Source: Chondrosia reniformis (taxonomy: Eukaryota; Porifera; Demospongiae; Chondrillida; Chondrillidae). Taken from it: a stretch of 64,000 nt of DNA. The notes under the pieces were generated by a model. That model saw only the letters and a program-made list of their open reading frames with translations. It was not told the origin of the DNA and searched no databases. Of the stretch, positions 1 through 64,000 are shown piece after piece (position 1 is the first letter of the stretch; each line of letters starts with the position of its first letter). The position numbers were made by a program, and so were the translations under genes. The stretch lies in contig OX359201.1 of assembly GCA_947172415.1 (NCBI GenBank), forward strand, positions 62,001 through 126,000, read 5' to 3'.

Positions 1-383
1 TCACTGAAAAGTTCAGGTCAGTCCTGTCCCTGACTAACGAATGGCACACTCTATCTAGTGAAACATGTTCCCTTGTTTCAACAGACTGGTATCGGGAGTG
101 CCCTTTTCTGACATGGTAACTGTGAATGCGATGAAGGCTTTAGAACTTGCAATGGAGTTGTTTGATGAGGGAAATTTGACTGCAGAAGACTGCATTGTCA
201 TCGCAAAGGAAGTGAGAAGAGGTCTTGCACAGCTAGACCACTCGACATCTTGTCCTCCATTGTTGTTCTATTGTACAGGCTATTCAACATTTGACTGTAA
301 CTCACGGAACATCTCATAAGCTGACAAAAGAAGCCGGAATGTATCTGTACCGTGTAATAGTGACACATTTCAGACGGCGTTAG
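1..383 (+). CDS. 3' end of an unidentified gene (partial)
   Basis: This is the last part of a gene that enters from the left edge. I read three exon pieces: about 1-16, 85-211 and 279-383. The introns between them follow GT-AG (donor GTCAGT at 17, acceptor at 84; donor GTGAGA at 212, acceptor TTGTACAG at 278). The phases agree, and the joined frame runs to a TAG at 381-383 with about 80 residues visible. The peptide is mixed alpha-helical in character and includes the stretches PFSDMVTVNAMKALEL and GMYLYRVIVTHFRRR. There is no signal peptide, membrane segment or zinc-binding pattern. I do not recognise the family. The agreement of phase across two introns is the main reason to call it real. 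PRPF4 starts less than 300 bp downstream on the same strand. Confidence 0.55.
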
Positions 384-581
384 GAAGAGGACCCATCACT
401 GATACGCTCACTGTGCTGTTGAACAATTATCTCTCTTACTTTTGCTAGCTGTGTCTTCCACTTGTGTCTTCTAATAGTTTTATAACTATAAATATGTAAC
501 ATAATTACTGTATATAACCCTTTTGTATTTAAAGTGCTGTTAATTCATTATTGCTGAGCAGACGCTTGTGGTGAGATAAAA
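384..581. other. Intergenic gap, AT-rich
   Basis: This is the short spacer between the unidentified gene and PRPF4. It is AT-rich and holds stretches such as ataatagttttataactataaa that could serve polyadenylation of the upstream gene or transcription of PRPF4. No gene is visible. Confidence 0.5.
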
Positions 582-672
582 ATGGCTGCTGCCAGTCGTG
601 GATCCGACGTATCGCAAAACTAGCGACTCTTCAAATAGAAACTGCGTTCCATATTCCTCTAAGGACGTTGCG

Positions 673-1044
673 ATGAGTGAGCAAGATATAGTGGATACGG
701 ATGGTTCTGATGAACCGGTTGCCAAGAAGCAGAGAATACATTATGGAAGTTTGGAGGAGATTGAGAGGCAGAGACTGAAGCGCCTCGAAGAGATCGGCGT
801 CACCATCCCACCAGAGATACAAGCTGGGATTGATGCGGGAAACATTCACATTTCAAACAGTTAGTTGATAGGGAAGGTCACATCAGTTGAACTTGATATG
901 CAGTTAATGGCCAACTGCAGGTGAAGCGATGGAAGCGTCGTTTCAAGAGTCCCTAGCGAAACACAAACAAGAACTCCTGGATGTCTTTGAAGCGAGGAAG
1001 AAGGTACCTCTTACTCGCGATCCATTACAACTGGCTCACATGTC

Positions 1045-1085
<41 letters not shown>

Positions 1086-3460
1086 CGTGTGACTGCAGGC
1101 GAGATCTGTTGTCGTGCCAACTGATGATTCCCAGGTCAAGGCTAAACTGAGAGAGTTTGGAGAACCAATTTGTGAGTGTTGTCACGTGACTGTCATGTGC
1201 AAGTCATTAGTGTGTCACATGGTGTGCAGGCCTCTTTGGTGAGGGGCCGGCTGACAGGAGAGAGAGACTGCGACGTCTCTGTGCTGAGCTGGGGGAGCAG
1301 ACTGTCAGACCTCAAGTGGAGTACACTCCAGTGGCAGCACATGATCTGGTAAGCCCCGCCCACTTTACATGGAGGTTGTTCAGTGACTCCTCCCACTGCA
1401 GCCGGAAGACAAGGTTTGGTATCACGAGGGACCTTATGAACTGGAGGTAGCTCGATACAGGATAGCGCAGTACTCCATTCCGAGGGCTGTGGAGAGGTTG
1501 GCAAGGGCCAAGGAGGCGAGGTTGGTACCCTCTTCAGAGAGAGCGGCTCAGAACCAGGAGGCTCACAAAGCTGTTAGAGTGAGTAGCTGACTGCAGAGGT
1601 GAGGTGGATGGGAGTTGTCATGTTTGTCTATTCTCAGGGACTGACCAACCTCAGTAGTCAAGTTGGGGACAACAGACCAGTGTCCTTCTGCCAGTTCTCT
1701 GCAGACAGCTCCCTGCTAGCCACTGGATCATGGTAAGGAGAGGGAGGGGAGGGAGAGGGAGAAGGAGAGGAGGGAGAGGGAGAGGGGGAGAGAGAGAGGG
1801 AGAGAGGGAGAGGGAGCAGGAGGGAGAGGAGAGAGAGGAGAGGGAGAGGGGGAGAGAGAGAGGGAGAGGGAGCAGGAGGGAGAGGAGAGGGAGAGGGAGC
1901 AGGAGGGAGAGGAGAGAGAGGAAAGGGAGAGGGGGAGGGAGAGGAGAGAGAGGAGAGAGAGGAGAGGGAGAGGGGGAGGGAGAGGAGAGGGGGAGGGAGA
2001 GGAGAGAGAGGAACGATGTGATGCTAATCTCATTTTGATTGAAGGAGTGGCTTGTGCAAGTTGTGGACTATTCCAGATTGTGAGGAGAAGATGGTGTTAC
2101 GAGGCCATCAGGATCGTGTTGGAGCCGTTGTGTTTCATCCGAGAGCTACAATCGATCTCAGTCCGACAGCAGTCAATCTGGCGTCGTGTGCTTCAGATGG
2201 ATCAGTCTGTCTGTGGAGTCTGGAGAGGTTAGCAATGTGAAACCATCAGTGTCTCCTAATCTGTCTACTTGTGCATGTGCTGCGTGTAGTGACACTCCTG
2301 TGGCAGAGCTGGAGAACCACGGGGAAAGAGTGCCCAGGGTGGCATTCCATCCCTCCGGAGACTACCTCGGAAGTACATGGTCAGTACTGTGATTCAGTTG
2401 TAGTGTGTACTTGATCAGTGAACCTTTCCTTCAGTTTTGACTGCTCCTGGAGACTATGGGATGTGGAGACACAGCAGGAACTGCTCTTTCAAGTTAGTTA
2501 TTCCTATTCTCCATCTGTCCCTCACTGCCCCTCCCTTCCCTCACTGCCCCTCCCTTCCCTCACTGCCCCTCCCTTCCCTCACTGCCCCTCCCTTCCCTCA
2601 CTGCCCCTCCCTTCCCTCACTGCCCCTCCCTTCCCTCACTGCCCCTCCCCCTCCCACTGCCCCTCCCCTTCACAGGAAGGCCACAGCAAGGCTGTCTATG
2701 ACATATCTTTCCACGCTGACGGATCTCTCTGTGCCTCGAGGTAGGTAGGTCAAGCCTGCTTGTGGTAACTGTTGGTAGCTCTAGCTGATCTGCTGTGCAG
2801 TGCACTTGATGGATGTGCCAGACTGTGGGACCTCAGAACTGGAAAGTGCATCCTTCTGATGGACGGCCATCTTAAGGGTGTGCTGGCTGTACAGTTCTCT
2901 TCAAATGGGTATGTTGGTTGTCATAGCAACTGTGTGTCAGTCACATGACCCTGCTGTTGCCATGTAGCTTTCATGTGGCCACTGGAGGTGACGACAATGT
3001 TGTGAAGATTTGGGACATTCGACAGAGGAAACCAGTTTACACGATTGCAGCTCACAATAATCTCGTCTCGTCAGTACAGTTTCAACGTAAGATGGCCGAC
3101 CCTTAGTAGTGTGTCTGAGACTTAGCTCTTCCTTCTAACGACAGGTAACAAGGAACACTTTATGGTTACTGGATCTTACGACAATACAGCCAAGGTGAGC
3201 ACTATTTAGACCTTTCCCCTGCCCTCACTCTCTGGTCTGTTGCAGGTGTGGTCTCATCCCGGCTGGATGCCGCTCAAGACACTCGCTGGACATGTGGGCA
3301 AGGTCATGTCTGTTGATATATCTACTGGTCAGTGTGGGCGTGGTATGTGATATAGGTATCCAGTATATGATATAGGTATTACTGATCTCTCTGTGTAGAT
3401 GGTCAGTTTATAGCCACTTCCTCCTACGACAGGACCTTCAAACTTTGGGGAACAGAATAG
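673..3460 (+). CDS. PRPF4: U4/U6 snRNP protein PRPF4 (Prp4), WD40 splicing factor
   Basis: PRPF4 is a core protein of the U4/U6 and U4/U6.U5 snRNPs in the nucleus. Fifteen exons join in frame: 673-859, 921-1003, 1099-1171, 1230-1348, 1402-1578, 1638-1732, 2045-2227, 2290-2379, 2435-2492, 2676-2740, 2801-2908, 2968-3086, 3145-3194, 3246-3327, 3399-3460. The N-terminus carries the SFM-type region ([15 protein letters not shown]), then [17 protein letters not shown], then seven WD repeats ending [14 protein letters not shown]. Colinearity with the animal protein is complete. The ATG at 673 is used as start. An upstream ATG at 582 runs into a stop at 621 unless a possible 55-nt intron (609-663) is removed, in which case it would join in frame and add a few residues. 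The gene lies just 71 bp upstream of INTS11 on the same strand. Confidence 0.95.
1733..2044 (+). repeat. Purine minisatellite (GGGAGA-type) in PRPF4 intron 6
   Basis: Irregular tandem copies of GAGAGGGAGAGGGGGAG-like units begin directly after the donor GTAAGG at 1733 and fill almost the whole intron up to the acceptor at 2043-2044. Long open frames on both strands here are only low-complexity Arg/Gly/Glu or Ser/Leu/Pro translations. Confidence 0.9.
2515..2675 (+). repeat. Pyrimidine minisatellite in PRPF4 intron 9
   Basis: About eight copies of a 17-bp unit, CCCTCCCTTCCCTCACTG in consensus, run right up to the acceptor TTCACAG at 2675. The array therefore forms an extended polypyrimidine tract. 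Confidence 0.85.
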
Positions 3461-3531
3461 TAATTATTTTCTACTGTTTATTGTTGTATACTAATTATTA
3501 ATTGAAGGGGAATTCCGTATCGCGTACCAAA

Positions 3532-6500
3532 ATGGCTGACATCAAAGTGACTCCGCTAGGTTAGCTATGGTTAGACTTGTAGTCTAATGTGTTTCCGTTT
3601 AACTTTCCGTTTCTCCCTCCGCAACAGGAGCAGGTCAAGGTAAGCTTCGCACGCCACGCCTCTTTCGTAGCCTCACTCCGCCGTCCTCCGCTAGATGTGG
3701 GGAGAAGCTGCATTTTGGTGTCGATTGGAGACAAGAACGTCATGTTGGACTGCGGAATGCACATGGGGTACAACGATGAGGTACAACTAGTCACGTGCAT
3801 GTCACGTGATTTTTGTTTACTGTTCACCACATTTGACAGAGGAGATTTCCAGACTTTTCGTACATTTCCGAGTCGGGTCCAGTCACTGAGCACTTGGATT
3901 GCGTCATCATCAGGTATAGCTACCAAAGACCACGCCCACTGTATCCACCTTCCGACCACGCCCTTTCCTTAGCCATTTTCATCTGGACCACTGCGGGGCT
4001 CTGCCATACTTCACTGAAATGTTTGGCTATGATGGTCCAATCTTCATGACACAGCCGACTAAAGCAATCTGTCCAATATTATTGGTAACCATGGTTACAC
4101 AAATAAAGTGTATCCTATAGACTATTGTGTGGTTGCTATGGTAACTGTAGGAGGACTACCGTAAGATATCTGTGGAGAAGAAAGGTGAAACAAACTTTTT
4201 TACTTCTCAAATGATTAAAGAGTGCATGAAGAAAGTCACTACAGTAGCCCTGCATCAGACCATCCAGGTAAGGGGGGTTCCTATATGTACTGGGCCCTTA
4301 TATGTACTGGGCTCTTATATGTACTGGGCTCTTATATATACTGGGCTCTTATATGTACTGGGCTCTTATATGTACTGCTGCATTAGAGGTATGTGCTCTT
4401 ATTTCACAACAGGTGGATGAGGGCTTGGAAATAAAAGCCTACTATGCTGGTCATGTCCTGGGGGCGGCCATGTTTAGAGTATCAGTTGGTACTCAGTCAT
4501 TTGTATACACAGTAAGTGATATACGTGATCAGATCTGCTCTTATCTCAGCTGCACCTCTTGTACAAACAGGGCGACTACAACATGACACCGGACAGACAC
4601 TTGGGGTGAGTGGTAGAGTGTGGCTCCGCTCGGTGAGTGGTAGAGTGTGGCTCCGCTCGGTGAGTGGTAGAGTGTGGCTCCGCTCGGTGAGTGGTAGAGT
4701 GTGGCTCCGCTTGGTGAGTGGTAGAGTGGAGCTCCGCTCGGTGAGTGGTAGAGTGGAGCTCCGCTCGGTGAGTGGTAGAGTGTGGCTCCGCTCGGTGAGT
4801 GGTAGAGTGTGGCTCCGTTCGGTGAGTGGTAGAGTGGGGCTCCGCTCGGTGAGTGGTAGAGTGTGGCTCCGCTCGGTGAGTGGTAGAGTGGGGCTCCACT
4901 CAGTGAGTGGTAGAGTGTGGCTCCGCTCGGTGAGTGGTAGAGTGTGGCTCCGCTCGGTGATGATTGTAGTCTTGTCACTTTAGGGCAGCGTGGATCGATA
5001 GGTGTCACCCTGATCTGCTGATAACAGAGTCTACTTATGCCACAACTATTAGAGATTCCAAAAGGTGGATCACCTCACGACAGCTCACTCAATCATTTCA
5101 ATCTATGTCTGTCTGTGTGTCTGTCTGTGTGTTTGTGTGTAAAGGTGCAGAGAACAGGATTTTCTAAGAAAGGTTCACGATTGTGTGGACAAGGGAGGAA
5201 AAGTTGGTATTAAACACATCCACTCTGGTATTTCTATTAATGGCCCACTCTCTCCTGTTAGGTACTCATTCCAGTATTTGCTTTAGGAAGAGCTCAAGAA
5301 TTGTGTATTCTACTGGAATCTTACTGGTACAGTGCCCTGGAGGTCCACTGTAGCCCCTGGGGGGTGGGGTGGGTCCACTGTAGCCCCTGGGGGGTGGGGT
5401 GGGTCCACTGTAGCCCCTGGGGGGTGGGGTGGGTCCACTGTAGCCCCTGGGGGGTGGGGTGGGTCCACTGTAGCCCCTGGGGGGGGTGGGGTGGGTCCAC
5501 TGTAGCCCCTGGGGGGTGGGGTGGGTCTACTGTCTGATCTCCCATCTACAGGGACAGAATGAATCTAAAAGTTCCGATATACTTTACAATGGGACTAGCA
5601 GAGAAGGTACATTAGGGTAGGATCACATGACAGTCATGTGACCTGCTGGAGTATTTCTTTAGGCGAACCATTACTACAAGTTGTTTATTGCTTGGACAAA
5701 CCAAAAGATTTTAAACACTTTTGTGGAAAGAAACTTGTTTGACTTTCAGCACATTAAGGTATACTACATTAGTGTCCTGACCTTTAACCTTTGACCTCTA
5801 CCATTGTCCATCAGCCATTTGACCGTTCCTATTTGGAGTCACCAGGACCAATGGTAAGCCACATTCCTCCCATGAGACAACCCCTCCCCCTGAGAGGGAT
5901 ACCATATATGGTGTCCTGTAGGTGGTGTTTGCTACTCCGGGGATGTTACACTCAGGGCAGTCTCTTCAGATCTTCAAGAAATGGGCGGGTGATGAACAGA
6001 ACATGGTGAGGCCAGGCCCTCTGTTGTCTAAAGTGTTCACTTACCCCTTCTCCTCCTCCTCCTCCCCCTCCTCCTCCTCCTCCTCCTCCTCCTCCTCAGC
6101 TGATCATGCCCGGCTACTGTGTGGCAGGGACTGTCGGACACAAAGTGCTATCTGGTCAAAAAGAGGTGGAAATTGACAAGAAGATTGTAAGTTATTGGCT
6201 TCCATGTCTCTCTAAGCTCTCTTCAGGTTTAGTTCCCTATAGGCTTTTTTACAAAATAGGTATAACATGTAGGAAAATGGTATATTAGATTTTTCATGCA
6301 TCACAGTTTCATTTCTTTTCTCAATTCCAATTTATATTATCAAGGTGAATGTCAAACTGTCGATTCAGTACATGTCCTTTAGGTAAGTCCCAATTGCCAA
6401 TTGTTCTGAAGTACACCCAGTGTCTGTTGCTGTGTCTCTAGTGCTCATGCCGACGCTAAAGGGATCATGCAGCTCATAAGAATGGTACACTGCCACACTT

Positions 6501-7750
6501 CCTTTGCTTGTGCCACGCCCAACATAGGCTGCCCCACCCCCTCAATGTAGGCAGATCCAAAGAATGTTCTGCTTGTTCATGGTGAAGCTGCAAAAATGGA
6601 ATTTTTGTCCAAAAAGATTTCTCAAGAGTTCGGTAAAGATGCTAATAATCTTTGAGTGAGCTATGTGTTGTTATGGCAACCTTGATACTTTATTATTGTT
6701 ATAGGAGTAGATTGCTTTATGCCAGCAAATGGTGAAACTGTTACCATAGTAACCAAACCAGTAATTCAAGCAACAATTTCAGATAAATTATTGAAAAGAA
6801 CTATTCATGAAATGTGCAGTACGTTCCTCATCTTCCCCCTACTACACCCCTCTTCTCTCTGCCACGCCCCTCTTCTCTCTGCCACGCCCCTCTCCTCTCT
6901 GCCACGCCCCTCTCCTCTCTGCCACGCCCCTCTCCTCTCTGCCACGCCCCTCTCCTCTCTGCCATGCCCCTCTTCTCTCTGCCACGCCCCTCTCCTCTCT
7001 GCCACGCCCCTCTCCTCTCTGCCACGCCCCTCTCCTCTCTGCCACACCCCTCTCCTCTCTGCCACACCCCTTGTCTCTTGTGTAAAGGTGTTCCTGTAAG
7101 CAAGAGACCGTTTCAAGAAGTAAACATGTCTGAGATCCATGGAGTCCTAGTTGTGAAAGATGATGTAAGACTTTTGATGAGTTGCACAATAGTGTGATGT
7201 TATGATGCAATCCTGTTGCAGAACATGAAGTTGATTGATAGCAGTGAAGTGCCAGAAGAGGTTGGTTTGGCCAGTCAAAATGTTGTGTTTCGTAATACCA
7301 TCACTGTGGAACCGAGAGGAACAGACACTCACAAAATACTTGAAAAACTACACCAAATCACAAACAAGTACGGCCATTTTGAACAAGCCTGCTCAAGAGC
7401 TGTCTCACTAAGCCAGCCCCTCCACCTGTAGAATGTTCCCTGACAGTCCATTCAGCAAATGTTCGGACAACTCAATTGGTATTGCAGACACATCTGTCCT
7501 AGTGACTGTTCAGGTGGGTTGGACCTGGTTAAGGGGGAAATCCCTTAATCTGTAGTTTTCTACTGTAGATTGTTCCAAACTCAAAATTGCAAAAAATAGT
7601 AATTTCATGGAACTACAAAGTCAGTTTAGTACATATACAGTATCTGCCAATATTCCAACAATGTTGTGTGTTTGTATGTTTATATAGGATGATCAGCTCG
7701 GAGAATCTGTATTTACTACACTTCAGAGAAACATTCAGAGATTATTGTAG
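3532..7750 (+). CDS. INTS11: Integrator complex subunit 11, metallo-beta-lactamase RNA endonuclease
   Basis: INTS11 is the endonuclease of the nuclear Integrator complex, which cuts snRNA and paused Pol II transcripts. The reading frame is rebuilt from 24 exons, starting ATG at 3532 ([10 protein letters not shown]) and ending TAG at 7748-7750. Key exons are 3532-3559, a 12-nt exon at 3628-3639, 3695-3780, 3840-3913, 3973-4084, 4151-4267, 4413-4511, 4571-4605 and 4984-5064, with the last at 7688-7750. The metal-binding signature [13 protein letters not shown] is intact across the 3913/3973 junction. [24 protein letters not shown], the beta-CASP segment [16 protein letters not shown] and [13 protein letters not shown] are all visible. 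The C-terminal region (about 7088-7750) is less conserved but stays in frame. The gene is full length compared with the animal family, and all catalytic residues I could check are present. Confidence 0.95.
4275..4380 (+). repeat. Short tandem repeat in INTS11 intron 6
   Basis: About six copies of TATGTACTGGGCTCT-like units lie between exons 4151-4267 and 4413-4511. They are intronic, and the open frames across them are not genes. Confidence 0.8.
4606..4960 (+). repeat. 27-bp minisatellite made of repeated 5' splice-site sequence (INTS11 intron 8)
   Basis: About 13 copies of a 27-bp unit start exactly at the donor of exon 4571-4605. Each unit carries GGTGAGTGGTAGAGTG, that is, a strong GTGAGT donor, followed by TGGCTCCGCTC. 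Intron 8 thus contains more than a dozen tandem donor-like sites. Confidence 0.9.
5342..5532 (+). repeat. 30-bp G-rich minisatellite in INTS11 intron 11
   Basis: About six copies of a 30-bp unit read GGTCCACTGTAGCCCCTGGG followed by a G-rich tail. One copy has two extra G. Each copy contains CACTGTAG, which looks like an acceptor without a pyrimidine tract. Confidence 0.9.
6845..7080 (+). repeat. 20-bp pyrimidine minisatellite in INTS11 intron 20
   Basis: About twelve copies of CCTCTCCTCTCTGCCACGCC fill the intron before exon 7088-7164. Long open frames in all six frames here come from the repeat. Confidence 0.9.
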
Positions 7751-7834
7751 TCATGGCAACAATTAATTATGAAACCTATTATTTTTAGTAGTTAAATTGA
7801 CTACCAAATAATGACATGCATAATCAGATGTCTG

Positions 7835-9645
7835 TTAAAGACCCTTGCTCTTCAGAAGGTTGACCCAAGGCTGCTCCTTTGGAGGGGGAACTCCCTCAAT
7901 CTTCAGGACCCACGCCCACTTGAGGGTTGTGTTCAGAGGTAAATATGGCAGTACAACAATCAGGCCATCTGACGTAGCAGAAAAGTCGAGGCTTTTAGAG
8001 TACCCCAACAGAGAAACAGATTCTGGCTTCACTCCACTAAGGGCCCCCAGGGTGACCGTGTAGTCGGAGGGCCACTGGAGGACGTGGGCATACACTGCTG
8101 CAGTGGTCTTGTTAGTGGTGTACCAGACGTAGGAGGAGACTGTGTCGTTCTGGTGGCTCCAGGGGGAACTCCCATATATTGCCTCTCCATTGGTTTTCAG
8201 CCAAGTACCTACAGACCAAACACTAAACAGTAACTACATGAATAAGGAGGTGTGTCTCTGTGGGGGAGGGGTGTGTCTCTGTGGGGGAGGGGTGTGTCTC
8301 TGTGGGGGAGGGGTGTGTCTCTGTGGGGGAGAGGTGTGTCTCAGTGGGGAAGGGGTGTGTCTCTGTGGGGGAGGGGTGTGTCTCTGTGGGGGAGGGGTGT
8401 GTGGTGATATACGTAGGAACTTGCCAGTCTCCTTTAGTCTTTCTCTAAATATGGGCATGATGCGACCATCATGTGTGGGTCCAAAGTTCATGAGGAGATT
8501 TCCACCGCAAGCGACCGTGGTCACTAGTTCATTGATTATCTCACTTGTGTTCAAGTACCCATTGATGTCTGTGTTCCTGATGTAGCCCCAGGAGGTCTTC
8601 TGGATGGTCATGGCGTTCTCCCACTTGTGGTTGACCAACTTGTGAGGGTTGTAGCGGTCCTGGCAGGTCCAGTAGCCTCCATGCTTGCAGGCACACTCAG
8701 ATCCCCAGCGATCATTAACCACAACTGTTTCCTTCACAGGGCTGCAGGGAGGGATTTAAATAAAATGGCTACCTCCTGCTGCCGCCCACACACTCTCACC
8801 TGTCGTTGTAGAGCCAGGCTAGGAACTCTGTCGAATTCCAGTAGGAGCTACTGGCTTCCCAGTCACCGTCGGACCAAATGACTTCCGGTTGGTACTTGTT
8901 GACCAACTCGTACATTTGGGCTAAGCTCACCATCTGCAAAAGTGTAGGTAAGCAGGTCACATGATTGTCACATGCATGTCACATGATATGGTATACCTCA
9001 GGATATATTTGTGTTTTAAACTTGTTCTTCTTGTCCGCAAGGTACCAGCGATTGAACCATTCAAATTGGGAAAAGTACAATCCAAAGTGAATGTCCGTTC
9101 TGTTGCGGATTGCAGTGGCGAGTTCTCCAACCAGATCTTGGAAAGGGTTGACGTCCACACTGTTCCATCCTTGGGAGGTTGCAGTGTTCCAGTTGCAGAA
9201 CCCCTCGTGATGCTTGCTCGTCAGAACCACGTACTTGGCCCCTGAATCCGCCAGGACATCCGCCCACTCGAACGGGTCGAAAAACTCATTGGTAAAGTGC
9301 TTTGCAAAGTCCGGATAAGTAAAGTCCGGACGGTAATTGGCTTGCATAAATTCGATGACGGCCGGATCCTTTGCTCCTTGCCAGTCCCACCAGAACCACT
9401 CGCTCTGGTAGCTCGGCACAGAGAAGACGCCCCAGTGCATAAAGATACCAAACTTTACCTCATCGTACCTAACAGCATGCAGTAAAGCAGTAGAGTTCTA
9501 ACGCTACCAACTGGAAATAGCACGTCTCTTACCAAGCCGGAAGTGGTCTACTGTCGATAGACTTCCAATCTGGTGTGTACTTTGAGTAGAGAACATTGAT
9601 TGACCAGCAGAAGACCAGCGCTCGCAGCCACCAACCTGACGCCAT
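7835..9645 (-). CDS. FUCA1: Alpha-L-fucosidase, GH29 family
   Basis: This is a lysosomal or secreted glycosidase that removes terminal L-fucose from glycans. Five exons on the minus strand are 9645-9533, 9468-8997, 8933-8800, 8741-8425 and 8208-7835. It opens with a hydrophobic signal peptide ([18 protein letters not shown]). The GH29 core follows: [34 protein letters not shown] and [13 protein letters not shown]. The IWSDGDW segment carries the Asp expected to be the catalytic nucleophile. The C-terminal beta domain ([16 protein letters not shown]) is present. Length and order match the animal enzyme. The fourth intron appears to use a GC donor (ACTG|GCAAGT at 8425/8424) and contains a minisatellite. 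The start codon lies 82 bp downstream of the stop of the preceding minus-strand gene. Confidence 0.95.
8250..8402. repeat. 21-bp minisatellite in FUCA1 intron 4
   Basis: Seven copies of a 21-bp unit, GTGTGTCTCTGTGGGGGAGG plus one G, sit inside the GC-AG intron of FUCA1. On the coding strand the array is pyrimidine-rich (CCCTCCCCCACAGAGACACA) and precedes the acceptor at 8209-8210. Confidence 0.9.
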
Positions 9646-9727
9646 GTTTTCACGTGACCGAAGTAGATTGCGAAACAAATTTTTATCTCTAAATAAAAGT
9701 ACTAACATCACATTTTCCTTAAAAACC

Positions 9728-12700
9728 TTATTTTGAGTTTGCGGTTTGTGTTCTTGTGGAATGAAACTTCTTTAACTTGTCTCTTGAAGAAAGGATGTCT
9801 CCTCGAGTGTCCAATACTACACAACATATTGCAATAATAAGAGCCCATTGCATACTAAGAGTTCAGTGCATAAGAGCCCATTGCATACTAAGAGTTCAGC
9901 GCATAAGAGCCCATTGCATACTAAGAGTTCAGTGCATAAGAGCCCATTACATACTAAGAGTTCAGTGCATAAGAGCCCATTACATACTAAGAGTTCAGTG
10001 CATAAGAGCCCATTGCATACTAAGAGTTCAGTGCATAAGAGCCCATTACATACTAAGAGTTCAGTGCATAAGAGCCCATTACATACTAAGAGTTCAGTGC
10101 ATAAGAGCCCATTGCATACTAAGAGTTCAGTGCATAAGAGCCCGGTGTGTGTAACCTCACATTGCTTGTATAGATCTGACAAGTCTTCCACGTTGCTGTC
10201 AAGTGAGCCGTGAGAGAGTGATCTGCTGGTAGTTTGGGATGATGCATCACAGAGCAGGCGGGATTTATGTTGCCATAGCAACCTTCTTCCGTCTTCCAGT
10301 TCCTTTTCTTGATCCTTCAACAGCTGTAGAAGACTCTCTAGCATTGTCTTGTCTCTCACCTAGTGGAGGCAGATAACAGTATTGGGGGATGGGTGTGTCT
10401 GTGGGTGTGTCAGATTACCTTTAGATCTGCCCCTGCTAAGAGGTCAGTGACCTTCATCTTAGCTTCTTGTACAGTTTGGATGACTGCATCAATGGTACCT
10501 ACTGGTGGATCTGTTACCATGGCAACATCAGATCCCTCTTGGCTTATGCTACCAGTGTGAACTGTTTGAGTTGAAGTGTTTCTATAGAGTGCCAATCCAG
10601 AGAGCAAAGGAGTGACCTTGTGGGAGTGAGGCCCACTGATCGGGAGGGGAAGGTCACCACGCTGCCTCCTTCTGGTCCCGAGGAGGTGATTGGAGGGTAG
10701 ACCTCCCCTCATAGGAGTGGAGCTACATGTACTAGTGCTGTCGTCAGAGTCATAGTGTCTGGTCTGCTTGGCAGGAGAGACCTTCCTGGTCCAGCCCTGC
10801 TTGCCCCCCGTAGGACTGAGGTGGTGGTGGGTCCAGGTAGGAGCACTCATCCCTTGCTCCATCTTTTCAACAAATGAATCTTGTCTTCCATTCACCATTG
10901 AGGAAAACAGACCAGGAGATATCTGACTGGTTGCCATGGGGGTCACCTGACTGGTTGCCATGGGAGACACCTGACTGGTTGCCATGGGGGTCACCTGACT
11001 GGTTGCCATGGGAGACACCTGACTGGTTGCCATGGGGGTCGCCTGACTGGTTGCTATGGGAGACATCTGAGTAGACTTGTGGCTGCTACCGGAGAGCTGC
11101 GTGCCCTGGTCACGAGGCTCGTTGTACTGTGTCTCAACACCGTGAGGTGACCCTCCCTTGGGCTCCAGTGAGCTCAACTGCGTGCCCTGGTCACGAGGCT
11201 CATTGTACTGTGTTGCTTTACTACTGGAGCCAGCTGCTGGTCTGGACTGATGTGAGAGCCCATGGTTGCCATGCCTACCATCTCCATGGTAACTGTGGTG
11301 CCCTTTAGGGTGTCTCCCAGCAGTTGATGTGGGCAGGTTGGAAAGAATGGAAGGTTCGTCACAGTTCAGCATTTGGTGACTGAATGGAGTGGAGAAGGCT
11401 GTTGGATGAATGAAGGAGAGAGGAGGGATTTTGGAACCAGGAGCATCAGGGGAGCCGTGGGTAAAACCCTTCTCATTAGAACTGGGGTCTTTATCTGAGG
11501 ACTTCCTACTGACTTTATTTGTGTACTGAGTTGATGTTGCCATGGAGACAGTCTGTGGGTGGGAGCTTGATTCCACATCTACACTTAGTGCTGCTGTGGA
11601 ACAGGAAGTATCAGACAAACTGTCCTTAGGTCCATCCTTCAGTGTTTCCATTCTCACTTCAGAAATGGGTCTGGAATCTTGGTTCAGTCTGTGCCTCAGA
11701 TGCTCTGAAAGCTCCTGGTTGCTATGGATACTGGACTGCAACTTGTCTTTCAAATCATTGACTTCATTCATAACATGATAAAAGTCTGAAGGAAGGGAAA
11801 CTGCTGGGGAAATCCCCCTGTCTACCAGCTGTGGGCCATCAACACTGGGAGACACAATTTTGTTTGCAGAATGCATCACATCCAACTCCTTCTTCAAGGC
11901 GGCAATCTGCAACACCAACTGCTCCTGCTCCCTCTCCTTCAGATCCAGCTCGGACAACAAGGAGCTCCTCCTGGCAAAAGAGACACACATTACAAAACCA
12001 CTCTCAGAAAGGGCAGACAAGAGGTGACACTAACGCTCTGTTGGAACTCTTCAACTGCTCGGCCAAGTTGAGCAGGTCCTGCTCGAGGTCTCTGATCCTC
12101 TCTGTCATTTCAAGCACACTTGGGCCAGCCTGCACACCTTCATTGAGTCGGGTTCTCCCCAGTTCGCTGGCCTCCTTCTCCACCTTCAGCCTCTTGTACT
12201 TCTTCATCAGTCTATTCCTCTCCTTCTGCAGAGCAGCAATGTCTCGGTCCCTCTCTCCCAGCTGCCCCTCCAACTGCTCCCTTTCCGTCACCAACCCAGA
12301 CATCTGGTCCTTCAGGCCATGCAGCTGTTGAGAGGTATCGTCTCTCTCTCTCCTCAGCTGCTCCAGTTCCTCCTCAAGTGTGTCAGCTCCGCTCTGTGCT
12401 GCACACAGCTCATCCGACAACCTAATAATCACAGACTTACAATGTGACCTCTCCACTAGCACACAATCACAGACCTACAACGTGACCTCTCCGCTAGCAC
12501 ACATTCACAGACCTACAACGTGACCTCTCCGCTAGCACACATTCACAGACCTACAATGTGACCTCTCCGCTAGCACACAATCACAGACCTACAATGTGAC
12601 CTCTCCACTAGCACACATTCAATGATGGTCTCACCTCTCTACTTGCTGCTGCCTGTCTGCCAGCTGTGACTGCAGGAGGCCATTTTCATCTCTCAAATTG

Positions 12701-15700
12701 TCAAGCTCCCGTCCACTGCCTGGCGACTGCTTTTGAGGAATTCTGGACCTGTTCAGAGGGGAAGTCCCTCGTTCAGTGAAACTTGGTCCCTCCCTTAGTG
12801 GGTCCCCCAGTTCCTCCAAGACCTTCTCCTGAGCGAGCCTGTTGAGGAGAAGACTTTGCTTGTATTGGTCATCCATGGTCCTCAGGTCATCAGCATCCTC
12901 AGATGGGCGTGGTCTTCTATCTGAGGGGTGGGTCTCCAGCGGTAGGCTCTCACTACTGCTCGTGTAAGAAGGCGTGTCTTTTAAGCTATTAGATACAGAG
13001 TGCATTACATACTGCACACCTCTCTTGGACTGTGGGGGTGTGGCTTGGGGAGTGGTGGGCATGCACTGAGTTGCTTTACTAGACTTCTGTGCCATGCCTA
13101 CTGGGACATTCCCAAAAGGTACATCTTCCCCGCGGCCATCTTGTGAGTCCAATATGGTTGCCATGACACCCCGGTGACACACCTTTGGTGCTACAGTCTG
13201 TACTCCCACGCTGCTGACATTTGTAGATGTGGGCGGAGCCTGGAATGGTGTCACAGGCCTGCTATCCGGTGTATGACTGCGTCTGAGTTGGTCAATCTCA
13301 AGTTGGGCCTCAAGCAGTTTGCTGTGAAGTGCTCTAATATCAGCCTGCTGGTCCAGTTTAGACTTCTCTGCAAACCTGTCCTCGGTGCTAATCTTCCTCT
13401 TCAGGTCTCTGTTCTGTGTCTCCAGTTCCTTCAGATGCTGGTAGATACTGGACATGTCATGGTCGTCATCCTCCTCCTGCTCCGAGAGAGTGAAGGACCC
13501 CACTCCTACCTCAGTCCTATGGGGTGGGGCAGCAGCACGTTCCAGTGCATCCTTGAGAGCTGCTATCTCATTTTGGAGCTGACCAATAAAATGGCTGGCT
13601 TCCTGCAGTCTCCTTGCCAACTGTCCTCTCTCAGTCTCCAGCTGGTGATGGCTGCTTGCTAGAGAAGTGAGATCTCCCTCTAAAGAAGTCACTTGATCTG
13701 CCAGCATTGCATTCTCCTCTGTCAAGGCTGCCTGGTCCCTCATTGTCTCCTCCAAACTCCTTTGGAGGGCTGTATGTTCCTGTTCCAGAGCGCCTTCCTT
13801 TGCCCTCATCTCCTTCAGAGCACTTCTCAGCTTCTTGTTCTCTTTGCTGAGCTGCGCCATCCTCTCCTCATCTGCTGTCACTGCAGACTGCAATGGCAGA
13901 GGAGCAGTCTGGGCAGACTCGTTCACTACTCTTCGTACCTACAGCAACACACACCTCTGGTTGGCATAGCAACGCAATACACGTACATATGTACATAAGT
14001 AGGGTACACAAGATGGCCTCCGACAGGAGATGAGAGGTACGTACCTGGGGAGGGCTGGTTTCTGGAGTGACGGGCATTGTAATGTTGGTGGTGGAGCCAG
14101 GGAGACTCGACGGAAGAGACACACTGACATGGACGGGAGAGGGGTGGATCACCCGAGGTTCTCTCTCCTGAGACAGCAGACGCAGCACTCTCTCCATCAG
14201 ATCGTTGTACTGCAGAGGAAGGCTAAAAGTGACAGAGACTGGGAGGAACTAGGCGGAGCTAGCTTCCTTTTCAAGCTCTAGTGATTTACCTGTTCTGATG
14301 GGGCAGCTGCAACATTGAAGTAGTTGGTTGTCTCCCCGTGTCGCTCCCCAGCTGGAGGAGGTCGCTGATTGCCCAACTGACTTAACACCTTGCGCAATTC
14401 TGCTAGCAATGCCTCCAAGTCAGCAAGAGTATGATCCCCTCGTCCTAAAAGGGGAGGGGTCTGGCTGCTGGCCGCAGCCTGCGGGCTCTTTGAGCGGCCT
14501 CTCTCAGTGAGTCTACTCCTCAGACCTTCCACTTCACCCTAACCCACAGCACAGTATAGACATCTCATGTCAGCCGCTGTACATACGTATTAGAATGACA
14601 TACATACTTTAAGTTTATTGGCCAAGTCCTCGCTCTCCCTGGCCCTCTGGTCACTCCGCCCTTTGTCATCTCTCATGTGGTTCAAATTCGCTTCCAAATC
14701 CTACACACACAAGTACTCAACTGATTGATCTCCGCTGCCCTAGCTCCGCCCACTCAGTACCTTGAGACTGCTGTCCTTATATCTGATGGCATCCTTTAGA
14801 GCATCTATTTGCTCGTCTCTCTGCTTCACTCCTCTCTCCATGTCCCTCAACTTGTCCCTCAGCTCCTCCTCCCCTGGAGGCCATGTCAGATCTGCTGTGT
14901 GCACTATTCCACTGTCTTGTCCGTGGGCCACTGGAGGATCACGTCTCATCTTTGCCTTCAACAGCTCGTCCTCATAAGCCTTCAGCTCATCTCTCAGTCC
15001 CCTCTCCGTCTCTACACATAAAATGGGTCAGTGAGTCATCCGCCCACACATAAAATGGCCGCTCTAGATACCTACCTGCCTGCTGGTCCACCAAGTTGTT
15101 CAAGTCATCAATAGTCTTCTGCAGAATGGCTCCATCAGCAGCCTTGCTGGCGCTGAGTCTCATCAGCTCCTTGTCCAGGTCTCCCAACCTCTCTGCCTTC
15201 TCCTTCAAAGCCTGCTTCAGCTTGCCAATGACCACATCACGTTTGGCCATCTCTGGTTCCAGCAACTGCACAGACCACCTCTTGAGGTAGAAGACATTAC
15301 TCATTGGAAGAGAGTACACTTACTTCAAGTTTTGCTGCTAAATTCTCCAATTCCTTTTTCAGATCTTCATTTTCAGTGTGAGCATCATTGAGGTCAGCAC
15401 TCAACTGGTCCCTTACCTACACACACACGCACTCCTAATACAACAGGTTCCTGTGTGCTGAAACTGTATAAATGGCATACATTTCTTTGTTCAGAGCCCA
15501 GGTCTGTCATCTCCTCTCGAGCACTCTTTAGCTCCTCCTCCAGGTCCTTCAGCATTCCCTCCAATGCAGCCACTTCCTGTTCCTTCTGCGTCAAAGCATT
15601 CCGCAGATCTCTCTCCGCTCGTCTGTTCTTTTCCTCTTCCTCTCTCAGCTGCTTCCTCAGCAGTGCCACCTCCTCCTTGGCCTGGAGCCCCGCCCCCTCA

Positions 15701-17135
15701 TACTGACTGGCGGCTGCCTGCAGGATTAGTGCAGAAAGATTGTGAACAGTTGCCATGGTTACAATAATTACAACTCACTTGTAGCTGTTTCTTAGCAACA
15801 GCCAATTCACTGTACACATCATCAAGTTCTCTGCAAATGAGTGTAGCAATTAGAACTCTATACAAACAACTTGCAACCAGCTCACCTCTTCAGTTGTATA
15901 ATCTCCCCATCCTACACAAGTGGAGAATACTATCTATATGCTATTCCAATCTTGTCTGGTACAACTTACTCTTTCTCTGACTCCCCTGTGCATGACATCT
16001 TGAAGTTCACCCAACTCTCTCTCCTTGCCTGCTAGAGCTTCCTGTAACTTTCTCTTTTCCTCTCTAATCTGCTGACTCAGCTCATCGTTCAACTGGACAC
16101 ACATAAACCAGTACATCACACACTGCATCTGACTGCCCCTCCCCCTCCCCCTCTATACATCCGACTGCCCCTCCTCTCTATGTATCTGACTGAATGCTCA
16201 TACAATCAACCTCTGGCTCACCTTTTGAACGTGACTGTCATGCTGAACGGCCATTCCATCCATTGCATGTCTGTAGTAGTACAACACATTGAGGTAGCAG
16301 ACAATCATCACAGCCAACCACTCACTTGGCCTTAACAAGGAGATCTCCCTTCTCCTTCAAATCTTTCTTTAAGCTGTCAATTTCAACATTCAAATCCACA
16401 TTCTACAAACATTAATATAAAAGTCCATTAACCTGCCACATCCATTCACTTGTCTTTCCACTAACGAGTCTCCAGTCCTGGGAGTCATTTCCGACTTGTT
16501 TATTAAGCGCCTCCTCGAGGTGGTAGATGCGAAGCTTTAGCCCAAAGTTCTCCTTCTTCAGTTCAGATATTTGCTACAGATTACGCAATTAGAACAATCC
16601 ATATTTGCCATTCATAGCTGTAGCTCTCCCTCGCCCAACCAACCGTCTCCTGGTCCTTCAGTCTACTTCTCTGCGGAGACAGCTTGCTCGCCTGCGAGAG
16701 GGTCACTTGGCTGCCTATTCCAGTCTGCAGCGGCTCCGACAATTCACTGGCAGTAGAGAGGTCATTTGCAGTGGCCAAAGATTCCGTCTTTGAGTAGTCG
16801 AATTGATTTAGTCTGCGGCGAGACATGGCAGGATACGAGTAGAAAGCGAAAGTTACTGTAATATTAAAGTTAAATATCAAAAACACTCATAAACGCAGTC
16901 GCCACTTGTCAAGTCTATTGAGAGAGCAGTCGGGGCTAGCGCACGAGGCGACAAACAAGTAAAGTGTCTGGCGGCCAATGTGGAGCATTCCATTAGGAAA
17001 CCATTGTGACGCTGTCCAAAGTGTCGAAAGGGAAGCATCCCTGGAGTTCATGGAGGAAGTATAAACTCATTAAAAAGTAACTTACGTGTTCTCCAGTCCC
17101 AAGGGAAGAGTCAAGTCCTCTGAGATGGAAGCCAT
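9728..17135 (-). CDS. CDK5RAP2: Centrosomin/CDK5RAP2/myomegalin-family centrosomal coiled-coil protein
   Basis: The product is predicted to be a centrosome scaffold that recruits gamma-tubulin ring complexes. The evidence is the CM1 (Cnn_1N) motif on exons 16812-16644 and 16573-16466: ETQISELKKENFGLKLRIY followed by HLEE, with the upstream KDQE. Exon 1 (17135-17086) starts MASISEDLTLPLGLENT and joins exon 2 in frame. Long coiled-coil exons follow (16128-12004), then a Ser/Pro/Thr-rich disordered exon (about 11970-10419), exon 10359-10161 and a last exon 9816-9728 that ends in a TAA at 9728-9730. The last junction keeps frame across a minisatellite intron. I do not see an obvious CM2 domain at the C-terminus, so the exact vertebrate paralogue (CDK5RAP2 or PDE4DIP) cannot be assigned. 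An internal ATG at the start of exon 2 is an alternative start. Confidence 0.85.
9836..10145. repeat. 33-bp minisatellite in the last intron of the CDK5RAP2-like gene
   Basis: Nine to ten copies of a 33-bp unit (AGAGCCCATTGCATACTAAG plus 13 nt) occupy the intron between exons 10359-10161 and 9816-9728. The open frames through it on both strands are a product of the 33-nt period. Confidence 0.9.
10912..11066 (-). repeat. Coding 24-bp repeat (octapeptide PMATSQVS/T) in the CDK5RAP2-like gene
   Basis: About six 24-bp copies in the large disordered exon encode tandem SQVSPMATSQVTPMAT. The repeat is in frame and looks like recent expansion in a disordered linker. Confidence 0.8.
12425..12625. repeat. 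38-bp minisatellite in a CDK5RAP2-like intron
   Basis: About five copies of CACAGACCTACAACGTGACC plus TCTCCGCTAGCACACATT lie between two coiled-coil exons. On the coding strand the array follows the exon that ends near 12631. Confidence 0.8.
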
Positions 17136-17161
17136 TTTGCTACTTGTAAAACCGCCACAAA
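17136..17161. promoter_or_regulatory. 26-bp divergent interval between two start codons
   Basis: The ATG of the CDK5RAP2-like gene (minus strand, 17135) and the ATG of ZCCHC4 (plus strand, 17162) are separated by 26 bp. The two transcripts must either share a bidirectional promoter and overlap at their 5' ends, or have very short leaders. No TATA box is visible. Confidence 0.6.
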
Positions 17162-20014
17162 ATGGCCGACTCTACCGATCTGCAGCCACAGCGCCCACGA
17201 GGAGTAGATGTGTTGCTGAGCGAGCAAGTGGATCCTCCGTATTGCCCTCACGGTACGATCCACTAGTACAGCACGCGGCACTGGCTCTATTAGCACGCCC
17301 TGACTGCAGCCTCCCTACATACACAGCTGTATGGTCCTATACTAACCTCCCTACACAGCTGTATGGTCCTATACTAACCTCCCTACACAGCTGTATGGTC
17401 CTATACTAACCTCCCTGCATACACAGCTGTATGGTCCTATACTAACCTCCCTACATACACAGCTGTATGGTCCTATACTAACCTCCCTACATACATAGGT
17501 GTATGGTCCTATACTAACCTCCCTGCATACACAGGTGTATGGTCCTATACTAACCTCCCTGCATACATAGGTGTATGGTCCTATACTAACCTCCCTACAT
17601 ACATAGGTGTATGGTCCTATACTAGCCTCCCTACACAGGTGTATGGTCCTATACTAGCCTCCCTACACAGGTGTATGGTCCTATACTAACCTCCCTACAT
17701 ACATAGGTGTATGGTCCTATACTAACCTCCCTGCATACACAGGTGTATGGTCCTATACTAACCTCCCTGCATACATAGGTGTATGGTCCTATACTAACCT
17801 CCCTGCATACACAGGTGTATGGTCCTATACTAACCTCCCTGCATACATAGGTGTATGGTCCTATACTAACCTCCCTGCATACACAGCTGTATGGTCCTAT
17901 ACTAGCCTCCCTGCATATGGTATGTGTGTGTCTCTACTGCAGGTCCCACTGTGCTATTTGAAAGGTTTTTTGAGAAGAAGGCTTCTAGAAGATTCTTTGC
18001 CTGCTCGGCATGTAGGGACCGGAAGCAATGTTCCTTCTTCTGGTGGGCGGACCAAATTATTACTCCAGAAAAAAGGAGCTTCTTTCATGACCTGTTTGTT
18101 GCCAGGCAACCACAAATAAACAGACCTCAATTGATGGAAAGATATAAAAAGTTTAAAAATCTTAAAAAAGAGAAAAGAAAGTTTGTCACCAAATCACATG
18201 TACACAGTTCCTTCACGAGACATTCTATTGCATTAGGTATTGCGCAACATGCAACTTGCTCTTGTTTGTTGAAGAGTGGGAGGACCATGAGTCACATGAT
18301 GTGGTTGGCATGGTAACAGCTGCCCTCACCCACCCCTCTGAGTTGTTGGTTCCATATACAGATAAAAAGACATATGCAGTAGGTTGGTGGACATGCCCAA
18401 ATAAGGAAATTGTACTTGTGGAAATTGTTTAATCTTTTAGCAATTCTTTTTTACTGAAAAGTCAACACAATTTCTGGTTACAGAACTTAAACGACAGGGT
18501 TTTACTCATGTAATTAGTGTAGGTACTCCAAGGTTTGTTCCTACTGAATGTACTTTATTTGGAGCCTTAACTGCTATTCCTTTCACGTGTAGGATTCATG
18601 AGTCCATCAATGCTGATTTGAGCACCAACATGAAGTCCTTCCTACTGGATTTGGACTATAGATATGTAAGACAAGATGAGAAGTCATGTGACCTTCATGT
18701 GACTTTGTGTTACATTTGATTGTTGGCACATGTTACAGAGTGCATTTTACAGAGAAGACCAGTTTCAGCAGTTCAACTTGCTGAACGGCTTCTTCTTTGA
18801 TGAGGACAAGGGAAAGGGCCGCCTTACTGGTTTCCTAGGCAACACGGACAGGAGAAAGGTCATAGTATTAGCAGATGCTCCATTTGGTGCACTTGCCACT
18901 TTAGTTGGGAGAGGTATCCGGTCATTGTGGAGGGACTGCCTCACTGGAGAGAGTACAGATGGACCAGTTACTGAAGACGGTGATATTGGCTTTACCATAC
19001 TGATATTTCCTTACTTCCTTGAGAAACATGTCAACGAGAAGGATGCTCTTCCTTCACTGAGGATGATGGATTATCAGGTGAGCTAGTTAGCGAGAGGAGG
19101 AGGTTCTACAGTTGAGTTGTGACTGTATTCTTGCTGTTCTGAAGGTAACTTATGAATGCCACAGACTGTACAAAGACAAGAAGAACTACCCCTCTGCCGC
19201 TCGGTTCTACACAAACCTGCCTCCTCCAGGTCTGAGGCTACCGAAAGAGGAAGACTACTGGTCCGTAGAGTTCTACCACTGCCCTATAACATGTACCGTC
19301 ACTACCTCTCTCTCTCTCTCTCTGTGTGTGTGTAGGTATTGCAAAACTTGTGTCAGATATGTCTCCAAGGAGAACAAACATTGCGCAATATGTAATGCTT
19401 GCACTTCAAAGGTAATACTTAATATAAAATACAATTTGTTATACTCCTTAGGGAACTAGTATAAATCCTTCTACAGGACGGCAGGTCTTATGAACATTGT
19501 GACATGTGCAAAGTGTGCGTCAAATCAGGTAAGGATGTGTATATACGTAACATGAGAGATTGTGTATGTGTATATAACATGAGAGATTGTGTATGTGTGT
19601 ATACCATGAGAACCATTCCCCCCCCCCCCCCCCCACAGGTAGAGTACACTGTTTGGAATGTGAATCATGTCAACCACCCAATCACAAATGTCAACCAAAG
19701 TAAGCACTTTTGTTGCCATGGCAACTGACTCCATTGTATTGAGGGTGTGTCTTTATCCTGCCACACCCTTGACCATTAGACAAAGTACTAATTGTCACAT
19801 TTGTGGAGAATTTGGTCACAAGAGAAGAGACTGCCCAAATAAGGAAAAGGGGAAGACCCTATCCATTACTCGAAAGAGGTATTTTAGAATCCATAAATCT
19901 ATGTACATACTTGAAGTTACTTTAATTTTCATTAGAAGAAAGACTTTAGATGCCAAAGATGTTACTATGACAACCAAACGAACCAAATTAATTAAAAGAA
20001 CAAGGAAAACTTAA
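17162..20014 (+). CDS. ZCCHC4: ZCCHC4, 28S rRNA N6-adenosine methyltransferase
   Basis: ZCCHC4 methylates one adenosine of 28S rRNA in animals. Twelve exons join in frame: 17162-17252, 17943-18180, 18237-18378, 18441-18532, 18593-18665, 18739-19077, 19145-19260, 19336-19411, 19477-19528, 19639-19698, 19780-19878, 19936-20014. Visible parts are the N-terminal GRF-type zinc finger (CPHGPTVLFERFF, FACSACRDRKQCSFFWW), CATCNLLLFVEEWEDH, the Rossmann-type methyltransferase region (FLVTELKRQGFTHVISVGTPR, LLDLDYRYSAFY, VIVLADAPFGAL), the DHHC-like cysteine region, and the CCHC knuckle CHICGEFGHKRRDC. The family catalytic motif is DPPF; here it reads DAPF. Exon 2 uses the donor GTTTGT at 18181, chosen because it restores the conserved YCATC segment. 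Confidence 0.93.
17296..17920 (+). repeat. 36-bp minisatellite filling ZCCHC4 intron 1
   Basis: Roughly 18 copies of a 36-bp unit (CTGTATGGTCCTATACTAAC, then CTCCCTACATACACAG, with shorter variants) fill the first intron. Each copy contains CTAAC, a branch-point-like sequence, a short pyrimidine run and a terminal CAG or TAG, so each copy mimics a complete 3' splice site. Confidence 0.9.
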
Positions 20015-20048
20015 ATGAGATAATTTTTGTACTAATTTTCTTCCCTGT

Positions 20049-20798
20049 TCATGCTGTCCGGATAATGATATGGATTCCAGAATCAGTATAAATTGGTTCA
20101 CTGAGTTCTCCCACTTCCAAACCAAAACTAAATGTTACAAATTGAAACTAAATCAAAATGAAAACTTGGGCAGATAATAGAATGAACTCACGTAGCATCT
20201 TCAAAAGGTTCTAAAACAAAAAAAGTACATAATTGAAATTGAATATCTGTCTAGTTCATTGTGACCTACTTTGCATTTGGCCACGCCCAAAGAGGCCAAG
20301 GTCTCCGCCCCTTTTTGCACTTCCACAGTCACTCTCCTTTGAGGCCAGTTCAGCAAAGCCTGTATCATCCGACACTATTTCTGCCCTCAGCTCTGACAAC
20401 ATACACATTGAATATACTATCAGTATAGAGCATTACCAAATATGGATACATACTATATTTGGAATCTAACGTTTTATTTGTTCTAATGCTTCCTCTTTTG
20501 TGCGAGTGATCTTATCTTGTTTCCATGACGATGGCCTTCTGGATTCCCTGTGCTTCACCAAGAGGTGTGATGCCTGGACCTACAGTTGTCATGACAACCA
20601 TATTCTGCAGATACTTAGTCAACCTAGCTACCTGTCACTCCCTGTCACTCCTAACTCTAATGCTAACCCTACCTGTCCTGGTGCTGGATGGAGGGGCGGC
20701 TCCCACTGGGTCATTTTTGTGTACGTGTTGTAGTAGTAAGGTTTTCCAGTGGATTTGGAGTCTCGCAACTCCCATCCTTTAGGTAAATCGGAGGCCAT
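20049..20798 (-). CDS. PIN1: Peptidyl-prolyl cis/trans isomerase PIN1
   Basis: PIN1 isomerises phospho-Ser/Thr-Pro bonds in cell-cycle and transcription proteins. Exons are 20798-20673, 20579-20471, 20392-20270, a 19-nt exon at 20211-20193, and 20127-20049. The first exon encodes the WW domain ([20 protein letters not shown], then QWEPP). The parvulin domain follows: [63 protein letters not shown] and [10 protein letters not shown]. The active-site cysteine of the SDC motif and the phosphate-binding basic loop (K..RRPSSW) are present. The gene is full length. It converges with ZCCHC4 (35 bp between stops) and is divergent from the SRCR gene at 21208. Confidence 0.95.
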
Positions 20799-21207
20799 TT
20801 TGGGATCAAATCGATCTTGTAGTGGGAACAGGTATCGGAAAAGAATGCGATCAATCAGTACATTCATGTTAAGGGGCGTCGCGAAATACCTAATCTATGC
20901 CCCCCAATTAATAAAAGTGCTTTCGGGGGTATGTACAATAGTAACATGTTAATAAAATTCAAGAAATACTGAAAAAGTTCTCTGCGAAGCGAAGGTAAAG
21001 TACAATTAGTTATAAAAATTATCGAAAAGGTTTCCATGGACTATCCCCATAACTTGTGAGTGTTTTAACTTATTGTATGCGATCATCTCTCTGCCTCTCG
21101 CACATATTAAAGCTAAAGATATTTTATAAACACTTGCATAGTATCACTAGAAATCGTGACTTGTTATAAATTGTAGACCTATTATTCCTCAAATTGCAAA
21201 TAAAGGC
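20799..21207. promoter_or_regulatory. Divergent intergenic region, PIN1 / SRCR receptor 1
   Basis: About 410 bp separate the start codons of PIN1 (minus) and the SRCR receptor (plus). The half next to the receptor is AT-rich. No further gene is visible, and it presumably holds both promoters. Confidence 0.45.
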
Positions 21208-23213
21208 ATGCGTTGCCGAATTTACTGGCTATGGATCAGTGTATTATCCATTCAGTTTCTAGCTCGAGGAGAAGGTAACAGTAACTAGACTATTATAATG
21301 AAACATACATACCATAAAGTAGGCCTATGCAAGAATACATTCAAGTCTTTTTGAATAATAGTCGTACACACTGCATGTTGGCCTGTTTGCCATTTCTTGG
21401 ACTCAGAGACTCGCCTATATGCTATTGGGTCGTACATGTGATTGTCTGTACTCTACCATACAATTCATGGTATATACAACACTTATAAAGGACTGTCTGG
21501 CGACCCTCACAATGAATGTGATCAGAGCAAGTCACCTCTGCGGGTTGTTGGTTTACTTGATGGCATTACAGCATATGACTTATCATATGGAAGATTAGAA
21601 GGACGCAAAGTAGATGGCCCATGGAGACCCATTTGTGCTGCTCATGAAAACTCCTTTAGTGCTGAAGATGTTGATGTAGCTTGTTACCAGCTGGGATTTG
21701 TAGGTAGAACAGAAACAAACAGGAAAGCCTGGGAAGTGTGCAGTGAATCAGATATAGCAGATTGTTTGGAATCAAAGTCAGATGACTACTGGATGGGTGA
21801 TATAAATTGCAAAGGGACAGAGTTGTTTTTGTCAAATTGTCCACACAAAAAATCAGAATGTAGCAATGCACACAAAAATGATGTGGTGATCACTTGCTCA
21901 GGTATATTTCTACTGTAACAAAGTATGTGACCAATTGGTATACATATAATATTTAATCATGACATCAAAACAATTCAAAATTCTACATATATAAAAGATG
22001 AGTGGCACAATTTATGACGTTATTTTATACTTGTTCTGCTAATAGCATGTAATTCCAAACAATATTAATGAAACTGCATACATTTCTGACTTTATTCTTA
22101 GAAACGTTACAAGTTGCACTAAAGGACACTATGAGCCATGATGAACTTGGTGTACTTCTTTATTATTACAACCAAACATGGACTGAAGTGTGTCTACAAA
22201 ATGATAACACCATTAACAACACTGGGAAGGTTGTATGCAGACAATTAGGCCTAGGTGTCCCCGACTATCGTAGCATTAGTGTACAACCAGCTGATATCAA
22301 TTCAGAGAGTCAGTATTTGGTGACAGATGCTCAGTGTACTGGGGACGAGGAAGCTCTGAGACTATGCAATCACACTATGTGGCAAATTAATGAGACTTGC
22401 AATGGTAACCTACTGTGGGTGGAATGTCAAGGTATTTGAACATAGCACACCTTAAGCAGTAGAACATATACATACAAGTATATACGTTTATGAAGATAAA
22501 TATTTTATATATATATACAGTGCAAGTTACAATATACTAAGGTAATCTGATATAAATAAATAAATATATATATATTAGGTCCATTTATTAAAAGTCTTCA
22601 TGGAGAAAACGCTGATTATACTGCAGTGAAATTGACATGGAAAATCCCAATGCCTTTGGTCTATTATCCAGCTGTTTCTGGATATGTAATCAGATATACA
22701 TCCTCTAAATCAGGCAATAAAACCCAAATTCTGTTAACAAGTGCATCAAAGGAAGGCCGTGTCACTGGGCAAGTGATAGATCTAACGTATGATGAAGTGT
22801 ATACTTTTAGCGTTGCAGCTCAGTTATCGCACGGAACAGGACCTTTTAGTGATCCGGTGACTGTGACGACAAGTCACAACCCTTATCTGTATTCCTTTCG
22901 GATTGCAACAATATTCCTCGGTATCACAACAGGTGTGCTGTTGTTGATCTGCATGGCACTCTGTCACTGTGCCTGCAAATGGTAAGTACATATACATGAA
23001 TATTCTTATAACCTTTATATTATGTAGATATTTATAATTCTCCAACATAGCTTTTGCTGTTGTGAGCGGGAAGATGGGAAGATACGTTTTCAGTGTCAGG
23101 CTCCGTTTCAGCTCCGGTCTAGCGAGACACGTTTTGAACGTTGTCAGCCACATTTTAAATGCTGCTGCAAAAAGTCAGAATATTCTTCTCTTAAATCACA
23201 AGTGGCTGGTTGA
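21208..23213 (+). CDS. Solitary SRCR-SRCR-FN3 transmembrane receptor
   Basis: This is a predicted cell-surface receptor. Exons are 21208-21279 (signal peptide, WLWISVLSIQFLARGE), 21491-21901 (SRCR 1), 22102-22431 (SRCR 2), 22579-22981 (FN3 plus membrane helix) and 23051-23213 (tail). All junctions keep phase, and the first three introns are phase 1. SRCR 1 carries VACYQLGFVG and NCKGTELFLSNC; SRCR 2 carries VVCRQLGLG and QCTGDEEALRLC. The FN3 contains KLTWKIPMPLVYYPAVSGY. The helix (IATIFLGITTGVLLLICMAL) leads into CHCACKWCFCCC, a likely palmitoylated juxtamembrane cysteine cluster. The tail has more cysteines (RFQCQAPF, KCCCKK) but only weakly resembles the tails of the cluster at 44-64 kb. 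Unlike those genes it fuses FN3 and membrane helix in one exon. The ligand is unknown. Confidence 0.88.
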
Positions 23214-23615
23214 GATTGACCTTTATGATACTGTTGACTAGGTTTAGAGATACACATGATAACAATTAGTTTGTGTGAATGCATCTATACATACATAAGA
23301 ACTTCTAATATGCATAAATATAGGACTTGATCATTTGATATCATATGCATAAATATAGGACTTGATCATTTGATATCATACATAAATATAGGACTTGATC
23401 ATTTGATATCATACATAAATATAGGACTTGATCATTTGATATCATACATAAATATAGGACTTGATCATTTGATATCATACATAAATATAGGACTTGATCA
23501 TTTGATATCATGCATAAAATCAAATTGTCTGTAATACATAATGTGATGCAAGCCTGCAGCCTCGAGCCTGTGTAGGAAATTCAATGACAAATAAATAAGA
23601 TTAAGTGCATGTTCA
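23214..23615. repeat. 33-bp tandem repeat between convergent genes
   Basis: Between the SRCR receptor stop and the IFRD stop, about six copies of a 33-bp unit (ATAAATATAGGACTTGATCA plus TTTGATATCATAC) occupy roughly 23310-23515. The unit is AT-rich and partly self-complementary. The rest of the gap shows nothing. Confidence 0.85.
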
Positions 23616-26058
23616 TTATTCTATGAAAGAAGCATCGCTTCTCTTGTCTCTCTGTTTGCTGCGAGTCTTTGATCGCTCTTTGGAGGACAGGGAGTACATG
23701 TACTTCTACATTAGAGATAGACCAGGAGATGTAATCTGACAATCACCAACTCAGCTGTGAAGTCATTCATTCAAAGTACCTTTCCTTTACTTTCCATTGA
23801 CCTGTCGTAGGAAGTCTGTCTGATGTGCTGAGGAGGAAGATCAAATGTTTCTCGAATAAATGGATTTTCCTACAAACACAAATAAACCACATAATACACG
23901 TAACAGGTCAACTCTCTTCCTTCTAGTGCATACTTTCATGTGTGATGCGGTGCCAGCTCCGAGTAGCTCTTTAAGTGCAGAATATTGCAGTACCCTACAG
24001 AAGGAGATACAAATTTAACCTCACCCCACCCCACTGAGGTGTCAAGTGGCTCCTTACATCTCCTACCCCACTGGACCCCCCTGGGATAAACATACGTACC
24101 TAGCCCAACTGTTTAAATGGACCTTTTCGTGATCGATTGAAATCTTTTGTTCCAAAACGGATCCAGTCTGCAGACACAATAGAGAAATCTCACATTCTGT
24201 GACCACTTCTGTTGCCTATTGCTCACTTGTACTGCATTGTGGAGGTCCCTAAATGACACTCTCTGTTGATTGCGCTCCTTTTTAACAATATGTCTGCTGT
24301 TCTCACTAGCCAGACCTTCCAACTTGTCCACTAACCTCCCCCATTCTTCATCCACTACCTGCATATCACATGTTGATTACATGACACCCTGGAAGCAGTC
24401 ACATGACAGTCATGTGACATGCCCCATACCTCACAATCCTCAGGCAGCAGGTCAAACAGCAGTGCAGTTGCCTGTCCAGCAGCAATCTTTACATAGAGAG
24501 ACTTGCTGTCCAACAGACAGAGGAACACCGGAGTGAGCCTGGAAGGAGAAGGAGGAGGAGGAGGAGGAGGAGGAGGGGGAGGGGGAGGGGGAGGGGGAGG
24601 AGGAGGGGGAGGGGGAGGGGGAGGGGGAGGAGGAGGGGGAGGGGGAGGGGGAGGGGGAGGGGGAGGGGGAGGGGGAGGAGGAGGTCAAACAAGGATGGGT
24701 CTGGTCAGTTGGGACTTACCGTTTAGTGAGTGAAATGGCTGATACGTTCTGACAGATGGAGAGGATAAGAGCCCATCTCGACAAGGCTGCACAGCAGAGT
24801 TGGGCAAGTTCATCTCTGTGGATAAAGAATGACTGAAGTTCTTCCACTAAAAGTGCCAATTCCTACAACATCAATAACACCTCATCTGTTAAACAGCCTG
24901 TGAGGCCACGCCCACTCTGTAACTCACAATCATATCACCGTCTGATAGATATGCACAGAGTCCTACTGCACTCAGGCACTAGGAGGGTGCAGGGGTCAGA
25001 GGTCAAAGTACACAGACAGGGTGCACACACATGTACTCACGGCTGCTCTGTCCCCGACTGACACAGCGGGGTCCCTTGCCAAGGTCAGGAGGATGGGCTT
25101 GAGTGTGGTGATGAGGGACTGTGCGGTCTCCCCCAGCTGGGCAGACAGGAGCATGGCCAACTGTAGCAGCTGGTCCCGTTCAGCATTCCCACCTGCAGCA
25201 CACAACAGCTCATCAAGCAGCAGTTGAAAGGCTCTCACATCTCATTATCAGCATTATTAGTAAGTGTTAACGCTATAAGCACTGGACAGCTAGTTACTAA
25301 AAGGGCACTTAGTGTATTATGTCATCATGTTACTATTTTTAGGTATGAAATCACACAATTGTGAGTATATAGTTACATAATTATTGACTCACTTTTCCTC
25401 ACTCCTCTAGCCAGCAGATCTGTCAGGGTCTCCACACTGCAGCAGGGAGAACACAGACACGCCCATTAGGGTAGATGACACACCTCCTGATGTTGCAACC
25501 ACGCCCATCCCCACACTACTAGGCCAACCCACTCACTTGGATGCGAGGAACTCCCCCCAGTAGTGGCGAGTCAGTGCCTTGTTCAGTTTCGTGAGAGCCA
25601 GTAGTCGCGTCTTGCTACTACACATTTAGAGAACAGACAACACTTCTGATCACTCACAGAGGTTGGATGGCAAGACACAGGAGGTCGACAAAGAGACCAC
25701 GTACCTCTTCTCGCTCAATTGGTCAATTAGTTCGCTCAGTTCAGCCGTCTTGCTGAAATAGTCTTCTTCAGCTAAAGTGGACAGAAGGGACCAGTAAGGG
25801 ACGGAGAGAGGGAGCGTTACCATGACTACCTTCCACGACAGAGCTTTCCGAAGACTGGTACTCGTCGTCTGGCGGAGGACTGTCCGCTGGCAAGTGGTCT
25901 CCGTTCTCTACCACTTCCTTCTTGTCGGGGGCTACAAACACCAAACAAACTGACACTAACTCTCTTTCGGACTCCGAGTAACACAAAAGTACATCTATCT
26001 CTCTTTACTCACCCGAAGTCCCCTTCTTCGAGGCTCTGTGTTTCTTACCCTTAGGCAT
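23616..26058 (-). CDS. Interferon-related developmental regulator (IFRD) family protein
   Basis: IFRD proteins are ARM-like transcriptional co-regulators, and family members also bind ribosomes. The start is ATG at 26058 (MPKGKKHRASKKGTSG). About ten exons follow on the minus strand. Recognisable family segments are AMLLSAQLGETAQSLITTLK, ARDPAVSVGDRAA, VKIAAGQATALLFDL, NSRHIVKKERNQQRVSFRDL with HNAVQ, the C-terminal IFRD_C block NPFIRETFDLPPQHIRQ, and a basic end SKTRSKQRDKRSDASFIE before the TAA at 23616-23618. The animal proteins show the same order, and the basic C-terminus matches the family KARTKARSKCRDKRAD type of ending. Vertebrate IFRD1 and IFRD2 cannot be separated from these data. 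Individual exon borders in the central part are less certain. Confidence 0.85.
24548..24686. repeat. GGA/GGGGGA tract: a 140-nt polypyrimidine tract in an IFRD intron
   Basis: On the plus strand this is a GGAGGAGG...GGGGGAGGGGGA run. On the coding (minus) strand it is (TCC/TCCCCC)n ending in the acceptor TTCTCCTTCCAG at about 24540. It therefore serves as the polypyrimidine tract of that intron. Poly-Gly or poly-Ser/Pro frames across it are not coding. Confidence 0.9.
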
Positions 26059-26189
26059 GCCGGCTTCAAGACAACATTATCGCACACAAAAGGTCTTTAT
26101 ACACAACTCGCTCGTACACATGGGTACTTCCGGAATACTAACCGGCAAATCGACCAAAACTATTTCATAAATGTCTGGAATGTCAAAGG
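26059..26189. other. Short gap between two minus-strand genes
   Basis: Only 131 bp separate the stop of the upstream IQ/DUF4347-like gene (26190) from the IFRD start (26058), so the IFRD promoter and leader must lie in or overlap the upstream 3' UTR. Confidence 0.5.
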
Positions 26190-29100
26190 TTAATACAATT
26201 TTAATTTAGTGTAGCGTTGCATCTTCCACATCTTGAAGGCAGGCGGCTTGAAGTAGGTGTCTATCATCTCCCGACCTACATATATACAGTGTTAAAACAA
26301 ACAGTTGACACAAGTTACGGAAACCGATTTCTTCACACATTGCAATGCACACAAGGTCATATTTGAATATGCATGTACAGTGCAATTTATAATTATTAGG
26401 GTATTACTCTTTACAATTACTTGTGGTTTACTTATCACTTCAATTATTCACACAGTACAGTAGCTGAGGTTACCTTGAGGTGACATTTCCAATGGATTCA
26501 CGACTTGAACCTTTGAAGGAATCATTACGTTAGAAATTGCCTGAAGCAGCTAAAATACAACAAAGTTATATAAGTGGATGTTGGTGTGAGATTACTGTTG
26601 CCATGCCAACCTCTTCTCCCTTCCGGTTCCCAGCACAGTTGGACTCCATCAGGTGCACGGTGGCAGCGGATGGATCCACTTTGCTCATGAGACTGCCCAC
26701 AGCTTTCCAAAACATTTGCATCTCTTTGTCTCTCTGCAGTTTCACCTTTGTGACTGGTCGCCTTGACAACAAGTAGAAACATCCCGGCACTCCCTAGCAA
26801 CAGAGTAACACACCTTAGCAACCCACTTTACTACTAATGTACAACTGTACTACACTCACCTTGCAGGATACCCCCAGTGAACCAATCTTGGCCCCTTTCA
26901 AGTAGTCTGTTAGTCTAGTCATTATCTCTCCTATATGAGGTCATAATAAAGTCACATGACTGTCACATGACTCTACTGCTACTACACTTACTCAATAATG
27001 ATAGCAAAGTTGCCGAATCAAAATCCTAAAATGATGAATGGAAGAGCATTTCTGAACAAAGAACCAATTGATATCAGCCTCCACCCATGTAGTACACACA
27101 TACAGACACACCCACCCACCCATGTAGTACACACATACAGACACACCCACCCACCCATGTAGTAGACATATACAGACACACCCATCCACCCATGTGGTAC
27201 ACATGACTCATACACACATGTACGTATATACATATATAGTGACACGTTTGCACTCACATAGACAATGGTGATGACGTCTGGCTGCGCTGCCTTAGCTAGT
27301 GTTCCAAACTTTGGTACTCGATTGGAGATGAGCTGCAAACACCAAATGGGCACATGCAGTAGATCGCTGACATCAAACAGAAGACTGGTTCAACTTACTA
27401 GCACTTTCCTTGGTATGTATGAAGCTCCCAATGCAAGCTCTGTCTGTTGCTGAGCTAACCACAGAGTCTCATCAATTTCCACCCGATATGAATCAAAAGT
27501 GTCAATGTCTCTTCTACCTGCAATCCAGACCATCAAATGTGTTCAAGAAGGAGCAGAGGAGGAGAGAGGAGGTGGGGAGGAGGTGGGGAGGAGTAGAGAG
27601 AGGAGGTGGGGAGGAGGTGGGGAGGAGGTGGGGAGGAGGTGGGGAGGAGGTGGGGAGGAGGAGAGAGGAGGAGAGAGGAGGTGGGGAGGAGATAACTTTG
27701 CATAATCATATATTGCACAAGAGCAACTTCCAAATAAGGTAAATTGCCCAACTTACTTTGTTCAATGCTAGCTTCTTGCAATGAGTTAAGACTATTCTTT
27801 TTGTGCGGACCTGACCTTTCCATTCTGAGCTCCAAAGACCTCTCCTCTATCAGATGAATCTTGTGAAACTGTGACAACTGCCTCTTTAATCTGGTGAATG
27901 AAGAAGAGTTCATGGACACCAGACCACTCTCAGTAGCTGCCACAGGCTCCCCCTCCCCCCCTCCCATGGGATTGGCCCCAGTGTGCATCACGTATTCAGC
28001 ATTTGCACAAGACACTCTGTTTGATGGGGAACCATTTGTATCCTCCTCTATATTACGCAACTTGGCTGGGTAATGTTGCAATACTTGTTCATCACTTAGT
28101 AGATTATCCATTGGAGTTGCTTCGTGATCAGATTTAGAGGAAATGTCAGGAGTGATTTCATCCTTAATTTTGATATCCGAATCAGGCTCTTGTAGCTGCT
28201 GTTGAAGGGAATTCACCTGTTTAGTTCCATTTTCCTGATTTAGAATTGTTTCACAATATTCTCTGTCCCCCACTGAGCTGCCTTCCATTTCCATGTGATC
28301 GGGTTGTGTGGACAAATAGTCTTTGTTAAGTGTTTGTCCACTTTGCCATTCCATTGTCACTTGCAAGTCTTTCTCAAAGAATTCTCTTAATCCAGACTCT
28401 TCACTGAAGTGTGTGTTCATCGATACTGTCCTTTCTACTGACACCTTACGATACCACCTGCCACAAGTCAGGATGCATTCGTATACATATTACTTACTAT
28501 ACATATACATATACGTATACAGTAAGTACTATGAAAGTGGTTTGTATACAATGTATGTACCTTTAGAATGCTTATGCAATACCTTTGTATTTTCACAACT
28601 GCTTGTTTTAGCTTTTTTAAACTCTTTCTTTCACTGTATCCACGGTAACATCTACACATTGGTTAGAATGTTTATTTACAGTAAATACGTACATTCAAGC
28701 TCAAATGAAGAATGTGCTTTGAACAGTAAAGGAAGGAAGGGAGTACTTTTGAATTGTAATAACAGCTTTTTCTGTGATGTCATCAAAGAGTTCCTCTTTG
28801 GTCATGTGATTGTCAGCTGACAGTGGTTCCTTATTAGTAATGTCAATGATACCAGTCTTTTTCCCTGACTCGCCCTAAACATACACAAACCAGTACATCT
28901 CATATAAGTATGTACATACGTATGTGTATGGAGCAATTACTTTAAGTAGATTCCTAAGGTCATTTATTTCTAGTAATATGTTGGCCACTTCTCCTTTATC
29001 CATCAGAGAGTGATCAATCAAGGTTTGCTGTTTCTGAGGTGATGTGGAGTTACTTCTAATGTTCACGTGTCTTTGAGGAGAATGTAGTCCTAATTTTGGG

Positions 29101-30369
29101 ATCATCCTTGTTCTCTGCTTAGTTGGCATGGCAACAGGGTTAAAGTGGTCGGATGATGTTGGCTCATTCCCTTGTCTTTTTTGCTGGAAGGCTTGTTGAG
29201 TCACATGATTGTCATGTGACCAATCTTCAGCCTGATTATGGTGAGATCTACTGCCAAATAGAACTGACTTATTTCTCCCTTTTCCTGTCCTTTTGCCAGC
29301 AGTTCCACTTGTAGCAGTTAGGGGTTGGCCCGTAGCAGAAGGATCACTGACGTTCCACAGTGTAGTAACCTGGTTTCTAGCACAATAGAAGTAACATTGA
29401 ATCATTGACTTGCACACTTTTACAATAATCAAAAGACTTTTTTTAATAATAGTAGATTCTTACTCATATTAACACTAACATACAAACGTACATACATGTC
29501 TACTGCATTGTTTGTATAAATCCAATCATTGCATGTGGAGAAAATACCTGCTGTGTGCCTTTGATGGTGGTTCAGTGTGTACTCTATTCCTTCCATCCCT
29601 ACTGGCTGGTGGTTCTGGGTGTACTCTATTCCTTCCATCCCTACTGGCGGGTGGTTCTGGGTGGCTCAAGGCTCTCAGCATCTTTGGAGTGACCTCTTGA
29701 AGATGCTGCTGGTTTGGTCTGATGGGAGAGGACAATGGAACTCTCAGAGTGTTGCCAGGAGAGCTAGGAGGCAACGACAACTGTCTACCCATCATGGGAT
29801 GTGGGCCACTGGGTCCACCTCTCTTTGCATTTAGTGACTTCAGAGCACTGGTGGCATCACCCAACACATCCTGCCCCCACAGCCCATATATCTCAGCTTC
29901 ACTGAGACCATCTTTTGGACTGACACTGCGGTTGGGACTACTGTTTAAACTTCTCATGTTCTCCAGCTGATGGAAGCTCTTTGGAGCACATGCCTCTTCT
30001 ATGAGGAGCTGGGATGGACTGCTGTTCATAATGTCTCCAGCAGTAACAGTACTTGTTTCTTCCCTTTTGACTAGTTCAGCCGCGTCTTTAATAACAACAA
30101 ACTCGCCCACTATAGGTAAACCATAGTTTTCTTACACACTAACACTTCCAGACTGTCCAATATTACGGTAAGGTAGCACTTACCCTCTGCAGTCGCTTGC
30201 ACTGTTATGTAATTCTCGTCTTTACATTGTCCGTTTACACTGCAGAAAGAGTGCGACCATCTGATGCTATCAAAAATAGTATGAAATAGTGCTGTACGAC
30301 TTACTTGATAGAGCAGGTTTGCGGTGGGACGGAGGAGCAGTTATCTCTTCGCGATACGACTGCTCCCAT
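26190..30369 (-). CDS. Unnamed protein: N-myristoylation motif, IQ motifs, DUF4347-like C-terminus
   Basis: I do not recognise a named orthologue. Exon 1 starts at 30369 with MGAVVSRRDNCSSVPP, which fits the N-myristoylation consensus (Gly2, Ser6, then basic residues). It joins VNGQCKDENYITVQATAE, then a long Ser/Pro-rich exon (30109-29540) with two near-identical PEPPASRDGRNRVH repeats. The middle has two IQ-like calmodulin-binding segments (AVITIQKCYRGYSERK and AVVKIQRWYRK, 28780-28440). The C-terminus reads PDVITIVYDFD, GSLGVSCKGVPGCFYLLS, FWKAVGSLMSKVDPSAATVH and MESNCAGNRKGE. This order resembles the caspase-like DUF4347 fold, but the usual HG and C-D active positions look replaced. The stop is at 26190-26192. 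The domain calls are by eye and would need a profile search. Confidence 0.55.
27066..27200. repeat. 34-bp tandem repeat in an intron of the IQ/DUF4347-like gene
   Basis: About four copies of CACCCATGTAGTACACACAT plus ACAGACACACCCAC. They are intronic. Confidence 0.75.
27555..27692. repeat. Purine minisatellite (GGAGGTGGGGA) in an intron of the IQ/DUF4347-like gene
   Basis: Tandem GAGGAGGTGGGGAGGAGGTG units lie here on the plus strand. On the coding strand this is a long pyrimidine tract (CCTCCCCACCTCC) upstream of the next exon. Confidence 0.85.
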
Positions 30370-30545
30370 TACGACAAGTGGATCACGGTACGATCAATAA
30401 ACTTGCGTCAAGTGTCGCTCAGGGAGGATGCACACGCTTTGGAATAAGCACATTCGAAGAACTGATTAGTGTGAAGCATCTTGTCGCTACCACGCCCAAC
30501 CTGGGAATTCCCCTTGGTATTTTCGCATAATATTACAAAGATAAA
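30370..30545. promoter_or_regulatory. Divergent 176-bp interval, IQ/DUF4347-like gene / DHX40
   Basis: The two start codons (30369 minus, 30546 plus) face away from each other across 176 bp, so this stretch must hold both promoters. It has a higher GC content than its surroundings and no TATA box that I can see. Confidence 0.5.
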
Positions 30546-33170
<2,625 letters not shown>

Positions 33171-33660
33171 CTGTTTTGATATCTAACTCATATACTGTTT
33201 TAACTGATTCATTGAAATGTGCATATTTCTTAATCAAGAGACGATCTCAATTTATTTATCTTTAAGAAATAATTGTGCATTAATGACATTGACAATTTAC
33301 ACTTTTGCACTCATATAGAACAGTGTTCCAGAGTATATAGACCTTAAAAGTTTAAAGTTGCATGCAGGAATTGTGCAAGATTTACAGTTTTAATTATGGT
33401 TGGGTGTATATCATTGGTCCACTATATAAGTTTCAAGAGGTCAGACAGCGAAGACGACGTATACGAATATTTCGGAAAAGATCCGGGACATTAGATGAAT
33501 TTTGACTGCTTATTTCCTAGGAGGAGTTCCGCTTCGAGCTTAAACGTGTACGCCAGAAAAACGGCAGATCAGTATACTCTCGTGTCGCTTTACCCATCGT
33601 AAAAATATGGGTCGCGAAATTCTCACTTAACTACCTAAACACTTGTGGTTTTCTAAGGTG
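33171..33660. other. Intergenic gap, DHX40 to DCDC1-like gene
   Basis: About 490 bp lie between tandem plus-strand genes. The first part is AT-rich (DHX40 3' UTR). The last 250 bp are less AT-rich and probably include the promoter and leader of the next gene. No coding region is visible. Confidence 0.45.
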
Positions 33661-36600
33661 ATGGCGACAGATAGTGTACTAATGCAAAGAAGTAGACTGA
33701 CCGCAATCAGCAGTACTTTGTATAAAGGTTAGCGACGCGTATGGTAACTTGTACTTTTATTTATTAACGATACTCCCAAAGGAGTGAGATAGAGAATTTG
33801 TTTCCTAATCGCGCCTTCTCCATTTCTTGTTAATCGCAGCTCCTGACTTTAAAGAAGTTCGAGTGCAGAAAAATGGATCACACAACGCCAAGAATGCAGT
33901 CAAGTTAAAGTTTTCTGATAAAACAACATTTCTAGAGGTAGCCAAGTGTTGTCACTACTGTTGATTCTCCGTTGTCATGGTGATGAACTAATATATATAT
34001 ATCATTATTTGTTAGTTTTTAGAAGATAGCACACAAGTGCTGTGTTTGGCTAGAACTGCCAAGTATGTGTTTAAAGAAGATGGAAGTCTTGTGCAAGACC
34101 TGTCAGAGGTGAGAGATGGAGAACTGGTGTACGTGTCAGACGTCAGCCGGTTCATCTCACCTGATAAAGTGAACAAGTGTTTGAAGAGAAAGCTTCTTCT
34201 CGAAGCACTTAAAGAGGAAGTGGAGAAAATGAGACACCTCAACTCACTCTATCAGTTGCAAGGTTGGGGAACACTCAATTACCTCATGCATACCTCAGAT
34301 CATGTACTATACGTTCACAGGTAGTCTGTTAGGGTGCTACAGTTCCCCCTCCCCCGGGGGGACAGTGGGATTGTTGCATATGGAGCCCTCTCAGACCACA
34401 CCCACTTTTATGTCACATGATCAGTCATGTGATCAATTACTGACTCACTCCTTCCATTACAATAATGTACAACATGAGCCATCCCCAGGTCATGTGACCA
34501 AGCCTTTGGTGTCACATGATGCACATCAAAAGTCCCACCAGAATGCTGAAGATCGTTTCCATTCCAAGCTGCCATTTTGGATGAAGGAGGTAGGGGAAGA
34601 TGATACAGAGATCTGCAAAGAGAGTACCACTTGTGAGAGTAGAGTTCTAACAGGACCTCAGTGTGCGTGGGTGTATCATAGGAGACATCTCGTACTGGTA
34701 CATCACCCAAGATTGGCTCTTGCGGTAGACAGCTCAAAAGTATGTCATTTGTCAAGTATTGTGGATATTCTATAACCTGTAGGCTAGTGCCATATGGTAG
34801 AGTTGTGTGTTGACTGTGTCCTCTTCTGTTGGCAGGTCATTGTAGGCAGTCAAGTGTGTGTCTCAGTTTATAGTGAAATGGATGAACGACAGCACTGGAC
34901 ACATCACAGTGACGGGTGAGTGGGCGGGAGCAGAAGACATTCTACAGCTATTGGATCTCTGAGCACCTCTGTATGTCTGTAGGTCAATCTCTCCCTCGTC
35001 TGACACCAGTCTGGTTCTGTCTGTAGCAGGACTTGGCTATCCTTCTGCTCCGGTAGTGGAGAAGGCACGAGTGTGTCTGTTGCGGAGAGGGAGACAGCTG
35101 GGCGCTGGACAAAAATGGCTGCCTGTTGCTATGGAGAACACTGAGGGGGTGTGGCTTCAAGCGTTTGCTGGAGAAGAATGGGAAAATTGTAAGACTTTAC
35201 AGCTCAATTATTGCACAATACTTGTTGCATATTGCATCACACCTACGTATACATGATTGTGTAGATGTAACATTTTCACAATGGAGTGACCTTTGTACTC
35301 ATGGAGCATTGGGTTCCGGTCCCCAAATGCAATTTGGATTTGAACTGGAAACCAAGGATCCCCTTCACCCTGAACCGGTAGAGTTGTGTGTCAGCTGCGG
35401 GACTGTTCTCAAGCGGCAGTGTCCTACGCTCCTGTTGAAGGAGATGGAACAGGAGAGACACTTTGTCTGCTCTTTCTGGTCAAGCAACACAGCAAAGAAG
35501 AAAGGTTACCCACGAATGTACTTACGTAGCTGTAGAGCTGTACTATATTAACAGATGTGTGTTGCTACAGGTCACTGGAGGGACTTGCTAAAGGGGAAGT
35601 CCCTTCATCTAGCTCGGAAGGTGGATCTGTCCAAATGGGAGATCTCTCACACTCTAAACACTTTGCAGCATAAACTGACTGAATGGAAGATGTATGCATC
35701 CTCCCTGTCAATCAGAAATGACATTGATGGGATGGGGGAAGTTTCCAGATTGAATGTCATTGTGAATTGGAATGGAAGTGTGGACCATGGTCATAACGTC
35801 AGTGTGTCTTCATGGAATGGAGTAGGTCTACCATATTTGGTCATTGTGGTATTGGTTGAGATGCCTTTGTTGTCTGTAGCTAATGACTTGTGGTTGTCTT
35901 ATCTTTCAAATGCCAACTCTGTAGCTACTGACTTGTGGTTGTCTTATCTTTCAAATGCCAACTCTGTAGCTACTGACTTGTGGTTGTCTTATCTTTCAAA
36001 TGCCAACTCCAACTGCTGTGTACACAGAGGATGGAACTCTTATACAGGATTTAGAACATTTAAAATTAAAGGGAAGTACCCCTCCTGAAGTGTGGCTATT
36101 GAGTGAAGGGACATTTATCGACCCTGCCAGTAAGTGTAAAGAATACAGTATCGTCTTCATTCTGATCATAGTCAATTTTCATTTTAGGTTTGAAAAGCAA
36201 TTCCGGTTCTAAAATTAAAATTCAGGAATGTAAACCATTGCCAACACAAGGACAAGCATTTGGTACTCTAACAGCCAGACCTATGAAGACAAGTTCCGCC
36301 ATTTTAACCTCACAAGCTACCCAAACGAGATCTCCATCAGGTCAAGTGAGGCAGAGAACTGGTGGCAGTGTCCTGGCTCTTTTAGTGTGTCTCTGTGGCA
36401 GGCCAGCTCGGGAGAGTGTGCTCGTCAGAGGAAGGTCACTGGAAGAGGTATAGAGATGTGGACAGTCACTATTTATATGCATCCTATGCATACTATTGTG
36501 TACTAATGTTATAATATATTTTCCTTTATATAACTAGCTGTTGGACAAGAGCACTTACCAGCTGCAGCTAAACTTTCCTGCTAGATCGGCCTTTACTGAG

Positions 36601-36899
36601 AATGGAAAGAAGGTGTGTGTAGGGGTGTGAGTGTGGGTGTGTGTATGTCAAGTCCTTCTACTCTGTTAGGTGACAAGTGTGGACTTTCTCAAGCTCTCTC
36701 AACGTCAGCTGCTCTACATCTCACAGGGACACACTTTCTTCACTGATCAAGGTACACAGGCCAGTTCAATGTACTTGCTATTCCTGTCTGAGACATGTCT
36801 GTACTAGATTGTATGTTCTTCTTTTGTTTATTGTCAGATGTTTTGAACAATATTGCCATCAAGTCAAAATGGTACAAGAAACACAAGTTATATAAATAA
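33661..36899 (+). CDS. Doublecortin-domain protein, DCDC1-like
   Basis: The product is predicted to be microtubule-associated. Exon 1 (33661-33727, MATDSVLMQRSRLTAI) joins 33840-33937 and 34016 onward in phase. The first doublecortin-type domain reads VRVQKNGSHNAKNAVKLKF and DGSLVQDLSEVRDGELVYVS. Next come a disordered exon and segments of beta-trefoil/ricin character (RQHWTHHSDGSISPSSDTSL then VLSV; AWVYHRRHLVLVHHPRLALA). Further doublecortin-like parts are YTEDGTLIQDLEHLKLKG with PPEVWLLSEG (about 36020-36120) and TENGKKVTSVDFLKLSQRQL with LYISQG. The last exon ends KSKWYKKHKLYK and TAA at 36897-36899. Alternating DC and trefoil segments are the hallmark of DCDC1. A 45-bp tandem repeat lies at about 35880-36005, probably in an intron. 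Several internal borders are uncertain. Confidence 0.65.
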
Positions 36900-37016
36900 C
36901 GAAGATATAATAATGCACATTCTGCTCCATTTGTACAATAACATGTTAATCATATTGTTTATGAGTGGAAACTTGACACAGTGATCCGATTGCGCAATGC
37001 ACCTCTTTCATACAAC

Positions 37017-40000
37017 ATGGCGACTTCTCCGAATTTGGAAATTGGCGAAAAGTATAAGCGACTGACACAAGACTATGCAAAGGTAATGAATGATGTGGCG
37101 TTTATAGACAAGGAAGTAGGTCCCGCGTACTATTGACATGTGCCGCACATTCGCCCTTTAAGGTAAAGAAGCAGTTGGTCGTGCTGAGGGAGAGTTTCAA
37201 AGGAGAACAGGAGAAGAGAAGCAAATTGGAAGTGAGTCCTTACTGCAGGTAAAGGGACCCTCCCATGATAGTCCTGAAATGAACGTTGTGTCCAGTAAGG
37301 GGTCTCCTTGTTGAGCAATAGAGGAGTTACATTTGGTGCATATCCAATTATTGGCTATTGGCTGTGTGGTTCAATTCCCAGCAATTGCTTCTTTTGTGTT
37401 TTCCTATAGAATAGGCACAGCATGTAGGAAAATGGTGGATTATAAATACTTGTGGTTTGATTATCACGTAGATTAATCATTGTGTATGTGTACTGTCTGT
37501 ACATCCTCACTGTCCTGTGTACATATGCTACGCTGCTACATGCATTCAAAGTATCTTGTGTGTGTAGGAGGCATTTAGGGGGAAGGAGTTGAACTTGAGG
37601 AAGGCATTGCAAGAAAATGAAGCTTTAGACTTTAGAAATCAACAGGTTAGGACACACTCACTGACACGCCTCCTCTAATACTGATACACCTCCTCTAATA
37701 CTGACACACCTCCTCTAATACTGACACACCTCCTCACCCACTGACACACCCACTGACACACCTCCTCTAATACTGACACGCCCACTGACACACCTCCTCC
37801 TATGGTAGCTGAGTAAGAGAGTCATGTCCCTTCAAGAGGAGCTGCAACAGAAAATTGCAAAACACAAAAAGGTGAGTTAGTGTTTGTGCCATGAGAGAGT
37901 GATGTGTAGAGTGATGTGTAATGTTGTGTGTGCAGTTGACTGAACAGACACAAGTACAGGTCTTTGCAGCCGAGGCAGAGCAGTCCGAACTAGCTCGAAA
38001 GATTGAAGAGAATGAACATCTTCACAGAAAGGTCAGCTTGGTTGCCTCATTGTGGGCGGGGCTTTCCTAACGATGGTGTGGGCGGGGCTTTCCTCATGAT
38101 GGTGTGGGCGGGGCTTTCCTAACGATGGTGTGGGCGGGTCTTTCCTCATGATGGTGTGGGCGGGGCTTTCCTAACGATGATGTGTCTTGCTCTTTGAAAG
38201 TATTATACACATTTCTGTATCAGATTGAACAACTAAAAGAAGATACAGATACAACTATTTCCGACTTGAAGACTCGACTAGCTAGCAGGGAAAAGTGAGT
38301 TGACTGGTCTCCCACCTGGTCCGATGGCTGGTCTCTGATCTCGTCTGATGACTGTTCACTGATCTTGCTTGTAGAGTTGCCAGTCGAGCAGAAGAGATGT
38401 TATGTTCCTTAGAAGAAAAGTTTAAAAGTCAAACTGAAGAGATGAGAACTGAAAATGCTGTTTTGCAGGTAAGACCCTCTAATTAAGAGAATCTAAATGT
38501 TTTACCTGATTAAGTTGTCTGGCTGGTTTGAAGGGTAAACTAGACAAGAGTTTGAATGACGTCAGAATAGTATCTAAAAAGTTAGAGGAGAGGTAAGTGG
38601 CTTACATGGGGAGAACCCCATCATTAGGTGGCACCCAACTTGGTAGACGTGTGCTTGTGAGCTATGTAGTTAATTATATTCATGACTTCCTCTTCAGTCA
38701 GTTCAAGTTACTTCACACAAGCTTCAGCGGTCAATCATCTCTGTCACCAGCGAGGTCACCACACCCTTCTAGTGGAGGGAATTCCCCCATCCTATCCAGA
38801 GCCGGGGGAGGGAACTTAAAAAGTGTTGTCAAGGAGCTCTCGGAGGCTGTGATGCAGTTTGGACAGTATCTCACCAACTACCACTCGTACCTTGAGCAGC
38901 GACTGTTCCAGTTCAGTGCAGTGGACAAGGAAGAGAAGCTCTCTCCAGTCAACCAGCAGGTGATAGCTGACATTCCTTATAAGGGGTGCTTGAGGTCTGC
39001 AGTGTTATGCATGTGTTTCTGCAGTTCCTGGCTCTCCTGAAGCAATCCAAGCACTTTACTCGACCGCTGAAGGAGTCCATTATAGCATTCTCAGACATCC
39101 TCCATCAAGGGAATCTCCCCCAAGAGGTCAGCGGTCAAACCAATCATCCGTACATGGCAGTACTATCAGTATAGTTCTTTACACCACTTATGTACATATG
39201 TACGTGGTGTAGTTAATACACAATAACTCATTATGATGACCTCATCATCAGTATAGTTAATGAAGATCTATTTGCCAAAAATTATCCTGTTAAATTAGTT
39301 TTGTTGATGTTACTGGAATCTCTCATGATGCAATGCACACATACAAACATGTTGTTAGGTGTTGAAGGAGTTTGCGGTTGGCTGCGGCAACCTTGCGGTC
39401 TACCTGGAGAGGCTGCTTCCGTTCCACCAGCTCAGCCTGAAGGAGGAGTCAGACCACCCCTCCTCCGGACAGAAGCTGCAGGAGAGGAACGTGGCACTGA
39501 AGAGTGCTCTTTCTTCACTTCCAAGTGTACTAAACTGTGTACACTCTTATTGTACTATTCTTACCAGTGGTTAGTAATATAAATTCTGTAATATATTCAC
39601 CATTGGGACCTTTAACACGCCACTTTTGCTGTAGAGAGATCTGGAAAGTTTGAGAAACCATTTTTGACGAGATTCTGCACTCAACTCCAGACCCTACTTC
39701 CTTCTCTCAATAGTTGGTTCATTTATATGCATTGTTATTCCATTGGTTGTGTATAAATGCTCCACACCTATACCTATGCTCTACCTGATCTTACACTTGT
39801 AGGTCTTCACAGTACCTTCTCTTCAAAAGTAACTCTGGAATATCAAATACCCACCGTATCCTCTGTAAGTATACTGAAATATACTGAATTATACTAGAGT
39901 ATGCAATTTTAGATTAACCTAATTTCCAAAGTGTTTATGTGAGTCAAATGCCAATAATGTTAATGTTCTCACTTAACTTCTCCTCCTCCTGTACATGATA

Positions 40001-41654
40001 GAAATTAAAGACAACAAACGAGTGTATTCTATCTTCTCTCAATGGACTCTGTAACTCGGTGACCAAGGTCCACCACCTGCTGGATGAACACAGCAGGACA
40101 CTATTGGACATGAAGACATCGCTGCTGACAGCCGACCCGAGAAGGGACAGTAAGACGGTGAGTAGGTCTACCCTCTCCCTGCTATACGTCATAATGTGTT
40201 ACATTTGTCGGTTGTTCTGAAGCTCATTCTTGAAAAGTTGACTGCTAAGAAAGATGCCAGTGAACAGCTGTTGGAAGAGGAGAAGAGAATGAGGGAGTCA
40301 CTTCAGAAGGATCTACAGACCACTAGGAGGAACATCACAAAACTGGAAGAGGTACACGTGATAGGTCACATGACATTAGTGCTGGGTCACATGACATTAG
40401 TGCTGGGTCACATGATATTAGTGATAGGTCACATGATATTAGTGATAGGACACATGACATTAGTGATAGGTCACATGACATTAGTGCTGGGTCACATGAT
40501 ATTAGTGATAGGTCACATGACATTAGTGCTGGGTCACATGATATTAGTGATAGGTCACATGACATTAGTGCTGGGTCACATGACATTAGTGCTGGGTCAC
40601 ATGACATTAGTGCTGGGTCACATGACATTAGTGCTGGGTCACATGACATTAGTGCTGGGTCACATGACATTAGTGCTGGGTCACATGACATTAGTGCTGG
40701 GTCATATGACTTGTTTGCAGGATAAGGAGCAGCTGTTGGTTGAGATTCAACTGCTCAAGTTAAAGTTGGAGAGAGGACAGAAGCAGCTTCCAGTGACCCA
40801 GGGCAGTGGGGGCAGCTCACAGACCAAACCAGCAGAGGATGCTCAATCTACTCTGTCGGGAGAAGGATCAGTGACAGAAGAGGAACTGGTACAGAAGCAC
40901 TTTGCTGGAAGAATAGCAGAACTGTCTACGCAAGTAAGTCAGCTCTGATTCATAAAGTGAGGAGGGATATTGAAGGAATCTCCTACATGAAAATATTATA
41001 AGCTAATATCGCTGAGATGTACATGCTTGTAAAATGTAATCTCTCTCTTGAACTGCTCGTGTGTGTAGCTGCAGCAGAGCGAGGGTCAGTCCCTGTTCTT
41101 AGCTAATGAGGTAGGGCACGCTGTGTGCATGGATATGTCATGTTAGTCACATATGTGTACTCCACTTAGTGCACTTCTCTGCAAAGACAGTTGACACAGG
41201 GTGTGAAACATGTTGCAAGTCTTGAAGGAGACCTTGAGGAATATAAAACTAAAACAGAAGCACTTGAGGTAGCTATCTCCAACTAGTATCTTCTAAGAGC
41301 TGTTCACTTTAATCTTCTTTGGTTTTTAATGTTCACATCTGTTGGTGGGCCCCTCCCACTTAAAAGAAGTCTTATTCCTTGATTTGCTGATGAATATGTG
41401 TTGATAGTTGATTTCTTCAATGTGTCAGGATGAAATTAAGACATTATCAAAGAATTACGAGACACAATTGAGTGTCATGTCAGATCACATGTGTTCCCTG
41501 AACGACCAGCTGATGAGGAAGTCTGAGGAAGTACAGAACAGCCGGCAGGTCAAGGTTAGCAAGTTCTGCAGTGTTATGTATTGTGTGGTTGACTACTCAT
41601 ACAAGTGGAGTTACTAAACTTGTTCATTATTTACAGAAGAAGACTAGAAAGTGA
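37017..41654 (+). CDS. PPP1R21: PPP1R21 (KLRAQ/TTKRSYEDQ protein)
   Basis: PPP1R21 is a coiled-coil endosomal protein and a component of the FERRY Rab5-effector complex. The start is ATG at 37017 (MATSPNLEIGEKYKRLTQDY). The N-terminal KLRAQ-type coiled coil continues VKKQLVVLRESF, FRNQQLSKRVMSLQEELQ and RKIEENEHLHRKIEQ. The central domain includes AVMQFGQYLTNYHSYLEQRL, TRPLKESIIAFSDILHQG and TTNECILSSLNGLCN. The C-terminal block is QKHFAGRIAELSTQ and then DEIKTLSKNYETQLSVMSDH with MCSLNDQL, matching the family SYEDQLSMMSDHLCSMN signature. It ends KKTRK and TGA at 41652-41654. There are at least 18 exons. It starts 117 bp after the DCDC1-like stop. A 21-bp minisatellite fills the intron at about 40350-40720, although the frame stays open through it. 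Confidence 0.9.
37655..37805 (+). repeat. Tandem repeat in a PPP1R21 intron
   Basis: About seven imperfect copies of CACACCTCCTCTAATACTGA. They are intronic and pyrimidine-biased, before the acceptor near 37808. Confidence 0.75.
38050..38180 (+). repeat. Tandem repeat in a PPP1R21 intron
   Basis: About five copies of a 28-bp unit (TGGGCGGGGCTTTCCTAACG plus ATGGTG), two of which carry TCATG in place of AACG. They are intronic. Confidence 0.75.
40363..40715 (+). repeat. 21-bp minisatellite in a PPP1R21 intron
   Basis: About sixteen copies of a 21-bp unit (TGGGTCACATGACATTAGTG plus one base), with a GATAGG variant, lie between the donor at about 40353 and the acceptor TTTGCAG at about 40720. 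The unit contains TCACATGA, a motif that is scattered through introns of this window. Confidence 0.9.
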
Positions 41655-42740
41655 AAGGCACTCAATATACTAGAGACTATTTTCTTATATGATGTTTGGA
41701 ATATATATCTCTTCTTTATACAATGTGTTTTTAATGAATCTGATTCCTTTCTTTCCACTTTCTGTATATACTGCTGTTCAAGCAATTAGTAATTAATACA
41801 GCTACTAGCTGATCGCATTCAGTATTAGTTACATGCATCATAGGCTACAAGTCAATGTTCCTCTAAACTACAGAGAAATTGTCAAATTACAAAATTAAGA
41901 CAATGCAATGAATAATACACATTACAAACTTTCTTAACTTAAAAAAAGTTCCTGACACTGGTCATGTACTTCTCTCAGCACAACTCAAGAAGAGCTGTCC
42001 CAGGGCACACCACGAGGAGGTGAAAGTACATCGTGCCCCACCCCACAGCGTTGACACTAACTATTGTGTAACAGAAGCTGTAACTGCGCAGTAATCTGCA
42101 CTCATGGAGTTACTAGCCATGACATAGGAATCGATCGGCGTTAGCCTCACTTTCAGCCTATGCCAAGTCCGACCCTCCCGAACCGCAAACTGCCCCGATG
42201 AGAATCAGTGTGTTGCCACACCTTTAACTCCTCAGGATCGGATGACGTCCTTGAAGTGGGGACTGGCGAAACAACTGCCCAAATCAGGTGTCGACAACCG
42301 ACTTCAACTTACATAGTTACGTGATCACCTCAATCTCCGTGCCGTCAGACCCCAGCCGAAGCCAGAGCTAGTGAGGACCAATCCCAAGCACCAACCCTCC
42401 CACTGAGTTCCTGATCAGATTGCATATCCAACGTGACACCAGGCCGCATTCTCAGCTCGCTGGCGGAGCCGAGGGGAATCCTGGGTCTACTTGTCTAGCG
42501 CTCCGAACAGGACTACTCGGGATAAGGAAAGACCACCGTCAGGCACAGAAACTTTAGCAATCTCACGCGTCAAGTAAGCCACTGGGGGTAAACTGAGATT
42601 TTTCACACCTCGCGCCTTTTTATAGCTGCCGCCTACCATATTAGGTAATCGATCACGTGATTATGACGTCATGGGCATTACATCATCTTTTTTAACACCT
42701 TCCGATTTATCGATTGTTCTGTTAATGGCGGTATCACAAA
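41655..42740. other. 1.1-kb intergenic region with an unexplained GC-rich block
   Basis: The first 300 bp after PPP1R21 are AT-rich. From about 41980 to 42600 the composition changes to a GC-richer, low-repeat sequence without a long open frame. I find no tRNA, rRNA or repeat structure in it that I can name. The last 140 bp lead into DAXX. The block could be a solo LTR or other old insertion, a non-coding exon of DAXX or a non-coding RNA. Confidence 0.4.
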
Positions 42741-44009
42741 ATGGCTGATGTGCCTTCAACGTCGAAACAGGTTGCTCCAGTGAAGAAAGGAAAGCGTAAA
42801 TCTCGACTTCTCCGACTTGAGAAAAAACTAAAGAATCTTCAAAAGCAGATTAAGCGGTTTCAAGAAACTGAATTAAGCTTGGATGATATGAATGAAGACG
42901 ATTCTCCTTACCTGAGGTGTGATTACCTGATGCAGAAATTTGTCCGAACATGGGAGGAGATTTGCTTTTTAACCAAAAGTTCGCCCCAGATATTTGTTCA
43001 AATTCCAGAGTCGTACTCGGGTACTGATTTTGAAGTGATTAACAAAAAGGTTCAAAAGATAGTAGATGAAGATATATTTCCCGATTATAATGACATTGTT
43101 GAACTGTTAGAACACTATGACATGAAAAAGAATTTACATATTCCAAAAGAAACGATTCCAGAACTTGCAAAACAAGTGTTTAGAGATGTGGGAAAGTTAG
43201 TCAAAAAGAAAAGACGTCAAGATTTTTTACACCATTTTGGGTGTCACTTGACTGACAGGGTAAGGATGGAGGAAGACCCTGCAATTAGTGACAAGCAACT
43301 GCTTGGAGAACTCCAGGAGTATGACAGAGAAGGAACTGATAAGCTGGAGAAGCTGCTTGATGAATTTGCAGTTAAACAGGATATAAAGAAAGGTGCCAGC
43401 AGCGAACAGACGTCAGAGAGTGAGGAGGAGGAGCAGTCAGAAGATGATGAACCAGAGAAACTGCTATTAGAAAGTGACGAGCATGATGGAATGGAGGAGG
43501 GGCCAGGTGATGTACAGAAGGCGGGACCAGGTGATGTACAGGAGGTGGGACCAGATGGTGATGAGGAGGAGGAGGAGGCGGGACCAGATGGTGATGAGGA
43601 GGAGGAGCCAGATTGTGATGAGGAGGAGGGGCCAGATTGTGATGGGGAGGAGGGGCCAGATGATGATGGGGAGGAGGGGCCAGATGATGATGGGGAGGAG
43701 GGGCCAGATGATGAGGAGGAGGGGCCAGATGATGAGGAGGAGGAGGAGGGGCCAGATGATGATGGGGAGGAGGGGCCTAATGGAGGTGTATCTGCCGAAT
43801 TAAAGAATTTGATAGGTGGGACGAATGAAACTGATGAACCTGATGAACCAGACAAAGATGTGGAGATCCCTAAAAACCATCTGTCACATGAAACTGGAGA
43901 GAAAGTGGCAGTTATAGTAATTGATGATGATAATGAATCTACGCCAGCTAAATACTTCAAGAGAAACACAGATGCTGTTATAGTACTAAGTGACAGTGAC
44001 TCTTCCTAG
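42741..44009 (+). CDS. DAXX: DAXX-like histone H3.3 chaperone, single exon, short N-terminus
   Basis: DAXX deposits histone H3.3-H4 and works with ATRX and PML. The 422-residue frame contains the histone-binding domain: PYLRCDYLMQKFVRTWEEIC, IFPDYNDIVELLEHY, AKQVFRDVGKLVKKKRRQDF and then HFGCHLTDRVRMEEDPAIS. An acidic region follows, built from GPDDDGEE-type repeats (43490-43780). The C-terminus has two SUMO-interacting motifs, KVAVIVIDDDNES and the terminal DAVIVLSDSDSS, like the family ending IIVLSDSD. Only a short basic coiled coil precedes the histone-binding domain, so the N-terminal helical bundle known from vertebrate DAXX, which contacts ATRX, is not encoded here unless an upstream exon exists. 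There are no introns. Confidence 0.9.
   Translation: MADVPSTSKQVAPVKKGKRKSRLLRLEKKLKNLQKQIKRFQETELSLDDMNEDDSPYLRCDYLMQKFVRTWEEICFLTKSSPQIFVQIPESYSGTDFEVINKKVQKIVDEDIFPDYNDIVELLEHYDMKKNLHIPKETIPELAKQVFRDVGKLVKKKRRQDFLHHFGCHLTDRVRMEEDPAISDKQLLGELQEYDREGTDKLEKLLDEFAVKQDIKKGASSEQTSESEEEEQSEDDEPEKLLLESDEHDGMEEGPGDVQKAGPGDVQEVGPDGDEEEEEAGPDGDEEEEPDCDEEEGPDCDGEEGPDDDGEEGPDDDGEEGPDDEEEGPDDEEEEEGPDDDGEEGPNGGVSAELKNLIGGTNETDEPDEPDKDVEIPKNHLSHETGEKVAVIVIDDDNESTPAKYFKRNTDAVIVLSDSDSS
43490..43782 (+). repeat. Coding acidic minisatellite in DAXX
   Basis: About eleven imperfect copies of a GATGATGGGGAGGAGGGGCC-type unit of 24 bp encode Gly-Pro-Asp-(Asp/Cys)-(Asp/Gly)-Glu-Glu. The array corresponds to the acidic stretch of DAXX proteins. 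Confidence 0.85.
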
Positions 44010-44537
44010 GGTTTTGTAATTGTATTCTACATATGACAATCATGTGACAATTTATTATGTTGAATTATACCTTTTACTACGTATATGGTTAATATTGTGT
44101 TTTAAGTTGAAACATTTTTAAAGAAGTACCTTTACAGTGATGCATACTTTTAATGATAACCAACAATTTATACTTATGATTGCTTACCTTGAACTGAATT
44201 CAGAACTATAGGATCATGGACATGCTTTTTAAACTATATATCCTTTTACATTCAATTTAACTTTGAGTTCCAAGTGACAAGTTGACAATAATATTATATT
44301 GATGTCATCAGTTTAATTAATTGGATAATTTCTGGAATATCTTTGTGCAAAATTCACTTTAGTATATAAATACTTATATACTATCTCAGTAATCATGTAC
44401 ATACAGCAACTTGCATGGGGTCAGTTGAACTTGGGCTTATTAGAGAGGTGCATGTCACTGTGCTGACCTTCAACCTCTACCATTAAACAACTGCATATTA
44501 TAACAAAATCTATCCAATACTTTATATAACTACAGTT
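44010..44537. other. Convergent intergenic gap, DAXX / SRCR receptor A
   Basis: This is a 530-bp AT-rich interval between the DAXX stop and the stop of receptor A. It presumably contains both 3' UTRs. I see no gene or repeat. Base composition drops sharply here, marking the border between the housekeeping block and the receptor cluster. Confidence 0.5.
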
Positions 44538-47382
44538 CTAATCTTCACCTCCATCACACACATGTCCCTCAATCTGGACATATCCACCATTTAGCATTCT
44601 TTCTCTTCTGTCTTTTCTTTCTCTAAAGTTGGCATCATAACATTTACAACACTCAAAAGGATCACGTGGACAAGGACTGTCTCTCCTTTCAAAGGGGCAT
44701 CTGAAGAATGTCTTTCGTCTCCCATTTTCAAATCGTCTATACCAACACCTACCACTACATGACAAGGGGAGCGAGACCCTAAACCATCATCATCATCATC
44801 ATGAATATCATTTTAGGTTGACTATGTAACATTGATATTCTACAATATGTATGTATATACGTATATCAACTACAGATTGTACTACGCATGTTAATAATTA
44901 GAAGAAGAAATTGAATGATTTATAACCTTGAATTGAGGTTTCATAAATATAGGTCACATTAAGGGGTCCCCACTATAGAGCTGTATAGTATACAGGTGAA
45001 TTATATGCTATATATACAGTGTGTATTATTCAGTATACTGTACATGTGAACATGTAAATGTACACAATTCACTAGTAAGTAGTTGTCTCACCACTTTGGC
45101 CTATAGACACAACACAGTAGTAGACAGCAACAGCTTCCAAAGAGAAGGGACAGTGTACCAAAGAATGCTGCCAATATTTCGAGGAGAGGAGGTCCAGCTA
45201 TATACATTATACAAGAATGATTTACATATATATGTACATATACATTACATTATATATATATATATATATATATACCACATACGTATGTACTGAACTCAGA
45301 TATTTAAAGAGTATATATATACAGTATATATAAATTTGTGTAGCCCTCTGTATATATGTATACTGTAAATCCCTCTATTTAAGTGGAACCAAAAGTTAGC
45401 AAAACTGGATTTTACTCCTACATAGCGGAATTAAATTTTAGCAACTTACAAGATTATGGAAGTTTTGTTAGTTAATTACAGTAATGCAGTATAGTAGAAG
45501 TACTATGAACTCTAATTTTAGCAGTAAATGTCAAATCACTAATATAGCTACATTTATTAGCACGCTAATAATTTACAATATATTTTTCTGAAACTGATCA
45601 GAGTAGTATAAATGTATGTATAATCTTTATTTACTTTTGGCATGTACTTCTATACTGTATGGTCCACTTTTAATTGGAAAGTTTGCCTTCACTTTAAAGG
45701 TGTACCAAGTGTCTGGTTGTAAATCAAGAACTCTGGCTGTGACAGTATCGTTGTTTGAAGCATAATATATAAACATTTTATTTCCGGATGTGTCAGACTT
45801 GTACCAAATGCTGTAAGACTTGATGACTGGGTAATAGAGAGTCTCTTTAGGAACTGTCCAGGACAGTGTCGCAGTGTATATGTCAGTAGATACAACATGA
45901 AAATTGTCAGGTTTAGGACCTGCAGAACAGAAGAATAATATATACAGCCCATTGTAGATCTCATTGATTATATAAACATGCAGTTGTGGATGGAGTAAAC
46001 TTTGTACATATTTTCAGGATGGGCCTTTCAAAGTGGTCGGGTCAAGTTACATCCAAGACTCAAAAAGAAGACAAAGACTCCTAGAGTCATTGATGAAGGA
46101 TGGAATATACTCAGAAACAGCAGACTGGTCCAGTGGAGAAAGTAAGATAGGAAGCCTAACTGTATATATGATAACCACAGTTTTGGAATATAGTGTGTAC
46201 ATATTAAGCCAGCTGGTTTGCACAGACAACACTTACCAACACAATCCACCCACACAGCTTGGCCAATGCAAGCAGTGTCAAGAGTCGTCTCCCATATGGT
46301 TGAGGAACATAGTCGCAGAGCGGTTTCATTTCCATTACATTTAACATTAGTGACTAAATTGTGTTGTGATTCACGAATGGTAGCAATTGTACTATTATCT
46401 GAATATCCTAGTCCCATTTGTCTACAAACCACATTACCAATTTTATCAACTTCTTGTTGTGCAGGTTCCCCCACAAGGCACAGCTGGCCCCACGTGCCAT
46501 TATAATAGTGCTTGACCCAGCCAAGGTCGTCATTCTCACTCAGATATACTAGTTTCACTTGCAGTAAGTCTATAGATATATAGGGAGGCAAAGTGATAGT
46601 TGATATAATGTAACATCAATACATCTAAAATTTGCTAATGAAATAGGTATTGTTCTGTTTCAGCAACATTGCTCAGACAATGTAATAGTTAGGTAAAAAG
46701 ACATATAGCCTATCAATTTGACAAAAAGAACTAACTCTAAGCCATTTATACGTTAATAGTGTAAGGATTTCATTTATATGTATATTACACAGGTTTCAGG
46801 TGTACATTGTATATTATTAGCGGTATATGACTGACTAGAACAGGTCAGGACGACTCTTCTTGCTGGTAAACAGGTAAAACAATTTACTATAGATTTATCA
46901 TCTGAAGAGGATTCATTGGGACATAATCCAAAGTACTTTTCACTTCCCTTGCAATTTACATTGGATAGCAAATTACACTGTTCATATAATCCACATGTGT
47001 CATCGTCATGACAGGATTGCCAAGGATCCTCCTTTGCACTCCCACCAAAGTTGAGCTGATAACATGCCACTTCTGAATTTGGTTCATTATGTACTATACT
47101 ATCCCTGGTTCTACACACTGTCATCCAAAATTTATTATAGCATATCTCCAGCCTTCCACTGATACCAGTTACATTATGCTCTTTTGTGTCAGCCAGTCTT
47201 AAAGGAGCTCTTGAGATATCTCCATTGTAGTCACACTTATATTCTACACATAAAATAAAGGGAGAGATTGGAGGATAAAGAGTATAGATTATAGAGGAAT
47301 AGTACTTACTTTCTATTTTAAGTCCTGAAGTTGTGGCCATCAGTGTTAGAAGTCTCACTAAATACCAAACAATTCCCTCCAT
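44538..47382 (-). CDS. SRCR receptor A (SP-SRCR-SRCR-FN3-TM-Cys tail)
   Basis: This is a complete predicted type I receptor. Exons are 47382-47310 (signal peptide, IVWYLVRLLTLMATTSG), 47243-46836 (SRCR 1, with an extra cysteine-rich insert YFGLCPNESSSDDKS), 46569-46237 (SRCR 2, NVVCRQMGLGYSDNS), 45919-45635 (FN3, ATLSWTVPKETLYYPVIKSY), 45197-45092 (membrane helix, ILAAFFGTLSLLFGSCCCLL then LCCVYR) and 44778-44538 (cytoplasmic tail). Extracellular introns are phase 1. The tail contains FFRCPFERRDSPCPRDPFEC and ends DGGED, TAG. All splice sites are GT-AG. The tail module is shared with genes C, D and E. It is the only intact A-type copy; two dead A-type copies lie upstream. Ligand and signalling partner are unknown. 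Confidence 0.88.
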
Positions 47383-48277
47383 TTCAATTCGATCTTTTCA
47401 ATTCAGGAAACACATAAATATAACTTTTATTGGGTAAGCCCCCAATGTGACTGCAATGGAATGCTATGAATATCATTATTTACAATATGAAAGTAAAAGT
47501 CTCATCTGTATGCAGTAAGTAAGTAAACAATGAATACTATCATAAACAAAAACGCACTCCACACCATGTACCATCTATCTGTACCATAGATCAAATGATT
47601 TAATTGACTTACCTTGAATCACATCACTGAATTCAGAACTATATGCAAGGTTGTTTTAAAGATCAGCAAATTACATGCACACATCTGTTAAGGTTAACCC
47701 AGGATTGAGTGGCATGGATGGAGATAAAGATTAGAGCTGGTTATATAAATTTGATATAGAGTATTGGACAGATTTTGTTATAGTCATACAGTGATCTATT
47801 CTATATGTTAACAGAATATATATTGAAAACAAGCTTTAGAATTTTCAAACTTACTCAGGCTTATTATTTGTGTAGCAGAATTGTATGATCTGTAGAACTA
47901 CTTGCATGCTTCAGTTTAGAACAGTGCTGAATTTTGCACAAGGTATTTAATGGTTTTAAGAAATTACATACATGTATGTATGTATATGTCCAGTTAATTA
48001 ATCTGACAACATCAATATATTGTCAATTTACGAAACTCGTCACCTGGAAGTTGAATGTAAAAGGATATATTTACAGTTCTAAAATATGTAGTTTAAACAG
48101 CATATCCATATACCTTTTCATCATGAACGCAACAAATATTGTTTCATTACCTATATAGAGCTATACGTATATGTCAAGTACATAAATGTTACTGTATTAA
48201 CATACGTATAGTGTAAAGTATTAATTTTGAACCCTTCCTGGTGCAACATTTGCAATTCCATCCTATTCCCCTTGAAC
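47383..48277. other. AT-rich gap between receptors C and A
   Basis: About 900 bp, AT-rich. It must contain the receptor A promoter and the receptor C 3' UTR. Next to the A start it resembles the flanks of the dead A-type copies (compare 52790-52870 and 59330-59420). I see no further gene. Confidence 0.45.
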
Positions 48278-51200
48278 TCATCCTTGTCCACCATTTGCAC
48301 CATATCCACCATACCAGCGCTCAAAGGGATCGGACCAACAAGGTGGGTCCCTCTTAATAAAGGGACATCTGAATCCTTTACGTTTGTGGCATGACTGGTG
48401 GTTACGTTTGTTGTACCAGCAGAACACACTACATGTAGGGAGGAGGACTAATCTGATGCAATCTGCAAATGGTATATAAATAATATATAATTGAATTACA
48501 CAATCATTTTACACTGATATATAATACTGATTGTGACAACCACAATAGTTGCTTAGCCTAATTACAGCAAATGTTCTACTGTCCATCACTTTTAAGTGCA
48601 TCAAGGTCTTTGTGGAGAGCTTCTGGCATCAGTGAAGGGACAGACCCAGAAAGTATGCTTGACGTCCAAGAAAAGTAATGCAGCAGACTTGACACTTCTC
48701 AATTATCGTATGTACTAAAACCTTTAGCAAGTGTAATGTTTGTGAATTCCCCAAACTTCAAATTTAATTCCTCCCAAACATGCATTTCTGGTTATACCGT
48801 ATCAGAGATACATTTCTATGTTTTGGGTGTTAAATATTAAATTGACATTCTCGCGATACAAAAGATTAATGATACGCTCGGTAATAAAAGGTCTACCAAG
48901 ATGGACGTTAATATGACTGCTTGTTTGAATGTCCCATGATGATGGACGTTGTCCTAAGTCCTAAGGCCCAAACCTGATCTTGGGGCGCTTGATAAGGCCA
49001 CTCCAAATTACACTTTAGTTTCCCGTCCCCGTTCCCCAGGTGCCAAAAAGCATGCAGGAGGGAGGGCATTTTAATTATTCATTATTTCATTATTTTACAA
49101 TAATAGTGTATGCAAGAAGGTAAATGGACAGGAAGTGTATAAATAGATAGTCTTCAATGTATTATTAATTAATAATCGTCCACCGAAGAAGCATCTGAGT
49201 GCAACTAACATCAAAAATGCTTGTGTTTACCAGTGTCATAGTCTTCACATTGCTGTAGGACTAGCTGTAGGAGACCATGAGGTGAATGTGACAACGAGAG
49301 CACACACTACACGTACTTCACACACCGCAAAACGCTTTATTAGGGTTTTTACAATGGGTAATACTGGTATAACTGATATATAATGAAAACAGCATGCAGG
49401 TAGCTTCCTGTAATGCATGCGGGCAGTGGACGGGAAACTAGAGTGTAATTTGGAGTGGCCTAAAGAAAAACATTCCAGCCACTTTCACACATCCAGTAAG
49501 TTACCTACATTGAAATGCCAACCTTCATTCGATGCCTCAATGTTACCCTTTTAGGGTGTGGAGTATGATAGCCTCATAGCCCTTTTGCAACTTTAGCTAT
49601 ATTTGACACAAAATTTGGAAATGGGCCGCAAAAGACCCAAAAAATTCTTGGTGACACCTCAATCTTGATTCGACTCCCTACCGACTGGATCATAAACCTC
49701 GCTTCCGCTATGCTCGATAATAATAATATAATTTTGAGGGTTCCTAAATCACATTAAGTAGTCCCAACTAGCTATAGCTATTTTGGTATATAGAGGAGAT
49801 ATGCATGTGTATATATACAGGTGAATTATATGATGTATTATTCAGTATACTGTATATATGTGTGTAAACATGTAAATGTACACAATTCACTAGTAAATAG
49901 TTGTCTCACCACTTATGCTCATAGACACAGCACCAAAGTATGCAGCTACAGCCACAGTACCAACAGCAGAGAAGGGACACCACAGCAAGGAATGCTTCCA
50001 ATGTTATCACAGAAGGTGGTCCAACTATAGATATATTATACAAGAATGATGTATATATGTTCATATATAAATACATATACATGTGATAAAGAGGAAGAGG
50101 AATGCTACAGATATGATGTAATAATTCCTACCACCAGTGGATTATCTATTTCATATTTCAATTAACTAAAGAATCTGATATCAATATTACATTTGCAAAC
50201 TACATAAAATGCACTGCATATCACTTGTAAATTCATCATACAATGCACAAAATTGTAACTGTAAAAAGTACATGTGTATACCCTCTGTGTCTGTTGTAGT
50301 TGATGTAGAGTATGGTCCAACATTTGCAAATTCTGGATCAAAGGCTACAGCAACTTTAAATGTATACTTGGTCATTGAATCTAAAGCTGGAACAGTCACG
50401 GTTGGGTTGGTTGAAATGGATTGGGAGTGATAAGTCTTTGTTCCAGACTTTTCTGATGTATATTCCACAGAATACCCATATATGAGAGCATAATAATCCA
50501 GTTGCGCAGGAACGGACCATGTTAAAGTAACAGAGTCAAAGCTAGTTGAAACAACTGCTAGATTATCAGGTATTGGGCCTGCAAAGCAGAATATCAGTAT
50601 AATATTATAGTGTTAATAATAGGCACAGTGATAGGGCAGCTTTTATAAGGAACGTATATAACAAAGGTCTGAGCTTACCAGCTGATTAATGTGACTAACT
50701 TTTAATTACTGACTACTTAATTTTGACATGTAGGCAAAATTAAATCAGTCCAAATTACCAAATATTCTTCCTGCCAATATTTCATATGTCTGGCTATACA
50801 GTGTTGCGAATTTATAATCTTAACACCTCTACACTTCCTTTATTTTACCCAGAAGATGGCACAGTCTGCAGCTTGTGTTTTAACCCGTACCCGTACTTGT
50901 CATTCCCCGTAAAAGAGTTGGTATAAAATTTACAGGCAAACTCTCCTGTGTGATATGGAGAAGAGGAAATTTATGAAAGCAACCAAAACTCCACATCTAA
51001 TCAACATCTATAAGTGTGGAAACCAGCCAGCCAATCCATTATCAACTTCCAACTCTTCCACCCATTCACCAATATCCATCCCCCCCATCTGCTCATCACC
51101 TAACCTTCTCACTCACGCAAAACCCTCCACCACTTCAACCCAGCCCACAATCACCTAATAACTTCACCACACAATCTCCATCACCAAACTCTGATCCTAT

Positions 51201-52490
51201 TCCACCACAATCACCATCACAGTCACCACCATCTCAGCAGGTTACTAGGTTCCTATGCCTCCCTCAAAGCCTGCCGGTTTTCCTGATCAACGTCGTAGCA
51301 AGGAACGAAAAAGATGGGTTCATCAGACTAGATGGACTCCTTAATTGTGGTGTTCTTCACGCCCGGCTAATTGTCAGCCTTATGACAGGCACTCTAGTCC
51401 ACGTTTCGGGTCGATCGCACGGAAGCTGTAAATTATAGTATATAGCCGAATCGAGCTGTTTATTTGCGAACAAATTGAGGATTTCAGCCGAGTCGACGAA
51501 AGATAGATTATGCTCACCCCACAGAATATAACATTTTTAATAGTATATACCTGCACACTTGACCCAGATGGGAATCATTGGTTCTTGACAGGTGGTAGAG
51601 GTGGCCCAGAGACTTCTGCTGCAGAGACTCAGTTTTGTTTCATTTCCTTTACAGTTTACATCAGTAACCAAAAAGGTACTGAATCTACTCTTACCTTCAG
51701 CGAAAGGATAAGAGCCATTCTGTATTGCTGCACCGAGTCCCAACTGGTTACAGATAACTTGTGCATTGTGCTCTGTCCATCCACTAGCACACACTCCTCC
51801 CCAGGTTTGGTTAAAATAGTAAGCCAGTACGCCCTGACGATCTGTCAGTGTAGTATCCTCAAGATGAGCCTGCAAGTCGTCTAAATAATTAAAGTTTAAT
51901 ATTGTAGTTTACTTAATGTGTATAGTTTATTTGCACTGACTAGCACAGTTCACAAATATGTTTCTCTTATGAGAATCTGTACAAGATCCTGAGGTAATTG
52001 AACACTGTCCCAAGTACTCCTCATCGCCAGTGCAATTTACAGATTTAATCCAGGGAGGATCTGTTCCACATTCACTATATCCTTCACAGTACCTCCAGTA
52101 ATTATTCACTGAGCTACCAGACCAGCCAAGCTGATAACAAATGACTTCTGAATCTGCCTTAGAGAAGGTGTTTTTCATTTGATAAGGCACGCAAGCACTT
52201 CCCCACTCCCCTTCTTCAGTACAGCCTTGCAGTCTCCCTTGTGGCAATTGGGTTCCCTTTGGGCTAGTAAGCTGAATAGGGACTTTTGTAGGGTCACTGT
52301 TATCACATTCTATATTAGTCGCAAGGCATATAATACCTATAGACAAAACAACAATATATATATCCTACTACTTTTTGATACTGTGAAGCTATAGTTTTCA
52401 TATCAAAAAATTAGTATATAGCAGCATTAGTAGAATCTTTTTAATATTGGTAAACATAGCTAACCAGATGCAGCCAGTAGTGTTGAGACC
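48278..52490 (-). CDS. SRCR receptor C, 5' end damaged
   Basis: Exons are 52336-51941 (SRCR 1, EVICYQLGWSGSSVNN), 51880-51551 (SRCR 2, QVICNQLGLGAAIQNG), 50578-50282 (FN3, LAVVSTSFDSVTLTWSVPAQ), 50024-49910 (membrane helix, TLEAFLAVVSLLCC) and 48452-48278 (tail, RCPFIKRDPPCWSDPFE). The leader exon is broken. At 52490-52462 the end of the D-type leader (VVSTLLAAS) is present, but its upstream part and ATG are replaced by a piece of an A-type exon, leaving no in-frame start. The membrane exon joined to the tail through the stronger donor gives a TGA at the junction; the weaker donor 3 nt upstream keeps the tail open. A MITE (48996-49460) and about 0.9 kb of unidentified sequence (about 50610-51500) sit in introns. 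The copy may be inactive or may use a new leader. Confidence 0.65.
48996..49460. mobile_element. Harbinger-like MITE with 33-bp terminal inverted repeats
   Basis: The element starts GGCCACTCCAAATTACACTT and ends in its inverse complement. The inverted repeats match over about 33 bp with one mismatch (48996-49028 against 49460-49428). It is flanked by TAA on both sides (48993-48995 and 49461-49463), a 3-bp TWA-type target duplication. The homologous intron of gene D (56565-56580) reads CTTGATAAAACATTCC without the element, giving the empty site. It is 465 bp long and encodes no transposase. Confidence 0.88.
50610..51500. mobile_element. About 0.9-kb insertion of unknown type in receptor C intron
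   Basis: The SRCR 2-FN3 intron is about 970 bp in gene C but only 65 bp in the sister gene D, and the flanking sequence is nearly the same in both. The extra DNA has a different composition. Part of it (51030-51240) is a CCA/TCA-rich stretch that translates to Pro/Ser-rich peptides, followed by a GC-richer part (51240-51440). No terminal repeats or target duplication are clear, and the open frames carry no domain that I recognise. It could be a decayed transposon or processed fragment. Confidence 0.5.
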
Positions 52491-52770
52491 ACACTTATAT
52501 TCTACACATTAAATAAAGGGAGAGATTGGAGGATAAAGAGTTTAGATTATAGAGGAACTTACTTTCTTTTTCAAGTCCTAAACTTATAAATTGTTTAGTA
52601 ATATTATATATACATGCAACTATATCAAACATTTAATTGTAATATGTCTGCATTAGCAACTTGCAACTATTTACAGTATCCCTGGCGTAGCACTTAGCTG
52701 TATCGTATCCTTTTGTGTGGCCATCAGTGTTAAATACCACACAACTCCCTTCATTTTAATTCGATCCTTT
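52491..52770 (-). pseudogene. Remnant of an A-type receptor (exon 1 plus start of exon 2)
   Basis: At 52754-52716 the A-type leader (MKGVVWYLTLMAT) is recognisable and then changes into unrelated sequence. At about 52560-52495 the A-type first intron end and the first bases of exon 2 appear, fused directly to the C leader. The SRCR 1 body is deleted. It is the counterpart of the longer dead A-type copy at 58889-59288. Confidence 0.75.
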
Positions 52771-53367
52771 AGCACAATAGCTATTGTGGAAGGCCCAGTA
52801 TTAGACTGTGGTGATGCTATGAATATCATTATTTACAAAATGAAAGAAAAAATCTCATTAAGAAAGTAAACAATGAATTCTATCACAAACAAAACATACT
52901 CCACACCATGTACCATCTATAGCTATATGTATTATTCAGAAAAAATGTATACACCATCTACTATATATCTATCGATAGAAGAATTTGAACATGCAACAAT
53001 TACCATCTAGGCAGACACACAGCTAAGTCCATTAATGTCTCTTTGCCAATGAAGATATAATTGGATGGAAATGGATTTATATAATTCTAATATAAACCCT
53101 TTTAACATATGCACTTATATATATTAACAATTACATCTCCGATGTATAATAGAGCTGCAACAGTATTACCTCTTAGTGCATGTGGCTTGTTTTGATTGGG
53201 TTAACATACAAACAGGTATGAATATGATTAACCTAATTACATCTGCAATTTGGAAGCCATAATTTGACTAATAGAAAACTTGCATAAAACAGGATACATA
53301 TTAACAAAACATTTTTTAGTTTTTAATTTATACAATCAATAAATCTTCATATATACAGCTATAATCT
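52771..53367. other. AT-rich spacer downstream of receptor B
   Basis: About 600 bp without genes. It is near-identical over most of its length to 59340-59867 downstream of the dead B-type copy, which supports duplication of the whole unit. Confidence 0.7.
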
Positions 53368-54933
53368 TTATCCTACTCCAGGCAATTTCACATACTCTCT
53401 ACGACATGTATATAGTTGGCGAACCAGACTACAGTGAGCAAATATATGTATATATGTACATAATTACAGGTATAATAATAAATAAATCATGTATTATAAG
53501 TTTAACATATATACTTCTGTATATGCACAAGTTATAATATACAAATAACACAGCACCACTTACCAGATTATTACAATTACTAATATTAGTACAAGCAGAC
53601 CGCCACATGCCAGACCGGAAGCTAGTTCAATTATAGATACATCAAGCCAAGGAGCACTGGTACTATACTTATAGGATCTGGAGCTGTAAATGGACAAGAA
53701 ATATACAAACTAGATACTTGTTAATCAAACCCATATCTCCTAACTCACCAGGACTGATTTCATCTTCAGTACTGACTTTTATGGTCTCACTAAATGGACC
53801 AGATTTTGTCTGAAAGAATGCTTGTACTTTCAGTTCATACTGAGTTGAGGGCTTCCTGTTGGTGATGTTAACCTTGGTGGAATTAGATGGAAACGTAAGA
53901 GATTGGACAGAGGGGCCAAGTTGGTATTGTACAATGTAGAATGTAATGGCTGGATAGTATTTCAGCTGTTCGGGGATTCTCCAGGTCAACTGTATTGCAG
54001 TTGAAGATGAGGTGGCATTAAGATCGGTAGGTCTGGTACCTATGCATTCATCAATGTCACCAATTAGAGAGATAGGTTAAGAAGTATACACTTTACTGAC
54101 CATTGCAATCCACCATTATTGCTTTGCCGTTACATTTCGTAGTTGTGGACCAAATGTATGAGCACTCATTCAAAGAACTTTCACTACCTGTGCATTCACC
54201 CTTGGTCAACTCCAGATAATTGTTTCCCTTTGGGGACTCAAGTAGTGTTCGTGTTGGGTCTCCTAGTCCCAGCTGTCTGCAGATAACTCTTCCAATATAG
54301 TCATGTTCCGTCTGGTTTGTTGTGCTATCAACACAAACTTGTCCAAATGTGTTATTAAAATAATAGTGAATAGTTCCAATCGTCTGTGCTTGGTAGTCAT
54401 TACTGTAATGGAGAGCTGCCTGCAAACGGTCTATATATTCAGAGTGCAGAGTGCAACATTAATACTTTCACAGTTTGGCACATATAAATGCTGCATGTAT
54501 ATTACTACTTTAACTCACCAGTACAAAATATGACTACACCATATGAGTTAGGGCAATCTTCAGTAGTTTCGGGATCAATGTAACACTTTCCAAGGTAGCG
54601 TTCTGTTCCCTTACAGGTTACCCCACATATCCAGGGGTGCGAAGTATCGGGAGCGCAATTGTTGGTCTCTTTGCAAAACTGCCAGTTTGACCCAGTTTTT
54701 CGAGCTCCAGCGAAACCAAGCTGAAAACAAGCGACTTCAGAATCAGCTTCGGTGAAATTCTCGTGTGCTGCACACACACTTCCCCATTCTCTAGTAACAC
54801 TCGAGCCTTCCGTGAGAAGGCATTCGGGGACAAGCTGCAGTGGTGCAGTGGGAGTTACATCATTTTTACCGACACAGATTGATTTCACTGTAAGTAGCAA
54901 AGCGACCACTCGAAAGAACGGGTAAGCTGCCAT
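53368..54933 (-). CDS. SRCR receptor B, short cytoplasmic tail
   Basis: Exons are 54933-54519 (signal peptide FFRVVALLLTVKSICVG plus SRCR 1, EVACFQLGFAGARKTGSNWQ), 54430-54101 (SRCR 2, RVICRQLGLGDPTRTLLESP), 54039-53749 (FN3, IQLTWRIPEQLKYYPAITFY), 53621-53564 (membrane helix, ACGGLLVLILVIVIIW) and 53428-53368 (tail). The acceptor of the membrane exon at 53622-53623 was chosen because upstream AGs give early stops. The tail is only about 20 residues, ending CRREYVKLPGVG and TAA. It lacks the cysteine-rich CPF/DPF module of the neighbours but carries YVKL, a possible YxxPhi endocytosis signal. Leader and SRCR 1 share an exon, unlike genes A and D. Confidence 0.85.
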
Positions 54934-55393
54934 ATGACCCAGTAGTGTAGTAGCTATAGCGCCTTCCGAGCCACCTTGTCTGATTAAAAACTATATGAAT
55001 TATTCGCTGTTTTATTGAGGACAAACCATCAGGTATTGCAGATAACATTATTGATAGATATAAAAGTGCCTGCTGCATTGTGCTTTGTGATACCAAATAT
55101 TACTTCATTTCATTTTAACCAGGAAAGCCCCATCAGCTCAATAAAGCTGGTCTATACCTGGGGGTCCTTACATACAACATTAATATATTGCAATACTTAT
55201 ATTTTAGAAACTGAGATTTGAAATGCTGAAGAAGACCTACTGGTTGAAACTTTCAAATCTCTGTTTCTCAAACATAAGTGATGTTCAAATGTATCATCAA
55301 TTAACGCAACAAACAACCCCTATTGTTTCATTTACCTAGAGCGCATGCAAGCCTAAAGTAATAAATGTTAGAGTATTAACATATAGTGTAAAG
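54934..55393. other. Gap between receptors D and B
   Basis: About 460 bp, AT-rich, holding the presumed promoter of receptor B and the 3' UTR of D. A stretch at 55240-55300 (CTGTTTCTC...AACATAAGTG) recurs at 61845-61870 before the tail of gene E. No gene is visible. Confidence 0.45.
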
Positions 55394-58300
55394 TTATTTT
55401 TTATTTTGAACCCCTCCTTGTCCACCATTTGCAATTGCATCATATTCCCCGTGATCTCCTTCTGGTCCACCAATTGCATCATATCCCCTTTGATTTCCTT
55501 CTTGTCCACCATTTGCACCATAGCAGTGCCCAAAGGGATCATGCCAACAAGGTGGGTTCCTCTTATTAAAGGGACATCTGAGTCCTGTACGTTTTCGGCA
55601 TGACTGGTGGTTTTTTTTGGTGTAGCAGCAGAACACACTACATGTAGGGAGGAGGACTGGTCTGATGCAATCTGCAAATGGTACTTATATAAATATATAT
55701 CTGATTCCTTCTAATTTGGAAAAGTAGGGGAACTTTAAGATCTTTAAAGCTGATCTTATTGCATTGGGAGTACGGGACTAATGGACTTCCAGGGTCACTA
55801 ATGAAGGGTGGTATTCCCAGAAACTCTTGTTTCCTCATCTAAACTGTATACTGTAGAATAGATTTTGAACATATTGTAGGAAAATGGTGCTCATTAATTT
55901 ATTGCAAACCTGATGCATGTGATGTGATGTGTGATGTGTGCTATTGCAGCACTGCAGATGGTACTGCAAGCACTATACGAAAGTCTAGTTTGTTCCTGGT
56001 TGATTTAACAGACCTACTTAGGAGCTTTATTGCAAGCAATCAGAGATTGAGGATAAAATAAAATTTGCCATAGTGCATGGTGTTCGGAAGTCTTACAAGA
56101 AGATTTCACTTTATCTCAACATGCGTCTACCTTAAGCTTGGGGTTTGTGAATTCCCCCAAACTGCAAGCTGCATAATTTAATTCCTCCCAAACATTTCCG
56201 ACTATATGGTATATCTAAAGGGACATCCCTGATTAATTGAAAATTGATGATGATGATGAACCAAAGAGTATATAAAAAAGCGAGATCATGAACTGTGTTC
56301 ACAACTATGGTATAATAATAACACAGGGTGTGAACACAGTTCAGACCCTCACTGCTATGAAATGTAACATGCTATATCGTTAAATTGAAATATGGACATC
56401 AATATGGCTGCTTAATTGTTTTGAGTGTCCCAAAGAGGAAATTAGCAGTCCCTGCTTTTCCAATAAATAAATAAAACGGAACCTGTTTTCCACAGGAAAG
56501 TTTAATTTAAAGTAATTTCAAGAGGATGAATGTTATCCTAAGGCCAAAATCAATCTTAGGGTGCTTGATAAAACATTCCAGCCATTTTCACACATCCATT
56601 GAAATGCCAATCTTCAATCAATGCCTCAACATTGCCCCTTTAGGGTGTAGAGTATGATAGCCCTTTTGCAACTTTAGCTATACTGGACAGAAAGTTTGAA
56701 GTGGGCTGTAAAGACCCAAAAATTTCTTGTTGACACTTTAATTTCTATTCGACTCCCTACCCGACTGGATCATAAAATCTTGCTTCCGCTTAATTCAGCT
56801 ACTCTTGGTAATAATATAACCTCAAGGGTTCCTAAATCATATTATGTATAGTCCCAAATATAGAGATGAATAGCTATTTTGGTATATAGAGAGAGATATG
56901 CATGTGAATACAGCTAGGTGAATTATATGCTAAATATGCATGCGCAGTATGTATTATTTGGTATACCATACTGTACATGTGAACATATAACTGTACACAA
57001 TTCACTATTAAGTAGTTGTCTCACCACTTTGGCTCATAGACACAGCACAGTTGAGAGCAACAGCCCCAGAAACAGTAATAGCAGAGAATGCAAACCACAC
57101 CAAGGCCTACTCCCAATCCTATCACGACAGGTGGTCCAACTATAGACATATTATATACAAGAATGATATACATATGTACATATATAAATACATATACATG
57201 TGATAAGGAAGAGGAATGCTACAGATATGATGTAATTCCTACCACCAGTGTGGATTATCTATTTCATATTTCAACTAACTAAAGAAGCTGATATCAATAT
57301 TACATTTGCATACAAACTACATAAAATGCACGGCATATCACTTGTAAATTCTCGAATACCATGCAATGCACACTGTAAAAGTGCATGTATATACCATCTG
57401 TGTCTACTTCAATTGATTTGGAGTATGGGCCAACATTTGCAAATTCTGGATCAAAGGCTACAGCTACTTTAAATGTATAGCGGGTGTTTGCATCTAAAGC
57501 AGGAACAGGCACGGTTGGGTTGGTTGAAATGGATTTGGAGTGATAAGTCTTTGTTCCAGACTTTTCTGATGTATATTCCACAGAATACCCATATACGAGA
57601 GTATAATAATCCAGTTGTGCAGGAACCGACCATGTTAAAGTAACAGAGTCAAAGCTTTTTGAATGAACTGCTAGATTATCAGGTATTGGGCCTGCAAAGT
57701 AGAGTATCAGTATAAAGATAGATTATGCTCACCCCACAGAATATAATAATATTTACCTGTACACTTGACCCAGATGGGAATCATTGGTTCTTGACAAGTG
57801 GTAGAGGTGGCCCAGAGACTTCTGCTGCAGAGACTCAGTTTTGTTTCATTCCCTCTGCAGTTTACATCAGTAACCAAAAAGGTACGGAACCTATTTCTGC
57901 CTTCAGCGAAAGGATAAGAGCCATTCTGTATTGCTGCACCAAGTCCCAATTGGTTACAGATAACTTGTGTATTTTGCTCTGTCCATCCACTAGCACACAC
58001 TCCTCCCCAGGTTTGGTTGAAGTAGTAAGCCAACACTCCCTGATGATCTGTTAGTCTAGTATCCTCAAGATGAGCCTGCAAGTCAACTAAATAATTTAAA
58101 GGAATTAAATTTAATATTTGTAGGCTCCATAATACATACATATATATAGAGAGAGTGGTTTATTTGCACTGACTAGCACAGTTTACAAATATGTTTCTCT
58201 TATGAGACTCTGTACAAGATCCTGAGGTGATTGAACACTGTCCCAAGTACTCCTCATCTCCAGTGCAATTTACAGATTTAATCCAGGGAGGATCTGTTCC

Positions 58301-58738
58301 ACATTCACTATCACCTTCACAGTACCTCCAGTAATTATTCACTGGGCTACCAGCCCAGCCAAGCTGATAACAAATGACTTCTGAATCTGCCTTAGAGAAG
58401 GTGTTTTTCATTTGATAAGACACGCAAGCACTTCCCCACTCCCTTTCTTCAGTACAGCCTTGCAGTATCCCTTGTGGTAGATGGGTACCCTTTGAGCTAG
58501 CAAGCCGAATAGGGACTTTCTTAGGATCACTGTACTCACAATCTTTATTAAATGTAAGGCTACCTATATAGATAAAAACAACAGTGATACTGTGAAGATA
58601 TAGTTTCATATCAAAAAGTAGTAGCACCATTAGTATAGATACATGAGATGGTATAATGAATCTTTTTAATATTGGTAAACATAGCTAACCAGCTGCAGCC
58701 AGTAGTGTTGAGACCACTAGCACTGGGCGAATGGACAT
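55394..58738 (-). CDS. SRCR receptor D (SP-SRCR-SRCR-FN3-TM-Cys tail)
   Basis: Exons are 58738-58690 (leader, MSIRPVLVVSTLLAAAG), 58564-58174 (SRCR 1, EVICYQLGWAGSPVNNYWRY), 58086-57757 (SRCR 2, QVICNQLGLGAAIQNG), 57691-57395 (FN3), 57139-57025 (membrane helix, VVIGLGVGLGVVCILCYYCF, then CCSQLCCVYE) and 55661-55394 (tail). Extracellular introns are phase 1. The tail reads NHQSCRKRTGLRCPFNKRNP, then PCWHDPFGHCYG, and ends in Gly/Asp-rich repeats (GGQEG, GGPEGDHGEYD). The best-scoring donor of the membrane exon (GTGAGA at 57024) would make a TGA with the tail acceptor. The donor 3 nt upstream (GTGGTG) gives an open tail. D is the closest relative of C, and the two lie in equivalent places of a duplicated unit. 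Confidence 0.83.
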
Positions 58739-58888
58739 TTCATACAACCTGGACAACACAAGGATCTATACAGTCTCTACTCTAACTGCCACTGCATTAT
58801 TTATACTGTTCAACAGCCCCCCTCTGAGTGGGGTTTAAGGGGTGGTTCTACTAATACAGATAAAGTTGGTCTTGTTTTATGAATACAC

Positions 58889-59288
58889 TTATGATATTCC
58901 TGCATGGGTGGCAAAACCATACACAACTTGATAGTTGATATATGATCTCTTTGCACTCCCACCAAAGTTGAGCTGATAACAAGCAACTTCCAAGTTTGGT
59001 TCATTAAATACTTTACTATCCCTGTTTCTACACACTGTCATCCAAAGTTTATTATAGCATATCTCCAGCCTTCCACTGATACCAGTTACATTATGCTCTT
59101 TTGTGTCAGCCAGTCTAAGCTCTTGAGATATACGTATATCTCCATTGTAGTCACACTTATATTCCATATACACATTAAATAAAGGGAGAGATTGGAGGAT
59201 AAGGAGTATAATAGTAGAGGAACTTACTTTCTATATCAGCTCCTAAAGTTGTGGCCATCAGTGTTAAATACCACACAACTCCCTTCAT
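58889..59288 (-). pseudogene. Truncated A-type receptor copy
   Basis: Exon 1 (MKGVVWYLTLMATTLGADIE, from 59288) and the first half of SRCR 1 (YKCDYNGD, NVTGISGRLEICYNKLWMTV, EVACYQLNFGGSAK) are well preserved relative to receptor A. The SRCR domain is cut after GGSAK, and the frame runs into unrelated residues and a TAA at 58889. SRCR 2, FN3, membrane and tail exons are absent, and the leader of D follows 150 bp later. It is a deletion-generated relic. Confidence 0.82.
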
Positions 59289-59867
59289 TTTAATTCGATC
59301 CTTTAGCACAATAGCTATTGTGGAAGGCCCAGTATTAGACTGTGGTGATGCTATGAATATCATTATTTACAAAATGAAAATAAAAATCTCATTAAGAAAG
59401 TAAACAATGAATACTATCACAAGCAAAACATATTCCACCCCATGTACGTATATACCATCATAGCTATATATCTATCGATAGAAGAATTTGAACATGCAAC
59501 AATTACCATCTATGCAGACACACGACTAAGTCCATTAATGTCTCTTTGCCAACGAAGATATAATTGAGTGGAAATGGATTTATATAATTCTAATATAATC
59601 CCTTTTAACATATGCACTTATATTAACAATCACATCTCCGATGTATAATAGAGCTGCAACAGTATTACCTCTTAGTGCATGTGGCTTGTTATGATTGGGT
59701 TAACATACAAACAGGTATGAATATGATTAACCTAATTACATCTGCAATTTGGAAGCCATAATTTGACTAATAGAAAACTTTGCATAAAACAGGATACGTA
59801 TTAACAAAACATTATTTAGTTTTTAATTTATACAATCAATAAATCTTCATATATACAGCTATAATCT
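59289..59867. other. AT-rich spacer downstream of dead B-type copy
   Basis: About 580 bp without genes, closely matching 52760-53367. It includes the same ATTGTGGAAGGCCCAGTATT stretch next to the A-type leader as in the other unit. Confidence 0.65.
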
Positions 59868-61835
59868 TTATCCAACTCCAGGCAATTTCACATACCTTCT
59901 ACGACACGTATATAATCGCCAAACCAGACTACAGTGAGTAAATATATACATTTATGTACATAATTACAGGTACAATAAACTGTAATATAACTGTAATATA
60001 TATATCTTCTTCTTTACTCCTTGTCCTCATGGACGTTGGGCAGGATCAAGTTGTTACACTTCGTCACGAATTAGGATTGGGTTGACCTGGGCTGGTGGAT
60101 AGCATTTCGCCATGCACTTCTGTCTGTCACCACTTCTTGCCATTCTGGGATCTCAGTTAGGTCTCTGCTGATGACATCCACCCACCGCAAGCAAGTCCCT
60201 CCCGGCCTCCTCTTCTTTCCTCTCAGTCTGCACCGCAGCAGTTGCTTCTGTGGTCAATGGTCTGGCATCCTCTGCAGGTGCCCAAACCACTGGAGCCTCT
60301 TCAGTCTCAGTTGCTCTTTGATTGGCAGCTCTCCAGTCTCCTCTAGTATGTCAACATTGCACCGCATATCCCACAGAGTCACACCCACGATGTCCCGAAG
60401 GCATCTCATCTGGAACGTCTTCAGTCTCCTGATGTCTTGCTGGGTTACCGACCAGGTCTCTGCCCCATAGAGGAGCACCGACATGACCATTGTCCGAAAG
60501 ACCTGCACTTTGGTTCTTCTGCTGAGGTTTCGACTCTTGAACACCTTCCTTCTCCACATTTGATAGACGGTGGTTGCCTTCTCAATTCTGATCTTCACAT
60601 CTTTCTCCACCCTACTCGTCTGCTCTACCTCACTTCCCAGGTAAGAGAAGGAGTCCACTTCCTCAAGTGCCTGGCCTTTCAGTGTGATGGCTGGGTGGTC
60701 TCCTGGTGTTTCCCCAATGCTGAGCACTTTGGTCTTGTCCCCACTGATCGTCATTCCCCATCGGGTGCAAGCTCTGTCAAGGGCATCCAGCATCTGCTGT
60801 AGCTCCTTTCTGTTCTCTGCCATGAGGGTCAGGTCGTCTGCATACTGGGTATTCTGGATGCAGGTGGTCAACGGGGTCTTGTCCCTGTATGATAGGAACA
60901 GACCTCTGCTGGTGGTGTACTCAACATGCAGACCTCCTCCAGTCATCTCCATGGCTTCCCTTAAAATCCTGTCCATGAAGCAGTTGAACAGGAGAGGAGA
61001 CAGGATAACTGTAATATATATATACCATAAGCACATTCACATAAGTTATAAGTTCAACACAATAACACAGCATCACTTACCAGATTATTACAATTACCAA
61101 TATTAGTACAAGCAGACCGCCACAGTTTTATTTTATGGTCTCACTAAATGGACCAGATTTTATCTGAAAGAATGCTTGTACTTTCAGTTCATACTGAGTT
61201 GAGGGCTTCAACTTGGTGATGTTAACCTTGATGGAATTAGATGGAAACTTAAGATATTGGACTGAGGGGCCAATTAAGTTGGTATTGTACAATGTAGAAT
61301 GTAATGGCAGGATTGTATTTCAGCTGTTCGGGGATTCTCCAGGTCTACTGTATTGTAGTTGAAGATCATCGGGTCTGGTACCTATGCATTCATCAATGTC
61401 ATCAATTAGAGAGATAGGTTAAGAAGTATGCAAAGAACTTTCACTACCTGTGCATTTACCCTTTCTCAACTCCAGATAATTGTTTCCCATTGGGGACTCA
61501 AGTAGTGTTCGTGTTGGGCCTCCTAGTCCCAGCTGTCTGCATATAACTCTTCCAATATAGTCATGTTCCGTCTGGTTTGTTGTGTTATCAATACAAACTT
61601 GTCCAAATGTGTTATTAAAATAATAGTGAATAGTTCCAACCAAATGTGCTTGGTAGACATTACTGTAATGGAGAGCTGCCTGCAAACAGTCTATGTATTC
61701 ATATATATGGATCATAGTTTATTATAAATGCTGCATGTATAGATTATATACTACTTTAATTTACCAGCACAAAATTTGACTACACCATATGAGTTAGTGC
61801 AATATTCATGATTTTCGGGATCAATTGTTGGTCTC
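59868..61835 (-). pseudogene. Dead B-type receptor copy, interrupted by a LINE
   Basis: Pieces of receptor B are found in order: the 3' end of SRCR 1 (about 61830-61757, internally deleted), SRCR 2 (61695-61440, lacking its last third after TGSESSL), FN3 (about 61384-61126, with small deletions and shifts), part of the membrane exon (61125-61078, its acceptor lost by fusion to the FN3), and an intact tail exon (59928-59868). A LINE fragment sits in the membrane-tail intron. With no leader, a truncated SRCR 2 and lost splice sites, it cannot make a B-type receptor. Confidence 0.85.
60006..61004 (-). mobile_element. 5'-truncated non-LTR retrotransposon (LINE) fragment
   Basis: A minus-strand frame (61004 to about 60254) encodes the C-terminal part of a reverse transcriptase: LSPLLFNCFMDRILREAM, the catalytic YADDLTLMAE, GMTISGDKTKVLSIGE and VEKDVKIRIEKATTVYQMW, then the thumb/C-terminal QMRCLRDIVGVTLWDMRCN. 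After a stop or shift near 60254 a basic tail continues (RRPGGTCLRWVDVISRDL, TDRSAWRNAI). The 5' part (endonuclease and most of the RT) is missing. A 19-bp direct repeat, ATAACTGTAATATATATAT, flanks it at 59987-60005 and 61005-61023. No poly(A) is seen at the 3' end, which reads GGAGTAAAGAAGAAG. Confidence 0.9.
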
Positions 61836-62029
61836 GTTCAGATCTCTGTTTCTCGAATAGAAGTGTTGCTGATGCCCAAATATATTCATCATGAATGCAT
61901 CAAAAAAACTATTGTTTCATTTACCTAGAGCTATATATGTCATGCATCTTGCAAGCCCTAAAGTATAACATGTGTATATCTAAATATTATAATAGTGTAA
62001 AGTTGAACATTTCCTGGTTCAACATTGCT
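61836..62029. other. Spacer between E tail and dead B-type copy
   Basis: About 190 bp, AT-rich, resembling the 55240-55390 flank of receptor D. It is probably the 3' UTR of E. Confidence 0.45.
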
Positions 62030-64000
62030 TCATTCCCTTTGAATTCCTTGTCCACCAATTGCATCATATTCCCCATAGCAGTGCCCAAAGGGATCGTAGC
62101 AACAAGGTGGGTCCCTCTTAATAAAGGGACATTTGAATCCTTTACGTTTTAGGCATGACTGGTGGTTATTTTTGTTGTACCAGCAGAACACACTACATGT
62201 AGGGAGGAGGACAAGTCTGATACCGCAAACATACAAACAAATTCAGAAGGAATCATATATATATATATATATACATGTACCATTTGCAGATTGGTAATTA
62301 TATTTTGGAACTTGTAGTAAAAAGTGAAGTTTGTGGTCATGTTTGTGATTTATACTGATGTATGTAATACTAATTATGACAATCACAATAGCTGCTTAGC
62401 CTAGTTACAGCAAGTGTTCTACTGTCCATCACGTTTAAGTGCATCAAGAATGCCAGCCTTTGTGGAGAGCATCTGGCATCAGTGAAGGCACAGACCCAGA
62501 AGGCAAGCTTGACCTCCAAGAAACGTAGCACAGCAGAGATCTGGTTCACACTTCTTAACTATCACAACTAAACTTTTAGCAAGTGTGATGTGTGTCATAT
62601 TATGAACTTACAGTCTTGGTCTGTATATGCAGCAACAAAATATTATCACTAAAACAGCTGCAATGGTAAATACAGTTCCAAGGGTTGCTACTACTATAAC
62701 TAGTGGATTAACTGTATATAAGAGAATATCTAGAATATATAATGTACATACTCTATTACACTGTACAGAGGAGTTAATATGTAATTTATAGGCCATGTGG
62801 TCCAGTTTACAATCTGCATGTATATAAGTTTATAATGCTCTATGTGTATATACATGCCTAAAGTTCAGGCATGGAACTGACACTGTATACACATAGTTTT
62901 ACACATGGGTACATATATGTATACCTATTGTTTTTGCTTCAACTGATTTGGAGTATGGACCAACATTTGCAAATTCTGGATCAAAAAAGGCTACAGCCAC
63001 TTTAAATGTATACTTGGTCACTGAATCTAAAGCTGGAACAGTCACGGTTGGGTTGGTTGAAATGGATTGGGAGTGATAAGTCTTTGTTCCAGAATGTTCT
63101 GATGTATATTCCACAGAATATCCGTATATGACAGCATAATAATCCAGTTGCACAGGAACAGACCATTTTAAAGTAACAGAGTCAAAGCTAGTTGAAACAA
63201 CTGCTAGATTATCAGGTATTGGGCCTGCAAAGCAGAGTATCATTATATAGTGTTAATTAGAGAGATAGGTGAAGAAGCATGCACTTTACTGACCTTTGCA
63301 ATCCACCATTATTGCTTTGCCATTACATTTCGTAGTTGTGGACCAAATGTATGAGCACTCATTCAAAGAACTTTCACTACCTGTGCATTCACCCTTGGTC
63401 AACTCCAGATAATTGTTTCCCATTGGGGACTCAAGTAGTGTTCGTGTTGGGTCTCCTAGTCCCAGCTGTCTGCAGATAACTCTTCCAATATAATCATGTT
63501 CCGTCTGGTTTGTTGTGTTAACAATACAAACTTGTCCAAATGTGTTATTAAAATAATAGTGAATAGTTCCAACCGAATGTGCTTGGTAGTCATTACTGTA
63601 ATGGAGAGCTGCCTGCAAACGGTCTATATATATATATATTCAGAGTGCAGAGTGCAACATTAATGAAAAGGAAACTTACCGAGTCACATAAGAGGATACT
63701 TTCACAAATGCTGCATGTATAGATTACTACTTTAATTTACCAGCACAAAATATGACAACACCATATGAGTTAGTGCAATCTTCAGTAGTTGCGGGATCAA
63801 TGTAACACTTTCCAAGGTAGCGTTCTGTTCCCTTACAGATTACCCCACATATCCAGGGGTGCGAGGTATCGGGAGCGCAATTGTTGGTCTCTTTGCAAGA
63901 CTGCCAGTTTGACCCAGTTTTTCGAGCTCCAGCGAAACCAAGCTGAAAACAGGCGACTTCAGAATCAGCTTCGGTGAAATTCTCGTGTGCTGCACACACA
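62030..64000 (-). CDS. SRCR receptor E, chimeric, 5' end outside the window
   Basis: Exons are 64000-63741 (3' part of SRCR 1), 63623-63294 (SRCR 2), 63224-62925 (FN3), 62711-62612 (membrane helix, NPLVIVVATLGTVFTIAAVL then VIIFCCC) and 62216-62030 (tail). SRCR 1 and SRCR 2 are nearly identical to receptor B (EVACFQLGFAGARKTGSNWQ, RVICRQLGLGDPTRTLLESP). The FN3 (LAVVSTSFDSVTLKWSVPVQ) and the tail (KCPFIKRDPPCCYDPFGHCY) belong to the C/D type. The frame is open across all junctions, with phase-1 extracellular introns and a phase-2 tail junction. One extra Phe (FFDPEF) is present in the FN3. The leader is beyond the right edge. Confidence 0.82.

Follow-up and report, generated by a model that had tools for sequence, protein, structure and literature searches.

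What is a row of SRCR and FN3 receptor genes near the end of a sponge chromosome: a set of recognition receptors whose copies exchange exons, or an ordinary gene family that multiplies and decays? The question is raised by a stretch of 64,000 nucleotides from Chondrosia reniformis (contig OX359201.1, positions 62,001 to 126,000; hereafter the window, in whose coordinates features are given). An earlier note, made from the letters of this stretch, had described a tandem cluster of SRCR-SRCR-FN3 receptors on the minus strand, and such a cluster indeed exists. With 34.8-69.6 bits, all six SRCR exon translations exceed the Pfam SRCR cut-off of 26.1, and all three FN3 exon translations, with 32.3-43.7 bits, exceed the fn3 cut-off of 25. 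The one tail exon submitted to Pfam gave no match.

Extent and Location of the Array

The cluster had been put at about 20 kb, which is too small. Eleven gene units are spread over about 40 kb, and the minus-strand array passes the window edge and reaches about 147 kb on chromosome 13 (C13:147 kb). An additional intact family member, outside the part covered by the earlier note, lies on the plus strand at 21208-23213. The array is subtelomeric; chromosome 13 begins with telomere repeats, with 165 CCCTAA in the first kb. Direct repeats in register are 68-300 bases long with copies 66-99% alike (20 of 25 families listed), and their length exceeds chance, as judged without a shuffled control. Minisatellites and retroelement debris are found near the array. 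A second group of four units, 97.2-99.7% identical, is located on the same chromosome. The array was scored on one haplotype.

Intact Genes and Their Common Plan

The plan signal peptide, SRCR, SRCR, FN3 and membrane helix, with phase-1 extracellular introns, is found in genes A and E, in unit G6 and in the plus-strand gene. Gene A encodes 481 residues, and all five of its introns are GT-AG, with phases 1, 1, 1, 1 and 2 in the splice model.

47310..47382, minus strand: signal-peptide exon 1 of gene A (ATG and GT donor in the splice model, phase 1)
46836..47243, minus strand: SRCR1 exon 2 of gene A (122 of its residues score 34.8 bits for Pfam SRCR; AG/GT, phase 1)
46237..46569, minus strand: gene A exon 3, SRCR2 (Pfam SRCR 42.9 bits; splice model)
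45635..45919, minus strand: gene A exon 4, FN3 (Pfam fn3 32.3 bits; splice model)
45092..45197, minus strand: membrane-helix exon 5 of gene A, with a phase 2 donor (highest Kyte-Doolittle mean over 19 residues 2.2; splice model)
44538..44778, minus strand: gene A exon 6, for the Cys-rich tail in the cytoplasm, with the stop (splice model; B tail query, E 6.2e-5)

Gene E encodes 391 residues with four introns, all GT-AG and phase 1. It is without the Cys-rich tail, because the helix-tail junction reads TG|A. Intron 1 of this gene holds a relic of an A-type SRCR1 exon, which recurs in units G3 and G5.

59228..59288, minus strand: gene E exon 1, signal peptide (splice model)
58949..59164, minus strand: A-type SRCR1 exon relic within the first intron of E, truncated and without its acceptor
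58174..58542, minus strand: gene E SRCR1 exon (splice model)
57757..58086, minus strand: gene E SRCR2 exon (splice model)
57395..57691, minus strand: gene E FN3 exon (splice model)
57021..57139, minus strand: gene E membrane-helix exon, ending at a stop of its own (splice model)
55394..55661, minus strand: tail exon behind E, out of the frame's reach

The plus-strand gene encodes 457 residues; its four introns are all GT-AG, and FN3 and helix share one exon (22579-22981). Its domains score 51.1 and 51.2 bits for SRCR and 26.8 bits for fn3.

21208-21274, 21491-21901, 22102-22431, 22579-22981 and 23051-23213, plus strand: exons of the plus-strand gene (splice model)

SRCR domains score above the Pfam threshold both in the array (6/6) and in the plus-strand gene (2/2), which places them in the SRCR superfamily. 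The FN3 fold is likewise recognized by Pfam in both (3/3 and 1/1), and an AlphaFold model of the FN3 of gene B has a pLDDT of 91.3 and finds FN3 domains as its top Foldseek matches. The structure model of an SRCR domain, with a mean pLDDT of 38.1, was set aside. A signal peptide and a single membrane helix were found by hydropathy in A, E and G6 and by reading of the sequence in the plus-strand gene; D as it stands lacks this combination. No motif of the ITAM or ITIM type is present in the post-helix parts of A, E and G6. Short Tyr-x-x-hydrophobic motifs do occur there, and are too common to mean much.

Damaged and Dead Units

At least four structured genes (A, B, D and E) had been proposed, all built on the same plan with a tail. 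A and E are uninterrupted from the start codon to the helix, but in B the start is disrupted and in D the frame is broken. A shows the plan in full and E without the tail, whereas B, D and unit C depart from it. The phase-1 introns also proposed agree with the splice models. Gene B has an open frame from the SRCR1 exon to the helix and an interrupted first exon. Its tail is lost because of a TG|A junction, as in E.

52716..52754, minus strand: gene B signal-peptide exon, with 13 codons before the interruption
51941..52309, minus strand: gene B SRCR1 exon (Pfam SRCR 42.0 bits; open frame)
51551..51880, minus strand: gene B SRCR2 exon (Pfam SRCR 69.6 bits)
50282..50578, minus strand: gene B FN3 exon (Pfam fn3 33.4 bits; 98.7% identity to the G3 FN3 exon)
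49906..50024, minus strand: gene B membrane-helix exon, ending at a stop of its own
48281..48451, minus strand: tail exon behind B, out of the frame's reach owing to the TG|A junction

Gene D is open through SRCR-SRCR-FN3 and loses its frame before the helix, because the helix exon has 120 bases against 115 in the sister unit G2.

54519..54933, minus strand: gene D exon in which signal peptide and SRCR1 are fused (Pfam SRCR 45.0 bits)
54101..54430, minus strand: gene D SRCR2 exon (Pfam SRCR 42.0 bits)
53749..54039, minus strand: gene D FN3 exon (Pfam fn3 43.7 bits)
53564..53683, minus strand: gene D membrane-helix exon, broken frame (120 against 115 bases in G2)
53368..53428, minus strand: D-type short tail exon

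Unit C (G7) had been read as a damaged gene among dead copies, and it is in fact broken in SRCR1, SRCR2 and FN3. It has lesions in common with unit G4, and a reverse-transcriptase fragment sits between its helix and tail pieces.

59871..61825, minus strand: unit C (G7), dead, with pieces of SRCR1, SRCR2, FN3, helix and tail of the D type
60254..61036, minus strand: reverse-transcriptase fragment of a retroelement (Pfam RVT_1 52.3 bits)

The tally of the 11 units leaves out G1. Four of them, A, E, G3 and G6, read through. The dead units are G4 and G7, the damaged ones B and D, and the signal peptide of G2 contains a stop. G5, for which the model is partial, has no AG at the aligned tail acceptor.

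Exchange of Exons between Copies

Exchange at the level of exons, which the earlier note had seen as allowed by the intron phases, is seen in two units. The first is G6, which is whole when joined to its 5′ part beyond the window edge.

62027-64000, minus strand: unit G6, window part
63741..64000, minus strand: G6 SRCR1 exon, D type, incomplete at the window edge
63294..63623, minus strand: G6 SRCR2 exon, D type (within the 92.8% match to G2)
62925..63224, minus strand: G6 FN3 exon, B type (within the 91.7% match to G5)
62612..62711, minus strand: G6 membrane-helix exon, G1 type (within the 98.6% match to G1)
62027..62216, minus strand: G6 Cys-rich tail exon, in frame, with stop (splice model)

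G6 is 92.8% identical to G2 over 64542-63255, 91.7% to G5 over 63257-62920 and 98.6% to G1 over 62727-62588. It is a three-parent chimera, in which SRCRs of the D type are joined to an FN3 of the B type and a third type of helix, with the breaks in introns, at 63.2 and 62.7-62.9 kb.

The second is G3, outside the window, which matches E except for about 330 bp across its FN3 exon (C13:138.5-138.9 kb), where it matches B. At sites that decide between these two genes, B is favoured by 24 of 26 in the FN3 and by 25 of 187 in the rest of the unit (Fisher 4.9e-16), and the longest run of B sites, 19, was attained in none of 20000 shuffles. Between G3 and E, the FN3 exon is 91.2% identical (297 positions), and the flanking introns are 96.9% (65) and 96.4% (220) identical. 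Neutral ageing as the sole cause of this divergence was rejected, because the exon is more diverged than the adjacent introns and the FN3 of G3 matches B; conversion explains both. The locus thus consists of head-to-tail paralogues with conversion or crossing-over between copies.

Extra units and chimeras may also be mimicked by an assembly that sets haplotype copies end to end or switches between haplotypes. Curation is reported to have taken out four haplotypic duplications (PMC12181767), and some blocks of the array are 97-99% identical. However, the 134 kb read contain no N, the units differ in composition, lesions and relics, and G4 and G7 have old lesions in common but different neighbourhoods. 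The primary consensus quality is given as 69.8 (PMC12181767). An artefact of this kind is very improbable.

Constraint on SRCR and FN3 Exons

Among four B-type genes, omega is 0.17-0.57 for SRCR1 and 0.17-0.36 for SRCR2, in six of six pairs each. For the FN3 exons, omega is 0.89-1.66 in 10 of 10 pairs. The B-type SRCRs are constrained and the FN3 is not. Positive selection on the FN3 is not supported, since a codon model that fixes omega at 1, and also kappa at 2, fits as well as the free one (lnL -623.32 against -623.28). Because the two models are equal, an omega near 1 is compatible with relaxed constraint as much as with diversification. Counts of distinct changes are 35 nonsynonymous and 11 synonymous in FN3 against 35 and 30 in SRCR1 and SRCR2 together (Fisher 0.018, a post hoc comparison that ignores shared ancestry). 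In the D type, SRCR1 is under weaker constraint (omega 0.43-0.84 in six pairs, dead and damaged copies among them, G7 left out), and no constraint is seen in SRCR2 (1.23-1.83 in three pairs with 7-10 changes each, the truncated G4 and G7 left out). The omega table leaves out the FN3 exons of the D type. The locus suggests that, in one subfamily, the FN3 and not the SRCR is the part that changes freely.

The same values bear on neutral birth and death, by which an ordinary SRCR family in a recombination-prone subtelomere would swap cassettes of no selective meaning. At least five of the 11 units are dead or damaged (G2, G4, G7, D and B), the FN3 omega is about 1, and the array is subtelomeric, with retroelement debris and minisatellites in its vicinity. 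Neutral decay accounts for part of what is seen. However, the SRCR exons of the B type are constrained, and the FN3 exons of G3 and E owe their divergence to conversion, although conversion itself can be neutral. As an account of the whole locus, neutral birth and death seems unlikely, if far from negligible.

Relation to Known SRCR Systems

The earlier note knew of no described system with this plan and arrangement. The claim stands in part: sponges are known to have SRCR genes in tandem and proteins that combine SRCR with FN3, and the present array is a variant. In Amphimedon, 158 of 296 SRCR genes stand in tandem arrays, for example on scaffold NW_003546273.1 (PMC10855680). These resemble the present array in tandem order, in two-SRCR units and in the signal peptide and membrane helix within the family, and fibronectin is listed in the discussion among the modules joined to SRCR (PMC10855680). 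On the other hand, the sections of that account drawn on here describe no subfamily of SRCR-SRCR-FN3 with a Cys-rich tail and no FN3 conversion, and most linked sponge SRCR domains are given there as three exons, whereas each SRCR of the array is one exon (PMC10855680). SRCR and FN3 occur together in Stylissa and other sponges (PMC4772301), in Aplysina and Dysidea (PMC6208332) and in Halichondria (PMC8242945); the relevant parts of these reports give the co-occurrence, without locus, domain order or exchange. The sea urchin has 253 of 359 SRCR genes in tandem expansion, with exon loss and shuffling between siblings (PMC10855680). Tandem expansion and exon shuffling are common to both, but the sea urchin expansion is independent, and 15 genes of its 16-gene scaffold are SRCR-only (PMC10855680).

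Outside these families, the profile A2 matched CD163 chains best among 26 distinct sequences (2.1e-87, nine stretches). With mammalian CD163 (M130), CD5-like, CD6 and DMBT1 the array has the SRCR domain in common, and no orthology is claimed. None of these matched scavenger receptors is known to be SRCR-SRCR-FN3. Pahler and colleagues are said to have described, in 1998, a putative multiadhesive protein of Geodia cydonium with fibronectin, SRCR and complement control modules. Fibronectin-type and SRCR modules are common to that protein and the array; the complement control module is Geodia's.

Possible Function and Meaning

Taken together, the locus is probably a demosponge subtelomeric array of fast-turnover type I receptors with cassette exchange, whose intact copies most likely act as surface recognition receptors; we hold this reading with moderate confidence. 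In such a receptor, two divergent SRCRs would be held out by one FN3, with the helix after it; some copies also have a short tail rich in Cys. Turnover would proceed by duplication of a two-gene unit (D type then B type). Unequal crossing-over and short-tract gene conversion, whose products are observed here, would join or swap whole domain exons, and exchange at phase-1 introns would keep the reading frame. Losing copies decay in place, as the dead units show. The SRCR pair may bind microbial, particulate or cell-surface ligands, and the turnover of copies with exchange of FN3, helix and tail cassettes may diversify the receptor set.

From this architecture we infer, as the earlier note did, a possible role in self/non-self or microbe recognition. 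A more specific proposal, which is a long shot, takes the SRCR pair as a conserved binding head and the membrane-adjoining FN3 as a diversified module, passed by conversion as a ready-spliced cassette between subtelomeric copies, with helix and tail types mixed separately. The array may also be an allorecognition locus, with polymorphic receptors or ligands for self/non-self between individuals and FN3 or SRCR as the specificity module. Allorecognition loci of other animals, such as Botryllus, are highly polymorphic, and a mosaic, duplicating array of single-pass ectodomains would suit this role. However, the terms scavenger receptor, SRCR and fibronectin are absent from the main text of a transcriptome paper on grafting in Amphimedon (PMC5450542), and we regard allorecognition as improbable.

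The reading of the array as recognition receptors with cassette exchange touches a larger question, since SRCR domains in sponges number hundreds to thousands, Stylissa having 2166 (PMC4772301). Such large families could diversify, among other ways, if neighbouring genes exchange domain exons, and at this locus such exchange is directly visible as a three-parent chimera, a conversion tract of FN3 size and leftover relic exons. Sponge recognition diversity thus becomes testable at one mapped address with RNA-seq and haplotype data (alternate haplotype GCA_947172445.1) reported for this genome, which also has an Ensembl annotation (PMC12181767). If the more specific proposal were true, a locus of conserved SRCR and diversified FN3 would represent modular germline diversification, perhaps for self/non-self, in a group that is among the earliest-branching animals.

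Extent and surroundings of the array

The tandem cluster of SRCR-SRCR-FN3 single-pass receptors proposed in the earlier note is real, and it is larger and better defined than was noted. By tblastn with exon translations of genes A, B, D and E over 134 kb including the window, 11 minus-strand units were located from local position 44.5 to ~85 kb.

Units of the array, minus strand, in 5' to 3' order
G1, outside the window
G2, D type, outside the window
G3, B type, outside the window
G4, D type, outside the window
G5, B type, outside the window
G6, chimera, across the window edge (62027-64000 inside)
G7, D type, gene C of the earlier note
G8, B type, gene E
G9, D type, gene D
G10, B type, gene B
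G11, gene A

The order D type, then B type, occurs four times (G2-G3, G4-G5, G7-G8 and G9-G10). The stretch between a D-type tail and the start of the following gene is 92-99% alike between copies (window 52716-53478 and 59250-59978), perhaps through a shared promoter or merely a young duplication. The genome comprises 117,379,552 bases in 15 contigs, with 6,903,244 bases in C13 (OX359201.1), whose positions 62001-126000 make up the window, and 6,754,398 in C14; assembly odChoReni1.1 is described as 14 chromosomes and MT totalling 117.37 Mb, chromosomes 13 and 14 being 6.9 and 6.75 Mb (PMC12181767). Since C13 opens with telomere repeats (165 CCCTAA within the first kb), the array lies ~106-147 kb from a chromosome end.

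The GC content falls from 0.44-0.53 at window 1-16 kb to 0.32-0.44 in the array. Tandem-repeat rows with a score of at least 150 number 30, some overlapping and several within ORFs, and all of them are below 43.8 kb of the window.

Other features in the window
8234-8755, reading frame with a minisatellite inside (8249-8402), close to the next feature
8979-9497 (-), Alpha-L-fucosidase exon (Pfam 201.4 bits)
21208-23213 (+), plus-strand member, an intact related gene outside the array
30534-33170, DEAH-box helicase reading frame; a 15-base minisatellite (~29 copies, in frame at 31012-31449) encodes a long insertion between its DEAD and Helicase_C matches
42741-44009, opposite strand, DAXX-like gene immediately beside the array, with a long acidic repeat and a DAXX histone-binding domain (Pfam 70.9 bits)

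Gene structure and damage

Whole-domain exons are flanked by phase-1 introns, and neighbouring genes carry mosaics of such exons. All five introns are GT-AG in both gene A and G6 (whose 5' end lies outside the window), with phase 1 as far as the helix and phase 2 ahead of the tail. Gene E has four of four GT-AG introns in phase 1, and the plus-strand member four of four in phases 1, 1, 1 and 2, one exon coding both FN3 and helix.

Several copies are damaged. In E and B, TG at the end of the helix exon and A after the tail acceptor form a stop at the junction, which is open in A (next base G) and in G3 (exon end CG). The signal exon of B is broken off after 13 codons, G2 has a stop inside the signal peptide, and G5 lacks AG at the aligned tail acceptor. 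The helix exon of D has 120 bases versus 115 in G2, and its reading frame stops ahead of the helix; in its present form the gene might code for a secreted protein of the SRCR-SRCR-FN3 plan. G4 and G7 carry the same truncated SRCR2 and broken FN3, and thus probably reflect duplication of an already dead gene.

Across the genome, the Cys-rich tail exon of gene B gives seven matches at E ≤0.01, all seven within C13:106.6-144.7 kb; the one tail submitted to Pfam had no match. The tail of the plus-strand member is 20% identical to that of B, with some Cys and a PF pair in common, so that a wider family of such tails is possible.

Exchange between copies

The clearest mosaic is G6. By blastn among units, it resembles D-type genes as far as base 63255 (92.8% to G2), carries a B-type FN3 (91.7% to G5) and a G1-like helix region (98.6%), and has a tail exon nearest to that of G3 (87.6% over 62221-62032). 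The first type change, and the gap containing the second, both fall in introns. In gene A, the 5' end matches that of B-type genes (G3, G5 and E at 77-80%, over ~47577-47032), the helix and tail match those of G5 (80.8% over 45250-44497), and the middle had no blastn match among units (E 1e-8, rows of at least 80 columns). Half an exon of A-type SRCR1, its acceptor lost, lies within intron 1 of G3, G5 and E, a remnant of an older first SRCR.

G3 gives a second case. Of the informative sites outside FN3, 162 agree with E and 25 with B; inside FN3 the balance is reversed, with 24 for B and 2 for E (Fisher 4.9e-16 versus the rest). A run of 19 B-favouring sites was reached in 0 of 20000 shuffles, which assume independent sites. 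The B-like tract covers ~330 bp (local 76847-76516) and contains three E-like sites. Because the FN3 of G3 is also far from that of E (91.2%), the simplest reading is that G3 received the tract.

Selection on the domains

Among four B-type genes (6 pairs), the pairwise selection ratio omega is 0.17-0.57 for SRCR1 and 0.17-0.36 for SRCR2, and fixing it at 1 lowers the log likelihood by 3.8 and 14.6 units, respectively. For FN3 it is 0.89-1.66 (10 pairs, five genes including G6), and omega of 1 costs 0.04 log units with four genes and 0.26 with five. FN3 is therefore either free or pushed to change, and the data do not tell the two apart. On a predicted FN3 model (pLDDT 91.3), 15 of the 22 changed sites (10-14, 44, 68-71, 92-99) occupy turns and positions in or close to the first and last strands; on our reading of the fold, these would lie towards the membrane end. 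D-type genes give 0.43-0.84 for SRCR1 (6 pairs) and 1.23-1.83 for SRCR2 (3 pairs, 7-10 changes). For the B-type tail exon omega is 0.41-2.21, defined in nine of ten pairs from a set that includes B and E, whose tails are not read, and the single A-type tail pair has nine amino-acid and no silent changes.

Related loci and possible function

By tblastn, the SRCR-SRCR-FN3 order recurs on C13 (182-184 kb, and several times within 389-416 kb) and on C14 (5.237-5.239 Mb); four aligned units at C13:401-416 kb are 97.2-99.7% identical. SRCR is abundant genome-wide (893 candidates); all 150 that were scored exceeded the cut-off, and none of these 150 is on C13. The array SRCRs are divergent, at 34.8-69.6 bits (six exons) versus at least 109 for the 150. 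On C3, at least 25 SRCR exon matches of similar score, spaced ~545 bases, occupy 6337224-6350581 and may form a single SRCR-repeat gene that is very long or recently expanded; a second such run among the matches listed is at C3:6405545-6409318.

The proteins would stand at the cell surface with the SRCR pair facing outward and FN3 as a stem, and the SRCRs would be the putative ligand-binding part. Signalling, if any, would pass via partner proteins, because the one post-helix tail run against Pfam showed no known signalling domain. For sponge SRCRs, microbe recognition is the function usually proposed (PMC4772301; PMC4850255). Tandem arrays hold 158 of 296 SRCR genes in Amphimedon, two-SRCR genes among them (PMC10855680). 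Stylissa has 2166 SRCR-like domains, and SRCR and FN3 co-occur (PMC4772301), as they do in Aplysina, Dysidea and Halichondria (PMC6208332; PMC8242945). Searches of open-licence papers turned up no account of this locus, nor of SRCR genes exchanging FN3. Exchange between the copies of the array is demonstrated.
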